A stretch of DNA of 64,000 bases. Origin: Romanomermis culicivorax (taxonomy: Eukaryota > Nematoda > Enoplea > Mermithida > Mermithidae). The position numbers were made by a program, and so were the translations under genes. Where the stretch lies: positions 1 to 64,000 of the forward strand of contig CAWUHX010000381.1 in NCBI GenBank assembly GCA_963922205.1, given 5' to 3'. Below the pieces are notes generated by a model. The model saw nothing but the letters and a program-made list of their open reading frames with translations, was not told the DNA's origin and did not search any database. Positions 1-64,000 of this stretch are shown here, one piece after another. Within the stretch, counting starts at the first letter, position 1; each line of letters starts with the position of its first letter.

Positions 1-405
1 TCGCAATGTGAGCAGCATCTGACTATGATTTATCATTTGCTTTATCCATGCATCAGGCTTCAAACTAGTGCGTCGGATGATCAAATTTTGATCATCAATA
101 AACTGTGAAACTACTGCATCCAATGATCGAACAATAGACAGCCCACTAATTAATTTCAGGTTATTCTTTCCATGGGTAAATCTGGTAATATGGCATGCAG
201 AAATATTCAATCACATTACTCAATAGTGCATTGCCTGAGATCTGAATCCACATTGTCAATATGCTCCATAGGATATCTATGTTCATCCATGTTCATGATT
301 ATTGAACAACTTGATAAGCTGGATGAGGATACTAATGGTAAAATGAACTGCAGTAGAATGCACGGTTAAAGCAAATAATAAATCATAACCAGATTTCAGC
401 ATATA
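1..405. other. No gene seen, AT-rich flank
   Basis: No coding region, RNA gene or clear repeat end can be supported here. One 65-codon ORF (172-369) has no recognisable domain and is probably chance. Confidence 0.5.
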
Positions 406-1499
406 CATAGTTTTTTTAGCATTTTACAAGCCATGGCTTGTTGGACTGACAAAATGGCTTGTAAAATTTTTGTCCAACAAGCCAAAATGGCTTGTCAGAA
501 TTTTTTGAGTCATGTGGTTGATCATATGGGATACAGAAAAGATGCATTTTGGTGCATTTTATAAGGTCATAATCTCACAATTTTCCGGCGCTTCGCGCCG
601 GTTATAACTTGAATAAGCATCATAATTTATTTCCTGGTTCAGGCGCCGCATCTAACATGTCTACCTTCACTTATCATTTAATAGTTTTAATCATCTTAAA
701 CGTATTATCTCATGTTTTAATTGGTAATCTTCAATATTTTATCTTGATATTTAATGAGGATTCACATTTTTCCCTTGACACATTTTTTGAGAAAGATCAA
801 TACGTCAAGTCTGTAAACTTTTTGAAGCGATTATTCCTTTCTTAACGTAAAATCAATTCAAAAGCTTCGTGGAAGTAGTTTTCGGAAATTTCTACTCTTC
901 TTACTCATATCTTTTCGGCCAAGTTCATGAGAGTGTGAGAATAAATTAATGGTTTTAAAATTTTTCAAACATAAAACTCTAGAAATTACGACTTTTGAAC
1001 AGAAAATTCGAATCTGATTCTTGAAATAATTGTTTGGAAAATTGATTTCCCAGCATCGCAGAATGTCAATACCCAAAAAATTTTCCGGCGTTTCAGGCAG
1101 GGAAGATTAATAGCCTTTTTGGGCTCTCACTTGTCATCATAGAGGATTTAACCGCCGATTTCTCATGTAATTCAAAGTCACTATGTTCTTGGATAGTTTG
1201 CTGGAAAATTTGTTCCACAATGCTTGTAGATTCGACTTCGATCAAACTCAAAAATTTCAAATGTTTCCTGAATTTTAATGAATTAACGGCTCTAAAATGT
1301 TATTGAATAAATGTTGAATGACATCTCTGTTTTGATCGATTGCCGCGATGATACATTTCTTTAAAAAATAACCTAGCATTGGAATTTATTCACGTATACG
1401 GATATTATAAAAATTGGCTCGTAAAAATTTGGAATGGCTTGTAAAATTTTAGGTGAACAAGCCACTTGGCTTGTGACTCGTAGGTCAAAAAAAACCCTG
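406..1499. mobile_element. Non-autonomous hAT-like element, keyword GGCTTGT
   Basis: The element opens with CATAGTTTTTTTAGC and closes with TTTGACC-type inverted sequence ending in ACCCTG. Both ends repeat GGCTTGT/ACAAGCC several times, including the palindrome ACAAGCCATGGCTTGT at about 429-444. The candidate 8-bp duplications (AGCATATA and TTCATACA) match only in part, so the boundaries are less secure than for its relatives. The interior contains a GCATTTTGGTGCATTTT motif and a GGCGCTTCGCGCC hairpin near 587, both seen elsewhere in the window. No transposase is encoded. Confidence 0.55.
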
Positions 1500-1905
1500 T
1501 TCATACATATACTGTGAACTCAGGATACAAGAATCATATGGCACATTCTAGAATACACTAGAAAATTCTGGAAGCTTCTGGTGAACGCAGAGTGACACAC
1601 TCAAATAAAATGCAAACTGTAACTTTTCCTACATATGTACTTCGGATAAAGTGTAGTGGTCATCGATTATACGACATCAGCATGATCTGCTTCGAAACTG
1701 TATGCTGAAACAGACTACACGCACATAGTAAAGCATAAGGTTGTTTTGAGGCAAATATAAACCTTATATGTAAAAAAACCATTTGTCTCAACTGGATTCC
1801 TGAAGTGGAAAATGTGCTCTTTCAAATGGTGGTAAAAGTAAAAAGATCGAAGGTGTGCCCAACAGGAAAATTTGGATTCAAAAATTAGCATAAATTTGAT
1901 TTTTT
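1500..1905. other. No gene seen
   Basis: AT-rich sequence with no ORF, RNA gene or element end that can be supported. Confidence 0.45.
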
Positions 1906-2935
1906 TTATGAAGCCTTTTTCTCATTAACTTGCGTCTTATTCCGCCAAAAAACCGACATTTTTTGTAAAAAGTTTCGAGCTATGACCTGCCTAAAATAAA
2001 TATTTAAGTGAGTTTACATGAGCCAAGCAAGAGAATAATTCAATGGCATAACCTTTATTTCCCATATTTCTTTGACGACATAGAACAACCTAATTTTGAT
2101 ATAACAAGTAAATCAAACAGTAAACTTTGATAAAAAGATAACAATGAAAACTAAAATTTAAAACTGATTCTAAACAGCTGACAATCTGACACGGAGGTAT
2201 GAACTTGACCACAGGGCTTTTTTTCTGCAAAGGCCAGGTTCCAGTGTGCAACTTGGGGAGAAATTTCGATTGAAGAGATAAATTTTTGGTTGTTCACTCT
2301 AAAATCAATAAATTAGCTTAATTTTATCGTAAAAACCACCAAAAGCTAGTTTTCTACTATTTCATTCGATTCGCGTCGGTTTTAGGCTTTTAAAGCCAAA
2401 TTTTCTGAGTTTTGAAGAGAAAATGAAAAAATTGGTATGGGTAACTTATTCGGCACCCAGCGCCGGAAATTTTTCTGAGATTTTAATATTCCGCTGGAAA
2501 ATGAACATTTCCCACTTTTATTTCCAAGACAGAAGGTTTAATTTTTCAGTTAATTCAATGAATTTTCAGTCGGACAGACTACAATTCAAAAACTAGGGAA
2601 GCAACAAAGAACTTTGATTCTTCAACCAGAAAGAATTCCCACTTGGACTCAAAATGTTTCAAACACACAAATGTCAAAATCTTATTAAAGATCGCAAAAA
2701 GTCGTCGGGAAAATTTGGCCTGAAACCTTTCGGCCGTTTCTAGTCTGTTTCTAGTATAAAAAAATTTTTTGCCATTGGCACAAAGATTTTTGGCCTCCTG
2801 TGCCAATCAGTGTTTTTTTTGCTCAAAACTTTTTGCCCCATTTGTGGAAAACCCCCCAAAAAAAAGTTCCTCATGAGGAAAAATCAATTTTTTTAGTTTC
2901 CTTGCTTAAAAATCGCTCAAAATCATTTCTGATGT
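1906..2935. repeat. Diverged ~1 kb tandem duplication, copy 1
   Basis: This stretch is repeated head to tail in 2936-3745. Shared landmarks in the same order include the TTATTCCGCCAA block, the GAATAATTCAA block, ACAAGTAAATCAAACAGTAAAC, CAACTTGGGG/CAACCTGGGG and the CATTCGATTCGCGTC block. Point differences are frequent, so the duplication is old. No coding potential was seen. Confidence 0.65.
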
Positions 2936-3745
2936 GATTTTTGAACGTTTCTCATAAACCTGCATCTTATTCCGCCAATAAACCGACATTTTTTTGCAGA
3001 AAGACTCGAGCTATGACCTGTTTGTAGATGAATATTTAAGTGAGTTTAAATGAGCAAGAGAATAATTCAACAGCATAACCTTTATATCCTATATTTCTTT
3101 GACGACATAAAACAACCTAATTTTGACATAACAAGTAAATCAAACAGTAAACTGTGATAAAAAGATAACAATGAAAAATAGAATCTTAAAACTGATTCTG
3201 ATTAGCTGACAATCTGACATTAAGGTATGAACTGAACAACAGAGCTTTTTTCTGCAAAAGCCAGGTTCCAATGTGCAACCTGGGGAAAAATTTTGGTTGC
3301 ACAGATAAATTTTTGGTTGTTCACTGTAAAATCAATAAATTAGCTTAATTATCGGAAAAAATACCAAAAGCTGGTTTCTTTTATTTCATTCGATTCGCGT
3401 CCGCTTCAGGCTTTTGATACCAATTTTTTTTAATTTTGAAGGGAAAATGGAAAGATTGGTATGAGTAACTTGTTCGGCGCCTAGTGCCAAAATTTTTTCT
3501 GAAATATTGATATTCTAGAACGTTAGAAAATGAACCTTGACAGCTTTTATTTCCTGGACAGAAGGTATAATTTTTCAGTGAATTCATATTCAATGAATTT
3601 CCAGTCGGGCAGACTAAAATTCAAAAACTAGGGAAGCAACCAAGAATTTTGATTCTTCACCCAGCAAGAATTCCCACTTGGACTCGAAAAGTTTTAATCA
3701 CACTAATGTCAAAACCTTTTTTAAAGACCGCAAAAAGACTTTGGG
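2936..3745. repeat. Diverged ~1 kb tandem duplication, copy 2
   Basis: Second, shorter copy of the unit at 1906-2935. Similarity is lost near GACCGCAAAAAGAC (about 3728). The copy includes an AAGCCAGGTTCC/GTGCAACCTGG segment that is the end of a widespread CAGGG-terminal repeat family in this window. Confidence 0.65.
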
Positions 3746-4950
3746 AAAATAAACCGAGAAAAATCTTGCTTTCCGTAAAAATCTAAAAAAACGACACAGG
3801 ATCAAACATTTATTTATAATATATTGATAATTAGAAGCTATAAGCATTAGCTGGAATGAAATTTTCTAACCGCGCATTGGAATAATGAAGAAAAAGTATT
3901 AAATAATTATAATTTGGCGCGAAGCGCCGGAAAATTTCGAAAATTTTCGGTTTTATAACGCGTAAAATGCACACTGTTTTTTTCCACATTTTCACTATGA
4001 TGTGGAAAAAAATCTGGAATGTGGAAAAAAATTTTGAGGTCTTTCCACAAATGTGGAAGAAAAATTTGGGGTTTTCATATTGAAAAGATGCATTTTGGTG
4101 CATTATAGGAGGTCCAAACTTTAATAATCATCATTATTTATTAAGTAGCTCAGGCGCGGCTTTTATCATGTCTACTACCTTCATTTATCACTCAATCTAT
4201 AATAGTTTTCATCATCTTAAACGTAGTATCTCATGTTTTGATTGGTAATCTTCAATATTTTATCATAATATTTAATGAAGATTCGCATTTTTTCCTTTTG
4301 AGAAAGATCAATAACATCAAGTCTCTATGCTTTTTGATAGGATTATTTCTTTGCTAACGTAAAATCAATTCAAAAGCTTCATGGAAATATCTTTCGGAAA
4401 TTTATACTCTTCTTACTTATATATTTTCGACCAAGTTCATGAGAGTTCACAAATAAATTACGGATTTTAAAATTTTTAAGTAAAAGTCTAGAAATTACGA
4501 CTTTTGAACACCAAATTGGAATCTAATTTTTGAAATAAATGGTCGGAAAATTGATTTTCCAGCATCCCAGAATGTCAATATACCCAAAAAATTTACCGGC
4601 GCTTAGCGCCGGAAAGATTACCATCTTTTTTGGGCTTTCACTTTTCATCATAGAGGACTTGACCATCGATTTGTCGTGTAATTCACGTCAATTCTGCTCT
4701 TGGATAGTTTGCAAGAAAAATGGTTCAACAATGCTTGTAGATTAGGCTTTAAAGTCGAACATTTCAATTTTTTCTTCAATTTTAATGAATTGACTTCTCT
4801 AAAAACACGGGAAGGTTTGAAAAAGCTCAAAAACAGTGCGATAAAGCGTCTGTGAGCATTTTTAAGCGAAAAAACGAGGATTTTAAGACGATGTGGAAAA
4901 AAAATTTGACCCCTTTCCACATTTGTGGAAAGAAGTTCGTGGAAAAAACA
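3746..4950. repeat. Dispersed repeat, copy of the interior of 406-1499
   Basis: About 4070-4850 matches about 540-1370 in the same orientation. Shared blocks include GCATTTTGGTGCATT, ATGTCTAC..CTTCA, CATCTTAAACGTA, TTGGTAATCTTCAATATTTTA and GAAATTACGACTTTTGAACA. Near 3985-4060 it holds several TTCCACA/TGTGGAA hairpin words, and at 3917 and 4595 GGCGC-hairpin motifs. It encodes nothing recognisable. Confidence 0.6.
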
Positions 4951-5268
4951 GTGATTGCAGAGCGAGATCTGTCATCAATTTGATTGATCGAAAAAATTTG
5001 ATTTTTTTCAGTTGTTTTGGCAAATTTTCTCGCTTAGGCTTAGACTTATTCTTAGGCTTAGGCTTAGACTTATTCTTAGGCATAGGCTTAGGTTTACGCT
5101 TAGGCTTAGGCCTAGGCTTAGGTCTAGGCTTAGGTCTAGGCTTAGGCTTAGGCCTGGACTCAGGGCTAGGAACTAGGGAGAAGTAAACTACAATTTTCGA
5201 CCAGTCAAATTGAAGGTATAAAATTTTTCGACCAATCGAATTGATGACAGATCTCGCTCCGCATTGCA
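4951..5268. repeat. Foldback enclosing a TTAGGC-like hexamer tract
   Basis: An arm at about 4957-5003 (core GAGCGAGATCTGTCATCAAT) is repeated inverted at about 5218-5268 (core ATTGATGACAGATCTCGCTC). Between them, about 5030-5175, lies an imperfect array of CTTAGG/TTAGGC-type hexamers with variants such as GGTCTA and GACTTA. The Gly/Leu- and Pro/Lys-rich ORFs across the tract are translation artefacts of the repeat. Confidence 0.75.
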
Positions 5269-6201
5269 CACAGCAACCAAATCTCGGGCTGTATAATCAA
5301 ATTTTTCCTGCCAAGTCGCACAGTGCAACTTGAGGCCTGACTGCTCTTTTGATTAGGTGATAGGGTTTTCTGTCCGGAGATGCATTTTTATGCGTTCTAA
5401 AATAGAAAAAAGTGAAAATTTTCTGGCGCTTCGCGCCGTGTTCCAATTTATTTGTAATTTTTCATATTATTCTGATGCGCTGCGCGGTAAGAAAAGAAAA
5501 GGTCATTCTAGTTAGTGCTAATAGGTTCTACTTATCGGTATTAGTGTAGTACGTGCACCGGACTTCATATTTTGTGAACCATCGTGAAATTTGCATATGT
5601 AACATAGTAACCTAGGTAAATCGATACAGTGGAGTTCAAAAATCATGTCAATTTTTTCCTACAATAAGCCGATGTCGTTCTACAGTACACTTTTCACATA
5701 AAACTCAAAAAGTAATATGAAAACTACGCAATTAACAGCTTTAAAAAGTAAAAATAACACTTTACACATTACAAATTTTGCATTTTTTATCAAGAACAAA
5801 TTTCATTTTTTGTCAAAAACAATTTTTTGTCATGAATTTGTCAATTCACGAGTTTTGTCTTGCTACAAATAGTGAAAATTTATCCATTGATTTCGCTCGA
5901 AATCACAGTCTTTTGTTGGGCGAAAGTCAAATTCCACGGCAACAAAATACTCAATCGGTTAGGCGCTTGCTTCGTACGCAACAGTCTGCAGTTCGAAACC
6001 CCACTTTCATGTGATGGATTTTCCCCGATTGAAAGATCCAAATTCTTAGTCGCTTGCCTAGTTTTTGAATTTTAGTTTGTCGGACTTAAAATTCATTAAA
6101 TTCACTGAGAAATCAAACCTGTCTGGGAAATAAAAGGTGAAAAGATTCATTTTATCAGCGTTATAGAATATTGAAATCCAGGTAAAATTTTCGGCGCTAT
6201 G
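5269..6201. repeat. Fragments of CAGGG-end and GGCGC-hairpin repeats, no gene
   Basis: Contains a GCACAGTGCAACTTGAGGCCTG segment, an AGGGTTTTCTGTCCGGAGATGCA segment, and GGCGC hairpin words near 5424 and 6190. All recur elsewhere in the window. Small ORFs here have no recognisable domain. Confidence 0.45.
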
Positions 6202-6209
6202 CGTCAAAC

Positions 6210-6637
6210 CATACATGTAACGGAGCTCCGAGGTCTGGGGGGGGTTGGAGCACTTTTTTGGGGCCGGGGGGTCAGTAATTCCCAAAATTTGGAGGGAGGG
6301 GTCCCTAAAGGAAAAAAAATTCGATTTTTTCCATGAAAAATGTCCGAACAACGGTTTAAAAAGTAGTAATTTTTGTCTAAAAAATGATAAAATATGTACT
6401 TATGGCGCGAAGCGCCGAGAAAATTGACGTTTTTGACCATTTTTTGTTCAAAAATTGACATTTTTCATGGAAAAAATGACATTTTTCAGACCAAAACTAT
6501 GGGGGTCCCTAGGGCTACCATATGGCTAGCCATAGGATTGGAAAATCCTGGGGGGGGGTCGCCCAATGGCTAGCCATATGGTCGACGATTTCTGGGGGGG
6601 AGGTTCCCATAGCACTCCCCCCCCAATTACATGTATG
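6210..6637 (+). mobile_element. Non-autonomous DNA transposon (CATACATGTAA ends)
   Basis: A 428-bp element has inverted ends CATACATGTAA / TTACATGTATG. It is flanked by an 8-bp duplication with one mismatch (CGTCAAAC at 6202-6209, CGTTAAAC at 6638-6645). It contains long G runs, a GGCGCGAAGCGCC hairpin near 6403 and the words GCTAGCCATATGG. A related copy lies inverted at 23447-23860. No protein is encoded. Confidence 0.8.
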
Positions 6638-6678
6638 CGTTAAACACTTGGCATAGCCCTTCTATGTAACATCCTACT

Positions 6679-9600
6679 ATGCAAAGTAATGTTTTAAAGG
6701 TAGCAACTTTAAATAGTGCAGGGTTGACAAAAAATGAGCTGAAAATTAGTCAGATTTTTGAAAAAACTAAAAATCTTGATCTTTTGTCTATTCAAGAAAC
6801 CCATTTTACAAATAAAAGAGATACTTTTTTGTGTAAATCCATATTTAGTAAACAATTTTTACTCAAATTTTCAAATTCACTGAGCATGCATACTGCAGGC
6901 ATAGCCTTGTTAGTTAATCATAGTTCAAGATTAAGATTAGGAAGAAAAATATTTGAAATACAGGGAAGAGCAATGGCTTTTTTGGCAGAGATAGAAAAGA
7001 AAAAATTTTACATTTTAACTATTTACGCACCTGCAAAGGAGTCAATGAGAAATGAATTTTATGATAAACTTTACAAGAAAATTAGTGAAAACTTTAGGCA
7101 TCATGATGAAGTGATAGTGTTAGGAGATTTTAATTTTACTGAAAATGGTGTACTTGATAGGGATTCCCAAAGAATACGAGAGAGTGAAACAGGGAAGGAT
7201 AATTTTGAATTAATAAAGTCTAAGCTGAGTCTATTTGATGTTTTTCGTGAAAGATACCCAAAATTAAAACTTTTCTCACATGTTTCAAATGCACATAAGA
7301 CTAGTTCAAGAATTGATAAAATTTATAGTTCTAGACTACTTTGTGATGCTTTCAAAAGCTTCAGTTTCTCAGACTTGGGAATTAGTGATCACAAACTTTT
7401 TACTGTTAATTTTAAGTTAGACTTTCTTTCTATAAAAATTGGTCGATCGTATTGGAAAATGGACACCAGTTTTTTGAGTACAAAAGATTCTCAGATTAAA
7501 ATTGAGATAGGAAAAATTTTTTACACCAATTTTGAAAAACTAGCAAATTTGACTAGTGTAAATATAGTCAAAGGATGGGAAAGTTTCAAGTTGGATATAA
7601 AAGAGGACTTTATACAATTGAAAAAGAAAATAGTCAAAATACGAACAAAAACTAAGGAAAATGCAGAAAAAAGCATGCAGAAACTACAAGAAAAAGTCAA
7701 ACAAAATCCACAAGACATAAGTCTAAGGGAAGAATATAAGGAAAGAAAAAACGAATATAAAGTCATAGTTAGAGAAGAAATTAAAGAAAAGTTGATGAAA
7801 ACTCATTATAGTGATATCTTAGCGGATCGTTGCTCTCTGGCTACAGCCAAAATGATGCAAAAAAAGTCTGCAGAAAATAGAATCATAACATCAGTAAAAT
7901 GTGAAGATGGAAGATTAATTGAGGACCAACTTGAAGTTTTAGAAGAATACAGAAAACAATATGAAAAATTATTCAAATCTAACAAGGTAGACAAACAACA
8001 AAAAAATTTGTTTTTGGAAAAAGGCTCTACTTCTAAATTGAATACAGAGGAAAATGAGAGGTTAAATGAAGAGATATCAGAACAAGAAATTAGGGATGCT
8101 ATTTTTTCATTGAAAAAAGGAAAAGCCCCTGGGGGTGATGGAATTCCATCAGAATTTTATCAAAAATTTGTTGATAATTTGGTCCCTTTCTTTAAAAAAA
8201 TGTTGACAGCAATGTATGGTTCAAAAACATTGGGCAGTTCAATGTACCAAGGTGTAATTTCACAGATCTATAAGGGGGAAAAAGATAAATCAGAAAGGAC
8301 TAGTTGGAGACCAATAACAATGTTAAATGTAGACTACAAAATATTAGCAAAAATTCTAGTAAATAGACTAAAAAGAATAATGCCAAAAATTGTACATGAA
8401 GATCAAACATGTGCTGTTAAGGAAAGAGATATTAGAGACGGACTACTAAGAATTTATAATGTAATAAATTATTTGAATGAAACAAAAAAATCAGGAATAA
8501 TAGTATCATTAGATCATATGTCTGCCTTTGACATAATTGAATGGGAATATGTTTTTGATACACTAAAATATTTTAATATTAGTGAAAAATATATAAATTG
8601 GATTAGAATAATTTACAAAAATGGATATGCAAATTCAGTCTTAATAATAAACGGCTATGAAACTTTCCCATTCAAAGTGACCCGAGGCATAAGACAAGGG
8701 TGCCCTTTGTCTCCTCTCTTGTATGTCCTAGTCTCAGAAACAGTTTGTAATTATTTAAGGGTGGAAATATCAGTCAAAGGACTACACCTATTAGGAAAGG
8801 AATATAAGGTAAACTGTTATGCAGATGATACAAACTTTTTTGTTGAGGATTTAAAATCAATTAGCACAATTTTTAAGGTATATGATAAGTTTCAAAAAGC
8901 TAGTGGTGCAACTCTAAACAAGGAAAAAACTAAAATACTTTGTATAGGAGACAGTGAAAAACAAGTTAAGGAAAGTGATTTTGGAGAGTATGTTTGTGAA
9001 AAATTGAAAATTTATGGAATTTATTTTGATAAACACGGAACAGACTGTGAGGAGAACTTAAAGCTACTAAAGGAAGAGATCAACAGATTCAAGGGTAATT
9101 TAGCCTCAAGTAAAACATCCTACTATGCAAGAGCTAAAATAATTGACACATATTTTTTATCAAAATTGTGGTATTCTTCCCTTTTTTGCAAAATTAGTTC
9201 AGATTTTTTAAAAATGATAGAAAAATTCACTGCAAATTTCATTTGGTCCAATAAATCAAATAGGAATCTTGTGGCTACTGCTAAGCTTAAACTACCTACA
9301 TCAGTGGGGGGTTTGGGTTTGGCTGATATAGAGACAAAAGTTAGAGCAATGAGCTTAATGCTTCGAATTAGATGTCAGAAAAAGGACTTTGGTAATATTT
9401 TTTGGTTCTTTATAGATAAGGTAAAAGATAAAACAAAACGACAATTGAGCAGAACCAGTGCCCCTGAATTATATAAGAGGATTAGATTAGCAGAAATTGA
9501 ATCAAAAATAGAATTATTGGATAATATGCAAATTGGGCTAAATAATCAAACTCTGAATTTGGATCAAATTTCTACAAAATTACTTTGTTTTCAACTAACA

Positions 9601-10047
9601 AAGGATAAAGTACAAAATTTAGAGCCAAAAATAACAAGATATTGGGAATTGAAATTGGGCGTAAATTCTAATGTAATAAAAAATCTTTTGAGTATAGGAC
9701 CTGTAAAATTTGCTGACGGATATACAAGAAATTTGCATTTTTCTATAATTCATAGATTTTTACTTACAAGATCTAAAATCAATCATATGAGTCCAAGCTC
9801 AGATCGGAATTGTAAGTTCTGTTTAGCCTCAAATGTTGAGGAAAGAGAGGATGTTTTCCACGCATTAGTTACCTGTCCGAGAGTTTCAGAAATATGGGTA
9901 AAAATTGCACAAATTTTGAAGAAACTTGATAATAACTTTTCCTTAGAAATTGAAAACTTTATTTTTGGGGTAAAACCAAAATTTGTTTCCAAGGATAAAA
10001 CCATACTAGCAAATTTATTCATACAAATTGCTCAAAAAAGTATCTAG
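6679..10047 (+). CDS. Non-LTR retrotransposon ORF2: endonuclease-reverse transcriptase, Tx1/L1-like
   Basis: This is an intact 1122-residue ORF. Residues ~5-245 form an APE-type endonuclease: TLNSAGL, the QETH glutamate, GDFNF and the terminal SDHKLF histidine are all present. A Lys/Glu-rich, probably coiled linker follows (~310-430). The reverse transcriptase spans ~460-760, with KGKAPGGDG, RQGCPLSPLLY and the catalytic CYADDTNFF. The C-terminus has a zf-RVT-type cluster (CKFC...H...C, ~1047-1075). The enzyme would nick target DNA and prime cDNA synthesis from the element RNA (family knowledge). RT motifs and the absence of an RNase H domain fit the L1/Tx1 group. No ORF1 is present upstream. 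The open frame over 3.4 kb suggests a fairly recent insertion. Confidence 0.92.
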   Translation: MQSNVLKVATLNSAGLTKNELKISQIFEKTKNLDLLSIQETHFTNKRDTFLCKSIFSKQFLLKFSNSLSMHTAGIALLVNHSSRLRLGRKIFEIQGRAMAFLAEIEKKKFYILTIYAPAKESMRNEFYDKLYKKISENFRHHDEVIVLGDFNFTENGVLDRDSQRIRESETGKDNFELIKSKLSLFDVFRERYPKLKLFSHVSNAHKTSSRIDKIYSSRLLCDAFKSFSFSDLGISDHKLFTVNFKLDFLSIKIGRSYWKMDTSFLSTKDSQIKIEIGKIFYTNFEKLANLTSVNIVKGWESFKLDIKEDFIQLKKKIVKIRTKTKENAEKSMQKLQEKVKQNPQDISLREEYKERKNEYKVIVREEIKEKLMKTHYSDILADRCSLATAKMMQKKSAENRIITSVKCEDGRLIEDQLEVLEEYRKQYEKLFKSNKVDKQQKNLFLEKGSTSKLNTEENERLNEEISEQEIRDAIFSLKKGKAPGGDGIPSEFYQKFVDNLVPFFKKMLTAMYGSKTLGSSMYQGVISQIYKGEKDKSERTSWRPITMLNVDYKILAKILVNRLKRIMPKIVHEDQTCAVKERDIRDGLLRIYNVINYLNETKKSGIIVSLDHMSAFDIIEWEYVFDTLKYFNISEKYINWIRIIYKNGYANSVLIINGYETFPFKVTRGIRQGCPLSPLLYVLVSETVCNYLRVEISVKGLHLLGKEYKVNCYADDTNFFVEDLKSISTIFKVYDKFQKASGATLNKEKTKILCIGDSEKQVKESDFGEYVCEKLKIYGIYFDKHGTDCEENLKLLKEEINRFKGNLASSKTSYYARAKIIDTYFLSKLWYSSLFCKISSDFLKMIEKFTANFIWSNKSNRNLVATAKLKLPTSVGGLGLADIETKVRAMSLMLRIRCQKKDFGNIFWFFIDKVKDKTKRQLSRTSAPELYKRIRLAEIESKIELLDNMQIGLNNQTLNLDQISTKLLCFQLTKDKVQNLEPKITRYWELKLGVNSNVIKNLLSIGPVKFADGYTRNLHFSIIHRFLLTRSKINHMSPSSDRNCKFCLASNVEEREDVFHALVTCPRVSEIWVKIAQILKKLDNNFSLEIENFIFGVKPKFVSKDKTILANLFIQIAQKSI

Positions 10048-10590
10048 CAAACAAGAATGACTTTTGAGAATAAAAGCGAACAAAAAGATCCTTGGGAAAT
10101 TTTAAGAAAAAATTTCCAGGTTTATATTTTGAGACTTTACGATATATTAGAGTATAGGGTGTTGGAAAATTTTTTCCTCAAAAATAAAGTATGTAAGAAG
10201 AGTAGATATAAAATTTTAATAAATTTTTAAGGCCGTTCAGATCCTTGCATTTCTTGAGGGAAAAAAATTTTTGTATTATAGCGGTTTCAAAATATATTGA
10301 TTTTTCTATTTTTGCATTATTTTCGTATGTTTGAATAATAAGGTTTCGTCAAAATTTATTTCACACGTAAAATTACTGTAGTTTAATTGTCATTTATGTT
10401 TTTTCGCTTCATTTTTTTTCTCTCCGTCTGAATATTTTTAATTTTCAGGTAAGAATTATGTTATTTAGTTATAACGTGAATCCAGATAAATTACATGCAA
10501 GTTTTTATATTGCTGGACATTATTGTATAGTTTTTTTTGTTATCGTCGCGGGCCGTAAGACCAGGCCTTTTTTGATACCCCCTCTTGGCC

Positions 10591-10633
10591 AATAAAGATA
10601 TTTAATTTGAAAAAAAAAAAAAAAAAAAAAAAA
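10591..10633 (+). terminator. Polyadenylation signal and poly(A) tail of the non-LTR element
   Basis: AATAAA at 10591-10596 is followed 14 nt later by an uninterrupted A tract at 10610-10633. This is the expected 3' end of a retrotransposed polyadenylated RNA. Confidence 0.85.
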
Positions 10634-12104
10634 CACACTACTCTAGTCTAGTCATATTAATCTTTTCATTTTCTCTCCGAAACTCAGTAAATTGGGTTTT
10701 AAATGTCTAAAACTGACGCGGATCGAATGAAATACAAAAAAATAGTCTGTGATAGTTTTTCGAATAAAATTAAGCAATTTTGTCGATTTTTGAGTGAGCA
10801 ACCAAAAGTTTATCTGTGCAACCAAAATTTTCCTCCAAGTTGCACATTTCAACCTGGCCTGTGCAAAAAAAACCCTGCTCGGCAATGCTTTGTGAAAATT
10901 ATTTCCGCCCCCGCCCGCTTTTTCTCCACATTTGCACCACCGTTTTTTCCTCAAATGGGGTCTTTTGAGGAAAAAAATTTCGAAATGAGGAAGAAAATTT
11001 TGGGTATGCTTCTCATTGTGGAGAAAATTTTTGGAGAACTCAAAACCGAAAAGATGCGTTTTGGTGGATTTAAAAGGGTCAAAATCTTAAACTTTTCCGG
11101 CGCTTCGCATCGCGCCGGTCATGGGTATAATCTTTACTATTTTCTATCAGGCGCGGCCGTTAGCATATCTACTTCAACCTACTGGTTAATGCTCAACAGT
11201 TTCTATCAATCAAGTTAGCTCGTTTCATTTTCTAATCGTCAATAGTCAATTATGTCGCTGTACCTGTAAGAGGTCCGACCAGTTGGGAGGCGGGGAAAAT
11301 CCGAAATTTTAAGGGAAGGGGTCAAAAAAAGTCTAAATTTTTCCCGAAAAAGGCCGGAAAAAGGCACTTTTTGCCAGTTATTTTTTAATTTTTTTAAGTC
11401 TGAGAGGGGGTTAGGTATATGGTTGGCCAAGTTGGGGGGCATCTTCCCCCGACCCCCCCCCCCCCCAATTTTTTGTTGTTGTTGAAAAAGCAATTTACTA
11501 CGAAACGATAAAACATCAAACACATCAATAATACAATATAGCAACCACGGGCTTATAGGCAAGGATTTTTCTGTATTCTTTACATACATTATAGAACACA
11601 AAGGCTTTCAAAAAAGGATATTCGTGGAATTAGTTCCCGCAACGTCTTCTAAATAGAAACAGGCGATTTTGAAAGCAAATTTAAAGTATACACTGAACTT
11701 GTTTCAAAAAAACATAACTCCAAGTGGAGGAAATAAACTTACCAAAAGAAGCATAAATGAAAACACAAAAAAACGGTTTGCGACGAAGTTGGCGAGAAAA
11801 CTCTTCCCTAAAGTAATAATTCACGGATGTTCATAACCAATTAAATAATGAGAAAAAAAACAGAAATTATTATAAACACATTCAATATTTAGAGTAAGTG
11901 GCCTACATAATTAGTGTTATCTTATACCTGCTTTTTTTACAAATTTAATTTTTCAGAAAAAACGATTCAAAAGTTTTGTTTTCTAAAATTTCAGATTGCC
12001 TCATACAATTTTGTCTAGGATTATATAAGATAAAATACTTTTGTAGAAACATGATCCTAATAGAGAGATCTCCCTCATACTTCAACTACATTATTGTTCA
12101 ATAA
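10634..12104. repeat. Dispersed repeats, no gene
   Basis: 10640-10890 carries the inverted end of the CAGGG family (CAACCTGGCCTGTGC then AAAAACCCTG). 10920-11220 holds hairpin words CCTCAAATG...TTTTGAGG, GATGCGTTTTGGTGG and a GGCGCTTCGCATCGCGCC variant. About 11247-11470 is a member of a TGTAAGAGGTCCGACC-ended repeat with C/G homopolymers, related to 18037-18295. The rest, 11470-12100, is AT-rich with nothing supportable. The 171- and 120-codon ORFs here are repeat translations. Confidence 0.5.
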
Positions 12105-13636
12105 CTGAAACTTAGTGTCTATCTCAGCAGTTCGGATCCTCTTATTTACTCAGGGACTTGCATTCTTGCCAGCTGTCTTTTTGATTTATTTTTCACTTCA
12201 CCTAGGAAGAAAAAACTAATATCAAGATTCCTTTTTTCTATCATTATCAGAAGCATCAAATTCATTGCTTCTATTTTTGCAATGATATCAACCATACCTA
12301 TACCTCCTGCATTGAGGTGGGGGATAATTTTAGCTTCTTAGTTGCTACTAGATCCTATTAGAACTATTTGACCAAATGAACTTTGTAGCAAATTTTTCAA
12401 TGTATTTAACAAAATTGAGCTTTATATCACAAAACAAAGCTAAATATACCATAGTTTAGACAGAAAATATGTATCAATAATTTTAGCTCTAGCATAATAT
12501 GAAATTTTACTTGATGCTAGGTTTCCTCTAATTTTACTAATATCTTCTTTCAATGCTTCAACATTTTCATCTTGTTCAGCATCCTGCTTATTGAAGTGAT
12601 TCCATAGATTCTCATCTTTTCAACAAGGAAGTCTTCATATTCATGTGGAATATTTTCTTTCAGGTCACCAATGCAAAGAATTTTAGTCTTTTTCTTTTTC
12701 AAAGTAGCCCCAGAGGCTTTTCTGAACATTTCATACCCATCAAAAATTATCTTGACTGATTCATAATTCTTCAAGAAAAAATCTGTATCATCAGCATAAC
12801 AATTTATCTTGAATTCTTTCCCTAGAACTTGTAATCCTCTTATTACCCTATTTTTCCTGATGTAATTGCATACTGTCTCTGATACAAGCACATAAATCAA
12901 AGGTGATAAAGGACAGCCTTGCCTTATTCCTCTGCTTACATTAAATGCAAAAGTTTCATAGCCATTGACCAATAATGATTATTGCAATTCCCCTAAATTA
13001 TAAATTATTTTTATCCATCGTATGAATTTAGGATCAAAGTTGAAAAAACCAAAGCACCAAAGATATACAGTCGCATTCAACAATGTCAAAAGCTGACATG
13101 TAATCTACTAATCAAATTAAAGCTTTTTCTTCTGTTTCCTTTTGATAATGTATCAAATTATAGATAGACAACAGTCCATCTCTGATATCTCTTCCTTTCA
13201 CTGCACATGTCTGGTTTTCATGTACAGTGCCAGGCATGATACTTTTCATTCTATCAACCAAGATTTTGCCAAAATTTTATAATCAACATTCAACATTGTT
13301 ATTGATCGCCAACTATACTTCTTTCAGACTTATCATGTTCTCCTTTATATATCTGAGATACCATGATACATTGTATTAGTCATCTTACCTGAATCATATA
13401 TAATAGAGAACAATTTCTTCAATTAGGTGTACCAAAGAATCAATAAACTTTTGCTAATACTCAGTAGGAATTCTGTCACTTCCAGGTGATTTTCCTTTCA
13501 TGAATGAGAAAATTGCCTTTCTAATTTCTTCTTCTGAAAATTCTTCTCTGAGTAACCTGTTTTGATCATCGGAAACCATTTTAGTCGATTTTCCTTCTAA
13601 GAAAATTTCTTTGTGTTGTCTGCTTTGCTTCAGTTA
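12105..13636 (-). pseudogene. Decayed non-LTR retrotransposon RT fragment
   Basis: On the minus strand the sequence translates piecewise to a protein related to the intact element at 6679-10047, covering about its residues 430-950. Visible blocks are EEFSEEEIRKAIFS, KGKSPGSDRIP, RGIRQGCPLSPLIYVL, NCYADDTDFF (the catalytic box is retained) and, near 12150-12190, KSKRQLAR. The longest open piece is 12550-12972 (140 codons). Frameshifts and stops separate the others. It is a different, older subfamily than its upstream neighbour and cannot encode a functional product. Confidence 0.85.
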
Positions 13637-13730
13637 CTCATGTGTGTCGGATATCTGGATATCTGGGCAGATATTTGGAAAGACGAATATTCGGATGTAT
13701 CCGGATATTTTCACTGTTCAAAAAAAAGTA
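13637..13730. repeat. Subterminal-repeat fragment, keyword GGATATCTGG
   Basis: A short segment has iterated GGATATCTGGATATCTGG and GGATGTATCCGGATATT words. It resembles the subterminal region of the hAT element at 13928 but uses a different word. Probably a fragment of a related element. Confidence 0.4.
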
Positions 13731-14290
13731 AGGGTTACTGAGAACTGAGAAGTTAGGTGCTACATTATTACACAAAGTTTCAGCAACAAAACAACAAAAG
13801 GTTCAAATTATATAAGTGTATATACTGTCCATACTATTCACTGCATCATATATATTATTCATTGCAGGTTTTTTTTGGCATGAGTCCCATTAGCATTCAT
13901 TCTAATAAAAAAATATTTCATTAGCACTAGGGATGGGCTGGATTGACTTTTTTGATGACAGCAGATCCGGATCCAGATCTTGAAAAATTTGGTTCGGTGG
14001 ATCTGGATCCGATCCGGATCCAAAAAAATTTGGTTCAGTGGATCTGGATCTTGAGAGACAGATCCAACTGTATCCGGATCAGATCTGGATTTTTCAATAA
14101 GTACATGTACTATGTCTGATTTGTCTAAAATCGAGTTGTATGAATTAATATTCATTGGTGTCAATAGATTAATAGATTATTAATGATTGAGGTGTTTGTT
14201 TATCGAAATAGTCCACATGTACTAATTACTAATTTTCATTCATTAAATTGTATTCATGTTTAGATTTATATTATTTTCATCGAAAAAGGA

Positions 14291-14512
14291 ATGAATAGAA
14301 ATGGAAACTTTTTTTCAGAAATTATGGATTCTAGTTCCTTTTTCACTAGCAGAGTGTGGGACAACTTCGCAGTGTCCCCAGATGATGAAGAAAAGGCAAA
14401 GTGCAATAAATGCAGAATACAGTTATCCAGAAAAGGTTGTGGTACTGGATGTCAGAGAACACATTCGGAGAGGAAACATTTGGCTATATATAAGCAGTTT
14501 GCAGCTAAATAA
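14291..14512 (+). pseudogene. BED-type zinc finger remnant of hAT transposase
   Basis: A 73-codon ORF contains SRVWDNFAV, CNKCRIQLS and a THSERKHL histidine pair, matching the Cys2-His2 BED finger that hAT transposases use to bind element ends. The rest of the transposase (catalytic RNase H-like fold) is missing. It lies between the subterminal repeats of the 13928-15035 element. A truncated product of this type could in principle bind ends without cutting them, but no evidence of expression is visible. Confidence 0.75.
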
Positions 14513-14714
14513 AAAGAAGATAATGGAAATAGGAGTAATTGTGGAACAAATTGCTACCAGTATAGTTATGTTAAAGAATTAAGTTTTGTGTTTTTCTTTA
14601 AGCATAGCCAAAAAAGTGAACCTAGCAACTCAAAACCAAATTAAAGCATGAACTTAAATCTGGACAATTGGACAAGGCAGAAAGTAAACTTAAATTAGCA
14701 CTAGCAAAAAGATA

Positions 14715-14875
14715 AAACAATAGCACTACCTTCTGAACATATATTCAGTGGTGCTGGTCAAATTTACAATCCTACCAAAAATCGTTTGAAGGATGATACT
14801 GTTGTAAAATTACTGTTTGTCAACTATAATTCTGCTACCATTGACTTGAAATTTTTGCAAAATTTCATGTGAATA
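14715..14875 (+). pseudogene. hAT C-terminal dimerisation region remnant
   Basis: Translation gives LPSEHIFSGAGQIYNPTKNR followed by a DDTVVKLLF block, the conserved C-terminal hATC motif. It follows the BED finger by about 200 bp with stops between. The catalytic core has therefore been deleted and the two ends of the gene brought together. Confidence 0.75.
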
Positions 14876-15043
14876 ACAATGAATAAAGATGCGGTTATGA
14901 CCGGATCTTAGTCATTGACAACAGCGGATCCGGATCCGGATCTTAAAAAATTTGGTTCAGCGGATCCGGATCAGATCCAGATTAGGCAGATATCTGCAGA
15001 TCCGGATCCAGATCTGGATACCCGACCCATCCCTAATTAGCAC

Positions 15044-17247
15044 TATTGACAAATGTTATTTCGTTGGTGTCAAACTACAGTGCGGGTGCGAGTTTATCAA
15101 CTCTAATAACATGCCTCTATTGTATTGACTCATGAAATTATGCTTGATATTGGTACGTTTAAAAGGAGTAAGACTCTCATCTGATTCTAATTAAATCAGT
15201 TCCGTACATTATGCACTTGATTAGTTGACCGAGAAGTAAGTATTCAGTAGTTCTGTTTTCGTTTCAGCAGTTTGATGATAATACTTTTAGGATATGCTAA
15301 ATTCGCATTCTGTTTCGATGAACGTTTACATCTTTTCATTGTATCTGGAACTATTTGTGGAAATGGCGATTTTTGATTTTTCACCACAATTTTGTGTTAT
15401 TCTCAACTTTCTTCTCGAACTTTTTTCGAAAATTTCTCCCTTTCAGTCATTGGCACCATGCTGAAAAACCCTGCTATATACATTAACATCAAATTTGGCA
15501 TACTGAACCAATCTTAAAGAGAGTAAGAATCCCACTGCAAAAGCATTGTGTAAACAACTTTAACAGTGATTAATGCAGTCCGTCTTGGATTCCGAGCATT
15601 TATTTCAAGAATTAGATTCGAATTTTGTGTTCAAAAGTCGTAATTTCTAGAATTTTATTTGAAAAACCAGTAGGTAATTTATTTGTGAACTGTCATGCAC
15701 TTGGTCGAAAATATTATATGAGTAAGAAAAGTAGAAATTTCTGCAAACTACTTCCATGAAGCTTTTGAATTGATTTTACGTTAGGAAAGAAATATAATCT
15801 CCTCAAAAAGCTTAGAGACTTGACGTTATTGATCTTTCTCAAAAACTGTGTCAAGTAAAAAATGGGAATCTTCATTAAATATTATGATAAAATATTGAAC
15901 TACCAATTAAAAAATGAAATATGTTAAGTGATGAAGAAAGGTAAACATGATAAAAGTTGCACCTGTGTCAGGCTTTTTTATTTTTGCACAGGATAGATGC
16001 AATGTGCAACTTGGGGGAAGTATTCAGTTGCACAGAGAAATTTTGGTTGCTCACACTAAAATTGATAAATTCATTCTATTTCATCAGAAAAAAGATGAAA
16101 ATCTAGTTTTTTGCGTTGCATTTAATTTGCGTCAGTTTTAGACTTTTGAAACTGTATTTTCTGAGTTCTGGAGAAAAAATGAAAAGTCCAGCAACTGTTA
16201 CTTTTTCGGCGCGCAGCGCTGGAAAATTTAGACTTTGTGAATCCTAAAACATCGGGAAATTTTTTTTAAAAACTCATTTTTCTGCAACTATCGTATATCA
16301 TTCCTTGTTTTTTCACTATTTGGCAAAGACGTCATATACATTTGTCTACCATTTTATCAATCATGATTATACATAAATCTAAATAAATTGTTTTTAGATG
16401 ATGTAAAGCATGAAAAAGTGTGACATTTTGTCTCGGATTATTCCGGCGCACAGGGGCCAGAGAAAAAATTTGTATTTTGGCATTCTAGAATTCTGGAGAA
16501 TGAATCTTATGAACCTTTGTTCTGTGATCTTATGTTTCTGCGAATTCAATGAGTTTTCAGTCGGGCGGGAAAAAATGAAATTCGAAAATCAGGCAAGCAA
16601 ACAAGAATTTGATTTCTTCATTTTTCAACCGGTAGGAGCGCCAGTCAATGTCCTCGCTTGAGCTGATGATGTTTTAATGATTTTCTAAATGCAAAATAAT
16701 ATGTTCACGAAAAGTAAACTTATTAAGGTCCGCAAAAAGATTTTTGAAAATAATCGAAAAACGTCTTGATTTTTTCATCGAATAAGTACAGGACCAAGCA
16801 TTTATTCAAAATACATTGATGCTTAATTGCTATGGGCATAAACTAGGGAGAAATTTTCTAACCACGCAATAGAAACGATAGAATCATAAATCCATTGAAA
16901 TTCTGTGGGAAGCGCTGAAAATTTTTTAGTATTTCCTCTTTAAAACGCATATAATGCTTTTTCGGACACAAAATTTATTAACCTAAACATAAGGGCCGTC
17001 AGACTCCAGGTTGCACTGTGCAACTTGGCAGAAAAAGTTTGGTTGCACAGCCCGAAATTTGGTTGCTGTGAGCAAAAATAAAAAACGCTGGCCTGCGCTA
17101 GGTAATATATAATATTGATGATTAAAATTATAAACGCGCCGAAAAATTTTAAGATTATGACCTTCTAAAATGCGCCAAAATGCATCTTTTCTGTATCTGA
17201 TCTCCAAAATTTTCTTCCCCAATTAGGGAAATAGTTCAAAATATGTT
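15044..17247. repeat. Dispersed repeats, no gene
   Basis: 15590-15960 is an inverted partial copy of the unit at about 700-1050. 15960-16830 matches the order seen at 2210-2810 (TTTGCACA, GTGCAACTTGGGG, GGTTGCACAG, a GGCGCGCAGCGCTGG word, then TCGGGCGG). 16985-17220 holds GGTTGCACTGTGCAACTTGG, another end of the same family. No convincing coding region was seen. Short ORFs have no recognisable domain. Confidence 0.5.
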
Positions 17248-17255
17248 TCGCTTTT

Positions 17256-17455
17256 CAGGGGTTTTTTTTCCGTACAGTACGGATTTTTTTCAGGTGGTAC
17301 GGAAAAATTTTATAGGAATTTCCGTACGGTACGGAACTATTTTTTAACTAACTTAACTATTTTTGCGCCATAGGGAAATAAGTTAGGCGGTACGGAAATT
17401 TTTTCACTGGATTTCCGTACGGTACGGATCGATCGGTACGGAAAAAAAAGCCCTG
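17256..17455. mobile_element. 200-bp MITE, keyword CCGTACGGTACGG, 8-bp TSD
   Basis: Ends are CAGGGGTTTTTTTTCCGTAC and GTACGGAAAAAAAAGCCCTG. A perfect 8-bp duplication TCGCTTTT flanks it (17248-17255, 17456-17463). CCGTACGGTACGG or close variants occur several times at both ends. It has no coding capacity. End sequence and duplication length indicate a hAT-type element. Confidence 0.92.
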
Positions 17456-17463
17456 TCGCTTTT

Positions 17464-18036
17464 CCGAATTTTTTTTCTCCAAAAAGCATAATTTGGGGAA
17501 AAAACAGTGCACCCGTCCCGCGCTGCAACCACACTGTTTTTTCTCATTTCGTGCTTTTTGGGGGAAAAATTCATGAAAGGGAAAAAATTCTGGGCTCTTC
17601 CTCTATTTGGGGAAAAAATTTTGTTGATCGGTACAGAAAAGATGCATTTTGGTGCATTTTTTGGGATTCGAAATTTTTTTATTGAATAATTCAAACACAT
17701 TATGGTTCTTTTTTTTTGTTAAGCACAGATTATGTCAGCTGTCGGATTTCTATGCTGTTTATATTTGGGGCTTCCTTGTTTTGGATAGTTCTGATATATT
17801 CTTTTCTTACCTTACTCAAAGTCAAAATTTTTTGTTTTTTATCATTTCTGGTAAATAACTGACAGAAGGAATTGTGTTCAGAAAAGCTCAAAAATTTATA
17901 AGTAAGGCATATGGCTGCATTACCAAAGGAAAAAACACATTGCTAAAATGGCGAAAAAAATTTGACCTCCTTCACCTAATGCACAAAAATGTCCACAACT
18001 CCTTCTTTACTTATGCTGTTTTAAGATTATTGAAAC
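17464..18036. repeat. Hairpin-rich repeat segment, no gene
   Basis: Contains TTTGGGGAAAAAACAGTG, an inverted CACTGTTTTTTCTC, TTTGGGGGAAAAATTC and GATGCATTTTGGTGCATTTT. This is the same module order as at 3960-4110 and 10920-11070, with different stem words. The 98-codon minus-strand ORF here is a repeat translation. Confidence 0.45.
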
Positions 18037-18295
18037 CATGTACTTGTAATTGGGGGAGGCCTCATCGTCAACTTCTTGGAACCCTATAGCCAAATTTTGG
18101 GACCCCCACTCACTCGAAAAAATTTGGAAAAAAGTAGTTTTTTGGTTTTTTTCGGGAACATTTTTCAAATGCTCGGCTTTTTTCGACTGTTTTCGGACTT
18201 TTAGGGTCCCCTAAAATTTTCGAAAACTAGGTATACCCACCTATAACAAATTTGCGCTTGCCCCCTCCCCACTGGTCGGACCTCTTACATGTATA
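18037..18295. mobile_element. Small non-autonomous element (TACTTGTAA / TTACATGTA ends)
   Basis: The element begins CATGTACTTGTAATTGGGGG and ends GGTCGGACCTCTTACATGTATA. Flanks ATTGAAAC and ATTGAAGA may be a diverged 8-bp duplication. Related copies lie near 11247-11470 (inverted), 30785-31330 and 56936-57190. No coding sequence. Confidence 0.6.
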
Positions 18296-18355
18296 ATTGA
18301 AGACATTCTGATTTCTGAAGCCAGTGATTTACTAAACTAACTTCTAGACTGTCAG

Positions 18356-19741
18356 CAGGGTTTTTTAGGCCAATTTGGAGCCATGGCTCCTAAAAATTTA
18401 TAGGCACAATCCAAATTGACTTGGAAAAATTCGAACCTAACCACCCTTTAGAGCCTAACCATCCTTATAGGGTTTCCGCGCGGAGATGCATTATTGTGCA
18501 TTTTGACATAGGATATACCAAAAATTTTTGGACGCTTCACGCCAGATTTCAAATCATCATCCTGGTATCATTTCTATTGTGCCATTTGAAAATTTCGGCC
18601 CAGCTTATGCTTAAGCTTTCAAAAACCAGCATGTTATGGATGAATGTTTGGCCTTGTATTATTTTTTCCACGTATTTGACGAAAGTCAAGATTTTCCTAC
18701 ATTATTTTTACAGAATTGTTTTGCGGCGCTTTAGATTTTTTGACTTTGATGAACAAAACTTTCTGCATTTGGTAAATGATTAAGCATAGGAAAATGGCAG
18801 AGGTTCTTACTATCTAAAGAAGCCATCCAGATTTTGAATTTTAGTTTGCCATCGAAAACACATTGAATTCACTGAAAATAGACCCTTCACGCAGGAAAAA
18901 GATGATAAAAATATTCATTTTCCAATGCTATTAAATATCATAATCTAACATTTTCTTCCAGTGCTAAGCGCTGGAGATATTTACGTCCGAAGTAAAATGC
19001 CTATCACGTTTTTTTATACTTTACATCATTGGAAAGCAATGGCTTTTGATAAATAATTGTGATTGGTAAATCACTGGCTCCAGACTGTGTAAGATCAAAA
19101 ATGGAGGTAAAATGTGTGACCTCTTCCACCAATCAAATGATAAAAGATTATGATGGGTCATCGGCAGTTGCAAAATAATGTGCTGAAAAATGTATTTTCC
19201 GATGTTTTCGTGGCCTCCAAATCAAAATTTTTCGGCGCTAGGCACCGAACAAGTTACTTTAGCCAGACTTTTGATTTCGGACACAAAATTCCGGAAATTC
19301 AGTTTTAAAAGTCAACGCGAAGTGAATGAAATACAAGAGAAGTAACTTTTAATCATTTGTCTGATGAAATGGAGCGAATTTATCAATGTGAGGAACTAAA
19401 AATTAATCTGTGCAACCAAATAGTTTCTCCAAGTTGCAGATCAACCTGGCTTGTGCGGAAAACCCATGATGATTGATTTGAATAATGACTGATCTAATAT
19501 ATGAGCCTTTTTATTCTGTGTGTGATTAAGAATGTATTCAAAATGATTAATCTGTTATGTGCCCTTCTACTTTGATTCTGAAAGTGTTTTTGACTACATA
19601 GATTTGTTTAAAAAAGCATTGTTTTTTGTTTCCATATTTATTTAAAAACTTATAGGTTTTGGCTGGTTGAAATCCGTATTGGCCTGTAAGATTTTGACCA
19701 TAGGAGCCAAATCGTCTGTCGAGAAAAATGAAAAAACCCTG
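18356..19741 (+). mobile_element. Non-autonomous hAT-like element, keyword GGAGCCATGGCTCC, copy 1
   Basis: The TIR CAGGGTTTTTT is present at both ends, with a perfect 8-bp duplication ACTGTCAG (18348-18355, 19742-19749). GGAGCCATGGCTCC lies just inside the left end and GGAGCCAAAT inside the right. The interior (about 18468-19460) is itself bounded by AGGGTTTCCGCGCGGAG and GTGCGGAAAACCC, so the element is composite. No transposase is encoded. Two sister copies lie in introns at 28664-30091 and 36801-37935. Confidence 0.92.
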
Positions 19742-19749
19742 ACTGTCAG

Positions 19750-20807
19750 ATAATCAGATAATGATAGCAAAACATCAAAAAAAGATGATTTTCGAATGAT
19801 CTAATGCATTAGGAGATTGGAAAAAGTTCAGTGGTAGATATTTTTGTAGTGATAAGTACATTATTTCTTTGATTTGCATATCATTAATGCCTGCGCAGAG
19901 CATGAGAAAATTTAACAAATATTCGTATTTTTGATTTTTGGAAAATGAATCTAAGTTTTGTTTCCTTGATAAATGGTTAAATGCAACTAAAATTCAATAA
20001 TCAGGCAAGCAACCGACAATTTGGATTCGTCAAATAGCAGGAAAATATGTCACTTTGCCATACTGATGAGATTTTTATTATTATCCCAATGCTAAAAGTT
20101 TATAATTACAAATTGTAGAAATTTTTATAGACAACAAAAAGATTGCAAAAATAATCGAAAAAAATCATGATTTTCATCCAACAATACTTAAACACAGCAC
20201 CTTAATGTCAGAAATCACTTATAAAACAATGAGATGATACATTTTAATTGATTACTACTATTTAATGTTGGATATTTAGTGAAGTAGACATGCTAAACGG
20301 CAAGTCTAAGCTGGATTATAGTAAATAATGATTCTTACAATCACTGCCGGCACTAAGCGTCAGGAAATTTTAGGAATGAAATGCACCAAAATGCATGTTT
20401 CCGACTTCGATTTCCCAAAAAATTTTGCAGAATTTGGCGGAAACACCCCGGCACAAAAAAGAAACAGTGTCATCAGTCCTGAAAGTTTGGGACGCTGGCT
20501 TAACTAAGCTATGCTTTTCTGCGAGACTGTGATCAAGAAAAAAAAATTTAACTGTATAACTTGGGACATCAACAATTATTTTTTAACAGCTAAGAGAGAG
20601 AGATTTAAGCTGCTGACTCCTAGCACGTGGAAAACCAAGCCGCTAAGCCTAGCGAAAGTCTTGGCTTAGGGCTGAGACTAAGGCAAACCCAAAGCCTGAC
20701 CCTTCAACGAATCAAATGCACAAATCCTGCAAATAAGAATTAGGCCTATGTTGCTGTAATAAATATGTAACGACTCGACATTTATCAAGTTTCATAATCT
20801 AAAACAT
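19750..20807. other. No gene seen; repeat fragments
   Basis: Mostly AT-rich. About 20340-20420 carries a CCGGCACTAAGCGTCAGG hairpin variant and GCACCAAAATGCATG. About 20645-20690 has a few TTAGG/CTTAGGGC words. Nothing else can be supported. Confidence 0.45.
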
Positions 20808-23446
20808 ATGTGTAATTGGGGAAAAATCTCATAACGCCTCCTACAGACATCGTCGGCCATATGGTAATCCCCCTTCAGGATTTTTCAATCATATGGTAGC
20901 CACTAGAGGTTTATCTGTACCCGGACCCGAAATGTGACTTGTTAGGCTGCTGTGGCGTTGGATGGTGATGTGACTGACCTTTGGGTTTATACAAAAGAAG
21001 TTGCAACAGTTCTGACCACAGGCTAACAAACTACAAACACACTAAAACTCTCTCGCACGGACTCACTGATACATTCACCAGTACTTTCCTGAGCCTCAGG
21101 CAGAATGCCATGACACGTCCTCAGGAGATTCTACCCCAGTCTCCAATCCTAATCTTATTAAACTTTCCACTACGCTCACAAAATAATACAAGTTACCGCG
21201 TCAAGCTTGTATTGGGAAAATAAAGCGACGCCCTCAAATACCATAAAAATAATTATAGGAAGACGATAAGAGCGACGCATAGCAAACCAAAAAACTAATG
21301 ATAAAAAATTAACCAAAACCACGCGAAACAGTGGCAACATAAATCTATGTAAATTTATTCTTTTCTTCTCGCCACTTTTTGCTGCATCCACCACCTGCGC
21401 GCCGAAGCCAGAACTTGAACACGTGCACCTATAATAACCCTGACAGACCCGAAATTACCCGACCATTTTGTTGGACCCGGACCCAATATTTTCAAAATTT
21501 CGGACCCGGACCCGATATTCTTAAAATTTTGGACCTGGAGCTGTTCTTGGATCCGATGAAATTGTCACAATTCTGATTCGGGTCTGATGTATAATATAGT
21601 CATTCAGCTGAAAACAAATACCGATGTTTTAAGAATGTGATATTACATTAATTAACTAATGAAACATTAAAAGTAACGAATCAACACTTTATTGCTTAGA
21701 TCATCTTCAGACTGACTTAGATTTAAAATCTACTGCACCCAAGTTATATTTCAGGAATAGTTTTTCGGCCGTTTTTTCTTTCATCTTTTCAATCTTGATT
21801 TTTATTTATAAATATTAATCTAAGGATCAAAAATTAGATTTTAGAGATGCTTACTCACTAATATTTCACGAGAGATTAGTGACTCAAATCGGTATATTGT
21901 ATCTCAACCAAACCATGAGATTTCAGTATGATGTTATTTCTCTCACATTTATTTTAAGATGCAGTTGTGAGAAGTTCGAATATGAATATGATAAGTTGAA
22001 AATGAATCATACCCGAGAATAGGCTATATTGTGTAGTTTTACCATAGTGTGTTTGAAATTTTTTTTCTAGTGTTTTACTATCTACGTTTTACACCTTTGA
22101 AAGTGCCAAAAGTAGGCGGGAAAAGCCGAAAAACTCGTTTGGAGCTCTTTCCAGACATAAGGATGTCACAGAATGTTTTCATTTTTTTTTGTAGGGACTA
22201 ATGTCTGACATATTATGTTAAAATTTCAATACCATTTTTGTGCGGTTTTTTTGAGTTGTTGGGATTGGCACACGTTGCACTTCTATTCAAATATATTTTT
22301 GAATTTGAATGAATTCCCAATCAATAAAGTTCTGAGAAAACTGGATTTGCCATCAACTATATAATAAACAAAAAAAATGTGGCTTTAAAGCTAGATAAAT
22401 TTTGATTCATCTATTTAAATTTGTTCATTAAGTTTGAGAAATCGAGCTATTCTGACGTTTCTTTACAGAAAAACGCAAGAGTTATTCCAATGAACGTCTT
22501 TAATGTTTCCTGCATCCCGTTGATGGCATATTTTGTGGCAGTAAACAGCATTTTTGTATCAATTTTCAAGATGTGCAGACACCTACAGCTCCCAAAAGGG
22601 TACACAAACCTGATTTAAATTTTAACACTATGTCTTGGGCACTAGTGGCTACAGAAGTAGAGGAAAAATTCCGTGGAATCTTATAGGAGGGTGCCAAAAA
22701 AAGCTTCAAATGACTCTTTCAGCTTATTTCGACTCCATTTTTGACACTTAAGAGAGTATGATGTCAGAAAATTTCTTTCATACCTTCTGCATTAAATGAA
22801 CATTTGAAGATTTATATTTCCAAACAGGGATAGAGACTGAAAAATGCCAGAAAATGTAAAATTTCCAAATTTTGGAGTGCTGTAGGTATGCGAATTTTGA
22901 TTTTTGCGCCGAATATATGCTGTCACAATACTCAGCATATAAAACCGCTCAAAATATCTCATTTTCAGATATTAATAATTTCCAACTTATCATAGGTCAA
23001 TGGAACAGTTAGGTCAAATCTGTCAGAAATCGTTGCTGAATAATGTAACACAGTATAGCATGTGCAAAAATATAACGAACCGGACCCGAAATGAGGCCCG
23101 AAATTACCCGACTATTTTGCTTCGATATCCTCAAAATTTAGACCTGGAACCGGTTTCGGACCCGATATTCTTTAAATTTTGGACCCGGACCCGATATTCC
23201 TAAAATTTTGGACCCGGACCCGTGCCTAGACCCGACATTCTTAAAACTTTTGACCCGATAGATCTCTAGTAGCCCCGAGGACACTCATACTATTGGTCCA
23301 AAAAAAACTGAAAATTTATGAAAAATAATCTTTTTTGAGCAAAAACCATTAAAAATGTCCAATTTTTTGGCGCCTCGCTCTACATTTTCACGGTTTTTAG
23401 ACCAAAATTACTATTTTTTTAATTATTTCAAATTTTTTGGCGGGAG
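20808..23446. repeat. Copy of the CATACATGTAA-end element split by insertions
   Basis: The left part (20808-20903, CATATGTGTAATTGGGG...CATATGGTAGCC) and continuing sequence at about 23269-23446 (CCCGAGGACACTCATACT...) match the uninterrupted relative at 23447-23600 across the junction. The copy was therefore split by the 20904-23268 insertion. Its far end is unclear because another family member sits at 23447. Confidence 0.7.
20904..23268 (+). mobile_element. Non-autonomous hAT-like element, keyword GGACCCGGACCCGA, copy 1
   Basis: The element starts TAGAGGTTTATC and ends GATAGATCTCTA. An 8-bp duplication with one mismatch flanks it (GTAGCCAC 20896-20903, GTAGCCCC 23269-23276). The ends carry GGACCCGGACCCGATATTCT words: one copy at the left end, more in about 21440-21570, and several at the right (about 23080-23260). 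The 2.4-kb interior is AT-rich without a recognisable transposase. Related copies are at 58123-60173 and 63505-64000. Confidence 0.88.
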
Positions 23447-23860
23447 CATACGTGTAATTGGGGGGTGGAAGTGCTATGGGAACCCCCCCCCCAGAAATCG
23501 TCGACCATATGGATAGACATTGGGCGACCCCCCCCCCAGGATTTTCCAATTCTATGGCTACCCATATGGTAGCCCTAGGGGCCCCCATACTTTTGATCGG
23601 AAAAATACTGGCGCTTCGGCTTCGCGCCATAAATACATTTTATTATCATTTTTTTCGGCGCTTCGCGCCATAAATACATTTTATTATCATTTTTTAGACA
23701 AAAATTACTATTTTTTAAACCATTTTTCAGACTTTTTTCGTGAAAAATTCGATTTTTTTTCCTTTAGAGACACCTCCCTCCAAAATTTTAGGAATTACTG
23801 ACCCCCGGCTCCAAAAAAGTGGCCCCCCCCCCCAGACCTCAGGGCTCCGTTACATGTATG
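23447..23860 (-). mobile_element. Non-autonomous DNA transposon (CATACATGTAA ends), inverted copy
   Basis: 414 bp with inverted ends CATACGTGTAA / TTACATGTATG and an 8-bp duplication with one mismatch (GGCGGGAG 23439-23446, GGTGGGAG 23861-23868). It contains long C runs and two GGCGCTTCG..CGCC hairpins near 23613 and 23658. It is the reverse-oriented sister of 6210-6637. Confidence 0.82.
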
Positions 23861-23868
23861 GGTGGGAG

Positions 23869-24441
23869 GGTATAAATCTTTCATGTATCTCGTTAGGTTT
23901 AAAATATGAAATTACTGCTTATTCATAATGATCAAGAAAATTGGTACACATGTTTTATCCCCGATTTTCTTTCCACGTTTATGGAAAGTCCTTAGAAAAT
24001 TTCGCAATTTTGTGCAAAATTTTGCCCATTTTGCGATATTTCCGTTCTTCGAAACACTGGAGCAACTTAATCATATTACTACAGAGACATCATATGATGA
24101 AAATGATGACGAAGGTTACTGATGATAAATAATGATAATGACGATGATAGTCCTACAGAACCGTTAAGTTGCCAATTAAAATTTGAGATGGACCTTTGTT
24201 CTTTCTCTGATCCATCAATCCTAATTTTTAATGAAAAAGACATCGTCAAAAGTCATAACACTTTGTTCCACGTTTGTGGAAAGATCCCAAATTGTTTTAC
24301 ACATCCGAAAAAATTGTCTACTAGTGGGGTCATTTGTGGAAAAACAGTGTTTCTGGTAGTGGTGCGTCCGGCTGTTCATTACGCGGCGTGCCCCGCACTC
24401 ACCACCACCAATACAACCACAATTTCCGAACCATCCACGTG
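23869..24441. other. No gene seen; hairpin-word repeats
   Basis: Holds TTTCCACGTTTATGGAAA, TTCCACGTTTGTGGAAAG and ATTTGTGGAAAAACAGTG words of the dispersed hairpin repeat, plus a GATGATGA-rich stretch near 24095-24150. ORFs of 60-110 codons have no recognisable domain. The upstream region of SREK1 probably begins in the right-hand part. Confidence 0.4.
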
Positions 24442-24514
24442 GCTCGGTTAGCCCAGTTTTTAGCGCGCCTGCCTTGTATGCGGAGGGTCGAGGGTTCGAC
24501 CCCCTCACCGAACG
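24442..24514 (+). tRNA. tRNA-Thr(TGT)-like sequence, probably pseudogene or SINE head
   Basis: A 73-nt sequence folds as a cloverleaf: acceptor stem with one mismatch, D stem with one mismatch, anticodon stem with one mismatch, and a perfect GAGGG/CCCTC T stem. The loop CTTGTAT puts TGT at the anticodon. The internal B box (GGTTCGACCCC) is nearly canonical and a T5 run at 24517-24521 could end Pol III transcription. The D loop lacks the usual GG pair and there are three stem mismatches, so a functional tRNA is unlikely. No second copy was seen in the window. Confidence 0.5.
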
Positions 24515-24679
24515 TTATTTTTCTGTCGCGAAGGCCACGCGGATCTATGTATACGACATGTTACTTTCCCCCTCCCAATGACTTTAAACTTTCCTTTTAG
24601 ACTTTTTTATTTACTGTACTTTTACGTAGTTATGTTTCAGCTCGGACAAATTTAAAATTCGTCTACGAAATAATTCAGC

Positions 24680-27600
24680 ATGCCACCGTCCGGCTACGAA
24701 AGCACAAGGGTTGTTCAAATAAGCAATGTATCTCCGTCGGCTAGCCGTGAACAACTCTATCATATGTTTGGATATTTCGGCCATATAGACGAAATGAAAG
24801 TTTTTCCTTCAGAGTGGGTTGAGCGTTCACGTTTTTTGCATATTCAATCACCTTTTATATTTTTTATCGATTAATCTGTAATCGCATCCTTTAAATCTCT
24901 TTGAAGCGTAGTTTAAATTATCACCTGACTCTAAACCTTGCATGTTGTTGAAGGGCGAAAGAGTGACAAGAACTCAACCGCAGAATTCATTAGTGCTACC
25001 ACGGGTCGCGCATTTTGGTCAGAAAGACATTTTCGGTTTGCTGATTTATACTTCCTCTAAATTTTGTCTAAATTTCCACGTTTTCGACGACCATTTTCAA
25101 ATTTGTCATTATTACATAACATTTTGAAGCATCCACTAACTTGCTTCCTTAGTCAAAAGCTACACTTCTATATTTTACCAGCCGATTGGTCGCTTAAAAA
25201 TTTCCTGGCCACGTTAGCTGCGTTTAGATTTATGCCTTTCATAATCAACCTTTCAAAAACGCTCGAAAATTGAGATCTTTCCATATTTTTGAATTTAATC
25301 CTACGAAATTTCCAATTCTTGCAGCTTTCACGGTTAAAAACGAAACTTTTTGACACTTTAACATTTGAAACAGAATTTTTTCTTCGTACAATTAGTCATG
25401 TCAGCTGAGGTTGCGCGAAATAGTCCGATTTAAATGTTGATATAAAGTCCTGAGTGTAGTCAAGATTTTTATTTTAGGACGAGTCCACTTTTCGCCAGCG
25501 CGACGTCTAAATTGTGCTTCATAAAATATGACGAGTATGATTCAGTTGACGCCGCTCAGCATATGACGAACACGGTTTTTATCGACCGAGCTCTAGTTTG
25601 TGTGCCAGTTATAGAAAGTTCGTCGTTCTAGCTTTTGTTTTTTCCAAACTATCGTAACTTATTTCGAGTTTACCCTTCTAGACAAAATTCCCGAAGAAGA
25701 GACGGCTATGAAAGTTGGCGCTCCAGCTCTGGGTGGACAACGTCAGCTGCCGCCAAACTTAATGAATCAAATTCAGGTCGTTGGCTCTCAACAAGTGAGG
25801 TTTCGTTTATGTATCCCTTTTTTATTCTGCTTTAAAAATGTTCAACCGTTCAACTTGGAAAAATAGCCTTTCATCGAACGAAATTAACGTTTACCTTTCG
25901 CTTATCTTTTTCGGAAACACCGTTCCTGAGGTAGCAAAATGATTTCCAAGAAACGTTCTCCGAGCTTAGCAAATATTTTCATTAAAATATCTTTTTATGA
26001 AGTTATCCGTCCGAAGATTTCACGCTTCCCTTTTATCGTTATTTAAACGTTTGCTGATGTTTTATTCGTTGAAGCTTATGGTCACAATTGATCCGTCTTT
26101 AGCCGCGCTAGGCTTGCCGCCCTATCCACCATTGCCTGCGAACACGGACGCTGTCAAAATGGAAGAAATACGACGTACGGTGTACGTGGGAAACATCCCA
26201 CGCGATGCCAAACCTAAAGAAATCGTTGATTTTTTCAATGAACGTATCGGCGAAGTCAACTATTTGCGAATGGCTGGTGATGACCACGGCTACGCATACG
26301 TCGAATTTACCAACCAACATTCGGTGCCGACAGCTTTGCAAAATAACGGCATTGAATTAATGAGGGCAAAACTAAGGCAAGCGTTAAATTATCATTCCAA
26401 ATACAGGACTTTGGCGAATTTAAGAGAGCAAGCCATTTTTTTGATGATTAAGGCCAATTGTTCTTTTTTTGTTTTAAATGATAGTTAAACAAATACATAT
26501 TGAGAAAAATTAGCGGATGCGCTAATTTGTATTCCGCTAAAAAACATTGGATTTTTTCCGAATTTTTTGATTCGTTTCGAATGCTTTGTTCGAACTGTTC
26601 TCTTTTATTTCAGGGAATAGTGTCAGGCAGGGCCGTGCACAAGGGGGGGCGGGGGTGTGGCGGCCGCTCCTCATTGAGGCAGCATGCACACAGTATATCC
26701 GCATAAAATAGACATTTTCTGGGGCTATTCAGTAAAAAAACCTAGTCCGCCATCCCCATGAAAAAATCCTGCGCACGGCCCTGGTGTCAGGGATTAATTG
26801 TTTGAAATCCTGCATGCAAATTTAAAATTCATGTGTTTACAGAATTCAACATTCCACCGTCGCCATTATTAAACCGTTGGTCAAAACGATAGATATGGCT
26901 AAAAAGGAAGTCGAAGACGCATTGAAGAACGCTGAGGCCACCAACCCAACGTTAGGGAAAGGAATGGACGTCGACGAAGTTTTGCGGCGTTTTACGTCGT
27001 CATCACCCCTAATTGCCAAAAGTCCGCGAAGCCCAAGTAACAGGATACGAAGCCGAAGCAGGTATGTTTGTCATTGTGAACAACAAAAATCCTCCTTATT
27101 TTTTCATTCATAAATTGAAATTTGAAAACATGTTTACAGGTTCCACTTACATATCGTTATTGACTGTACGGTTAAATATATGTCACCGCTGAATTTTTTC
27201 GTTTTAGATCACGAGGTCGCAGTTCTAGACTACGATCTAGAAGCAGATCGAAATCGAGACATGAGAGCGTTAGGTAAAGAATTAAATAATCATCGTCGAT
27301 CTTATTGACGATTTTTTGTCTTGAGAAATTTTCCTTCCTGGATGGGACTTTTCTCGATTTCTGTTTCAATTAACTTCGGCCTTATACTTGACCAATTTTT
27401 GGATATAGAAACGTTAGCCGCCGACGATCTCGATCCCGTAGCGAAACTAGGTCTTCACGCCGGCGATATCGCTCCAAATCCCGATCACGTGATAGGAGTC
27501 GTAGTCGGTACGCTAAGCGACATTTGTGCTATGAAAAATGAGTTCTCTCCTGATATGTTTAATTTTGAGACGGAGTTGAAGAAATATTGGAAATATTTTT

Positions 27601-30600
27601 TCGGGAAACTTTGATCTGTGGAACATGCGTGAATTTTGACTAGCTTCCTCTCGAAGTGATCCTAAATAATCTTCCGCAATTCGATCTTTTGGTGTTGATA
27701 GATTTTCCTCGTTTAGGAATAAGCGGCCAATGAGGTCACCGTCGAGGTCGAAATCCAGAGACAGAGAAGACCGTTATACTTCAAGCAGCCGTCGACGTTC
27801 GCGTTCAAGATCGAAAGAAAAGAAAAGGGTAAATTTATCCACTCATTTTTATGGAGTACTCTTTGCATGACGCTTCAAACCGCATTTCTAATTTTTTTAA
27901 CAAAATGTTTCGAAAACAGTGTTTTACTGGCTGATGCCGGGTTTCCTCTGTTAAATTTTGTAATTAGAAAAGTTCTTACTCGGTTAAGAAATTAATTGGC
28001 TCTTTCAAACAAATTAATAATGAATATAAAATAATAATATAATATAATATATTAGGAAAAAGTTGAAGAAAGAAGCTCTCGAAAGGAGAGAGACGAGCGG
28101 GATCGTGATTCGCGGCGCGAAAAGGATCGAAAAGAAAAAGTCCACGAAACTAAGGACCGTGACGGTAAAAGTTCCAGCCGACGTACCGTGGTCGACGAAA
28201 AAGTTCGACGACGAAGAGAAAAACGAAGTCGAAGTCGTAGTCGCGGAAAGGAAGTAATAAATGAAAACTGGTTGTTTATGTCTCGAATGTTTCATGGCTG
28301 AAGATGAAAGTTCCACCCATTGCGAGTCTCACGTTGTAGTAATTTTGCATTTTTTAAATGAAATGTTCTTTGGTACCGTTCTGGGGATAAGACGGAGTCA
28401 GAAACTGAGGGTTTTTATTTTTCGCATTTAATCAGCTGTCGATGCAAAATGTGCGCCTTACTTTTGCGAGAGGTAACTCAAAGAGTTGTGAAACTAAAAT
28501 CTGATTAAAGTAAAGTTCGAAGTTAGTGGATAAAATCTATTTTCCTTGAAATCTACTCATAAAGCATTTTTTCCGTAATTGGGTTCCCAGCCAGTAAGTC
28601 ATTTTCAGAATCTTATATAGCTGCAATACGCCACATGTGCTTAGACATATACTATGCTTAAACCAGGGCTTTTTAGGCCGATTTGGAGCCATGACTCCTA
28701 AAAATTCTTATTGGCTCCTAAAAATGTAGGGGCACAAGCCAAATTGACTTGTAAAAATGAGAGCCTAACCACCCCTTTTGATTAGGCTATAGGGCTTCCT
28801 GTGCGGAGTTGCATTTTTATGCATTTTGAAATGAAAAATACTGAAAATTTCCGGCGCTCGGACTTCAGTTCATTTATTATTCTAGGTATTATTTCTGTCG
28901 TGCAGTTAGAAAATGTCATCCCAGCTCATGCTTATAGCTTTCAGAAACCAGCGTGTTATGGATGAATGTTTGACGTTGTATTGTTTTTTCCACGTATTTG
29001 ACAAAAATCAAGATTTTTCTAGATTATTTTTGCAAAGTCGTTTTGCGGCCCTTTAGAATTTTTGGCTTTGGCGAAGATAACTTTTTGCATTTGGAAAATG
29101 ATTGAAACATCATCAGCATGGAAGAATGGCAGAGGTTCTTGCTATCTGAAGAAGCAATTCAGATTCCTTGTTGCTTGCCTAATTTTTGAATTTTAGTTTA
29201 CCCCACTGAAAACACATCGAATCCGCTGAAAAAATAGACCCTTCACGCAGGAAAAAGATATTAAAAGTATTCATTTCCCAACGCTGTAGAATATCATTAT
29301 CTAAAGTTTTCTTCCAGTTCTAAGTGCCGGAGATATTCAAGTCCGAAGTAGAATACCTATCGCGCTTTTCTATGTTATAGATCATGTGAAAACAATCGCT
29401 TTTGATAAATAATTGTGATTGGCAAATTACTGGCTCCAGATATACAGAATGGAGGTAAAATGTTTGACCTCTCCCGCCAATCAAATGGTGAAAAGATCAG
29501 GATCGATTATCGGCAGTTGCAGTAGAATGTGCTGAAAAAGGCATTTTCTGACATTCTAGAGGCCTCGAAATCACAATTTTTCAGCTCTAGGCACCGAACA
29601 AGCTACTCTAGCCAGACTTTTGATTTCTCACCCGAAAGTCAAAAAATCCGATTTTAAAAGTCAGGAACTGACGCGAAGTGAATGAAATACAAGTGAAATA
29701 ACTTTTAATCATTTTTCTGATGAAAATTATCAATTTTAGAGTGAGCAACTAAAAATTGATATGTGCAACCAAATTTTTCCCCAAGTTACAGATTAACCTG
29801 GCTCGTGCGAAAAAAACCCTGATAATTGATTTGAATAATGACTGATCTAATTTGTGAGCCTTATTATTCCGTATGTGACTAAGAATGTATTCAAAATGAT
29901 TGATCTGTTATGTGGGCTTCTACTGTGATTTGGAAGAGTTTTTGAAAAAATTTGTTGATAAAAACATTGTTTTTCTTCTACCACATTTATCTACAAACTT
30001 TTTATTTTTCACTTGTTGAAATTCCTATTGGCCTCTAAAATTTTGACCTTAGGAGCCAAATGGCCTGTCGAGGAAAAACCAAAAAAAAGTTGCTTGAACA
30101 TATTATAGTTGTTTTTTCGTTTTCTTCCTCATATACTTCTTATTTCCAAGGTATTTGAATCATTTGCTGATTTTGACCTTCCGCAAACCAAACCGGCGTT
30201 GCTTTGATCATCGTCATTTAAAAAATAACTACAACATCAAGAATTTTTGCTTCATTTTAAATTATTTTCTATATAGATGATCTTTCAAATAACAGGATGG
30301 ACAAATTCACAAGATGAGTTTTAGAGAAATCGCAAGAACTTCCTACCAGGAGTCAAAATGGTTCCTCCGTCCGTTCCCTATCCCGTACCGTTGTCAAGCA
30401 GAATACATATCTGAATACGTATAGATTGAAATTTTCTAGTGAAGAATTTTTGCTCTCGCTGAGTCCTAGTAAAATATAGCTCGTCTTTAAGCTTCAGAAA
30501 TTTAAGTTTGGAATTCATCTATGCTTCGTATACAGGTATCTAAAAGTGAGCGCGACAAGGAAAAATCTAGTAAGAGGAAGAATGTCGGACGCGGATCACC

Positions 30601-32021
30601 GGCTGTTTTAAAATCTAACGAAGAACCGTCGGAGAAGAAGCCGAAAGTACAAAAAATAGATGACAAGCAACCCAAGTTGACGAACGAAAATGACGCTGTA
30701 TATGGTCCGATTTCCAGCGAAGAAATAGAAAAGTAGAGACTTTTCGATCATTAAACGAAGACCTCCATCTGTTAGGGTTTGGTAAACGCCAAATTCATGG
30801 TGTTAGGGTACCGATTTTCCCCAAAATACCGGGGGTCCGCAAAAAGCTGACAATTTCACAAATTTTCCCCAGAAGGGCCGGAAAATGCAATTTTTTCCCA
30901 ATTTGTTTGAGTTGCGGGGTGCCACAACATTTGAGTACTAGGTCCGACCAACTTGGGGGTCCCCAAACTTCCCCCTCAAAAGAAAGTCTTAGCCAGTTGT
31001 CAACGACTCGCTCCGCAACTTTTAGTTGTCGACAGCTTACCATCTGCCACCTAGCCGGTCGGAAATGAAAAAAACCAATTTTTTCATCTGAAATGATTTT
31101 TCAAAATCGAAAATCGGTTAAAAAAGCAAAAAATGTGGGCGCTTCGCTCCGAAATAATGCTCAGCATTACTTTCAAAGTAGAAATTCATTGATCAGAGAT
31201 TTTGTCCTTTTTTTGGTCAAAAAAAACGATTTTTTAGCACTTTTTGACCCCTCCCCCAAAACTTCGGAAAGTTGGCTACTTCCCCCTCTTACAGGTAGCC
31301 CAATTGTGGGTATGCTCCAACCCAATCAGAATTCTGTAATTTATTGAATTATATGCTCGATAGTTTTTATTTCTCGTCGTAAGAAATAACTATCGAGTTT
31401 TGCGCATTCACCGAAAAATTCATATAAAAATTAATTTCAAATATGCAAATTCCACCCTGAAAAAATCAAAGTATACATTTTCTCAAGTTTTTCACTTTTT
31501 TTGCGGCATCTTCTCAAGCATCTAGATTGATTTGAGATTCACATTCATGTTTTCAATGAAATGTTGATTCAACATTAATATTATTTTTCGTTCAATTTCG
31601 TATTTTCAGACGAATTGTTTCCGATTCTGAACCAGTACAAGAAAGTTTAGAAGACTTATTCACGACCGCCAAAATTTTCGTATCGCAAATCAAAACCGAG
31701 AACGAGAACGGTATCAAACAAGAAAATGTCGTAGAATCGAAAATCGAAGTGAAAGGCCCTGGTACTCAGATCGTTCCGACCAAAATCGAAAGTCTCTCAG
31801 ATTTCAAAGACGACAAGATAGTCACAGTTTCGAAAGAACCGACCCCCGTTTTCGTCGACCGCAAGTCGTCGAGTAAATCAAGAAAAGAAAAATCGAAGAA
31901 ACGGGATAAAAAGAAGAAAAAATCGTCGAAATCCTCGAAGAAACGGAAAAGAGCCGAAAGTAGTTCGAGTTCCAGTCCCTCAGTTTCTTCAGATACGGAC
32001 GAAGGATCACCGGAAGCATGA
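24680..32021 (+). CDS. SREK1: Splicing regulatory glutamine/lysine-rich protein 1-like, two RRMs plus RS domain
   Basis: Eleven coding exons were traced by codon phase: 24680-24813, 25478-25617, 25682-25794, 26075-26376, 26843-27061, 27208-27273, 27409-27507, 27717-27828, 28056-28253, 30536-30732, 31610-32021 (663 codons plus stop). Exons 1-2 encode the first RRM (VVQISNVSPSAS... AQHMTNTVFIDRAL). Exon 4 encodes the second (RTVYVGNIP; YAYVEF as RNP1), preceded by the family-typical DPSLAALG. Exons 6-9 form an RS/Arg-Glu-rich domain, and the last exon ends in a Lys/Ser-rich tail. The family acts in the nucleus on splice-site choice together with SR proteins (family knowledge). Intron 4 has a GC donor. 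The apparent stop after exon 10 is inside a GTAGAG donor. Exons 1, 3 and 4 have less typical splice sites, so their edges could shift by a few codons. Confidence 0.88.
26628..26783 (+). mobile_element. 156-bp MITE (CAGGGCCGTGC ends) in SREK1 intron 4
   Basis: Inverted ends CAGGGCCGTGCAC / GCGCACGGCCCTG and a perfect 8-bp duplication GTGTCAGG (26620-26627, 26784-26791). It lies in the GC-AG intron between exons 4 and 5. A reverse copy is at 58459-58612 and a truncated copy at 43548-43639. Confidence 0.92.
28664..30091 (+). mobile_element. GGAGCCATGGCTCC-keyword hAT-like element, copy 2, in SREK1 intron 9
   Basis: Starts CAGGGCTTTTTAGGCC with GGAGCCATGACTCC just inside. The right end is eroded (AACCAAAAAAAAGTT). 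Flanks GCTTAAAC (28656-28663) and GCTTGAAC (30092-30099) form an 8-bp duplication with one mismatch. It has the same composite interior as copy 1. No coding capacity. Confidence 0.85.
30785..31330. repeat. G/C-run repeat in SREK1 intron 10
   Basis: Contains GGTCCGACCAACTTGGGGG and CCCCCTCTTACAGGTAGCCC, related to the small-element family at 18037-18295 and 56936-57190, plus a GGGCGCTTCGCTCCG hairpin variant near 31138. Exact ends were not resolved. Confidence 0.45.
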
Positions 32022-33072
32022 TAAGAAAGTAAATGTCGTGAAAAGATTTCCGATTGAATTATTTTAAATGGAAACGACGTCAAAAATTTTAAATGGAAAC
32101 GAACGTCAAACAAACATCTAAAGATTTTTTCCCATGGAGAAACTCCTTCAAACATTTCAAAAGGCGTCAAGTCTATACTGTTTGTTATTCAGGTATTGAT
32201 TTTCACCGAATTCAAGTTTTTTTTCATTTTGATCAAACTTTTAGAAATTTATTCTATCACAATGCACATTTGGAATATCATATCGAACAAACCTACAAAT
32301 CTAAAATGTTATGTACAATATGAAATCATTATCAACAACAGTATGTATGCGAAATCACGAGTTCAATCAAGTTTTTAAATGAGACCTCTTGTGATTGAAA
32401 ATCCTTTTGGTATAATTCACGTCCTTGCAAGACAGGTGAACGCTGACTAATGTTTTTTAGTTATTATTTCTTCGGTAATAGTTTTGATTACAGTAGACAT
32501 TAACTTTTCTTTATGCAATATTCGAACATCTTGTCGTTTTCTATCAAAACGTCCAATTTATGAATGTAAACCAGTTTTCTGCGAGAGCCGTTTCGCTTGA
32601 AGATTGTATTTCATTTTTCTCTGTAAAAACTGTTCATTTCATCCTTTATGCGTTTTTGGTTTGGACGTTTTGTCAGTTAATTTTGCGTTATTGAACAATA
32701 AATATTTGACGTTAATTGTTGTTAATGTAAATTTTTGAATCAGATTTGATGAATTTCTAGTTTTGGATTTTAATTCACTCAGAAGGATGAACTATCGTTT
32801 TCAGGAGGGAAAATCAGGTGAATTGCCTGGTTAATGTATAGATCCGCAGTGGAAATTATGTCCGCTCTCCACCAGGCTTGGAGTGGTACATTCAGAAATA
32901 TGATGTCGAATGAATATATTTGGTCGTTTGTGATGAGTATCTTACTAAAATGTTCAGTATAGTTTTTCTTGTCGGTAAACGTGACTACACGGAACTATCA
33001 ATCTGGAAATTGCCATTGTATCATATTTTTCGTTTCAAGCTGATCATTTTTTTCTTTTAGCATTGATTCCTG
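32022..33072 (+). other. SREK1 3' UTR and SREK1-MECR intergenic region
   Basis: After the SREK1 stop there is ~1 kb without coding sequence. The first AATAAA after the stop with a plausible distance is at 32697-32702 and probably ends the SREK1 transcript. The remaining ~370 bp must contain the MECR promoter and 5' UTR. No element ends were recognised. Confidence 0.6.
32697..32702 (+). terminator. Probable SREK1 polyadenylation signal
   Basis: AATAAA lies 676 nt after the stop codon and upstream of the next gene on the same strand. The assignment rests on position only. Confidence 0.5.
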
Positions 33073-36000
33073 ATGTTTTACGAATCGATTTTTAAAGCAT
33101 CAAAAATTTCCGGATCAACCGGATTGCGGTCTATAACGTCCAAGTGTTTAGAATATTCGGAATATGGTAACCCCATCAAGGTGTTGCGGATCAGTGAACG
33201 GAAACTTGAAATTACATCACCTAAACAAGTTCTAGCTAAAGTTTTAGCGGCGCCTATTCATCCAGCCGATATTAATCAGATTCAAGGTAATGTTCGCTCA
33301 AGTGTGATTGATAATCATTTAATAAGTTACTTGATAAGCTCTGATTATTAATGAACATACATCGTCTGAGCCTCTTGGTTCACACAATCTGAAATTGTAA
33401 CTTTCACATAACAGTTCTCAAATGACGGGAAACCAATAGCTTCTACGTCGTTCACATTAGATAAGTTTTCAGACCACGCAACACATTAACATGTGTGAAA
33501 ATTTTGTGATCAGAAATTTTTGTAGTAAGATCTCTTTTGGATGCAGGTCTGAAATATGTTCAGGACATGTATTGGCAATCAAATGCCACTTCGACTCATA
33601 ATTGGACGATAGGTTCAACTATTCATTATCAGATGGGGTAACAGCACTAGATCAGACGTTATGTCGGGGCTGATTTCATTGAGTAACTGACTAAACAGTA
33701 CACAAAACTAGATAACTTGAATGTCTTACTGTAACAGTTTGATGTTGAATTTTATCCCTATGACGTCCCAAAGACGCTATGACAAACTTGAAGATCAACT
33801 TTGGTTGCACCTTGTCTTTTTTGACAAGATAAATGGACTATACATATTGTTTACTACCCCTAGTTGTCTTGTGTAGCAACGGAAACGATTCGGGAACCAA
33901 CTTTATTGACTATTGCTTGTATATCTGATTAATGGATATGGTTTGTCCTAATTTGGACGATGTTCAACTAGGTGCAACGCATCACTCGGTACCAGATCAC
34001 ACATTAACAAGGTCGGATAGTCAGGGAGTAAAATGTTATATATTTTTCTGAACATTTTTTTGGTTCTCCAACTCCGTCGAGCAAGAGTTATCTTTTAGAC
34101 AACATTGAATACTTTCAAATGCAATTTAACTTAATCAACGCCTAAATCCGTATGAAATAGCTACAAAACTGGTCATTTTACTGATGAAATCAGTGACCCC
34201 CTATATGCTACTTTCAAGTGCTTCACACTGTCAAAATTCTAGGACCCGGGTACCCGGTCTTTAGAGTACCCGAAAAAGTCAGTGAATGAACGTACTCGAT
34301 GAAAATTTTTAGAAAACTCATAAATTTTGAGGCATGAACCTTGCAAAGTGCTAATAAAGAAAAGTTAGGAAAAACGGATAACACATCTTCTTCAAACATA
34401 TTTTTTTCAAAAAATTTTTTTTCGTTTGAAGAAAATAAATATTTCAAAATTTCTTACACTTTTAAGCAAATTGTGGTCACCTGGTCACGCATCATAACTA
34501 TTTGATGAATCCATTTCCAAACTAGATATCCCACTAGGTCCGGGTTTAACCATCTCTACCGGTTCATCATCATCGGTTCTTATCTTCAATCTTATACATA
34601 ATGCATCTCTCCAACTTTTATTGTTTTCTCATACTGTATCGAGTACCAATATTTCACACAGGCATAATTTCTCGAAGGCTTTTTTATATTTCCGTTTTGT
34701 GTTTCATTGTTGAATGAAACATAGATTTTGTGTTGCTAAAAATACCCTACAATGACTTTTTGAGAGCCATAAGCGGCCTTTTTAAAACGTTGAGTAGGTA
34801 CATGCACTAAATTAATAAGGAAAACACGTTCATTCACTGTAACTACCCATAAATACAAGTAATAGTATATAAATATTGCGTTTATACAATATCTTGTTGA
34901 GACCCGGGTACACGGGTAGCACCGGGGTTTCATTTAGAAGATTGACCCGGGTACCCGATGTGAAGCACTACTCCAAGGTCGAGATAATACACCCCGTTAA
35001 CCATCTTTGTGTTAATGTGTGTACCAGATGACTTAGTCCTCACTTCTTAGCACAATATTATTCTTCCTTCATATACAAATTCTTGTCATATTTTTTCTAA
35101 AACCTAAATAGCGCCTAAAAAACACCATTATACTGTCAAAAACCAACTTATATTACGTTGTTTCTATTTCTGATATGATGGAATTATGATATTAGTCTTG
35201 CTTTCTACCCCTATTAGGCTTTGCAACCAGGAAAGAGTTCACTTCAACAACCAATCAAACTTAGGGGCTGGTTGATACAAGATGTATAAAATATAGTTTG
35301 TTCAGGCTCAGGTATGGTTCGACTAAAAATTTTAATGCTAGGATTACTGCATGCCATAAAGCATTGTTACGTAGCAGCAAAGTTCTACAAATAACAATTT
35401 TTGGATTAACTTATCACAATTCAATGAAAACAACTTTGGACAATCAGATTTGGCTGTATCACTGAATAATTATTGCGTGCTTCCTTCATTTAAATGAACG
35501 TATACCACAACACATGTTTGCTATAGGAAAATTGCGCTCATTTGCTTTTATATGCTCTTTTATTAAAAATTTTTGTTAGGGCTTGTATCAATCCTCAAAC
35601 ATTCATGGCATTCTTGTTGCATTAATAGTATTCTAAACTAGATCAATGATAATATTTTTTGTCAAATTATGTTGAAATTTACCATAGACGAGAATAATTC
35701 ATCTTTTGTTCTATAGTTTCAACGAAATGGAAAAAAGATGAGTGAAAACCTACAAGGAAATACTTTGTTTTTCTAAGTTTTTTAAGAATATATGATTACT
35801 TACATTTGTCCCTGGATCACTTGTTTATCAGCATTTCCCAGAATTTCAAATTTTCCCACACATTTTTCTATTTTTCGATGCGTTTTACAGTTTTTCACTA
35901 TTTAACATGCCTTTCAGGTGTTTACGCCATCAAACCGCTATTGCCGGCCGTTTGCGGCAACGAAGGTGTTGTCCAAGTTTTAGAAACGGGTGAAGAAGTT

Positions 36001-38582
36001 CGTGATTTATCGCCGGGTGATTGGTTGATCCCTTCCCATCCGGGATTCGGGTTTTGGAGAACGCACATCGTTCGAAATAGGGACGATTTTATCAAAGTAC
36101 CGAAAAACATACCGCTTATTTCAGCAGCTACGATGAGCATTAATCCGTGCACGGCTTACAGGTAATTCTTAAGTTTTCATCCCTGTCGTGAAATTACTAT
36201 GCTGTGACAATAAACAGCTTCAGTTCAAGCGAAAATTTAATCGCATGGTAAGATAAATTTTTCGAAACGACGCTTCCAAATTTGACTACTGAAGTGAGTT
36301 TTGTGAAAATTTCGGATTTATTAACTGAAATTCTACGAAAATATATTTTCAGAATATTACTCGATTACGTTGACTTGAGACCCAACGATGTCGTGGTTCA
36401 GAATGGAGCCAACAGCGGAGTTGGACAATCGGTCATCCAATTGGGGCAAGAAATGAAAATTGTTACCGTCAATATCGTTCGAAATCGACCAAGCATCGAT
36501 AATTTGAAGGCTCGATTAAAGGTAATGGTCACTTAAAATAATGCGTTTTCTCGAACTAAATGTCCTCGATAAGCTTTGATTTTCCTTCGATTGGTCACAT
36601 AAAAGAAATTATTCGAAAATTTATGGAAGTCTGTTCTCTGTAGAAATCTAAAATATGTTCTAAATGATGCTATCCATTATTGCCGTGATATTGTTAATTG
36701 CTTACTTCATATAATTTATATCTTGAAACTGAATGTGAGAATCAAAATCCTAGTTTAAAAATAAATTGTGAAAGATGACCAATGGTACAAAGTTTGGGCG
36801 CAAGGTTTTATTTTTCACTTTTTCTCCAAAGGCCAGCTTCTAGGATCAAAATTTTACAGGCCAATCCGAATTTCAACGAGCCAAAACTAAAATGTTTGTT
36901 AAGGAATGTGGTAGTAAAAAACAGTTTTTTCAACAAATGTATTCAAACACGCTTCGAAATCAGAGTAGAAGTCCATATAACAGATAAAGCATTTTGAATT
37001 GAATACATTTTCGATTGGACACAGAATAATGAGGCTCACATATTAGATCAGTCGTTATTCAATCAACAATATGTATTACAATTTCAGTTAAAATATTAAA
37101 TCTTAAAGTGAACCACCACTTGTTCCTTTGTCTATACTTCGTCTAATTGAATGAAATGCTCAGGTGACAGCGTATGCAACTTTCTGCAGTACTGATAACA
37201 GCTCAGCTTTTACGACAAATGAAACATTGTACATTAGCAAGATTCTACCAGGAACAGGCGAGACCGATTTTGCAACAACCACCGCTTTAGCAATTTCGAA
37301 TCCTGACACCTCTTTGACGCCTGCACACTAATTGTTTTTCGTAAGTCATGCACCTTGTTGATTCGATCGAATGCAATTGTTCAATATAATTTTAGTTAGC
37401 CTAAACTCTTGAAAATCAAAATCAAATCAGTTTCATGTCTTAAATACTGAAAGCTCTCATTGTTGTATAAATTAAGATTTCGTGCCATAGTTTTTTTGTA
37501 CTTTACAGGCTTTTTGGCTTGAGTACAAACAAAAATTTGGGCCTTGTTCGTACCAGTGCAAACAATTTTCTGGTATGAAAATTCAATTTGATATATTAAT
37601 CACACTGTAACCAATGAAGTACAAAAAAATTTTAGACCGTCGTTGGTACCAGTACAAACGGTTCGAGTACAAAAAAAACAAGTGTTTCGTGCTACTCATC
37701 TCCTATGAACAACTACAGCATCACAGAATAATATTTAAAAATATAAGATATATGCAGATAATCTAATTCTACGAAGCGGCGATATTTTTTGAAATTCGAA
37801 GTTGAAAACATCTCTATATTATGCTAAAATTCCTCAATTTTTACAATCCAATTTGGTTTGTGCCGCTAAATTTTTAGGCGCCAATCAGAAGTTTTAGGAG
37901 CCATGGCTCCCAATTGACCTAAAAATAAAACCCTGTTTGGGAGGCGCTTAAAACTGATGGAAAAAACGTGGAAAATTATAATTGAAATTTATTTGAATTT
38001 GTGTCAAGTCATATGTGGTTTTCATATAAGCTGAATTACGTGGCTACATACTTTTTTGCTATTATATGTTTAACGATTCTGGGTGTCAGAGTTTCTGTTG
38101 TGCAGCAATTTTAATTTCTACAAATTTCATTGTGTTTTTAGTCCTTAGGTGCCAATTACGTTGTTACGGAGGAAGAATTCAGAGCTAAGGACGGCAAAAT
38201 GAGCGAGATTTGGTCACGCCACGGTCGCCCCAGATTAGCATTGAACTGCGTAGGTGGCAAATCGACTGTCTACTTAAGTACTTGTCTGGCCGAAAATGGT
38301 AAATTAGTATCATATGGCGGCATGTCCAAACAACCGTTGCAAATACCCGTCGGACCATTGATTTTCAAAAATATCGAGTTACACGGATTTTGGATGACGA
38401 AATGGAAATTGGAGCCGAAAAACGCGACCAAAATGAGCCAAATGGTGGATTTTATGGTCGATTTCGTACAAAAAGGCAAATTAGTCGTACAAGAATACGA
38501 AACTGTTGGTTTGGAAGATTTTGCGAAAGCAATAGATAGGTCGATGCAAGGTTTCAATAAAAAACAAATTTTCGTATTTTAG
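33073..38582 (+). CDS. MECR: Mitochondrial enoyl-[acyl-carrier-protein] reductase (trans-2-enoyl-CoA reductase)
   Basis: Four coding exons in phase: 33073-33286, 35918-36161, 36353-36521, 38142-38582 (355 codons plus stop, near the family's usual length). The protein is a medium-chain dehydrogenase/reductase that uses NADPH for the last reduction step of mitochondrial fatty acid synthesis (family knowledge). Seen here: a short N-terminal stretch fitting a mitochondrial presequence (residues 1-~30), LAAPIHPADINQIQG followed by the conserved tyrosine across the exon 1/2 junction, CGNEGV, GDWLIPSHPG, NPCTAYR, the nucleotide-binding NGANSGVGQSVIQ, and NCVGGKS...YGGMSKQP in the last exon. Introns 1 and 3 contain transposons. 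Nothing in the reading frame looks broken. Confidence 0.93.
34218..34970. mobile_element. hAT-like MITE, keyword CCCGGGTACCCG, in MECR intron 1
   Basis: Inverted ends AGTGCTTCACA / TGTGAAGCACT enclose GGACCCGGGTACCCGG at the left and GACCCGGGTACCCG plus ACCCGGGTACACGGG at the right. The target duplication is unclear. No coding capacity; the 74- and 65-codon minus-strand ORFs overlap the ends. Confidence 0.7.
36801..37935 (-). mobile_element. GGAGCCATGGCTCC-keyword hAT-like element, copy 3, in MECR intron 3
   Basis: Inverted relative to copies 1 and 2. Ends are CAAGGTTTTATTTTTCAC and TAAAAATAAAACCCTG. Flanks TTTGGGCG (36793-36800) and TTTGGGAG (37936-37943) form an 8-bp duplication with one mismatch. 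GGAGCCATGGCTCC is at about 37899. The composite interior of the other copies is mostly missing. A second MITE (37486-37684) is inserted inside. Confidence 0.85.
37486..37684. mobile_element. 199-bp MITE, keyword GTAC, nested in copy 3
   Basis: Starts CATAGTTTTTTTGTAC and ends GTACAAAAAAAACAAGTG, with a perfect 8-bp duplication TTTCGTGC (37478-37485, 37685-37692). GAGTACAAAC and GTACCAGTACAAAC words occur near both ends. Same size and layout as the MITE at 17256-17455. Confidence 0.9.
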
Positions 38583-39700
38583 AGGCCGGTGCCTTGATTT
38601 TTAAAGTAGTGTGAATTTTTCTGCGAAATGAATTGTTTGCTCATTCAAATAGAGTAAAAAGGTATTGAAGAGCATTAGAATCATAATGTAGAATGATCAT
38701 TTCTTCTCTCAACATTCCACACATACCTTGTACCTGGAAAAAGATGGTTGTGGTTTTTAAAGTATGTCGAGAATGGCACTGATGAAAAACGACTTCAGAC
38801 ACAGAACTTTTGATGTAGAATTCTTGGTGTCGCAAGTCTTCAGCTCCACATCACGACGTGCTGCATAGTAGAATGAAAATGTGAAACCGAAGCAGGCCCC
38901 AGTGTTGCCAGATCAAATTTTTAGAAAATGCCAGATTTAAAAAAAATAGTGACAGAACAATGCCAGATTGATTTCTAATAATGCCAGATTTTCGATGCCA
39001 AAATAGCGATACGTTTTTAGACATAAAATCAGAAACTGATATTAAAATAGAAACTATCCAATAATTTGCAGGCACTATAAGCTCCAAACGTTTAAGACAC
39101 ACTTTCTGAGAAAATTCAATTTCTCGTACAGAATTGTGAAAAGTAAAAAATTAACTTTACCTGAAAATCACATATTCGCTGTAACTTGATGCACTAGGAA
39201 CGGAAATCATATTCATTTCGTCTGAAAATTAAAATTCGCACAGCTACAGTAAGACAAAAGTTAAGTTTCGGTTTTTGACATAAAGTTCTTTCAACTTATG
39301 CCAGTTTAGGTTCGTCAGACATTGTGTTCTGAAAATCTACCCAATATTAAACCAATCGATGGGCCACAATTTACTGTAGGATTGGTACGTATTAAAAATG
39401 CAGTGGTGCTTGAAACATCAAATTTTGAGGGAAAAAATTGTCATTTTTTCACAAAAATCACCATTTCTACCATTAAAGCTAAGAAGCATCAAAAAATTCC
39501 CTATACAGTAGATAGTTTACGATGTCTTCTACCCGCTGATAAAAAATTACGGAAATTCATGCACAGCTAGTGGGTCGCATAACTTGAAGTATGAATACCA
39601 TTTTAAATTGCATTTTCTGATAATTGCAACATTAATTCTGGGAGAATTAAAACTTGTTACATTTCAAAAATGAGACATTAGAACAAGTTTCGTATGTTAA
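38583..39700. other. No recognised gene downstream of MECR
   Basis: 38900-39000 repeats the word TGCCAGAT several times after CAGTGTTGCCAGATC, which resembles a hAT terminus. A matching far end was not secured. An 82-codon plus-strand ORF (39322-39570) has a near-start VGLVRIKNAV and a Lys-rich end. It is not recognised and could be a transposon relic. Confidence 0.4.
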
Positions 39701-39717
39701 ACACCCTAATTATTCCA

Positions 39718-40654
39718 TTATTTATTATTTTTTGGGTCCATTCAGTGTGCCGTTTATTAGAGGGCGCCGTTTATTGAAATTTTTGGCTTCATCAGGCCAC
39801 ATTTTAGTCCAATCTTGTTTTTTATTCTTTCATGGAATCTCAACAATAACGTTTCATCATCAAACAAATACCGTACCTCTCTTTACCAGGCAAAGAAAAA
39901 GAAAACAAACAAAAAGGAAAGAACAGAAAACAAAAGTAATGGAAGTAAAACGAAGGAAGAATAAAATTAACTAATGAAATTCAGAGAAAAAGAATGGAAA
40001 ATAACATCCTTTTATTTTGAGGCAGCTAGCAACTCGACGGTTCCCTTGCTGCTGCAATAATTTTTACCTTGAAATCCAAACCGTACTTCTTATTTTGTGA
40101 CTTGTAATGGTTTCATCAAAGACTGCATTTCACGTAAACTTTGCAAAAATCAATAGAAAACACTGCAAACTACTGCAGTCAAAATGGACTTTAAAATAAG
40201 CATGTTAAGCCATGTTCAGAAGTGAAAAATCCTAGCATTTTTCTTGCCGACAATCGGCGATTCCGAAGCCGTATTCAGAAGTGAAAAATCCTGGGATTTT
40301 TGTCGGCAATTGCACTTGTGAATTGGGTGTATCGATCACTATTTTTAATGTTTCAAACTCAAAATGGGACCTGGATCCAAAGTGAATCAGTTTGACTTTA
40401 AATGTTAAAAGGTCGAAAACAGTAACAAAACATGTTTGTATGAATTTGTATGATTACTGGAACATTTACTTTATTTCAATTTTGTTATACATACAAAACA
40501 AGTTGAATGTTTTACAGTATGGCCGACAATGTCCATTCGTTTTGGGTCTTAAAATTCTGGTTATCCGGACAGATCCAAATAGATGGCACCTTCTAATAAA
40601 CGGCACACCAAATGGACCTAAAAAAATAATAAACGGCGCACCATTTATTGGAAT
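39718..40654. mobile_element. Element with ~55-bp imperfect inverted ends
   Basis: The left end (TTATTATTTTTTGGGTCC then GTGTGCCGTTTATTAGAGG) is repeated inverted at about 40580-40645 (CTAATAAACGGCACACC, GGACCTAAAAAAATAATAAA). The ~0.9-kb interior encodes nothing recognisable apart from a Lys/Arg-rich stretch near 39890-39970. The solo LTR begins immediately at its right end. Target duplication not resolved. Confidence 0.6.
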
Positions 40655-42041
40655 TGTCACATTAAACAGAGTGGGAGCCATGTCACATTAACTGAATTGG
40701 TGATCAGTCACATTGATGCGAAACCCCATACCATATTCCATAGGGAATATGGCCATGACACTGTAGGTGACATGCTGTGACCCCATGGGGTGGCCCCGTT
40801 ATATTTTTCTGTTTCGGGAACCTAACCCAGCTGGTACTACCACAGGTAAATCTATGGTGTACCTCGGCCTTGTCCTAGGGTTATGCTGTAGAGTAATGGA
40901 CAACGCGGCCGGGTCAGGGGTGCCAATCCCTAGTCCTCATTCACCAGAATGGGGGACAGTGCCATTCGAAGAATGGCGTACTGTAGGGGACCCGATTGTT
41001 AACCTAAATCCCCTTATTGGCCCTGACCTTAAGGGTCTGAGGGCTTTCTTAACTGAGGGTACTTCCGAGGAAAACTAGCTTAGGGGAGACTCCCACAAAT
41101 ATACCATCAACACTAATAACCCCTGAGAAGACTCACTAATCCTCTTCTTAACCTACTCGGCGCTGGGCGACAGGTTCGGGGTCAAACGGGGTCCTACGGA
41201 CAGCGATGTACGGGAACGGGAATCCCGGGGATTTGGCCTAGGGGTAATGCGGCTGCTGATCGGCAAGCGGCGGTAATACGATTAATGGCGGCGGGGACGG
41301 GTTCCTACGGTCGGGTTACTGTAGCGGTAACGTATAAGGAGGCCAGAGGCAGAAATATGCAAATTTTATTCGGGGAGTGGCGAACGCAGTTGACAATATA
41401 AAAAATATAATAAGAGTCGACGACGGCAAACGTGGATGCAAGGCTAAAAGAACAAACACCAGTTAGGCCCAATAATGAGTGACAAAAAGACGAAACATGC
41501 CCTTTTAAAGGGCCCCATAAACTACAGTATGCCTTGGGCGGAGTTAACACTCCCCCAAGCTAACTTCTGCAGCGGAAATCATTGCAGAAGATGCCTATGG
41601 TCACATAGACATTTTCCAGTTCTCAAGGTTAAGCATTGGGGCGAGTTTTCACTCTCCATGCTTAACATAGGAACGTCACTAGTGAGAATTTCAAACTAGT
41701 CCTTTCACATTGCGAAACGTCGCTAGTTTTTACTGATAAGAGGTGCACGTTGTGCTCCAATTACAGTGATGAGCTCGGAGAGCTTATCTCTAACAGAAAT
41801 TCTTGACTAGCGGGCACATACCGTAGTCTAGGTGTATAACAAAATAATAATTCGAAACAGAAATAAAATGTGCGCAGGAACAAAACATGAAAAGTACACA
41901 CATAAATTGCATGTAAAAAATTATAAAAACAAAAACGCAAAATTGATGCAAATTACTGTAACACAAAACGTAACCAAAAACATAACGAAAAATTGTGATG
42001 TGAATCACGTGACGTTTGACGAAATCCGTCGGCACGTGACA
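40655..42041 (-). mobile_element. Solo LTR, same family as the full element
   Basis: A 1387-bp LTR in minus orientation is bounded by TGTCAC/GTGACA and flanked by a 4-bp duplication GAAT (40651-40654, 42042-42045). It is clearly similar along its length to the LTRs at 43640 and 53735. It carries the reverse of the TATA-like CCCTTTTAAAGGG (about 41500-41512) and of AATAAA (41365-41370). Solo LTRs arise by recombination between the two LTRs of an insertion. Confidence 0.92.
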
Positions 42042-42045
42042 GAAT

Positions 42046-43547
42046 AATTACAGTACATCATGTGTGGGTCTGGATCCATGTGTATGTTTCTCATTTGAGC
42101 AATCATAAACCAGTTTTACTGCAAATAACCATCCATATTCACCCAGCCATTTCCTATTTGTGTGTCATTTGGTTCCTATATTTTCACAATATTCACCTAT
42201 ATTATGAATATGGTTAGACTTTTTTCTATTACCCATCAATAGAAATGATTAGGTTAGTTATTGTAACGCCCAGATTTATCTATACTTTTACTTGATTCCA
42301 AAACGATTGCACATGCTTACAGTCCATGGAGATGCAACAACAAAATGAATGCTTACAATGATATTACACAATAAAAACGACTCGCTGACTGATCCTTTAC
42401 GTTGATGCACAACAAAATAAACAGCTTCTGCTTCACAAAAATGCTTCGCATAAAAATACAACACAGATTCAAAATCTGATGATTTCACGCTTCTCTCTGC
42501 TTTATATACTGCTTCTACTTTGGCCACTCCCTTGATACGTGGGGGGTCTGCTTCTGAATTAACTTTCCACCAATCGTCGCTTCTTGCTTCTTTTGCTTCC
42601 ATATACCGTATGCTTACCTAACCATGCCTTACATGCTTTTTATGTATTGTATGCTTCCTACGCTTTTATTACACTTGCTTCCTTGCTTACGATGGACTTA
42701 ACCATGCCTATGTGCTTTCGTATGTGCTTCCATATTTATCGCTCGTGTGTATATATGCTTCTATATGAACCGCGGCTACTGTTCCACCTGAGACTGGTGT
42801 CTGGGTTGGGGCTTCTACTTTCTATTACCAGGCAGGTGTGTTTACGATTTTTGGGGAGAATTAGTATATCTAGGGAATGTGTGTTTTCATGTGGATTCTG
42901 GGGCCAGGTGCCAATGTGCCAATTAATTAGAGCCTCTTTAATTGGGTCAATAACCGCTACTGAGTGCGAGATGATCAAAACAGAATACTTCAAATAAATT
43001 TATAGGAATGTCAACATCTGAAACCCAGACATCCTTGAGACCATTAATTATAGAATAAATTTATATGCAATAATAAATAACACATAGTGTACATTATGAA
43101 TTTACAATGATGGGCTAGCATCTACATTACATGATTGAACAATTTCTAGGTTTTCAATTCATACAGATAATGCCAAAAGTGTAAAAGGATAGAACAGCTA
43201 TTAGGTCTTCATCTTGTTTATATGCAGTAAATGTATACTAATTGTAAGCCATGTAGCTTATATTGCTATGCATCTGGTTTCTCCTATTAGATTTGTTCAT
43301 ATCCTTATGAGGCAATTTGTTTCACTTGTATATGAACATGACAAAAGTCATGAAATCTCAGGATGACATAGAATAAATGCATGTATCTTAAAATATTTAG
43401 TCAAAATGGTAAAAGGATTGAAGAACTGCCACATTGATTGGATATGATCGAAATAAAATCAGTATAGCTGATAATACAGTTGTTAAGTCATTGATATTGT
43501 GTTCCTGTTTGGTTTGTTCAAATCATAATGAGGCCATATCTCACACA
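42046..43547. other. Spacer between solo LTR and full element, no gene
   Basis: AT-rich. About 42600-42770 has many TGCTTCC/ATGCTT words. The 104- and 137-codon ORFs here lack recognisable domains and overlap on opposite strands, so they are not called as genes. Confidence 0.45.
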
Positions 43548-43639
43548 CAGGGTTGTGTGCAGGATTTTTTCATGGGGGTTGGACTAGATTTTTCTACTGA
43601 ATAGCCCCAGAAAATGTTGATTTTATGCGGATATACTGT
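43548..43639 (-). mobile_element. Truncated CAGGG-end MITE cut by the LTR element
   Basis: Starts CAGGGTTGTGTGCAGGATTTT and follows the family sequence seen at 58459-58612 (TTTTTTCATGGGGG, CTGAATAGCCCCAGAAAAT). It stops exactly where the LTR begins. Its other half is not found beyond the 3' LTR. Confidence 0.8.
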
Positions 43640-45002
43640 TGTCACGTGCCGACGGATATCGTCGAACGTCACATGATTCACATCACAATTTTCCATTATG
43701 TTTTTTGTTATGTTTTGTGTTACAGTAATTTACATCAATTTTGCGTTTCGTTTTTATACTTTTTACATGCAATTTATGTGTGTACTTTTATGTTTATTTC
43801 TGTTGCTTTTGCGCACTTTTATTTCCGTTTCGATTTATTATTTTCAATCGCACACGTAGACTACGGTATGTACCCGCTAGTCAAGAATTTCCTTTAGAGA
43901 TAAGCTCTCTGAGCTCATCGCTGTAATTGGAGCACAACGTGCACTTCTTATCAGTAAAAACTAGTGACGTTTCGCAACGTGAAACGACTAGTTGGAAATT
44001 CTCACTAGTGACATTCCTATGTTAAGCATGGAGAGTGAAAACTCGCCCCAATGCTTAACGTTGTGAACTGGAAAATGTCTATGTGATCATAGGCATCTTC
44101 TGCAATGATTTCCGCTGCAGAAGTTAGCTTAGGGGAGTGTCAACTCCGCCCAAGGCATACTCTAGTTTATGGAGCCCTTTAAAAGGGCATGTTTTGTCTT
44201 TTTGTCACTCATTTTTGGGCCTAACTGGTTTTTTGTCATTTTAGCCTTAGTTCGCGTCCGCCGTCATCAATTTTATAATATTTTGTTGTTGTCAACTGCG
44301 CCTCGCCGTACGTCGAATAAATTTACATATCTTCGCCCCGGCCTACATACCCACATCGCCTACAGTAACCCGACCGTAGGAACCCATCGCCTGCCGATCA
44401 GCAGCCGCCGAACCCCACCCCGAATCCCACGGATTCCCGTTCCCGTACATTGCCGTCCGTAGGACCCCGTCTAACCCCGAACACGTCGCCCAGCGCCGAG
44501 TAATTTGAGAAGAGGTGTCGTAAGTCTTCGGGGTTATTGTTGTTGAGGGTATATTTGTGGGAGTCTCCCCTAAGCTAGTTTTCCCCCGGAAGGACCCTTA
44601 ATTAAGAAAGCCCTCAGACCCTTAAGGTCAGGGCCAATAAGGGGATTTAGGTTAACAATTGGGTCCCCTACAGTACACCATTCTTCAAATGGCACCGTCC
44701 CCCATTCCGGTAAAGGAGGACTAGGGATTGGCACCCCCGACCCGGCCACGTTGTCCATTACTCTATAGCATTAACCGTAGGACAAGGCCGAGGTACACCA
44801 TAGGTTTACCTGTGGTAGTACCAGCTGGGTTGGGTTCCCGAAACAAAGAACATTTATGGAGCCACCCCACGGGGTCACAGCATGTCACCTACAGTGTCAT
44901 GACCATATTACCTATGGGATATGGTATGGGTTTTTCCCGTCAATGTGACTGATCACCCACTTCATTTAATGTGACATGGCTCCACCTTTGTTTAATGTGA
45001 CA
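43640..45002 (+). repeat. 5' LTR
   Basis: 1363 bp, TGTCAC...TTTAATGTGACA. Includes a palindromic TATA-like CCCTTTAAAAGGG (about 44176-44188) and AATAAA at 44316-44321, giving a plausible U3-R-U5 layout. Confidence 0.92.
44176..44188 (+). promoter_or_regulatory. TATA-like palindrome in 5' LTR
   Basis: CCCTTTAAAAGGG is present at the equivalent place in all three LTR copies, about 130 nt before AATAAA. The promoter role is inferred from position. Confidence 0.5.
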
Positions 45003-45020
45003 TGGCGAGGCTGGAAAATC
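45003..45020 (+). promoter_or_regulatory. Primer-binding-site candidate
   Basis: TGGCGAGGCTGG starts directly after the 5' LTR, as expected for pairing with the CCA end of a tRNA primer. The tRNA species was not identified. Confidence 0.6.
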
Positions 45021-46248
45021 GACCTTAAGTCTGACTTCACAGTCCTTGGGAACGAACCTTTTACCCTTTTGAGTAAGTTACCTCTTTCAATTAGGTAAAT
45101 TTTCGATTTGAGTAGGGGAAACCTCCATCAGATCATGAGAATCGCCATTTGAGTGGAGAAACCCCTCTCAGGTCTGCTGATTCGCATTCCGAGTGGGATC
45201 ACTGACCCTTAGGATGAAATTTTTGCCCTCATGTAAGTGGATACGCCCGTAAGAAGGTACACTGCCCCTTAGGTTGGAATAGGCCCTTATATTCGAGCTT
45301 AACGCCAACTCAGATAGCACCGCATTTGAGTAAAATTTAATTACTGTAGGTCGGGATTTGCCCCACATGTGATTAATTTAATGATTCTTGCGCGTAAATT
45401 AATGCCTTATGAGTATAGTAACTCCCGTAAGCTTTAATTCATCCCCTGGTGTCGATTTTTCTACAGCTTTAATCCCCAAGAGTCATAAAATCCCCAGAGC
45501 TGAGTAAATAGAGTATTCTGCCTTAATCTCCTCTGAGCTGTCATTTTTCTTTTCTTTCCATTTTTCCTCTTTAATTTGAGCCTCCATTCACTGCGTGTGA
45601 TCGGATAAGTTACTTTAGCGCCGTAGGCCTTTTGGTTACAGTACGACTGCGATTTGCACATACTCTAACTACAGTACACCTGGGTACGGGTACTTGAGTA
45701 TCACAGCCCATGAGGTTTTCACAGCCCCTGAGAGTTTCGGGATCTCCGATCACGAGGTACAGTACACCTTCCACCCTTGATTCTGGACGTCAAGTGTGGT
45801 CGTGATTTGTTATCTGTGTCCAGTATGTGTGTCAACACATTCTTTCAAACTTTTTCTTATCTTCACTGAGCACTTGCCAAGTTGCTCATTTTTCCGGCCA
45901 AATAAGCCAAAATTTTACTGTTGACACATATAACACCATACTTGGCAGATCACATTGCATATCTTTCAGGTCTCAAATTTTATTTTATTTACTTTACTTT
46001 TTATTTTTCTCGGCCTTCTATGCGTATCCTGTGACCCAATTATAATAATTTTTCACCCAATAAATTTTCTTATCTCAAAAATCAACTCAAATAAAAACTA
46101 ATAACCCTTTTTTTTTCTTTCCCTTTCTCTTTTTTCTAAACAAACAAATTAAAATTTATCCTTTCCCTACCAAAAACAAACAAAACATTCTCTTTTCCAC
46201 TTCTATTCAAATTTATCAAAAACAAAACTTTTTCTTTAACGGTCACAC
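45003..46248 (+). other. Untranslated leader with ~40-nt periodic repeat
   Basis: No plus-strand coding region is seen over 1.2 kb. From 45063 to about 45270 a degenerate unit recurs with GAGT cores at 45071, 45110, 45151, 45191 and a variant near 45234. The last 200 nt before 46249 are rich in pyrimidine and A tracts. Confidence 0.6.
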
Positions 46249-46734
46249 ATGCGTCCTAGTTGGCAACCGTTCAGTAGGTCATTTCTTATTATTTTTCCAC
46301 TACTGCACGGTCTTCTCTTCTTCTTTTCTTTTTTTGCCGACGGAACTATTCGCGCCACCCCGGTGGACAAGATCCTGTTGGACGGTGAACCGTCATCGCC
46401 TGCAGTGGACGCCATCCGCCGCGCTGTGGAGGAGGCCAGTCACAACGTGGGGCCCACAGCAGTTGTTGCCACATCACCGACAACAACGACGATGGGAGCC
46501 CAAACACTGGTGGCAATTGCGCAACAGCAACCGGTCGCCAACGCCTTTGGAGAACCATTGCCCACCGTTAACAAGGTGGTCAACGTCATGGAGGCGTCGC
46601 CATTCCCGATGGCAACCGTCCCGCGGTCCCCAAAGATTGGGGTTCTTCGAGAAGTCCACCCGTGCGGAGGCTTGGTCATCGACTTCCCCGGAGAGGAGCC
46701 CATATCGTCGGACAAGGATGATGTCGAAGAATGA
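46249..46734 (+). CDS. Small ORF of unknown function in LTR element
   Basis: 161 codons. A strongly hydrophobic N-terminal segment (residues ~10-30) is followed by an Ala/Thr/Val/Pro-rich soluble region and an acidic C-terminus ending DKDDVEE. It lies where gag is expected but has no capsid-like or zinc-knuckle motif. The hydrophobic start may be a product of the T-rich leader, with translation beginning at a later methionine. The overlapping 191-codon ORF in another frame (Trp/Arg-rich) looks like a shadow. Not recognised. Confidence 0.45.
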   Translation: MRPSWQPFSRSFLIIFPLLHGLLFFFSFFADGTIRATPVDKILLDGEPSSPAVDAIRRAVEEASHNVGPTAVVATSPTTTTMGAQTLVAIAQQQPVANAFGEPLPTVNKVVNVMEASPFPMATVPRSPKIGVLREVHPCGGLVIDFPGEEPISSDKDDVEE

Positions 46735-46772
46735 AGCCGCCCGACGAGTGAAAACTAAGTTTTGGTGTAAAT

Positions 46773-48530
46773 TTGCAAACACCGTTTGTAAATATTTTGT
46801 TTGTAATAAACTGGGCCTTCGTAACACTACTGTTCTTAGGAATGAGCTCTGCAACACATGCTACTCAATACCAATTTTGTGGTCTTTCAAGAAGCGGTCA
46901 TCCACTTGAGTTACCTCAAAAAGTTGAATGCAAACCACCAAAATCTTCGTGGAGTCCACAACGCATGAATGTTACAGTATATGTACCTATTTCTGATCCA
47001 ATCACGACTAAAGCATGGAAATGGAATCGGAAGGTATGCACGAATACTGGTTTCTTCGGAATCAGAAGGTATGCACGAATACTGGTTTCTTCGGATCTAG
47101 GGGCATTACTGCAGACATCATAACCACTCAGCACCTCGCGCCTGTGGCATGTACACTGGCACATCCCACAAAGGTGTTTGGTTTACAAAAGCTCGTGGAA
47201 ATACGTCCTGGCTTTTATAGCACTAACCAAACACTGGAGGTGATGTACTCATGGTGCTGCAATGACGTCTGCAAGACAGTGACTAACCTCTTCATCGAGG
47301 AGGGACAGGTCGCTTCGTGGGATGGCACTACAGCTCTAAGTACCTTAGGAGATGTAGGTGGATGCAGTCCGACTGCAGGTCAATGCACTACTCTTGACGG
47401 GGTAATTGCCTGCTACAAACTTTACAGCACAGTGTCATTATCGCCCACAGGGTAATTACACTGCGTCTGTATCAGGGAACCACATCATCGTGGATGATTT
47501 GCAGGTTGCCCTGAAGATCCCGGGAAACTCTCGTATGTTTGGGCTGTGTCCTGACCTCCGGTCGAATACAGTAAGAATGGATCAGGGTCTTCTTCTACGC
47601 ATCCACGGAAGATTTAACTTGACCCACAGGTTGTTCGGATTGGCAAAGGATTCTGTCCCTGACCCCGTCAATGCCAAACTGAACTATCTGGCTCAGCAGA
47701 TCAAGGAGTCGGAAATTAACAATTTTCGATTCATGTGGCTTGAGTTGTGCTCTCACGCTCAACGCTACCTTGATCTGACTTGGCAGTTGCTTTGTACCCT
47801 CGGAGCCTGGGCATTCCTTCAAAGGAATGATCTGACGGCAGAATTTACGGGTGAAGCACTGACGATATGGCCATGTCAAAAGGTCAACGCCGTCTACCAT
47901 TCGTACCGAGTGGGGGACACCTGTTACAAGTATCTACCCGTACAGGTTGGCGGTACCATTTATTTTGCCACCCCCGGTGGCCCGGATCTCACTAAATTCA
48001 GCCCGAAGGTGCCGTGTGACCACCACTTCACAGGGATTTTCTGAAATTGCTCTGGCTGGTTTACTGAGTCTGGCACGGTCCATGTGAGCCACATTCCGCT
48101 TGAGCTGTTCTGGAAACAGTGCTTCAACGTCACTCACTTTGACGCTCCTGCGCTTTTCCATGATCAGTTGACAATGACCCCTTCAAGTTTTGCTTTCTTT
48201 AAACAGTACGTTTACAAGACTGAGCAGATTGAAGCAGTCTTAAACCGGTTGGTAAACTTTACTGCTGGTCTATCCCTCCAACCCGATACTATCTATCAAG
48301 CCGTTGCAGGGGTGGGAACTGACATCAAATCCTCACTGGAAGGTGTTGGTCTGGCAGCAAACCACGTGATTACTGGCCAACAGCACAACCTCATGCAGGG
48401 CTTACAGTCTCTCTTGAGTGGACCAGTGCAGTTGATCTTTAACACACTTATTGCCCTGACAGTGCTGGCCGGTACAGGATTTCTCATCTACGCTGGGATC
48501 TCCTATTACCTCAGTTACTGCCTGCGGAAA
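46773..48530 (+). pseudogene. Envelope/fusion-glycoprotein-like region, broken
   Basis: Begins with a signal-peptide-like hydrophobic run (residues ~7-30 of the 46773 ORF). It continues as a Cys-rich ectodomain with several N-x-S/T sequons and a GFFG motif, and ends in a ~30-residue membrane segment (residues ~115-147 of the 48084 ORF) followed by a basic RKR. Layout fits a viral-type membrane glycoprotein; the family is not assigned. The frame changes near 47025-47094 (35-bp tandem duplication) and near 47440-47455, and a TGA interrupts at 48042-48044. The membrane end is in frame with the protease region downstream, which is unusual. Confidence 0.7.
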
Positions 48531-50426
48531 AGACAGGTTGGGTTTGTTAGCCAATACTCTCCGTTGAACCTCCTCCGGAAAGTTCAATGTTGGGTAGGTT
48601 TTCATTACGTACAGAATGATGTGCCAACTCAGTTAGACAGGATCACTCCGTGTTTTGTCATACTAGTTGACCACAAGGAAACCCCTGCTTTCCTTGATAC
48701 TGGTTGCCCACGGACTATCATTAGTCAACGCCTTCACAAAGCGCTGATCAAAGAAAGTCTGAAGGCGGCGATGGCCTTCCAGCAACATCACGACTTTAAC
48801 CCATTGATGAGTATCAATGGGAAAGCTGTTCATACCCTCCTTTCAGGACTGTATGAGATAATGTTGCCTGGAACCCGTCAGCCACACACAGGAGTAGATA
48901 TACATCTCCATGTGTGTAAGACCACGTCTCCTTTCTGGGCACCGGTCGATCTGATTCTTGGATTGGACTTCCTAGAACAATTCCAGAATATTACGTTTGA
49001 TTACCAACAACATGTCTGTCGATTGAATGCAGTAGAATTACCCCTTCTCTTGACCACGGCTGAGATTGATCAGGTCGATCCCTGGTGGGAGAACACACGT
49101 TCACTATCAAGGGCCTCATATCGGTCCGGGTCCCGATCAAGATCAAGGACTTCATCCATTTCTCGGCCACCCTCGCGAGCCTCCTCAGTTGCCTCATCAC
49201 GTGGGTCGACCAGAGGAAGCCGGACTTCTAGACAGGCTAGTGGTTATTTTATGGCCAGGTCAGGATCAACTTGTCCTAGGCCACCGCCTGGAAGTTCTCC
49301 AGTTACACTAGAGAAAGGCCGGTTTCGCGAGCCTAGTGATTCTGATGCACCTGCATCCGCTGTACTAGAGGTGCCACCACTCTCGGATGCTGAGGTCGAA
49401 TCACTGGGAGCTACTCAGAGCTCCGGAGAACGATCAGATCATGTACTCACTGTTCAGGTCAATCCTACTCCTAGGACCAACCCAGAAACCTCGGTTGGTT
49501 ATGCTCTGGTAGGACTACTCCGACGCACTGGTTTGCCAATACCAAGGCGAACCAATGCGCCAGAGTCGAGCTTTGATGACTCTGTGCCTGACCCAGGTCA
49601 TGTAGTATCAGCTTTCTACCCCACTGAAATGAGGACCCCTCATATCAAGGTTCTACTGAACAATTGGGTAGAGGCCAAAGCTCTAATTGATACAGGGGCA
49701 GTTTTCTCGCTCTTGGATCACAAGTTGGCGGTTCAGTTACCCGACTTGACACTCACAGAGACTAGGGCTCGTCCCATAGCAGCTAATAGGTCTCCGATCT
49801 TACTGCTGGGCGCTGCTTATGTCACGGTGACAGTGGCTGATGTTTCTGAATGGATTCAGGTCCAAATTCAGGAAAATTGTTCGGCTGAACCAGTCTTGGG
49901 GACGAACTTCCTCAGACGATTCAATTGTGTCAGTTTGAACTGGGAGAAATCCTTTCTTCAGTTCAAGGAACTTCGAGTTCCGTGTGGGGGCCTCATCCTC
50001 AATCCACCTTCTGCTCGTGGGGCACTACCCTTGCAGGAGTTGATTGTCCTTGAGCCTCGCCCGCTAACACAATTCACTGCACCTGTGCCTGCATTGTATG
50101 CAACTGTACCCGAAGTGGCTTTCTTTCCTAAGCCTCTTTTGGGACAGCAACGCAGTGTGTACTTCGCTGGTACTGTGAGTACGGTGACCAATGGTCACAT
50201 ACCCCTACAGGTAGTCAACTCGAGTACACACTCAGTGGTTCTCTACCCCTACACGACCATCGGTCATGTGCAGATGCATTCTGATTCCCCACAGGGATCG
50301 GCGGTCAAGTCTGATACCATTCTTGACCATAAGTGGGTTGAAGCAAATGCTGTGATATCCTCAGATATCTCCACACAGGATAAAGCAGCGCTGCTCGACC
50401 TGCTGGTCGCATTTACTGACCTCTAG
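48084..50426 (+). CDS. Membrane segment fused to two retropepsin domains (LTR element)
   Basis: 780 codons. Residues 1-~110 are the juxtamembrane part of the glycoprotein-like region, ~115-147 a membrane span. A first aspartic protease follows (LDTGCPRTIIS, DTG at 205-207; ILGLDFLEQF near 293). A Ser/Arg-rich basic linker lies at ~350-392. A second protease domain follows (ALIDTGAVFSLLD, DTG at ~536; VLGTNFL near 602). The ORF ends at an in-frame TAG (50424-50426) just before RT. In Metaviridae one protease processes Gag-Pol; a second DTG domain may be catalytic, a dimer partner or a relic. The natural start is probably upstream, because a stop at 48042 splits the preceding region. Confidence 0.75.
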   Translation: MSHIPLELFWKQCFNVTHFDAPALFHDQLTMTPSSFAFFKQYVYKTEQIEAVLNRLVNFTAGLSLQPDTIYQAVAGVGTDIKSSLEGVGLAANHVITGQQHNLMQGLQSLLSGPVQLIFNTLIALTVLAGTGFLIYAGISYYLSYCLRKRQVGFVSQYSPLNLLRKVQCWVGFHYVQNDVPTQLDRITPCFVILVDHKETPAFLDTGCPRTIISQRLHKALIKESLKAAMAFQQHHDFNPLMSINGKAVHTLLSGLYEIMLPGTRQPHTGVDIHLHVCKTTSPFWAPVDLILGLDFLEQFQNITFDYQQHVCRLNAVELPLLLTTAEIDQVDPWWENTRSLSRASYRSGSRSRSRTSSISRPPSRASSVASSRGSTRGSRTSRQASGYFMARSGSTCPRPPPGSSPVTLEKGRFREPSDSDAPASAVLEVPPLSDAEVESLGATQSSGERSDHVLTVQVNPTPRTNPETSVGYALVGLLRRTGLPIPRRTNAPESSFDDSVPDPGHVVSAFYPTEMRTPHIKVLLNNWVEAKALIDTGAVFSLLDHKLAVQLPDLTLTETRARPIAANRSPILLLGAAYVTVTVADVSEWIQVQIQENCSAEPVLGTNFLRRFNCVSLNWEKSFLQFKELRVPCGGLILNPPSARGALPLQELIVLEPRPLTQFTAPVPALYATVPEVAFFPKPLLGQQRSVYFAGTVSTVTNGHIPLQVVNSSTHSVVLYPYTTIGHVQMHSDSPQGSAVKSDTILDHKWVEANAVISSDISTQDKAALLDLLVAFTDL

Positions 50427-51065
50427 GCTATTGATGGAAAGGACAGAGGTTCCACTGACCTCGTGCACCACGAGATCAGCAGGGGTGATGCTCGCCCAGT
50501 CCGCTGTTTCCCTTACCGCACCGCGCCCAAGGAAAAGGATCTCATCATACAAGGAGTCAAAGCGCTCCTGGAAAAAGGCATTATTCGCCCTAGTACCTCA
50601 CCCTGGGCTACTAACACCCTCCTGGTTCACAAGAAAAATGGGTCACACCGGATGTGTGTTGATTTTCGTGGTCTTAACGAAGTTACGAAAAATGATGTCT
50701 ATCCTCTCCCACGGATTGATGAAATCCTGGACACACTCAAGGGTATGAAATACTTTACTACCCTTGATCAGGCTAATGCCTACTGGTCTATACCTATTGC
50801 CGAGGCAGACAAAGAGAAAATGGCGTTTAATACGCCTATTGGACTTTACGAGTTCAACTATCTGCCTTTTGGTCTTTGCAATGCCCCTGGGACGTTTCAA
50901 CGCCTCATGGATCTGCTTCTTACAGGATTGCAGTGGGGCACTGCATTGACCTATCTCGATGACATCTTGGGGTTCGGGAACTCTCACACCCAGATGCTTG
51001 AGCGCCTGATGGATGTGTTTACGCGTCTCTGTCAGGGTGGAAAAGTGCAAGTTCTCGCACTCTGA
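50427..51065 (+). pseudogene. Reverse transcriptase N-terminal part (LTR element)
   Basis: Same frame as the preceding protease ORF, separated from it only by the TAG. Motifs: RPSTSPWATNTLLVHKK, MCVDFRGLN, FTTLDQANAYW, LPFGLCNAPGTFQ and the catalytic TYLDDILGF, all typical of Ty3/Gypsy RT. The frame is lost near 51030-51040, shortly after the catalytic box. The remainder of RT continues in another frame. Confidence 0.88.
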
Positions 51066-51954
51066 GGTAGAATATCTCGGGTACCGCATCTCACAGAAGG
51101 GTCTCGAGCCGGGTAAAGTCAAATTGGCCGCCGTCCAGGCTATACCCATTCCACAAAACGCTAAAGACATCAAGTCTTTTCTTGGTCTTGTGTCTTACTA
51201 TAGGCGTTTCATCCCTGGTTGCGCTCGGCTCAGCGAGCCGCTGACCAAGCTCTTACGGAAGGAAGTTACCTTCCAGTGGTCAAAACCTCAGCAAGTGGCG
51301 TTCAACGAACTCCGAAGGCTGTTGCTGAACCCTCCTGTCCTACGCCATCCGGACTTTACGAAATCCTTCATACTTCAAACTGATGCAAGTATTTCAGGGA
51401 TAGGAGCAGTTCTGAGCCAGTTAGACGAAAATGGATACGACCATCCTGTTGCGTACGCCAGTCGAGGGTTAACAGCAGCTGAGAAGAACTACACTATTAC
51501 GGAGTTAGAGACTCTCGCTGTTGTCCATTTCGTTAAGCACTTTCGGCCTTACCTCTTTCAACATGAGGTCGTCGTCCAGACCGATCACACTGCTGTAAAG
51601 GTGGTGTTAGAGAAACCGAACCCTTCGTCCGGGATAGCTCGGTGGGGCCTCGTGCTAGCTGAATTCAAACTGACTATTCGGCCGCAAAAAGGTCGGTCTA
51701 ATGGTAATGCCGACGCATTATCACGCCTTCCCGATCCCAATTCCCTTGCCGGGGAGAGTATTGACGATATTCCCCTATACAGACCTGAGGGAGAAATTAT
51801 GATGATATCGGATGGTGCGCAGCACCTGGCGAATTCATCCGATAGGACCACCAATGGTGTGAGCACCTGGCCAGGTCTGAGTCTTATGCAGAGATATCAC
51901 AGGATGCGCAGCACCATGACCTTCTCGCAACTCAGTTTGAGGATCCGGAACTAG
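51013..51954 (+). pseudogene. RT thumb and RNase H (LTR element)
   Basis: Starts in the shifted frame: EKCKFSHSEVEYLGY and SFLGLVSYYRRFIP (RT thumb/connection), then RNase H with QTDAS, TELETLAVV, TDHTAV and DALSRLP. Only the last ~25 codons read out of frame. The sequence linking to integrase resumes in another frame near 51880. Enzymatic role: degradation of RNA in RNA-DNA hybrids during reverse transcription. Confidence 0.88.
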
Positions 51955-52076
51955 CCTCCATTCTTAGGTCACTAAAACCCTACGGTAATCAGAATGATGT
52001 TAATGGCTACCACCTGCTGGATAACATCCTTCAGAAGTGGACAGGCGAGTCCAACAAGATTGTTGTCCCTCGATCA

Positions 52077-53270
52077 ATGGTTACTACCATTATTGAGGCT
52101 CACCACAACGACATTCTTGCTGGACACTTTGGTGCAAAACATACCGCGAGGCTTATAGCCCGTCGGTACCACTGGCCTTCCCTCAGTGCGGATGTCAAGT
52201 CCTTTTGTCAGCGGTGTGATCTTTGCCAATGGAATAAACCCGCAAGACAAAAGACCCGTGCAACTCTGAAACCGATCTCCATTACGGGTCCGTTTCACCA
52301 AGTCGGTGTCGACTGTATGGGACCAATGACCACTAGTGAAAATGGAAACCAATTTATTGTAGTCTTTATAGACTACTTTACTAAATGGGTCGAAGCTTTC
52401 GCTACTCCGGACATAACTGCGCAGACCATAGCTCGACTCTTTGTTACACAAATTGTCTGCAGACATGGGGCACTGCAGATTCTTCAGTCTGATCGTGGTA
52501 CTGATTTCACGTCCAAACTGATGACTGAAATCACTGCCATTTGTTCAACTAAGAAAATCCACTCCACCGCTTATCATCCTATGACAAATGGAGAAGTGGA
52601 AAGAGCTAATCAAACGCTAGCTACACAGCTACGTATGTATGTCCACCACGGTCATACTGATTGGGATGAACACCTGCCGTACTCTGTGTTCGCTGTCAAC
52701 ATTAGCATGAATGAGTCCACAGGGTATTCACCCTTTGAGCTCATGTATGGGCGTACACCCATGCTACCTGTTGATGCAGCGCTCTCCTTCAACCCTCCAG
52801 CCCATATCATAGATGTTTCTACTTATGATATGGAGGTCAAACGGCATTTTACAAATGCCTTGACCTTGATCCAGAGCAGAATTGAGAGATCACAGGCGGC
52901 TTATGCTAGGTCCTACGACCGCATGGCTCGAGATGTCTCTTACAAAGTTGGGGATCAGGTGCTCAAACTGCGCACCACCAGAAAACGTGGTCTAACGCCC
53001 AAACTATTGCCCATTTATGATGGACCCTACTTTGTCACGAATGTGGCATATCCCAATGTCACTATTCGACTTGAGACTGACCAAGAAGATACTGTGCATG
53101 TCAATCAGCTTAGACGCTACGTGTCATCTACTCAGCCTACAGAAGAAGAGGAGATACCTTCCACTTCACAGGTCATCGAGACGGCACCTTTGTTGATCCC
53201 GTCAACAAATAGAGATTTTACACAAGATCTCATTGACCCACATCTTGATGCAGAGGTCTCGGACCCGTAA
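52077..53270 (+). CDS. Integrase with GPY/F-type C-terminus (LTR element)
   Basis: 397 codons. N-terminal HHCC zinc module (HHND...H, CQRCDLC). Core with VDCMGPM, SDRGTDF and GEVERANQ giving the D,D-35-E triad. The C-terminal YDGPYFVTN and VNQLRRYV are the GPY/F module. The real coding start is upstream of 52077 in the same frame, from about 51880. The integrase would insert the cDNA into host DNA. No chromodomain is recognisable. Confidence 0.88.
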   Translation: MVTTIIEAHHNDILAGHFGAKHTARLIARRYHWPSLSADVKSFCQRCDLCQWNKPARQKTRATLKPISITGPFHQVGVDCMGPMTTSENGNQFIVVFIDYFTKWVEAFATPDITAQTIARLFVTQIVCRHGALQILQSDRGTDFTSKLMTEITAICSTKKIHSTAYHPMTNGEVERANQTLATQLRMYVHHGHTDWDEHLPYSVFAVNISMNESTGYSPFELMYGRTPMLPVDAALSFNPPAHIIDVSTYDMEVKRHFTNALTLIQSRIERSQAAYARSYDRMARDVSYKVGDQVLKLRTTRKRGLTPKLLPIYDGPYFVTNVAYPNVTIRLETDQEDTVHVNQLRRYVSSTQPTEEEEIPSTSQVIETAPLLIPSTNRDFTQDLIDPHLDAEVSDP

Positions 53271-53734
53271 TCAAGTAGCTCTTCTCTTCTTTACTTATGG
53301 ATGGGGTCATCCTTTTTCGAAGGACCGCCGTGCCCCTCACAGGATACCCACTCCTGTTCCATGCTGGAATAGCAGTGTAAAGAAGAGAATGAGCAGCGAT
53401 CAATGCATCTAAAACTAGGGTATTGCTTCACATTACAGGCGCATCCGTGCGAAAGCCTATACCTCGCCTTTAAAATTTTTCTTTTAGTCTCGTTTCAGAT
53501 TTTACAAATCAACCGACAATTGGCAACTTCACCGAAGGGATCAAATGACGTCAGCAACTTCACGCATCTCCAATCGACATCAGCAGCTTCACGCAACATT
53601 GACATAATTCCACAAACCAGAACGCACCGGAAAACCGCTGGACCATCGACCGCTCGCCGTCACCATCACTTGAACATTTGACCCCCCGACAGACACGCAC
53701 AAGGACGAGGACGCCCTTTTTCGAAGGACCGCCG
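53271..53734 (+). other. 3' internal region with a 22-bp direct repeat
   Basis: CCTTTTTCGAAGGACCGCCG plus TG occurs at 53311-53332 and again at 53715-53736, where its last two bases are the start of the 3' LTR. The 400 bp between contain a 92-codon ORF with no domain. A classical polypurine tract is not obvious before the LTR. Confidence 0.6.
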
Positions 53735-55144
53735 TGTCACGTGCCGACAGATTTCGTCGAACGTCACGTGATTCACATCACACTTTTCCATTATGTTTTT
53801 CGTTATGTTTTGTGTTACAGTAATTTACATCAATTTTGCGTTTCGTTTTTATACTTTTTACATGCAATTTATGTGTGTACTTTTTATGTTTATTTCTGTT
53901 GCTTTCGCGCACTTTTATTTCCGTTTCGATTTATTATTTTCAATCACACACGTAGACTACGGTATGTACCCGCTAGTCAAGAATTTCCGTTAGAGATAAG
54001 CTCTCCGAGCTCATCGCTGTAATTAGAGCACAACGTGCACTTCTTATCAGTAAAAACTAGCGACGTTTTGCAACGTGAAACGACTAGTTGGAAATTCTCA
54101 CTAGTGACGTTCCTATGTTAAGCATGGAGAGTGAAAACTCGCCCCAATGCTTAACGTTGTGAACTGGAAAATGTCTATGTGATCATAGGCATCTTCTGCA
54201 ACGATTTCGGCTGCAGAAGTTAGCTTGGGGGAGTGTTAACTCCGCCCAAGGCATACTGTAGTTTATGGAGCCCTTTAAAAGGGCATGTTTCTTCTTTTTG
54301 TCACTCATTATTGGGCCTAACTGGTTCTTCGTGTTCAGCTTTTCGTCCGCATCCGCCGTCGTCGATATTTTATTATATTTTATTATTGTCAACTGCGTTT
54401 CGCCACACGTCGAATAAATTAGCGTATTCGTACCCCGACCTACACATACCCGTCACCCTACAGTAACCCGACCATAGGAACCCGTCCCCGTTTATTGTAG
54501 AGCCCCGTCGCCCCTCACCGAGGAAACGTCCGTTATCACCGCCTGCCAACCAGCAGCTGCGGAACCCCATGCCGAATCGCTCGGATTCCCGTTCCCGTAC
54601 ATCGCCGTCCGTAGGACCCCAATTTGACCCCTAACCCGTCGCCCAGCGCCGAGTAATTTGAGAAGAGGTGTCATAAGTCTTCTCAGGGGTTATTAGTATT
54701 GAGGGTATATTTGTGGGAGTCTCCCCTAAGCTAGTTTTCCCCTGGAAGGACCCTCAGTTAAGAAAGCCCTCAGAGGGCCAATAAGGGGATTTAGGTTAAC
54801 AATCGGGTCCCCTACAATATGCCATTCCGCGAATGGCACCATCCCCCATTCCGGTGAATAAGGACTAGGGATTGGCACCCCCGACCCGGCCGCGTTGTCC
54901 ATTATTCTACAGCATTAACCCTAGGACAAGGCTGAGGTACACCATAGGTTTACCTGTGGTAGTACCAGCTGGGTTGGGTTCCCGAAACAGAAACACATAC
55001 TGGAGCCACCCCATGGGGTCACAGCATGTCACCTACCGTGTCATGGCCATGTTTCCTATGGGATGTGGTACGGGTTTCCCCGTCAATGTGACTGATCACA
55101 CATCTGTTTAATGTGACATGGCTCCACTTCTGTTTAATGTGACA
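53735..55144 (+). repeat. 3' LTR
   Basis: 1410 bp with the same ends as the 5' LTR. TATA-like CCCTTTAAAAGGG at about 54271-54283, AATAAA at 54413-54418. Contains an insertion of a few tens of bases relative to the 5' LTR near 54490-54530. Confidence 0.92.
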
Positions 55145-55500
55145 GTTGCATAGCAAACCTGCTAAACTCAAGTTTACCGCAGATAGCTGCTTTTTGATAG
55201 CACGCGATTTCGGTCTCTGACCACGTGTTAGCAGAATTCTGAAATGAAGGAGTATAAAACCCGCTCTTTATTTCAATGAACTAAGCGCGATAATTTAAAA
55301 CTTGAGATACAATATGACATAAAAAGAACAATTGCAAGGCTTAAAGCCGCCGAAATGACGACAAACTTTGGTAAAAAAAGACGAAACCCCCAAAATGCCA
55401 TTAGCTATAGCCGAAAAGAAAATAAATAAAAACCAGTAAACAAACGACCACGGAAAAATTAGGTAGTCTCGTTGAGCAGAATTTCTCGCCGTCCACCGAA
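55145..55500. other. Spacer between LTR element and SKP2, probable SKP2 3' UTR
   Basis: No coding sequence. It lies immediately downstream (minus strand) of the SKP2 stop and probably contains its 3' UTR. No minus-strand AATAAA position was assigned with confidence. Confidence 0.45.
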
Positions 55501-57833
55501 TTAGTCATCGCGAGTTTTTTGGCCCCAAATGCTGCTGCGGCGGATGCCGACTGTCGGACGAGCGATTGTGGAAAACAAATTACGATTGACCAAAACGTTT
55601 TTCAAAGCTCGTTTCAAAACGGGCATACTTTCGTCTTTAATCGTGGAGAAAACGTTCAATTCGACTAAATGTTTACAATAATGGCTGAAAAGAAAGAAAA
55701 CATTTAGATACAGACAAACATTCAAAACGAGAGCAGTTATGTTGTCTAAAAATCAAATTTTTTAAATCGAAGCAGTCAGCCATGCCAAGAGGCGAAGGAA
55801 GGCTCATCTAGAATCTCCAACATAATCCTATAGTTAGCCACAGAGTGACAACAAACGCTGTGTGGAGAGTCAGAGGTTTTTTGAAGGTGAGGGTCGGCTG
55901 GTTAGGCTCATCTGTGGAAGGGTCAAACAAGGGACTGATTGAAAAAGGCGAATTCAGGCTCCAGAGATTACCGAAAACGTCTCAAAAATACGTTTTCCAG
56001 TCCCAAAGGGTTGCAAAAGTAATTTTTATGGTCAGCAGTTCTGAAAATTTTGATGTTTTTCGAACTTTTTCCGTCAAAATTAACTATTTTCACTCCAAAA
56101 ATCGAACTCTTTTAGGTTAATGCCTGATAAGAACGGATGTTCAAACGCTGGCCTAAGTTTTAGTATACTGCTAGCCGTTCTAGAGGTCTTGGTTATCACG
56201 GTATTTGATGAACCTTGGCTATAGAGTCCTTCTGATAGCACTTCCGTCCCCAATTAAAGACGTATATTATGAAGAAGATACGTATATTACAGTAAAGATC
56301 AACATGAAATGATTGCAGTACGACGTTTCAAATCTAAAATGTATATTAATTTTGAAACGAAATTTCTACTTCATCTCAAAATCGGTGCATAAGAAATCCT
56401 CACATGTATGCAATAGGTTCAATAGCGTAACACCGGCTAGCGCTTATAACTTGTAGGGACGTTAAACGTTCGGCAATCATCTTTAACGATTTACTGGTGA
56501 TTTCAGTGCAATCGCTTATATCTAGTTCTATCAAATTTGGGCAGGAGTCCGTCAAACTATCGATGCCTAAATATAAAGTGCACAGCAGTTAGGTGCTGTC
56601 AAAACTCACTATTTCAGCTGGAAATATGAAAGAGAAAAAACAAGATGCATTTCCTTGGGAATATCGTCAACCTTCAAGTGCAATGTTTCTAATTTAAACC
56701 ATCTTCATTCTATGAAGTTATCTTCATTCTATGAAGTTCAGCTTCATCATCTTGATTTCTAACTACGGTGTAACAACATCTAAATTATCAGAATTTCTCT
56801 TGGCTAAAATTTTTTCGATGTTTATTGGCTCATAAGGTGAAAACGAAAAAAGGTTAACTGAAAAGGAAAAAACTATTCTAAAATTAGAGGTCTGCACGTA
56901 CAGGAGAGAAATAGCAAATGTAAAAATCTCTCGACAAGTACATCTGTAATTGGGGCTGCGGTTGGGGGGATCCCACCCCCAACTTGATCGAACCCTATAG
57001 CCAAATGTCGGAACTCCCACCCCCAAATTGGTCAACTCTATACCCAATTTCCCGCCAAACTCAGAAAAATGCAGAAAATGCAGAAGTTTTTTTGGCATTT
57101 TTTGGGAAAACTTTCGAAAATTTCTCCACATCTTTGGTTTTTTTCGACAACCCCAAAAGCCCTCAACCGGTCGGACTTCTTACAGGTATATCGAGATCGA
57201 GAAGACCTGTCTGGATAAACTGGTTGTTGAAAAATCGAAGCTATAAGTGATTTTTTGGGTTTATATTCTAATTTTAAAGAGAAATTGCTGAAATTCTTCT
57301 TAGAACGATTGTGAAGGTTTCGATTTTAGGAGTTTTACATCAACACTACGGATTAGAAAACCGCTTCTAACGCTCAAATAGAATTCGTATTGCGGTCCTC
57401 ATTCGAAAATTTGAAAACACTTGCTTTCGTCCGTCATTGTATTCGAGCGACAACCGGCGAAGTTCAACTTTAACAATGAATTCGGCAACAACTGACATAT
57501 CGAATTTACAGTTTTGTGGTCCAGGCAAGTCCACGACAGATTTAATTCGATCATTTTCCGACAATCCCTGGCTATTAAGGAGACACCTTCGGCATTGACT
57601 CCGGAGCTGAGAGCTAAATTCAAAAATTTCAAATCACCGTTGCGGCTTATAGCCAAACACGTCTCGTAATCGTTGTCCAAATCACAATTTTCCAGACTTA
57701 GACCCCTCAAATGGCGACAGCGGCACAGAAGATCGCGGATAACGGCAATGTCGCGTGTTACGGCCATACTCAAGTCTAAATATTGCAATCGGCAAGACGA
57801 CGCACGTGCAAAATCTATCGAATCTAATTTTAT
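55501..57833 (-). CDS. SKP2: S-phase kinase-associated protein 2, C-terminal exons
   Basis: Three coding exons on the minus strand, phase-consistent: 57425-57833, 56404-56566 and 55501-55684 (stop TAA at 55501). They encode leucine-rich repeats (LQYLDLSM, HLRGLSLENC, LKFLNLALS, MIELNLSW, LIELDISDC) and the C-terminal tail with FSTIARPTVG, which matches SKP2 and not other F-box/LRR proteins. SKP2 is the substrate receptor of an SCF ubiquitin ligase acting in the nucleus on cell-cycle inhibitors (family knowledge). The F-box and N-terminal exons are not found before the window end and presumably lie further upstream. The first intron here appears to use a GC donor (A|GCAAGT at 57424-57423). A repeat occupies 56936-57190. 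Confidence 0.85.
56936..57190. repeat. G/C-run small element in SKP2 intron
   Basis: Bounded by TACATCTGTAATTGGGG and GGTCGGACTTCTTACAGGTATA, with blocks of CCCACCCCCAA. Related to 18037-18295. A target duplication was not clear. Confidence 0.6.
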
Positions 57834-58110
57834 CTGTAAAAAACAGTTCCATATAAAATCGAGAAAATCAGTTGAACAATGCTATATCATTGCTGGCTTT
57901 TGAAAAACTGACCTTTCGGTGACATAGAATGATGAAAAAAAATTCCTGTGGGCTAAAATCGAGTCTTTTCATTCTAGTCTGTTATTGTATTTTTGATCCT
58001 ACTTTTATGTTATGAAAATGCTACAATCTGAATTTTACACAATATCAGAGACGCTTATTAGTCTAGTTACACGTGAATCCTTAGAGCATGTGCGAATATG
58101 GACTCGCAAA
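57834..58110. other. SKP2 intron sequence, nothing recognised
   Basis: Upstream (minus strand) of the TTTTTTACAG acceptor. No further SKP2 exon was found. Confidence 0.45.
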
Positions 58111-58122
58111 TAGTGATGGAAC

Positions 58123-60173
58123 TAGAGATGTATCGGGTACCCGGACCCGAAATGAGACCCGAAATTACCCGACCATTTTGCTGGACCCGGACCCAGGCCC
58201 GATATTCTCAAAATTTTGGACCCGGACCCGATATTCTTAAAATTTTCGACCCGGACCCGAAGAAATTGTCATAATTTTGATTCGGATCTGATGTATAACA
58301 TAGTCATTCAGCTGAAAACAAATACCCATGTTAAAGAATGTGATGACACATCAATTAACTAATGAAATATAAAAAGTAACAAATCAATAGTTTATTGCTT
58401 AGATCATCTTGAGACTGACTTAGATTTAAAATCTACAGCACCCAAGTTATACTTCATACAGGGCCGTGCGCAGTATTTTTTCATGGGGGGGCGGACTAAA
58501 TTTTTTTCACTGAATAGCCCCAGAAAATGTTGATTTTACGCGATACTCTGTGTGCATGCTGCCTCAATAGGGGAGGGGCGGTCGCGCCCCGCCCCCCTTG
58601 TGCACGGCCCTGATTTCATAGATAGTTTTTTGGCCGTTTTTCTTGTAGTCGTCGTCTTTTCAATCTTGATTTTTATTTATAAATATTAATCTAAGGATCA
58701 AAAATTAAATTATAAAGATGCTTAACTCACTAATATTTCACGAGAGACTAGTGACTCGAATCGGTTTATTGTGTCTAACCAAAGCATACGATTTCAATAT
58801 GATGTTGTTTCTCTCACATCTATTTTGAGATGCAGTTGTGAGAAGTTCGAATATGAATATGATAAGTTGAAAATGAATCATACTTGAAAATAGGGTATAT
58901 TGTGTGGTTTTACATACTGCGTTTGAAAATTTTTTCCAATGTTGTACTTTTCACGTTTTACACTTTTTAAAGTGTCCAAAAGTAGCCGGAAAAAAACGAA
59001 AAACTCATTTGAACCTCTTTCCGGACTCTTTCCTATAGGATGCCCAGAATCTTTTCATCATTTTATTACATAATGTTAAAATTTCAATAGTATTTGTGTG
59101 CCGTTTTTTGAGTTTTTGGGATTGGCACACATTGCACTGCCATTTAAATATATTTTTGAGTCTTAATAAATCCCCAACCAATGAAGTTCTGAGAAAACAG
59201 GATTCACAATCATCTATATAATAAATAAGAAGAAAAATGTGGCTTCAATCGAAGCTAGATAAACTTCGATTTATCTAACTCTGATATTTGCTGAACGGCA
59301 CGCTTCAAATGAAAGGTCAAAAAATTTAAATTTTTTAATTAAATTTGAGAAATCGAGCCATTCTGACGTTTCCTTACAGGAAAACGCAAGAGTTGTCCCA
59401 ATAAACGTTTTTAATGTTTCCTGCATCTCGTTGATGGCATATTTAATGGCAGCAAACAGCATTTGTGTATCAATTTTCAAGATGTGCAGACATCTACAGC
59501 TCCCAAAGGGTACACAAACCTGATTTAAATTTTAATACAATGTCTTGGGCATTAGTGGCTACAGAAATAGAGGAAAGATTCTGTGGCACCTTGTAGGAGG
59601 GTGCCAAAAAAGGCTTAAAATGACTCTTTCATGTTATGTCGACTTCATTTTTGACACTTGAGAGAGTAAGATGTCGGAAAATTTCTTTCATACCTTCTGC
59701 ATATGATGAATATTTGAAGATTTATATTTCTAAACATGCATAGAGACTGAAGAATGCCAAAAAATGTAAAACTTCCAACTTTTAGAGTGATGTAGGTATG
59801 CGAATTTTGACTTTTGCGCCGAATATATGCTGTCACAATACTCAGCATTAAAAATATCTCATTTTCAGATATTATTAATTTCTAACTTATCATAGGTCAA
59901 TGGAACAGTAGGTCAAAGCTCTCAGAAATCGTTTCTGAATAATGTCACACATTATGGCATGTTGAAAAATATAATGAACCCGGACCCGAAATGAGACTCG
60001 AAATTACCCGACTATTTTGCTGGACCCGGACCCGACATTCTCAAAATTATGGACCCGGAACCGGACCCGATATTCTTAAAATTTTGGACCCGGACCCATA
60101 CTCGATATTCCTAAAATTTTGGACCCGGACCCGAACCCGATATTCTTAAAATTTTGGACCCGATACATCTCTA
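58123..60173 (+). mobile_element. GGACCCGGACCCGA-keyword hAT-like element, copy 2
   Basis: Perfect 15-bp inverted ends TAGAGATGTATCGGG / CCCGATACATCTCTA. Flanks GATGGAAC and GATGGACT suggest a partly mutated 8-bp duplication inside the outer hAT terminus. GGACCCGGACCCGATATTCT words fill both ends. It aligns end to end with 20904-23268 apart from indels. No transposase. Confidence 0.88.
58459..58612 (-). mobile_element. 154-bp MITE (CAGGGCCGTGC ends), inverted copy
   Basis: Ends CAGGGCCGTGCGC / GTGCACGGCCCTG and an 8-bp duplication with one mismatch (ACTTCATA 58451-58458, ATTTCATA 58613-58620). It is inserted inside the 58123-60173 element; the homologous site in the 20904-23268 copy is empty. 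Confidence 0.9.
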
Positions 60174-60682
60174 GATGGACTGCAACAATCGGCCAATGCA
60201 TCGGCCGATTGTTGCGTTTTTCTGCCATCGGCCGATGTTTTGAAAAAATCGGCCAATGGCCGACTGTTTGGCTACCTTTTGTTACAATAAATGCAGGTGC
60301 TTATGCTTAAAAACAGATTGTTCACATTCTATTTTACAGTACTTCGGTAAATAAATTATTTTTTTGTTAAAATGGTTGTTTTAATATCTGGCATGACTGC
60401 TTGACAAGCTATGAATAGCAATCCTTTGACAAACTATGAATGGAATATTTTAGCCAGGCAGCCTTAACTTAGATAATTATGTTTTGGCAGCATGTCACTT
60501 TGTTAAAAATTTTTGCAGAAGCAATAAAAATCTATGAATCTAAAAACGCCTTTATTTTGGAAGAAATATCTGAAGGAAAGTAGGCTAGATTTTGTGCCTA
60601 AATTTTTTTGAAAAACATAAATTAGAGAATCGTATCATTAAGAATTTTATTCCACTCAATTCACAATGGCAACTATCCTGGT

Positions 60683-61345
60683 TTGGGTTCATTAAAGCAC
60701 GCATTGTTGGAAAAAATAAATTTTTGTGGAAATGATAATCAAGCCCACTTTAAGCCCATTGAAGACAATAAAATTTATGCTTTGGCATCCTTACTAGATC
60801 CTCGATTTAAGAAGAAGGTTGGATTGATCATACAACATCAAATCATACAACACACATTGATCATACAAACCAAAATTAAATAATTTAATTTTGTGCCTCA
60901 AGCAGCAGACAAAGCTGAACTAGCTTTGGTTAGAATGGTTGTTGATCAAAAGAAACAAAATCAATGATTTTCTTAAAAAATGGTCTGAAAATTGAATAAA
61001 TCTTCAAACTCATCATCCAAACTTTGTCAGTAAGCCAAAATTAATAATAATGTGAATAATTCAAGCATTCACACAAAACTGACAAATTTCAGGCACTATT
61101 CAGCCATTGCAAGTTCATCTGAAGATGAGCAGGAGCCCCAAAAATGTACAATGTCAACATATGAGCAAGCAAAAGCCATCGTTTTGGAATACATTGCTGA
61201 ATCAAAACTAGACTTTGATTCTTCGCCACTAGAATATTGGAAGAAAAATGCTGAAACAAATCCAGAATCAGCTAATGTGAGTGAAAATAGTGTGCAGTTA
61301 AAAAATGAGCTTCATTATGAAAAAATTTGCTTTAGCTTGCCATGA
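60683..61345 (+). pseudogene. hAT transposase remnants
   Basis: 60683-60883 encodes DNKIYALASLLDPRFKKK and 61052-61345 encodes YEQAKAIVLEYI, followed by SPLEYWKKN. These are conserved segments of the C-terminal half of hAT transposases. Stops and frame changes separate them, and no catalytic region or BED finger is intact. They belong to the ATCGGCCGATG element. Confidence 0.7.
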
Positions 61346-61824
61346 AATTTTTATCATCTCCAATTGGGTCAGTAGCTAGTGAATGATCATTTTAAAAAAC
61401 AAAAGATGTTACAAGTGGAAAAAGATCCTATTTACTGCCGAAAAATGTACAAATGCTTTTATTCTTGAAGCATAACCTATGTGAGATGGGATCCAATAGT
61501 GCAACTTTGAAAAACAAGCTAGAGTTGAAGAAGCTTCTAGCGATTTCAGTAATCAAAGTGAAGATAGTACAACAGATGCTTTTGTTGATGACATATTGGA
61601 TGGATGAAAATGTTGTTAATTATTGAATGTTGAAAATATCAGTAAAACTTTGTGAATAATTCATAATAGTTTTAAATTTATTACAGTGTAGCAACTCCAG
61701 GTTGCATTTTGTATATGTTACAGCCGATGCATCAGCAATCAGCCATCGGTTGATGCCATCCATAAACCTGGCTGATGCACTTGCATCGGCGGATGGCAAA
61801 TTTTTGGCCATCGGTCCATCACTA

Positions 61825-62089
61825 CTGTTCAGAACCGGTAAAATGATAAGCTGCTAAATCTATGGAAATATTTTACATAAATAGAATGAGTCATAAAAAA
61901 CTTTATTTCTGGCTTAAACAAGTTTCATTTTTCTGCGAAAAAATTTCCTTGATGGAGAAGTAATTTTTTTCGACTAGCGTGGATTTTCTGAAATTAAATC
62001 GTACTTCAATCATACTTTTCGAAAATTTGAGTCCAAAATCATCACGGAACGAGGAGCCAGATGCTTATGAAAATCTAGTTAGTGAGCAA
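61825..62089. other. No gene seen
   Basis: AT-rich spacer between the hAT element and the large foldback; nothing supportable. Confidence 0.45.
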
Positions 62090-63502
62090 ACATGTACATG
62101 GTATCAGTTCCAGGCTGAGGACAAATCCCAAAATCGTTGGGCAGCAAATTTTTTTTCCTAATTTTATAATAGTACAGTTTATTTAGCATACCAACATGAT
62201 GTTCACTTATTTCTACTGACTGGCTTATTTAATGCTGCACATTATACAGTGCTTGTTCCTATCAATTGTTTATCTATCTTTTGTACAATTTTTAACGAGT
62301 CTACAAAAATTATTGCAGGTTCTATCTTATAACTGAAAAACAAATTTGAAAATTATATTTTGAGATATAATATAGCAATCGGCATTAACTGGATTTTAAA
62401 TTTCAAAATTGATCTATTTGTTCATTAATTGCACACGGATACTGACAACTTCCCACACAAGGCCTGGGGCCCTACCTGCTCGTTGAGAAACATGCAAGTC
62501 TCGTTCCAGAAAAATTTATAGTGACTGGCCAGTGACAACAATACCAAAATGAAAATGTCAGATAGTAAATCCTTGACCTCAGTCTTTGCTGACTAGACAG
62601 AATTCTATGTGTTCATGACAACCTGTTTATTAGACAACCAAAAAAACTGGCAACCACTCATACATGCGAATGAAATTTTATTGCCTTTTGCATCAATAAT
62701 TACTGAACAAAGTTGTTTGGTGACACAAATCATAAACTGTGTTTTAAATTTATCTTCTTTTAAATCTAATATTTTCAAAATCTTTGTTGCATTTCACGTT
62801 GCTAAATTTTCGGCTTATAGTAAACTTTTGCCAAATTTTTGGCCTATAGTAAACTCTTGCCAAATTTTTTAGGGCAGGGTAAATCCAAACCCTGTCCATA
62901 CCTTGAGTGCATGCACGAGTGGTTGCAAATTTTTTGTAGTTATCTAATAAACAGGTAGTCACAAACACATAGATTTACTGTCTAGTCAGCAAAGACTGAG
63001 GTCAGGGATTTACTATCTGACTTTTTTCATTTTTTTCTGTTGTCACTGGCCAGTCACTTACACTATAGATTTTTCTGAAACGAGACTTGCATGTGGCTCA
63101 ACGAGCGGGTAGGGCCTCAGGCTATTGTATTGTGTACGAAATTGTCGGTATCTGTATGCAATTAATGAACTATTGGTTCAATTTTGAAACCTTAAATCCA
63201 GTTAATGCCAATTGCTGTATTATATCTCAAAATATAATTTTTAAACTTGTTTTTCAGTCATAAGATAGAACCTGCAATAATTTTTGTAGACTCACAAAAG
63301 ATAGATAAACAATTTATACGAGCAAGCATAATATATTGTATAATAAGCAGCATTAAAAGTGCCAGTCAGTAGAAATAACTGAACATCATGCTGGTATGCT
63401 AAATAAACTGTATTTTTATGAAATCAGGAAAAAACTTGCTACCCAACGATTTTGGGATTTATCCCCGGCCTGAAACTGGTACCATGCACATGTATGTTAG
63501 TA
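62090..63502. repeat. Large foldback element, ~0.6-kb arms
   Basis: The left arm (about 62090-62665) recurs inverted as the right arm (about 62905-63502). Paired landmarks: CATGTACATGGTATCAG with CTGGTACCATGCACATG; CCCAAAATCGTTGGG with CCCAACGATTTTGGG; GTGACTGGCCAGTGACAAC with GTTGTCACTGGCCAGTCAC; CTGTTTATTAGA with TCTAATAAACAG. The ~240-bp loop has no recognised gene. The ORFs across it are not convincing. Confidence 0.82.
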
Positions 63503-63504
63503 GC

Positions 63505-64000
63505 CATAGATATATCAGGCGCCCGTAACCGAAACAAGACCCGAAACTACCCGACCATTTAGTAGGAATATATCAGGTAGCATATTTTGAAAATAGCGGG
63601 TTCGAGTCCAAAATTTAATGAATATTGGGTCCGAGTCAAAACTTTGGAGAATATCGGGTCTGGGACCTATCTATGTGACATCATTAAGACCCGATTTACG
63701 CGAGATTTGATCTACTGCTCCACTGACCTATGGTAAGGAGGAAATTAATAATATCTGAAAATGAGATATTCTGAGCGGTTTTACATGCTTGAGGTTAGCC
63801 AGATAGATAAAGGAAATGATATTCGATTGTATGCCTTTTAAATACAACAAAGTGCATTGAAATAATTCTTGCGTTTTCCTGTAAATAAATGTCGAGGAAT
63901 GAATCGATTTCTGAAATTTGATGAAAATTCTTGACCATTCACTGGAAGCATGTTGTTCAGAAATTATCAAAGCTAGATAAATGGGAATTCACCAAGACTT
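63505..64000 (-). mobile_element. GGACCCGGACCCGA-family element, partial, runs off the window
   Basis: Begins ATAGATATATCAGGCGCCCG with degenerate GACCCGAAAC and ATTGGGTCCGAG words. The sequence from about 63690 on is the reverse complement of about 22440-23010 in copy 1 (AATATCTGAAAATGAGATATT, TTGCGTTTTCCTGTAAA). The remainder lies beyond the window end. Confidence 0.7.

What the first reader, a model, noticed from the sequence alone, without database searches (positions are those of the whole stretch)
46773..50426. Glycoprotein-like region upstream of, and continuous with, the protease of a Gypsy-type element
In the common env-bearing Metaviridae (errantivirus type) env follows integrase. 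Here a signal-peptide-like start, a Cys-rich sequon-bearing ectodomain and a ~30-residue membrane span precede two DTG proteases in the same frame as the membrane span, and no gag is recognisable. If confirmed in intact copies, this is either an unusual genome order or a membrane-anchored polyprotein. The copy is degenerate, so the fusion could also be a rearrangement of this copy.
Basis: partly seen in the sequence, partly recalled or inferred. Interest (0 to 1): 0.88.

Follow-up and report, generated by a model that had tools for sequence, protein, structure and literature searches.

The report
Gypsy element carrying glycoprotein before protease
A retrovirus-like genome parasite in this host carries an RNA-virus-type surface protein between its capsid and its protease, an order unlike that of the relatives I compared it with, and the sister copies examined keep that order and show signs of natural selection on it.

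Summary
The window copy is an old, broken Gypsy-type element between LTRs (43640-45002, 53735-55144). Its GP matches Pfam Monjiviricetes_fusion (46.5 bits, cutoff 27). One open frame runs from the rear of GP into two DTG proteases. This copy lacks gag because about 4.66 kb is deleted at 46330. At least 119 places in the genome carry the GP-PR1 unit. GP precedes PR1 in 30 of 30 loci; a Ty3-type capsid lies in front in 14 of 14 upstream stretches; only ~460 bp separate integrase from the LTR in 14 of 14. Order: gag - GP - PR1 - linker - PR2 - RT - RH - IN. GP, its joint with PR1, and PR1 are under purifying selection (pN/pS 0.09-0.34). A 190-codon ORF in another frame overlaps the gag-GP boundary, so how gag and GP connect is open. 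Most likely a capsid-glycoprotein-protease-polymerase polyprotein with an internal signal; splicing or frameshifting is the main rival. New variant of a known kind; only two literature searches were answered.

The parts
43640..45002 (+). 5' LTR (TGTCAC...GTGACA)
   Evidence: 118 of 1348 ungapped columns differ from the 3' LTR (8.75%)
45003..46332 (+). remnant of the leader, starting with a TGGCGAGGCTGG primer-binding-like site; no frame stands out by codon signal in 45300-46200
46330..46333 (+). joint of a deletion of about 4.66 kb (rest of leader, gag, start of ORF1) relative to sister copy L045
   Evidence: window matches L045 up to 1658 and again from 6317
46333..46734 (+). rear part of ORF1, an overlapping ORF in a frame other than GP; its apparent start in this copy (46249) lies in leader sequence brought in by the deletion
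46752..48641 (+). glycoprotein, read here in four open pieces (46752-47120, 47012-47452, 47406-48041, 48045-48641); broken in this copy by stops and frame changes
   Evidence: unbroken in sister L006
46779..46853 (+). hydrophobic signal-like stretch, ending in the SSATHA motif region
47667..48035 (+). match to Pfam PF24664 Monjiviricetes_fusion, profile 311-433 of 653
48411..48506 (+). membrane span, 32 residues
48642..49055 (+). PR1, retropepsin-like domain (DTG about 48696; LGLDFL)
49056..49622 (+). linker between the proteases, Arg/Ser-rich in its front part
   Evidence: pN/pS 0.25 for its counterpart in sisters
49623..50423 (+). PR2 (DTG about 49689) and the stretch up to RT
50427..51062 (+). 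reverse transcriptase, front part
   Evidence: best solved relatives: 4ol8 reverse transcriptase/RNase H, then the Ty3 polyprotein 7q5b
51010..51951 (+). rear of RT and RNase H
   Evidence: best: Ty3 polyprotein 7q5b
51846..53267 (+). integrase; GPY motif seen by eye (motif described in passages of PMC2774666)
   Evidence: best: Ty3 polyprotein 7q5b
53735..55144 (+). 3' LTR
40655..42041 (-). solo LTR of the same family, with 4-bp target duplication ATTC

Best explanation
A multicopy Ty3/Gypsy-type element that has taken up a Monjiviricetes-type (chuvirus-like) fusion glycoprotein and carries it between gag and the proteases: LTR - leader - gag (Ty3-type capsid) - [overlapping ORF1] - GP - PR1 - linker - PR2 - RT - RNase H - integrase - LTR. 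SHOWN: the order in the copies examined, the shared GP-PR1 frame, selection on gag capsid, GP, PR1, linker and PR2, copies whose compared LTR parts are identical. INFERRED: gag, GP and pol are made as one polyprotein. The hydrophobic stretch around SSATHA acts as an internal signal sequence, the ectodomain enters the ER, the single span stops transfer, and PR1-PR2-RT-RH-IN stay in the cytosol at the membrane, where the proteases free them. GP would thereby also act as carrier of Pol to the budding site. It works like polyproteins that begin capsid, internal signal, glycoprotein, then enzymes (flaviviruses come to mind, recalled); no kinship with them is claimed. Confidence: order and selection about 0.95; membrane-tethered GP-PR-Pol product about 0.6; uninterrupted Gag-GP-Pol chain about 0.4.
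For: 119 places carry GPd+PR1, the other copies at 91-97% identity; 96 of 119 have no stop inside the match and 13 of 119 lie in a frame of exactly 3018 codons (counted by eye in the table; 119 of 2978 candidates were scored, so a lower bound). GP before PR1 in 30 of 30 loci, the 30 best-scoring of the 119. Capsid PF19259 34.6 bits, cutoff 29.1, in L045; the same capsid in 14 of 14 upstream stretches. IN, about 460 bp, then LTR in 14 of 14. GP of sister L006: PF24664 61 bits. pN/pS in the GP frame over 28 of 30 loci: GP 0.26, 0.34, 0.19, 0.16, tail 0.12, PR1 0.09, linker 0.25, PR2 and bridge 0.23; the two wrong frames 0.68-2.57 over the same regions; capsid region 0.05 and 0.13 over 14 copies. 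DTG kept in PR1 and PR2 28 of 28; no stop between span and PR1 DTG and no net frame change across the rear of GP and PR1 in 28 of 28; 15 of 16 Cys invariant where not gapped; 9 of 9 sequons kept in at least 26 of 28. LTR pair parts identical in 3 of 14 copies; one full pair 8 of 1433 with a 4-bp duplication. Codon usage trained on PR2-IN favours the GP frame in 12 of 12 overlapping windows starting 47250-48900.
Against: In the ORF1 overlap before GP the GP frame is not the constrained one: ORF1-frame pN/pS 0.70, 0.48, 0.10, 0.42 against 0.80, 0.83, 3.07, 0.67 in 14 copies, and 0.47 against 0.96 in 28 loci for its tail, so an uninterrupted Gag-GP chain may be a by-product of an overlapping gene. 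The GP frame has no ATG between the gag part and the hydrophobic stretch of GP. The first GP windows and the linker windows do not favour the GP frame clearly, and the 49050 window favours another. The rear of gag is less constrained, 0.20-0.53. PF24664 covers only residues 298-446 of 627. PR1 alone stays below Pfam cutoffs (20.2 against 28.2), and PR2 too when scored without PR1 (23.3). L005 lacks PR2 and L023 has a diverged pol. No RNA or protein data. Both structure models were unusable (pLDDT 34.6 and 39.1). 12 of the 14 copies with fetched flanks were picked for their 3018-codon frame.
Confidence: 0.62

Rival explanations
1. Separate products by splicing or frameshifting. Full-length RNA gives Gag; ORF1 and GP-Pol come from spliced RNA or a shift back at the end of ORF1; GP may be spliced out for Gag-Pol. 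The 3018-codon frame is then partly chance across the ORF1 overlap.
For: The ORF1 frame is the better constrained one in most of the overlap. An acceptor-like TTTCTTGCTTACAG (its AG at 1907-1908 counted from L045:4218) lies before an ORF1 ATG at 1932; 6 of 14 copies have an ORF1-frame stop upstream of that ATG, so ORF1 probably starts there. A leader of about 3.9 kb leaves room for a donor.
Against: The acceptor is judged by eye; no RNA was seen. The GP frame is open over the overlap in 13 of 14 copies, though these are young copies. The GP-PR1 joint is one constrained frame in any case.
Confidence: 0.33
2. Rearrangement or assembly artefact of the window copy.
For: The full copy has no matching target duplication (CTGT against GTTG) and strongly diverged LTRs, and a 4.66-kb deletion.
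Against: The same GP-PR1 order in 29 of 29 sister loci at other places, with selection.
Confidence: 0.02
3. The upstream region is a Gag or other structural protein mistaken for a glycoprotein.
For: It sits directly before the protease, where Gag ends in ordinary Gypsy elements (recalled).
Against: PF24664 at 46.5 and 61 bits against cutoff 27, and a second glycoprotein family (BDV_G, below its cutoff) on the same stretch; the capsid is a different, upstream domain; signal-like stretch, one membrane span, kept Cys and sequons.
Confidence: 0.03

Closest known systems
Anakin (BEL/Pao element of mosquitoes with a chuvirus glycoprotein; PMC7642597, passages and section 16 seen)
   Same: LTR retroelement that captured a chuvirus-type glycoprotein and spread it
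   Different: Pol of the BEL/Pao group; the envelope-like proteins of Roo, Tas and Cer-7 are described there as downstream of the polyprotein; here Ty3-type pol and GP before PR
Errantivirus (order as stated in the finding and recalled)
   Same: Ty3/Gypsy pol with an envelope gene
   Different: env after IN and of another glycoprotein kind (recalled; PMC12440569 says likely from baculovirus); here nothing after IN in 14 of 14 and GP before PR1
Ty3/Gypsy elements in general (Ty3 polyprotein 7q5b)
   Same: Ty3-type capsid, PR-RT-RH-IN order, best solved relative for RH and IN and second for RT
   Different: extra PR1, GP, linker, ORF1
Endogenous Jingchuvirales glycoproteins (PMC10084718, passages and Results seen)
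   Same: glycoprotein of that order in animal genomes, one event reported in Nematoda
   Different: the paper states no clear evidence of capture by Gypsy or Copia elements; here GP is an integral, selected part of one
Troyka (PMC12440569, parts 1-3 of 5 read)
   Same: LTR elements first filed under Gypsy
   Different: CG..CG ends, 3-bp duplication, no envelope; here TG..CA ends, 4-bp duplication

Membership tests
Metaviridae / Ty3-Gypsy | PR-RT-RH-IN order with IN last | tested here: met
Metaviridae / Ty3-Gypsy | RT, RH, IN closest to Ty3 | tested here: met
   solved structures only: 7q5b (Ty3 polyprotein) first for RH and IN, second for RT after 4ol8
Metaviridae / Ty3-Gypsy | Ty3-type capsid in Gag | tested here: met
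   PF19259 34.6 against 29.1 in sister L045; deleted in the window copy
Metaviridae / Ty3-Gypsy | LTR ends TG..CA with short target duplication | tested here: met
   ATTC at the solo LTR and ATAG at one full copy; not found at the window's full copy; not tested at other copies, whose 5' flanks were not fetched
Metaviridae / Ty3-Gypsy | placement in an RT tree | not tested
   no reference set at hand
Errantivirus | env after IN | tested here: not met
   14 of 14, 30 of 30
Anakin | BEL/Pao-type pol | tested here: not met
   and the capsid point to Ty3; no BEL/Pao reference was compared
Anakin | chuvirus-type glycoprotein | tested here: met
   at the level of PF24664 only; no tree within Monjiviricetes
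Troyka | CG..CG ends, 3-bp duplication | tested here: not met
Monjiviricetes_fusion glycoprotein PF24664 | score above Pfam's cutoff | tested here: met
   46.5 and 61 bits against 27
Monjiviricetes_fusion glycoprotein PF24664 | fold of a viral fusion protein | tested here: inconclusive
   one piece, pLDDT 34.6; no fold search was made
Retropepsin (PR1) | DTG and the rear LGLDFL-type motif in line | tested here: met
Retropepsin (PR1) | Pfam cutoff of a protease family | tested here: not met
   20.2 against 28.2 (PF13975)

The most novel reading that the evidence does not exclude
A Gypsy-type endogenous virus that makes its whole proteome as one membrane-threaded chain, capsid - internal signal - glycoprotein - protease - protease - polymerase - integrase, so that Pol reaches the particle through the glycoprotein's membrane anchor and not through a Gag-Pol fusion, with a second, GP-linked protease that frees the tail.
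Probability: 0.4. Interest if true: 0.93.

Novelty: new variant of a known kind. Interest (0 to 1): 0.87.

Why it matters
In the envelope-bearing retroelements I compared it with (Errantivirus, recalled; the BEL/Pao elements of PMC7642597), env lies behind pol. A family with GP between gag and protease, in one selected frame with the proteases and with copies whose compared LTR parts are identical, breaks that pattern and suggests another way to bring Pol and glycoprotein together. It would also be a further capture of a Monjiviricetes-type glycoprotein by an LTR element besides Anakin, this time by a Gypsy element, for which a 2023 survey (PMC10084718) reported no clear evidence.

Tried and rejected
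Rejected: (1) ORF1 as a small secreted gene coupled to GP by a stop-start overlap: sister copies show that its front in the window is leader joined by the deletion, and that GP is in the frame of gag. (2) gag absent from the family: refuted. (3) An extra gene after IN as the reason for the 3018-codon frame: none in 14 of 14. (4) Troyka: ends differ. Led nowhere: single-sequence structure models; six scans of viral contigs and one of genome contigs without relatives; protein database search, 1649 candidates, no hit; NCBIfam, one weak hit far below cutoff; solved structures for GP pieces, ORF1 and Gag, nothing of weight. One search compared PR1 with a wrongly framed PR2 and is void; one search replaces it. 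The L049 LTR row is unreliable, its LTR end being misplaced. Script 118 stopped with an error. Comparison ORF 46064-46906 overlaps the ORF1 stretch and is not a pure control.

Literature: only two searches answered. Searches failed, 38 was malformed, 85 met the cap. So absence from print is not established. Malik et al. 2000 was not reached (one search failed, not held).
Full report
What was checked. The region holds an LTR element: LTRs at 43640-45002 and 53735-55144, differing at 118 of 1348 ungapped columns. Between them Pfam finds RT, RNase H and integrase. Among solved structures the Ty3 polyprotein 7q5b is the best match for RNase H and integrase and the second for RT. Upstream, one frame of 793 codons (48045-50426) runs from the rear of a glycoprotein through a 32-residue membrane span into two DTG protease domains; the longest frame in 200 simulated sequences was 269 codons.

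Glycoprotein. The piece 47406-48041 matches PF24664 Monjiviricetes_fusion with 46.5 bits (cutoff 27) and, below cutoff, the Borna virus G family on the same stretch. The unbroken counterpart in sister copy L006 reaches 61 bits. The match covers residues 298-446 of 627; the other parts are assigned only by position, signal-like stretch, cysteines, sequons, membrane span and selection. Ten comparison ORFs matched no family at its cutoff.

Two proteases. PR1 and PR2 align with score 48 against a shuffle mean of 25.9, sd 4.3, 0 of 500 shuffles reaching it. PR1 aligns with the Ddi1 retropepsin-like domain at both its DTG and its rear GLD motif; E 0.067 for the whole, neither stretch being significant alone. 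PR2 matches PF13975; above cutoff only when the whole 793-codon frame is scored (35.9 against 28.2), below it when scored without PR1 (23.3). PR1 alone scores 20.2. Both triads are DTG in 28 of 28 aligned copies.

Sister copies. The window lies in a 359-Mb assembly of 595 contigs. The unit GPd+PR1 is found at 119 places including the window, identity 91-97% for the others; 96 of 119 have no stop inside the match and 13 of 119 lie in a frame of exactly 3018 codons (counted by eye in that table; 119 of 2978 candidates were scored). In all 30 loci drawn, the 30 best-scoring, GP stands before PR1. Exceptions further down: L005 lacks PR2, and L023 passes into a diverged pol (39-50% identity) after the linker. 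Flanks were fetched for 14 copies, 12 of them picked for their 3018-codon frame. In 14 of 14 downstream stretches integrase is followed by about 460 bp and the LTR. In the 14 upstream stretches a leader is followed by an open frame (broken up in L058) whose front part is a Ty3-type capsid (PF19259, 34.6 bits, cutoff 29.1, in L045; the same capsid in 14 of 14, in two pieces in L058).

Why the window copy shows no gag. Its DNA matches sister L045 up to position 1658 and again from 6317: about 4.66 kb are missing at 46330-46333. The small ORF that I first took for a gene with its own signal peptide (46249-46734) is partly a product of this joint. The copy also lacks a matching target duplication (CTGT against GTTG), while the solo LTR at 40655-42041 has ATTC on both sides and the copy on contig C431 has ATAG. 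Its LTRs are nearly as far apart as either is from the solo LTR (8.75% against 10.7-10.8%), so its two ends may come from different insertions.

Age and selection. Three of 14 sister copies show no difference between the compared parts of their LTRs (0 of 254, 0 of 289, 0 of 332), and one full pair differs at 8 of 1433 (the L049 row is unreliable). Counting variants among copies, the GP frame has pN/pS 0.05 and 0.13 in the capsid region and 0.20-0.53 in the rear of gag (14 copies), 0.16-0.34 in GP, 0.12 in its tail, 0.09 in PR1, 0.25 in the linker and 0.23 in PR2 with the stretch behind it (28 of 30 loci). Over the same GP-to-PR2 regions the two wrong frames give 0.68-2.57. Variants were counted once each against one reference row, so these are rough ratios; shared ancestry is not modelled. 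Between the membrane span and the PR1 DTG there is no stop in 28 of 28, and no net frame change across the rear of GP and PR1. In the window itself, codon usage trained on PR2-IN favours the GP frame in 12 of 12 overlapping windows from 47250 to 48900, but not in the first GP windows nor clearly in the linker, where the 49050 window favours another frame.

The open point. Between gag and GP lies a stretch in which another frame, ORF1, is mostly the better constrained one (0.70, 0.48, 0.10, 0.42 against 0.80, 0.83, 3.07, 0.67 in 14 copies; 0.47 against 0.96 for its tail in 28 loci). ORF1 has an ATG 24 bases after the AG of an acceptor-like sequence, and 6 of 14 copies carry an ORF1-frame stop before that ATG. 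The GP frame is open there in 13 of 14 copies but has no ATG between the gag part and the hydrophobic stretch of GP. So GP must be reached by reading on from gag, by a shift from ORF1, or by splicing. I rate a GP-PR-Pol product tethered in the membrane at about 0.6 and an uninterrupted Gag-GP-Pol chain at about 0.4.

How it would work (inference). Gag is made first; the hydrophobic stretch around SSATHA acts as an internal signal; the ectodomain enters the ER; the span at 48411-48506 anchors it; the proteases, the linker and Pol remain on the cytosolic side, where a capsid would assemble. PR1, directly behind the tail, has the lowest pN/pS of the parts measured on the 28 loci. Cutting sites are unknown.

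Compared with what is known. Anakin is a BEL/Pao element with a chuvirus glycoprotein (PMC7642597, passages and section 16 seen). A survey of Jingchuvirales glycoproteins in genomes states no clear evidence of capture by Gypsy or Copia elements (PMC10084718, passages and Results seen). Llorens et al. 2009 speak of gag-pol-env as the ancient structure of Ty3/Gypsy retroviruses (PMC2774666, passages seen). Troyka has other ends and no envelope (PMC12440569, parts 1-3 of 5 read). Only two literature searches were answered, so I do not claim that the order is unpublished. I file it as a Ty3/Gypsy-type element of unusual layout, not as an errantivirus and not as Anakin.

Noticed in passing
L023 2755-4010: After the linker this copy passes into a pol only 39-50% identical to the window's, so a second, related Gypsy family probably exists in the genome and exchanges parts with this one.
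   Followed up: no
L045 321-4217: This sister copy has a leader of about 3.9 kb between LTR and the gag frame, with three plus-strand frames of 105-138 codons; the other 13 upstream stretches are similar in length where the 5' LTR end was found.
   Followed up: partly
window 53311-53332 and 53715-53736: A 22-bp direct repeat whose second copy ends at the 3' LTR start, perhaps linked to plus-strand priming.
   Followed up: no
window 40655-42041: Solo LTR of the same family on the minus strand with 4-bp duplication ATTC.
   Followed up: yes
L036 3911-5341: A second LTR at 80% identity to the window's 3' LTR lies near this copy, a hint of older subfamilies.
   Followed up: no
window 6670-10047: Open 1125-codon LINE-type frame with endonuclease and RT domains.
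   Followed up: partly
window 25970-26485 and 38142-38579: Likely host exons with an RRM domain and a zinc-binding dehydrogenase domain; host not identified.
   Followed up: no
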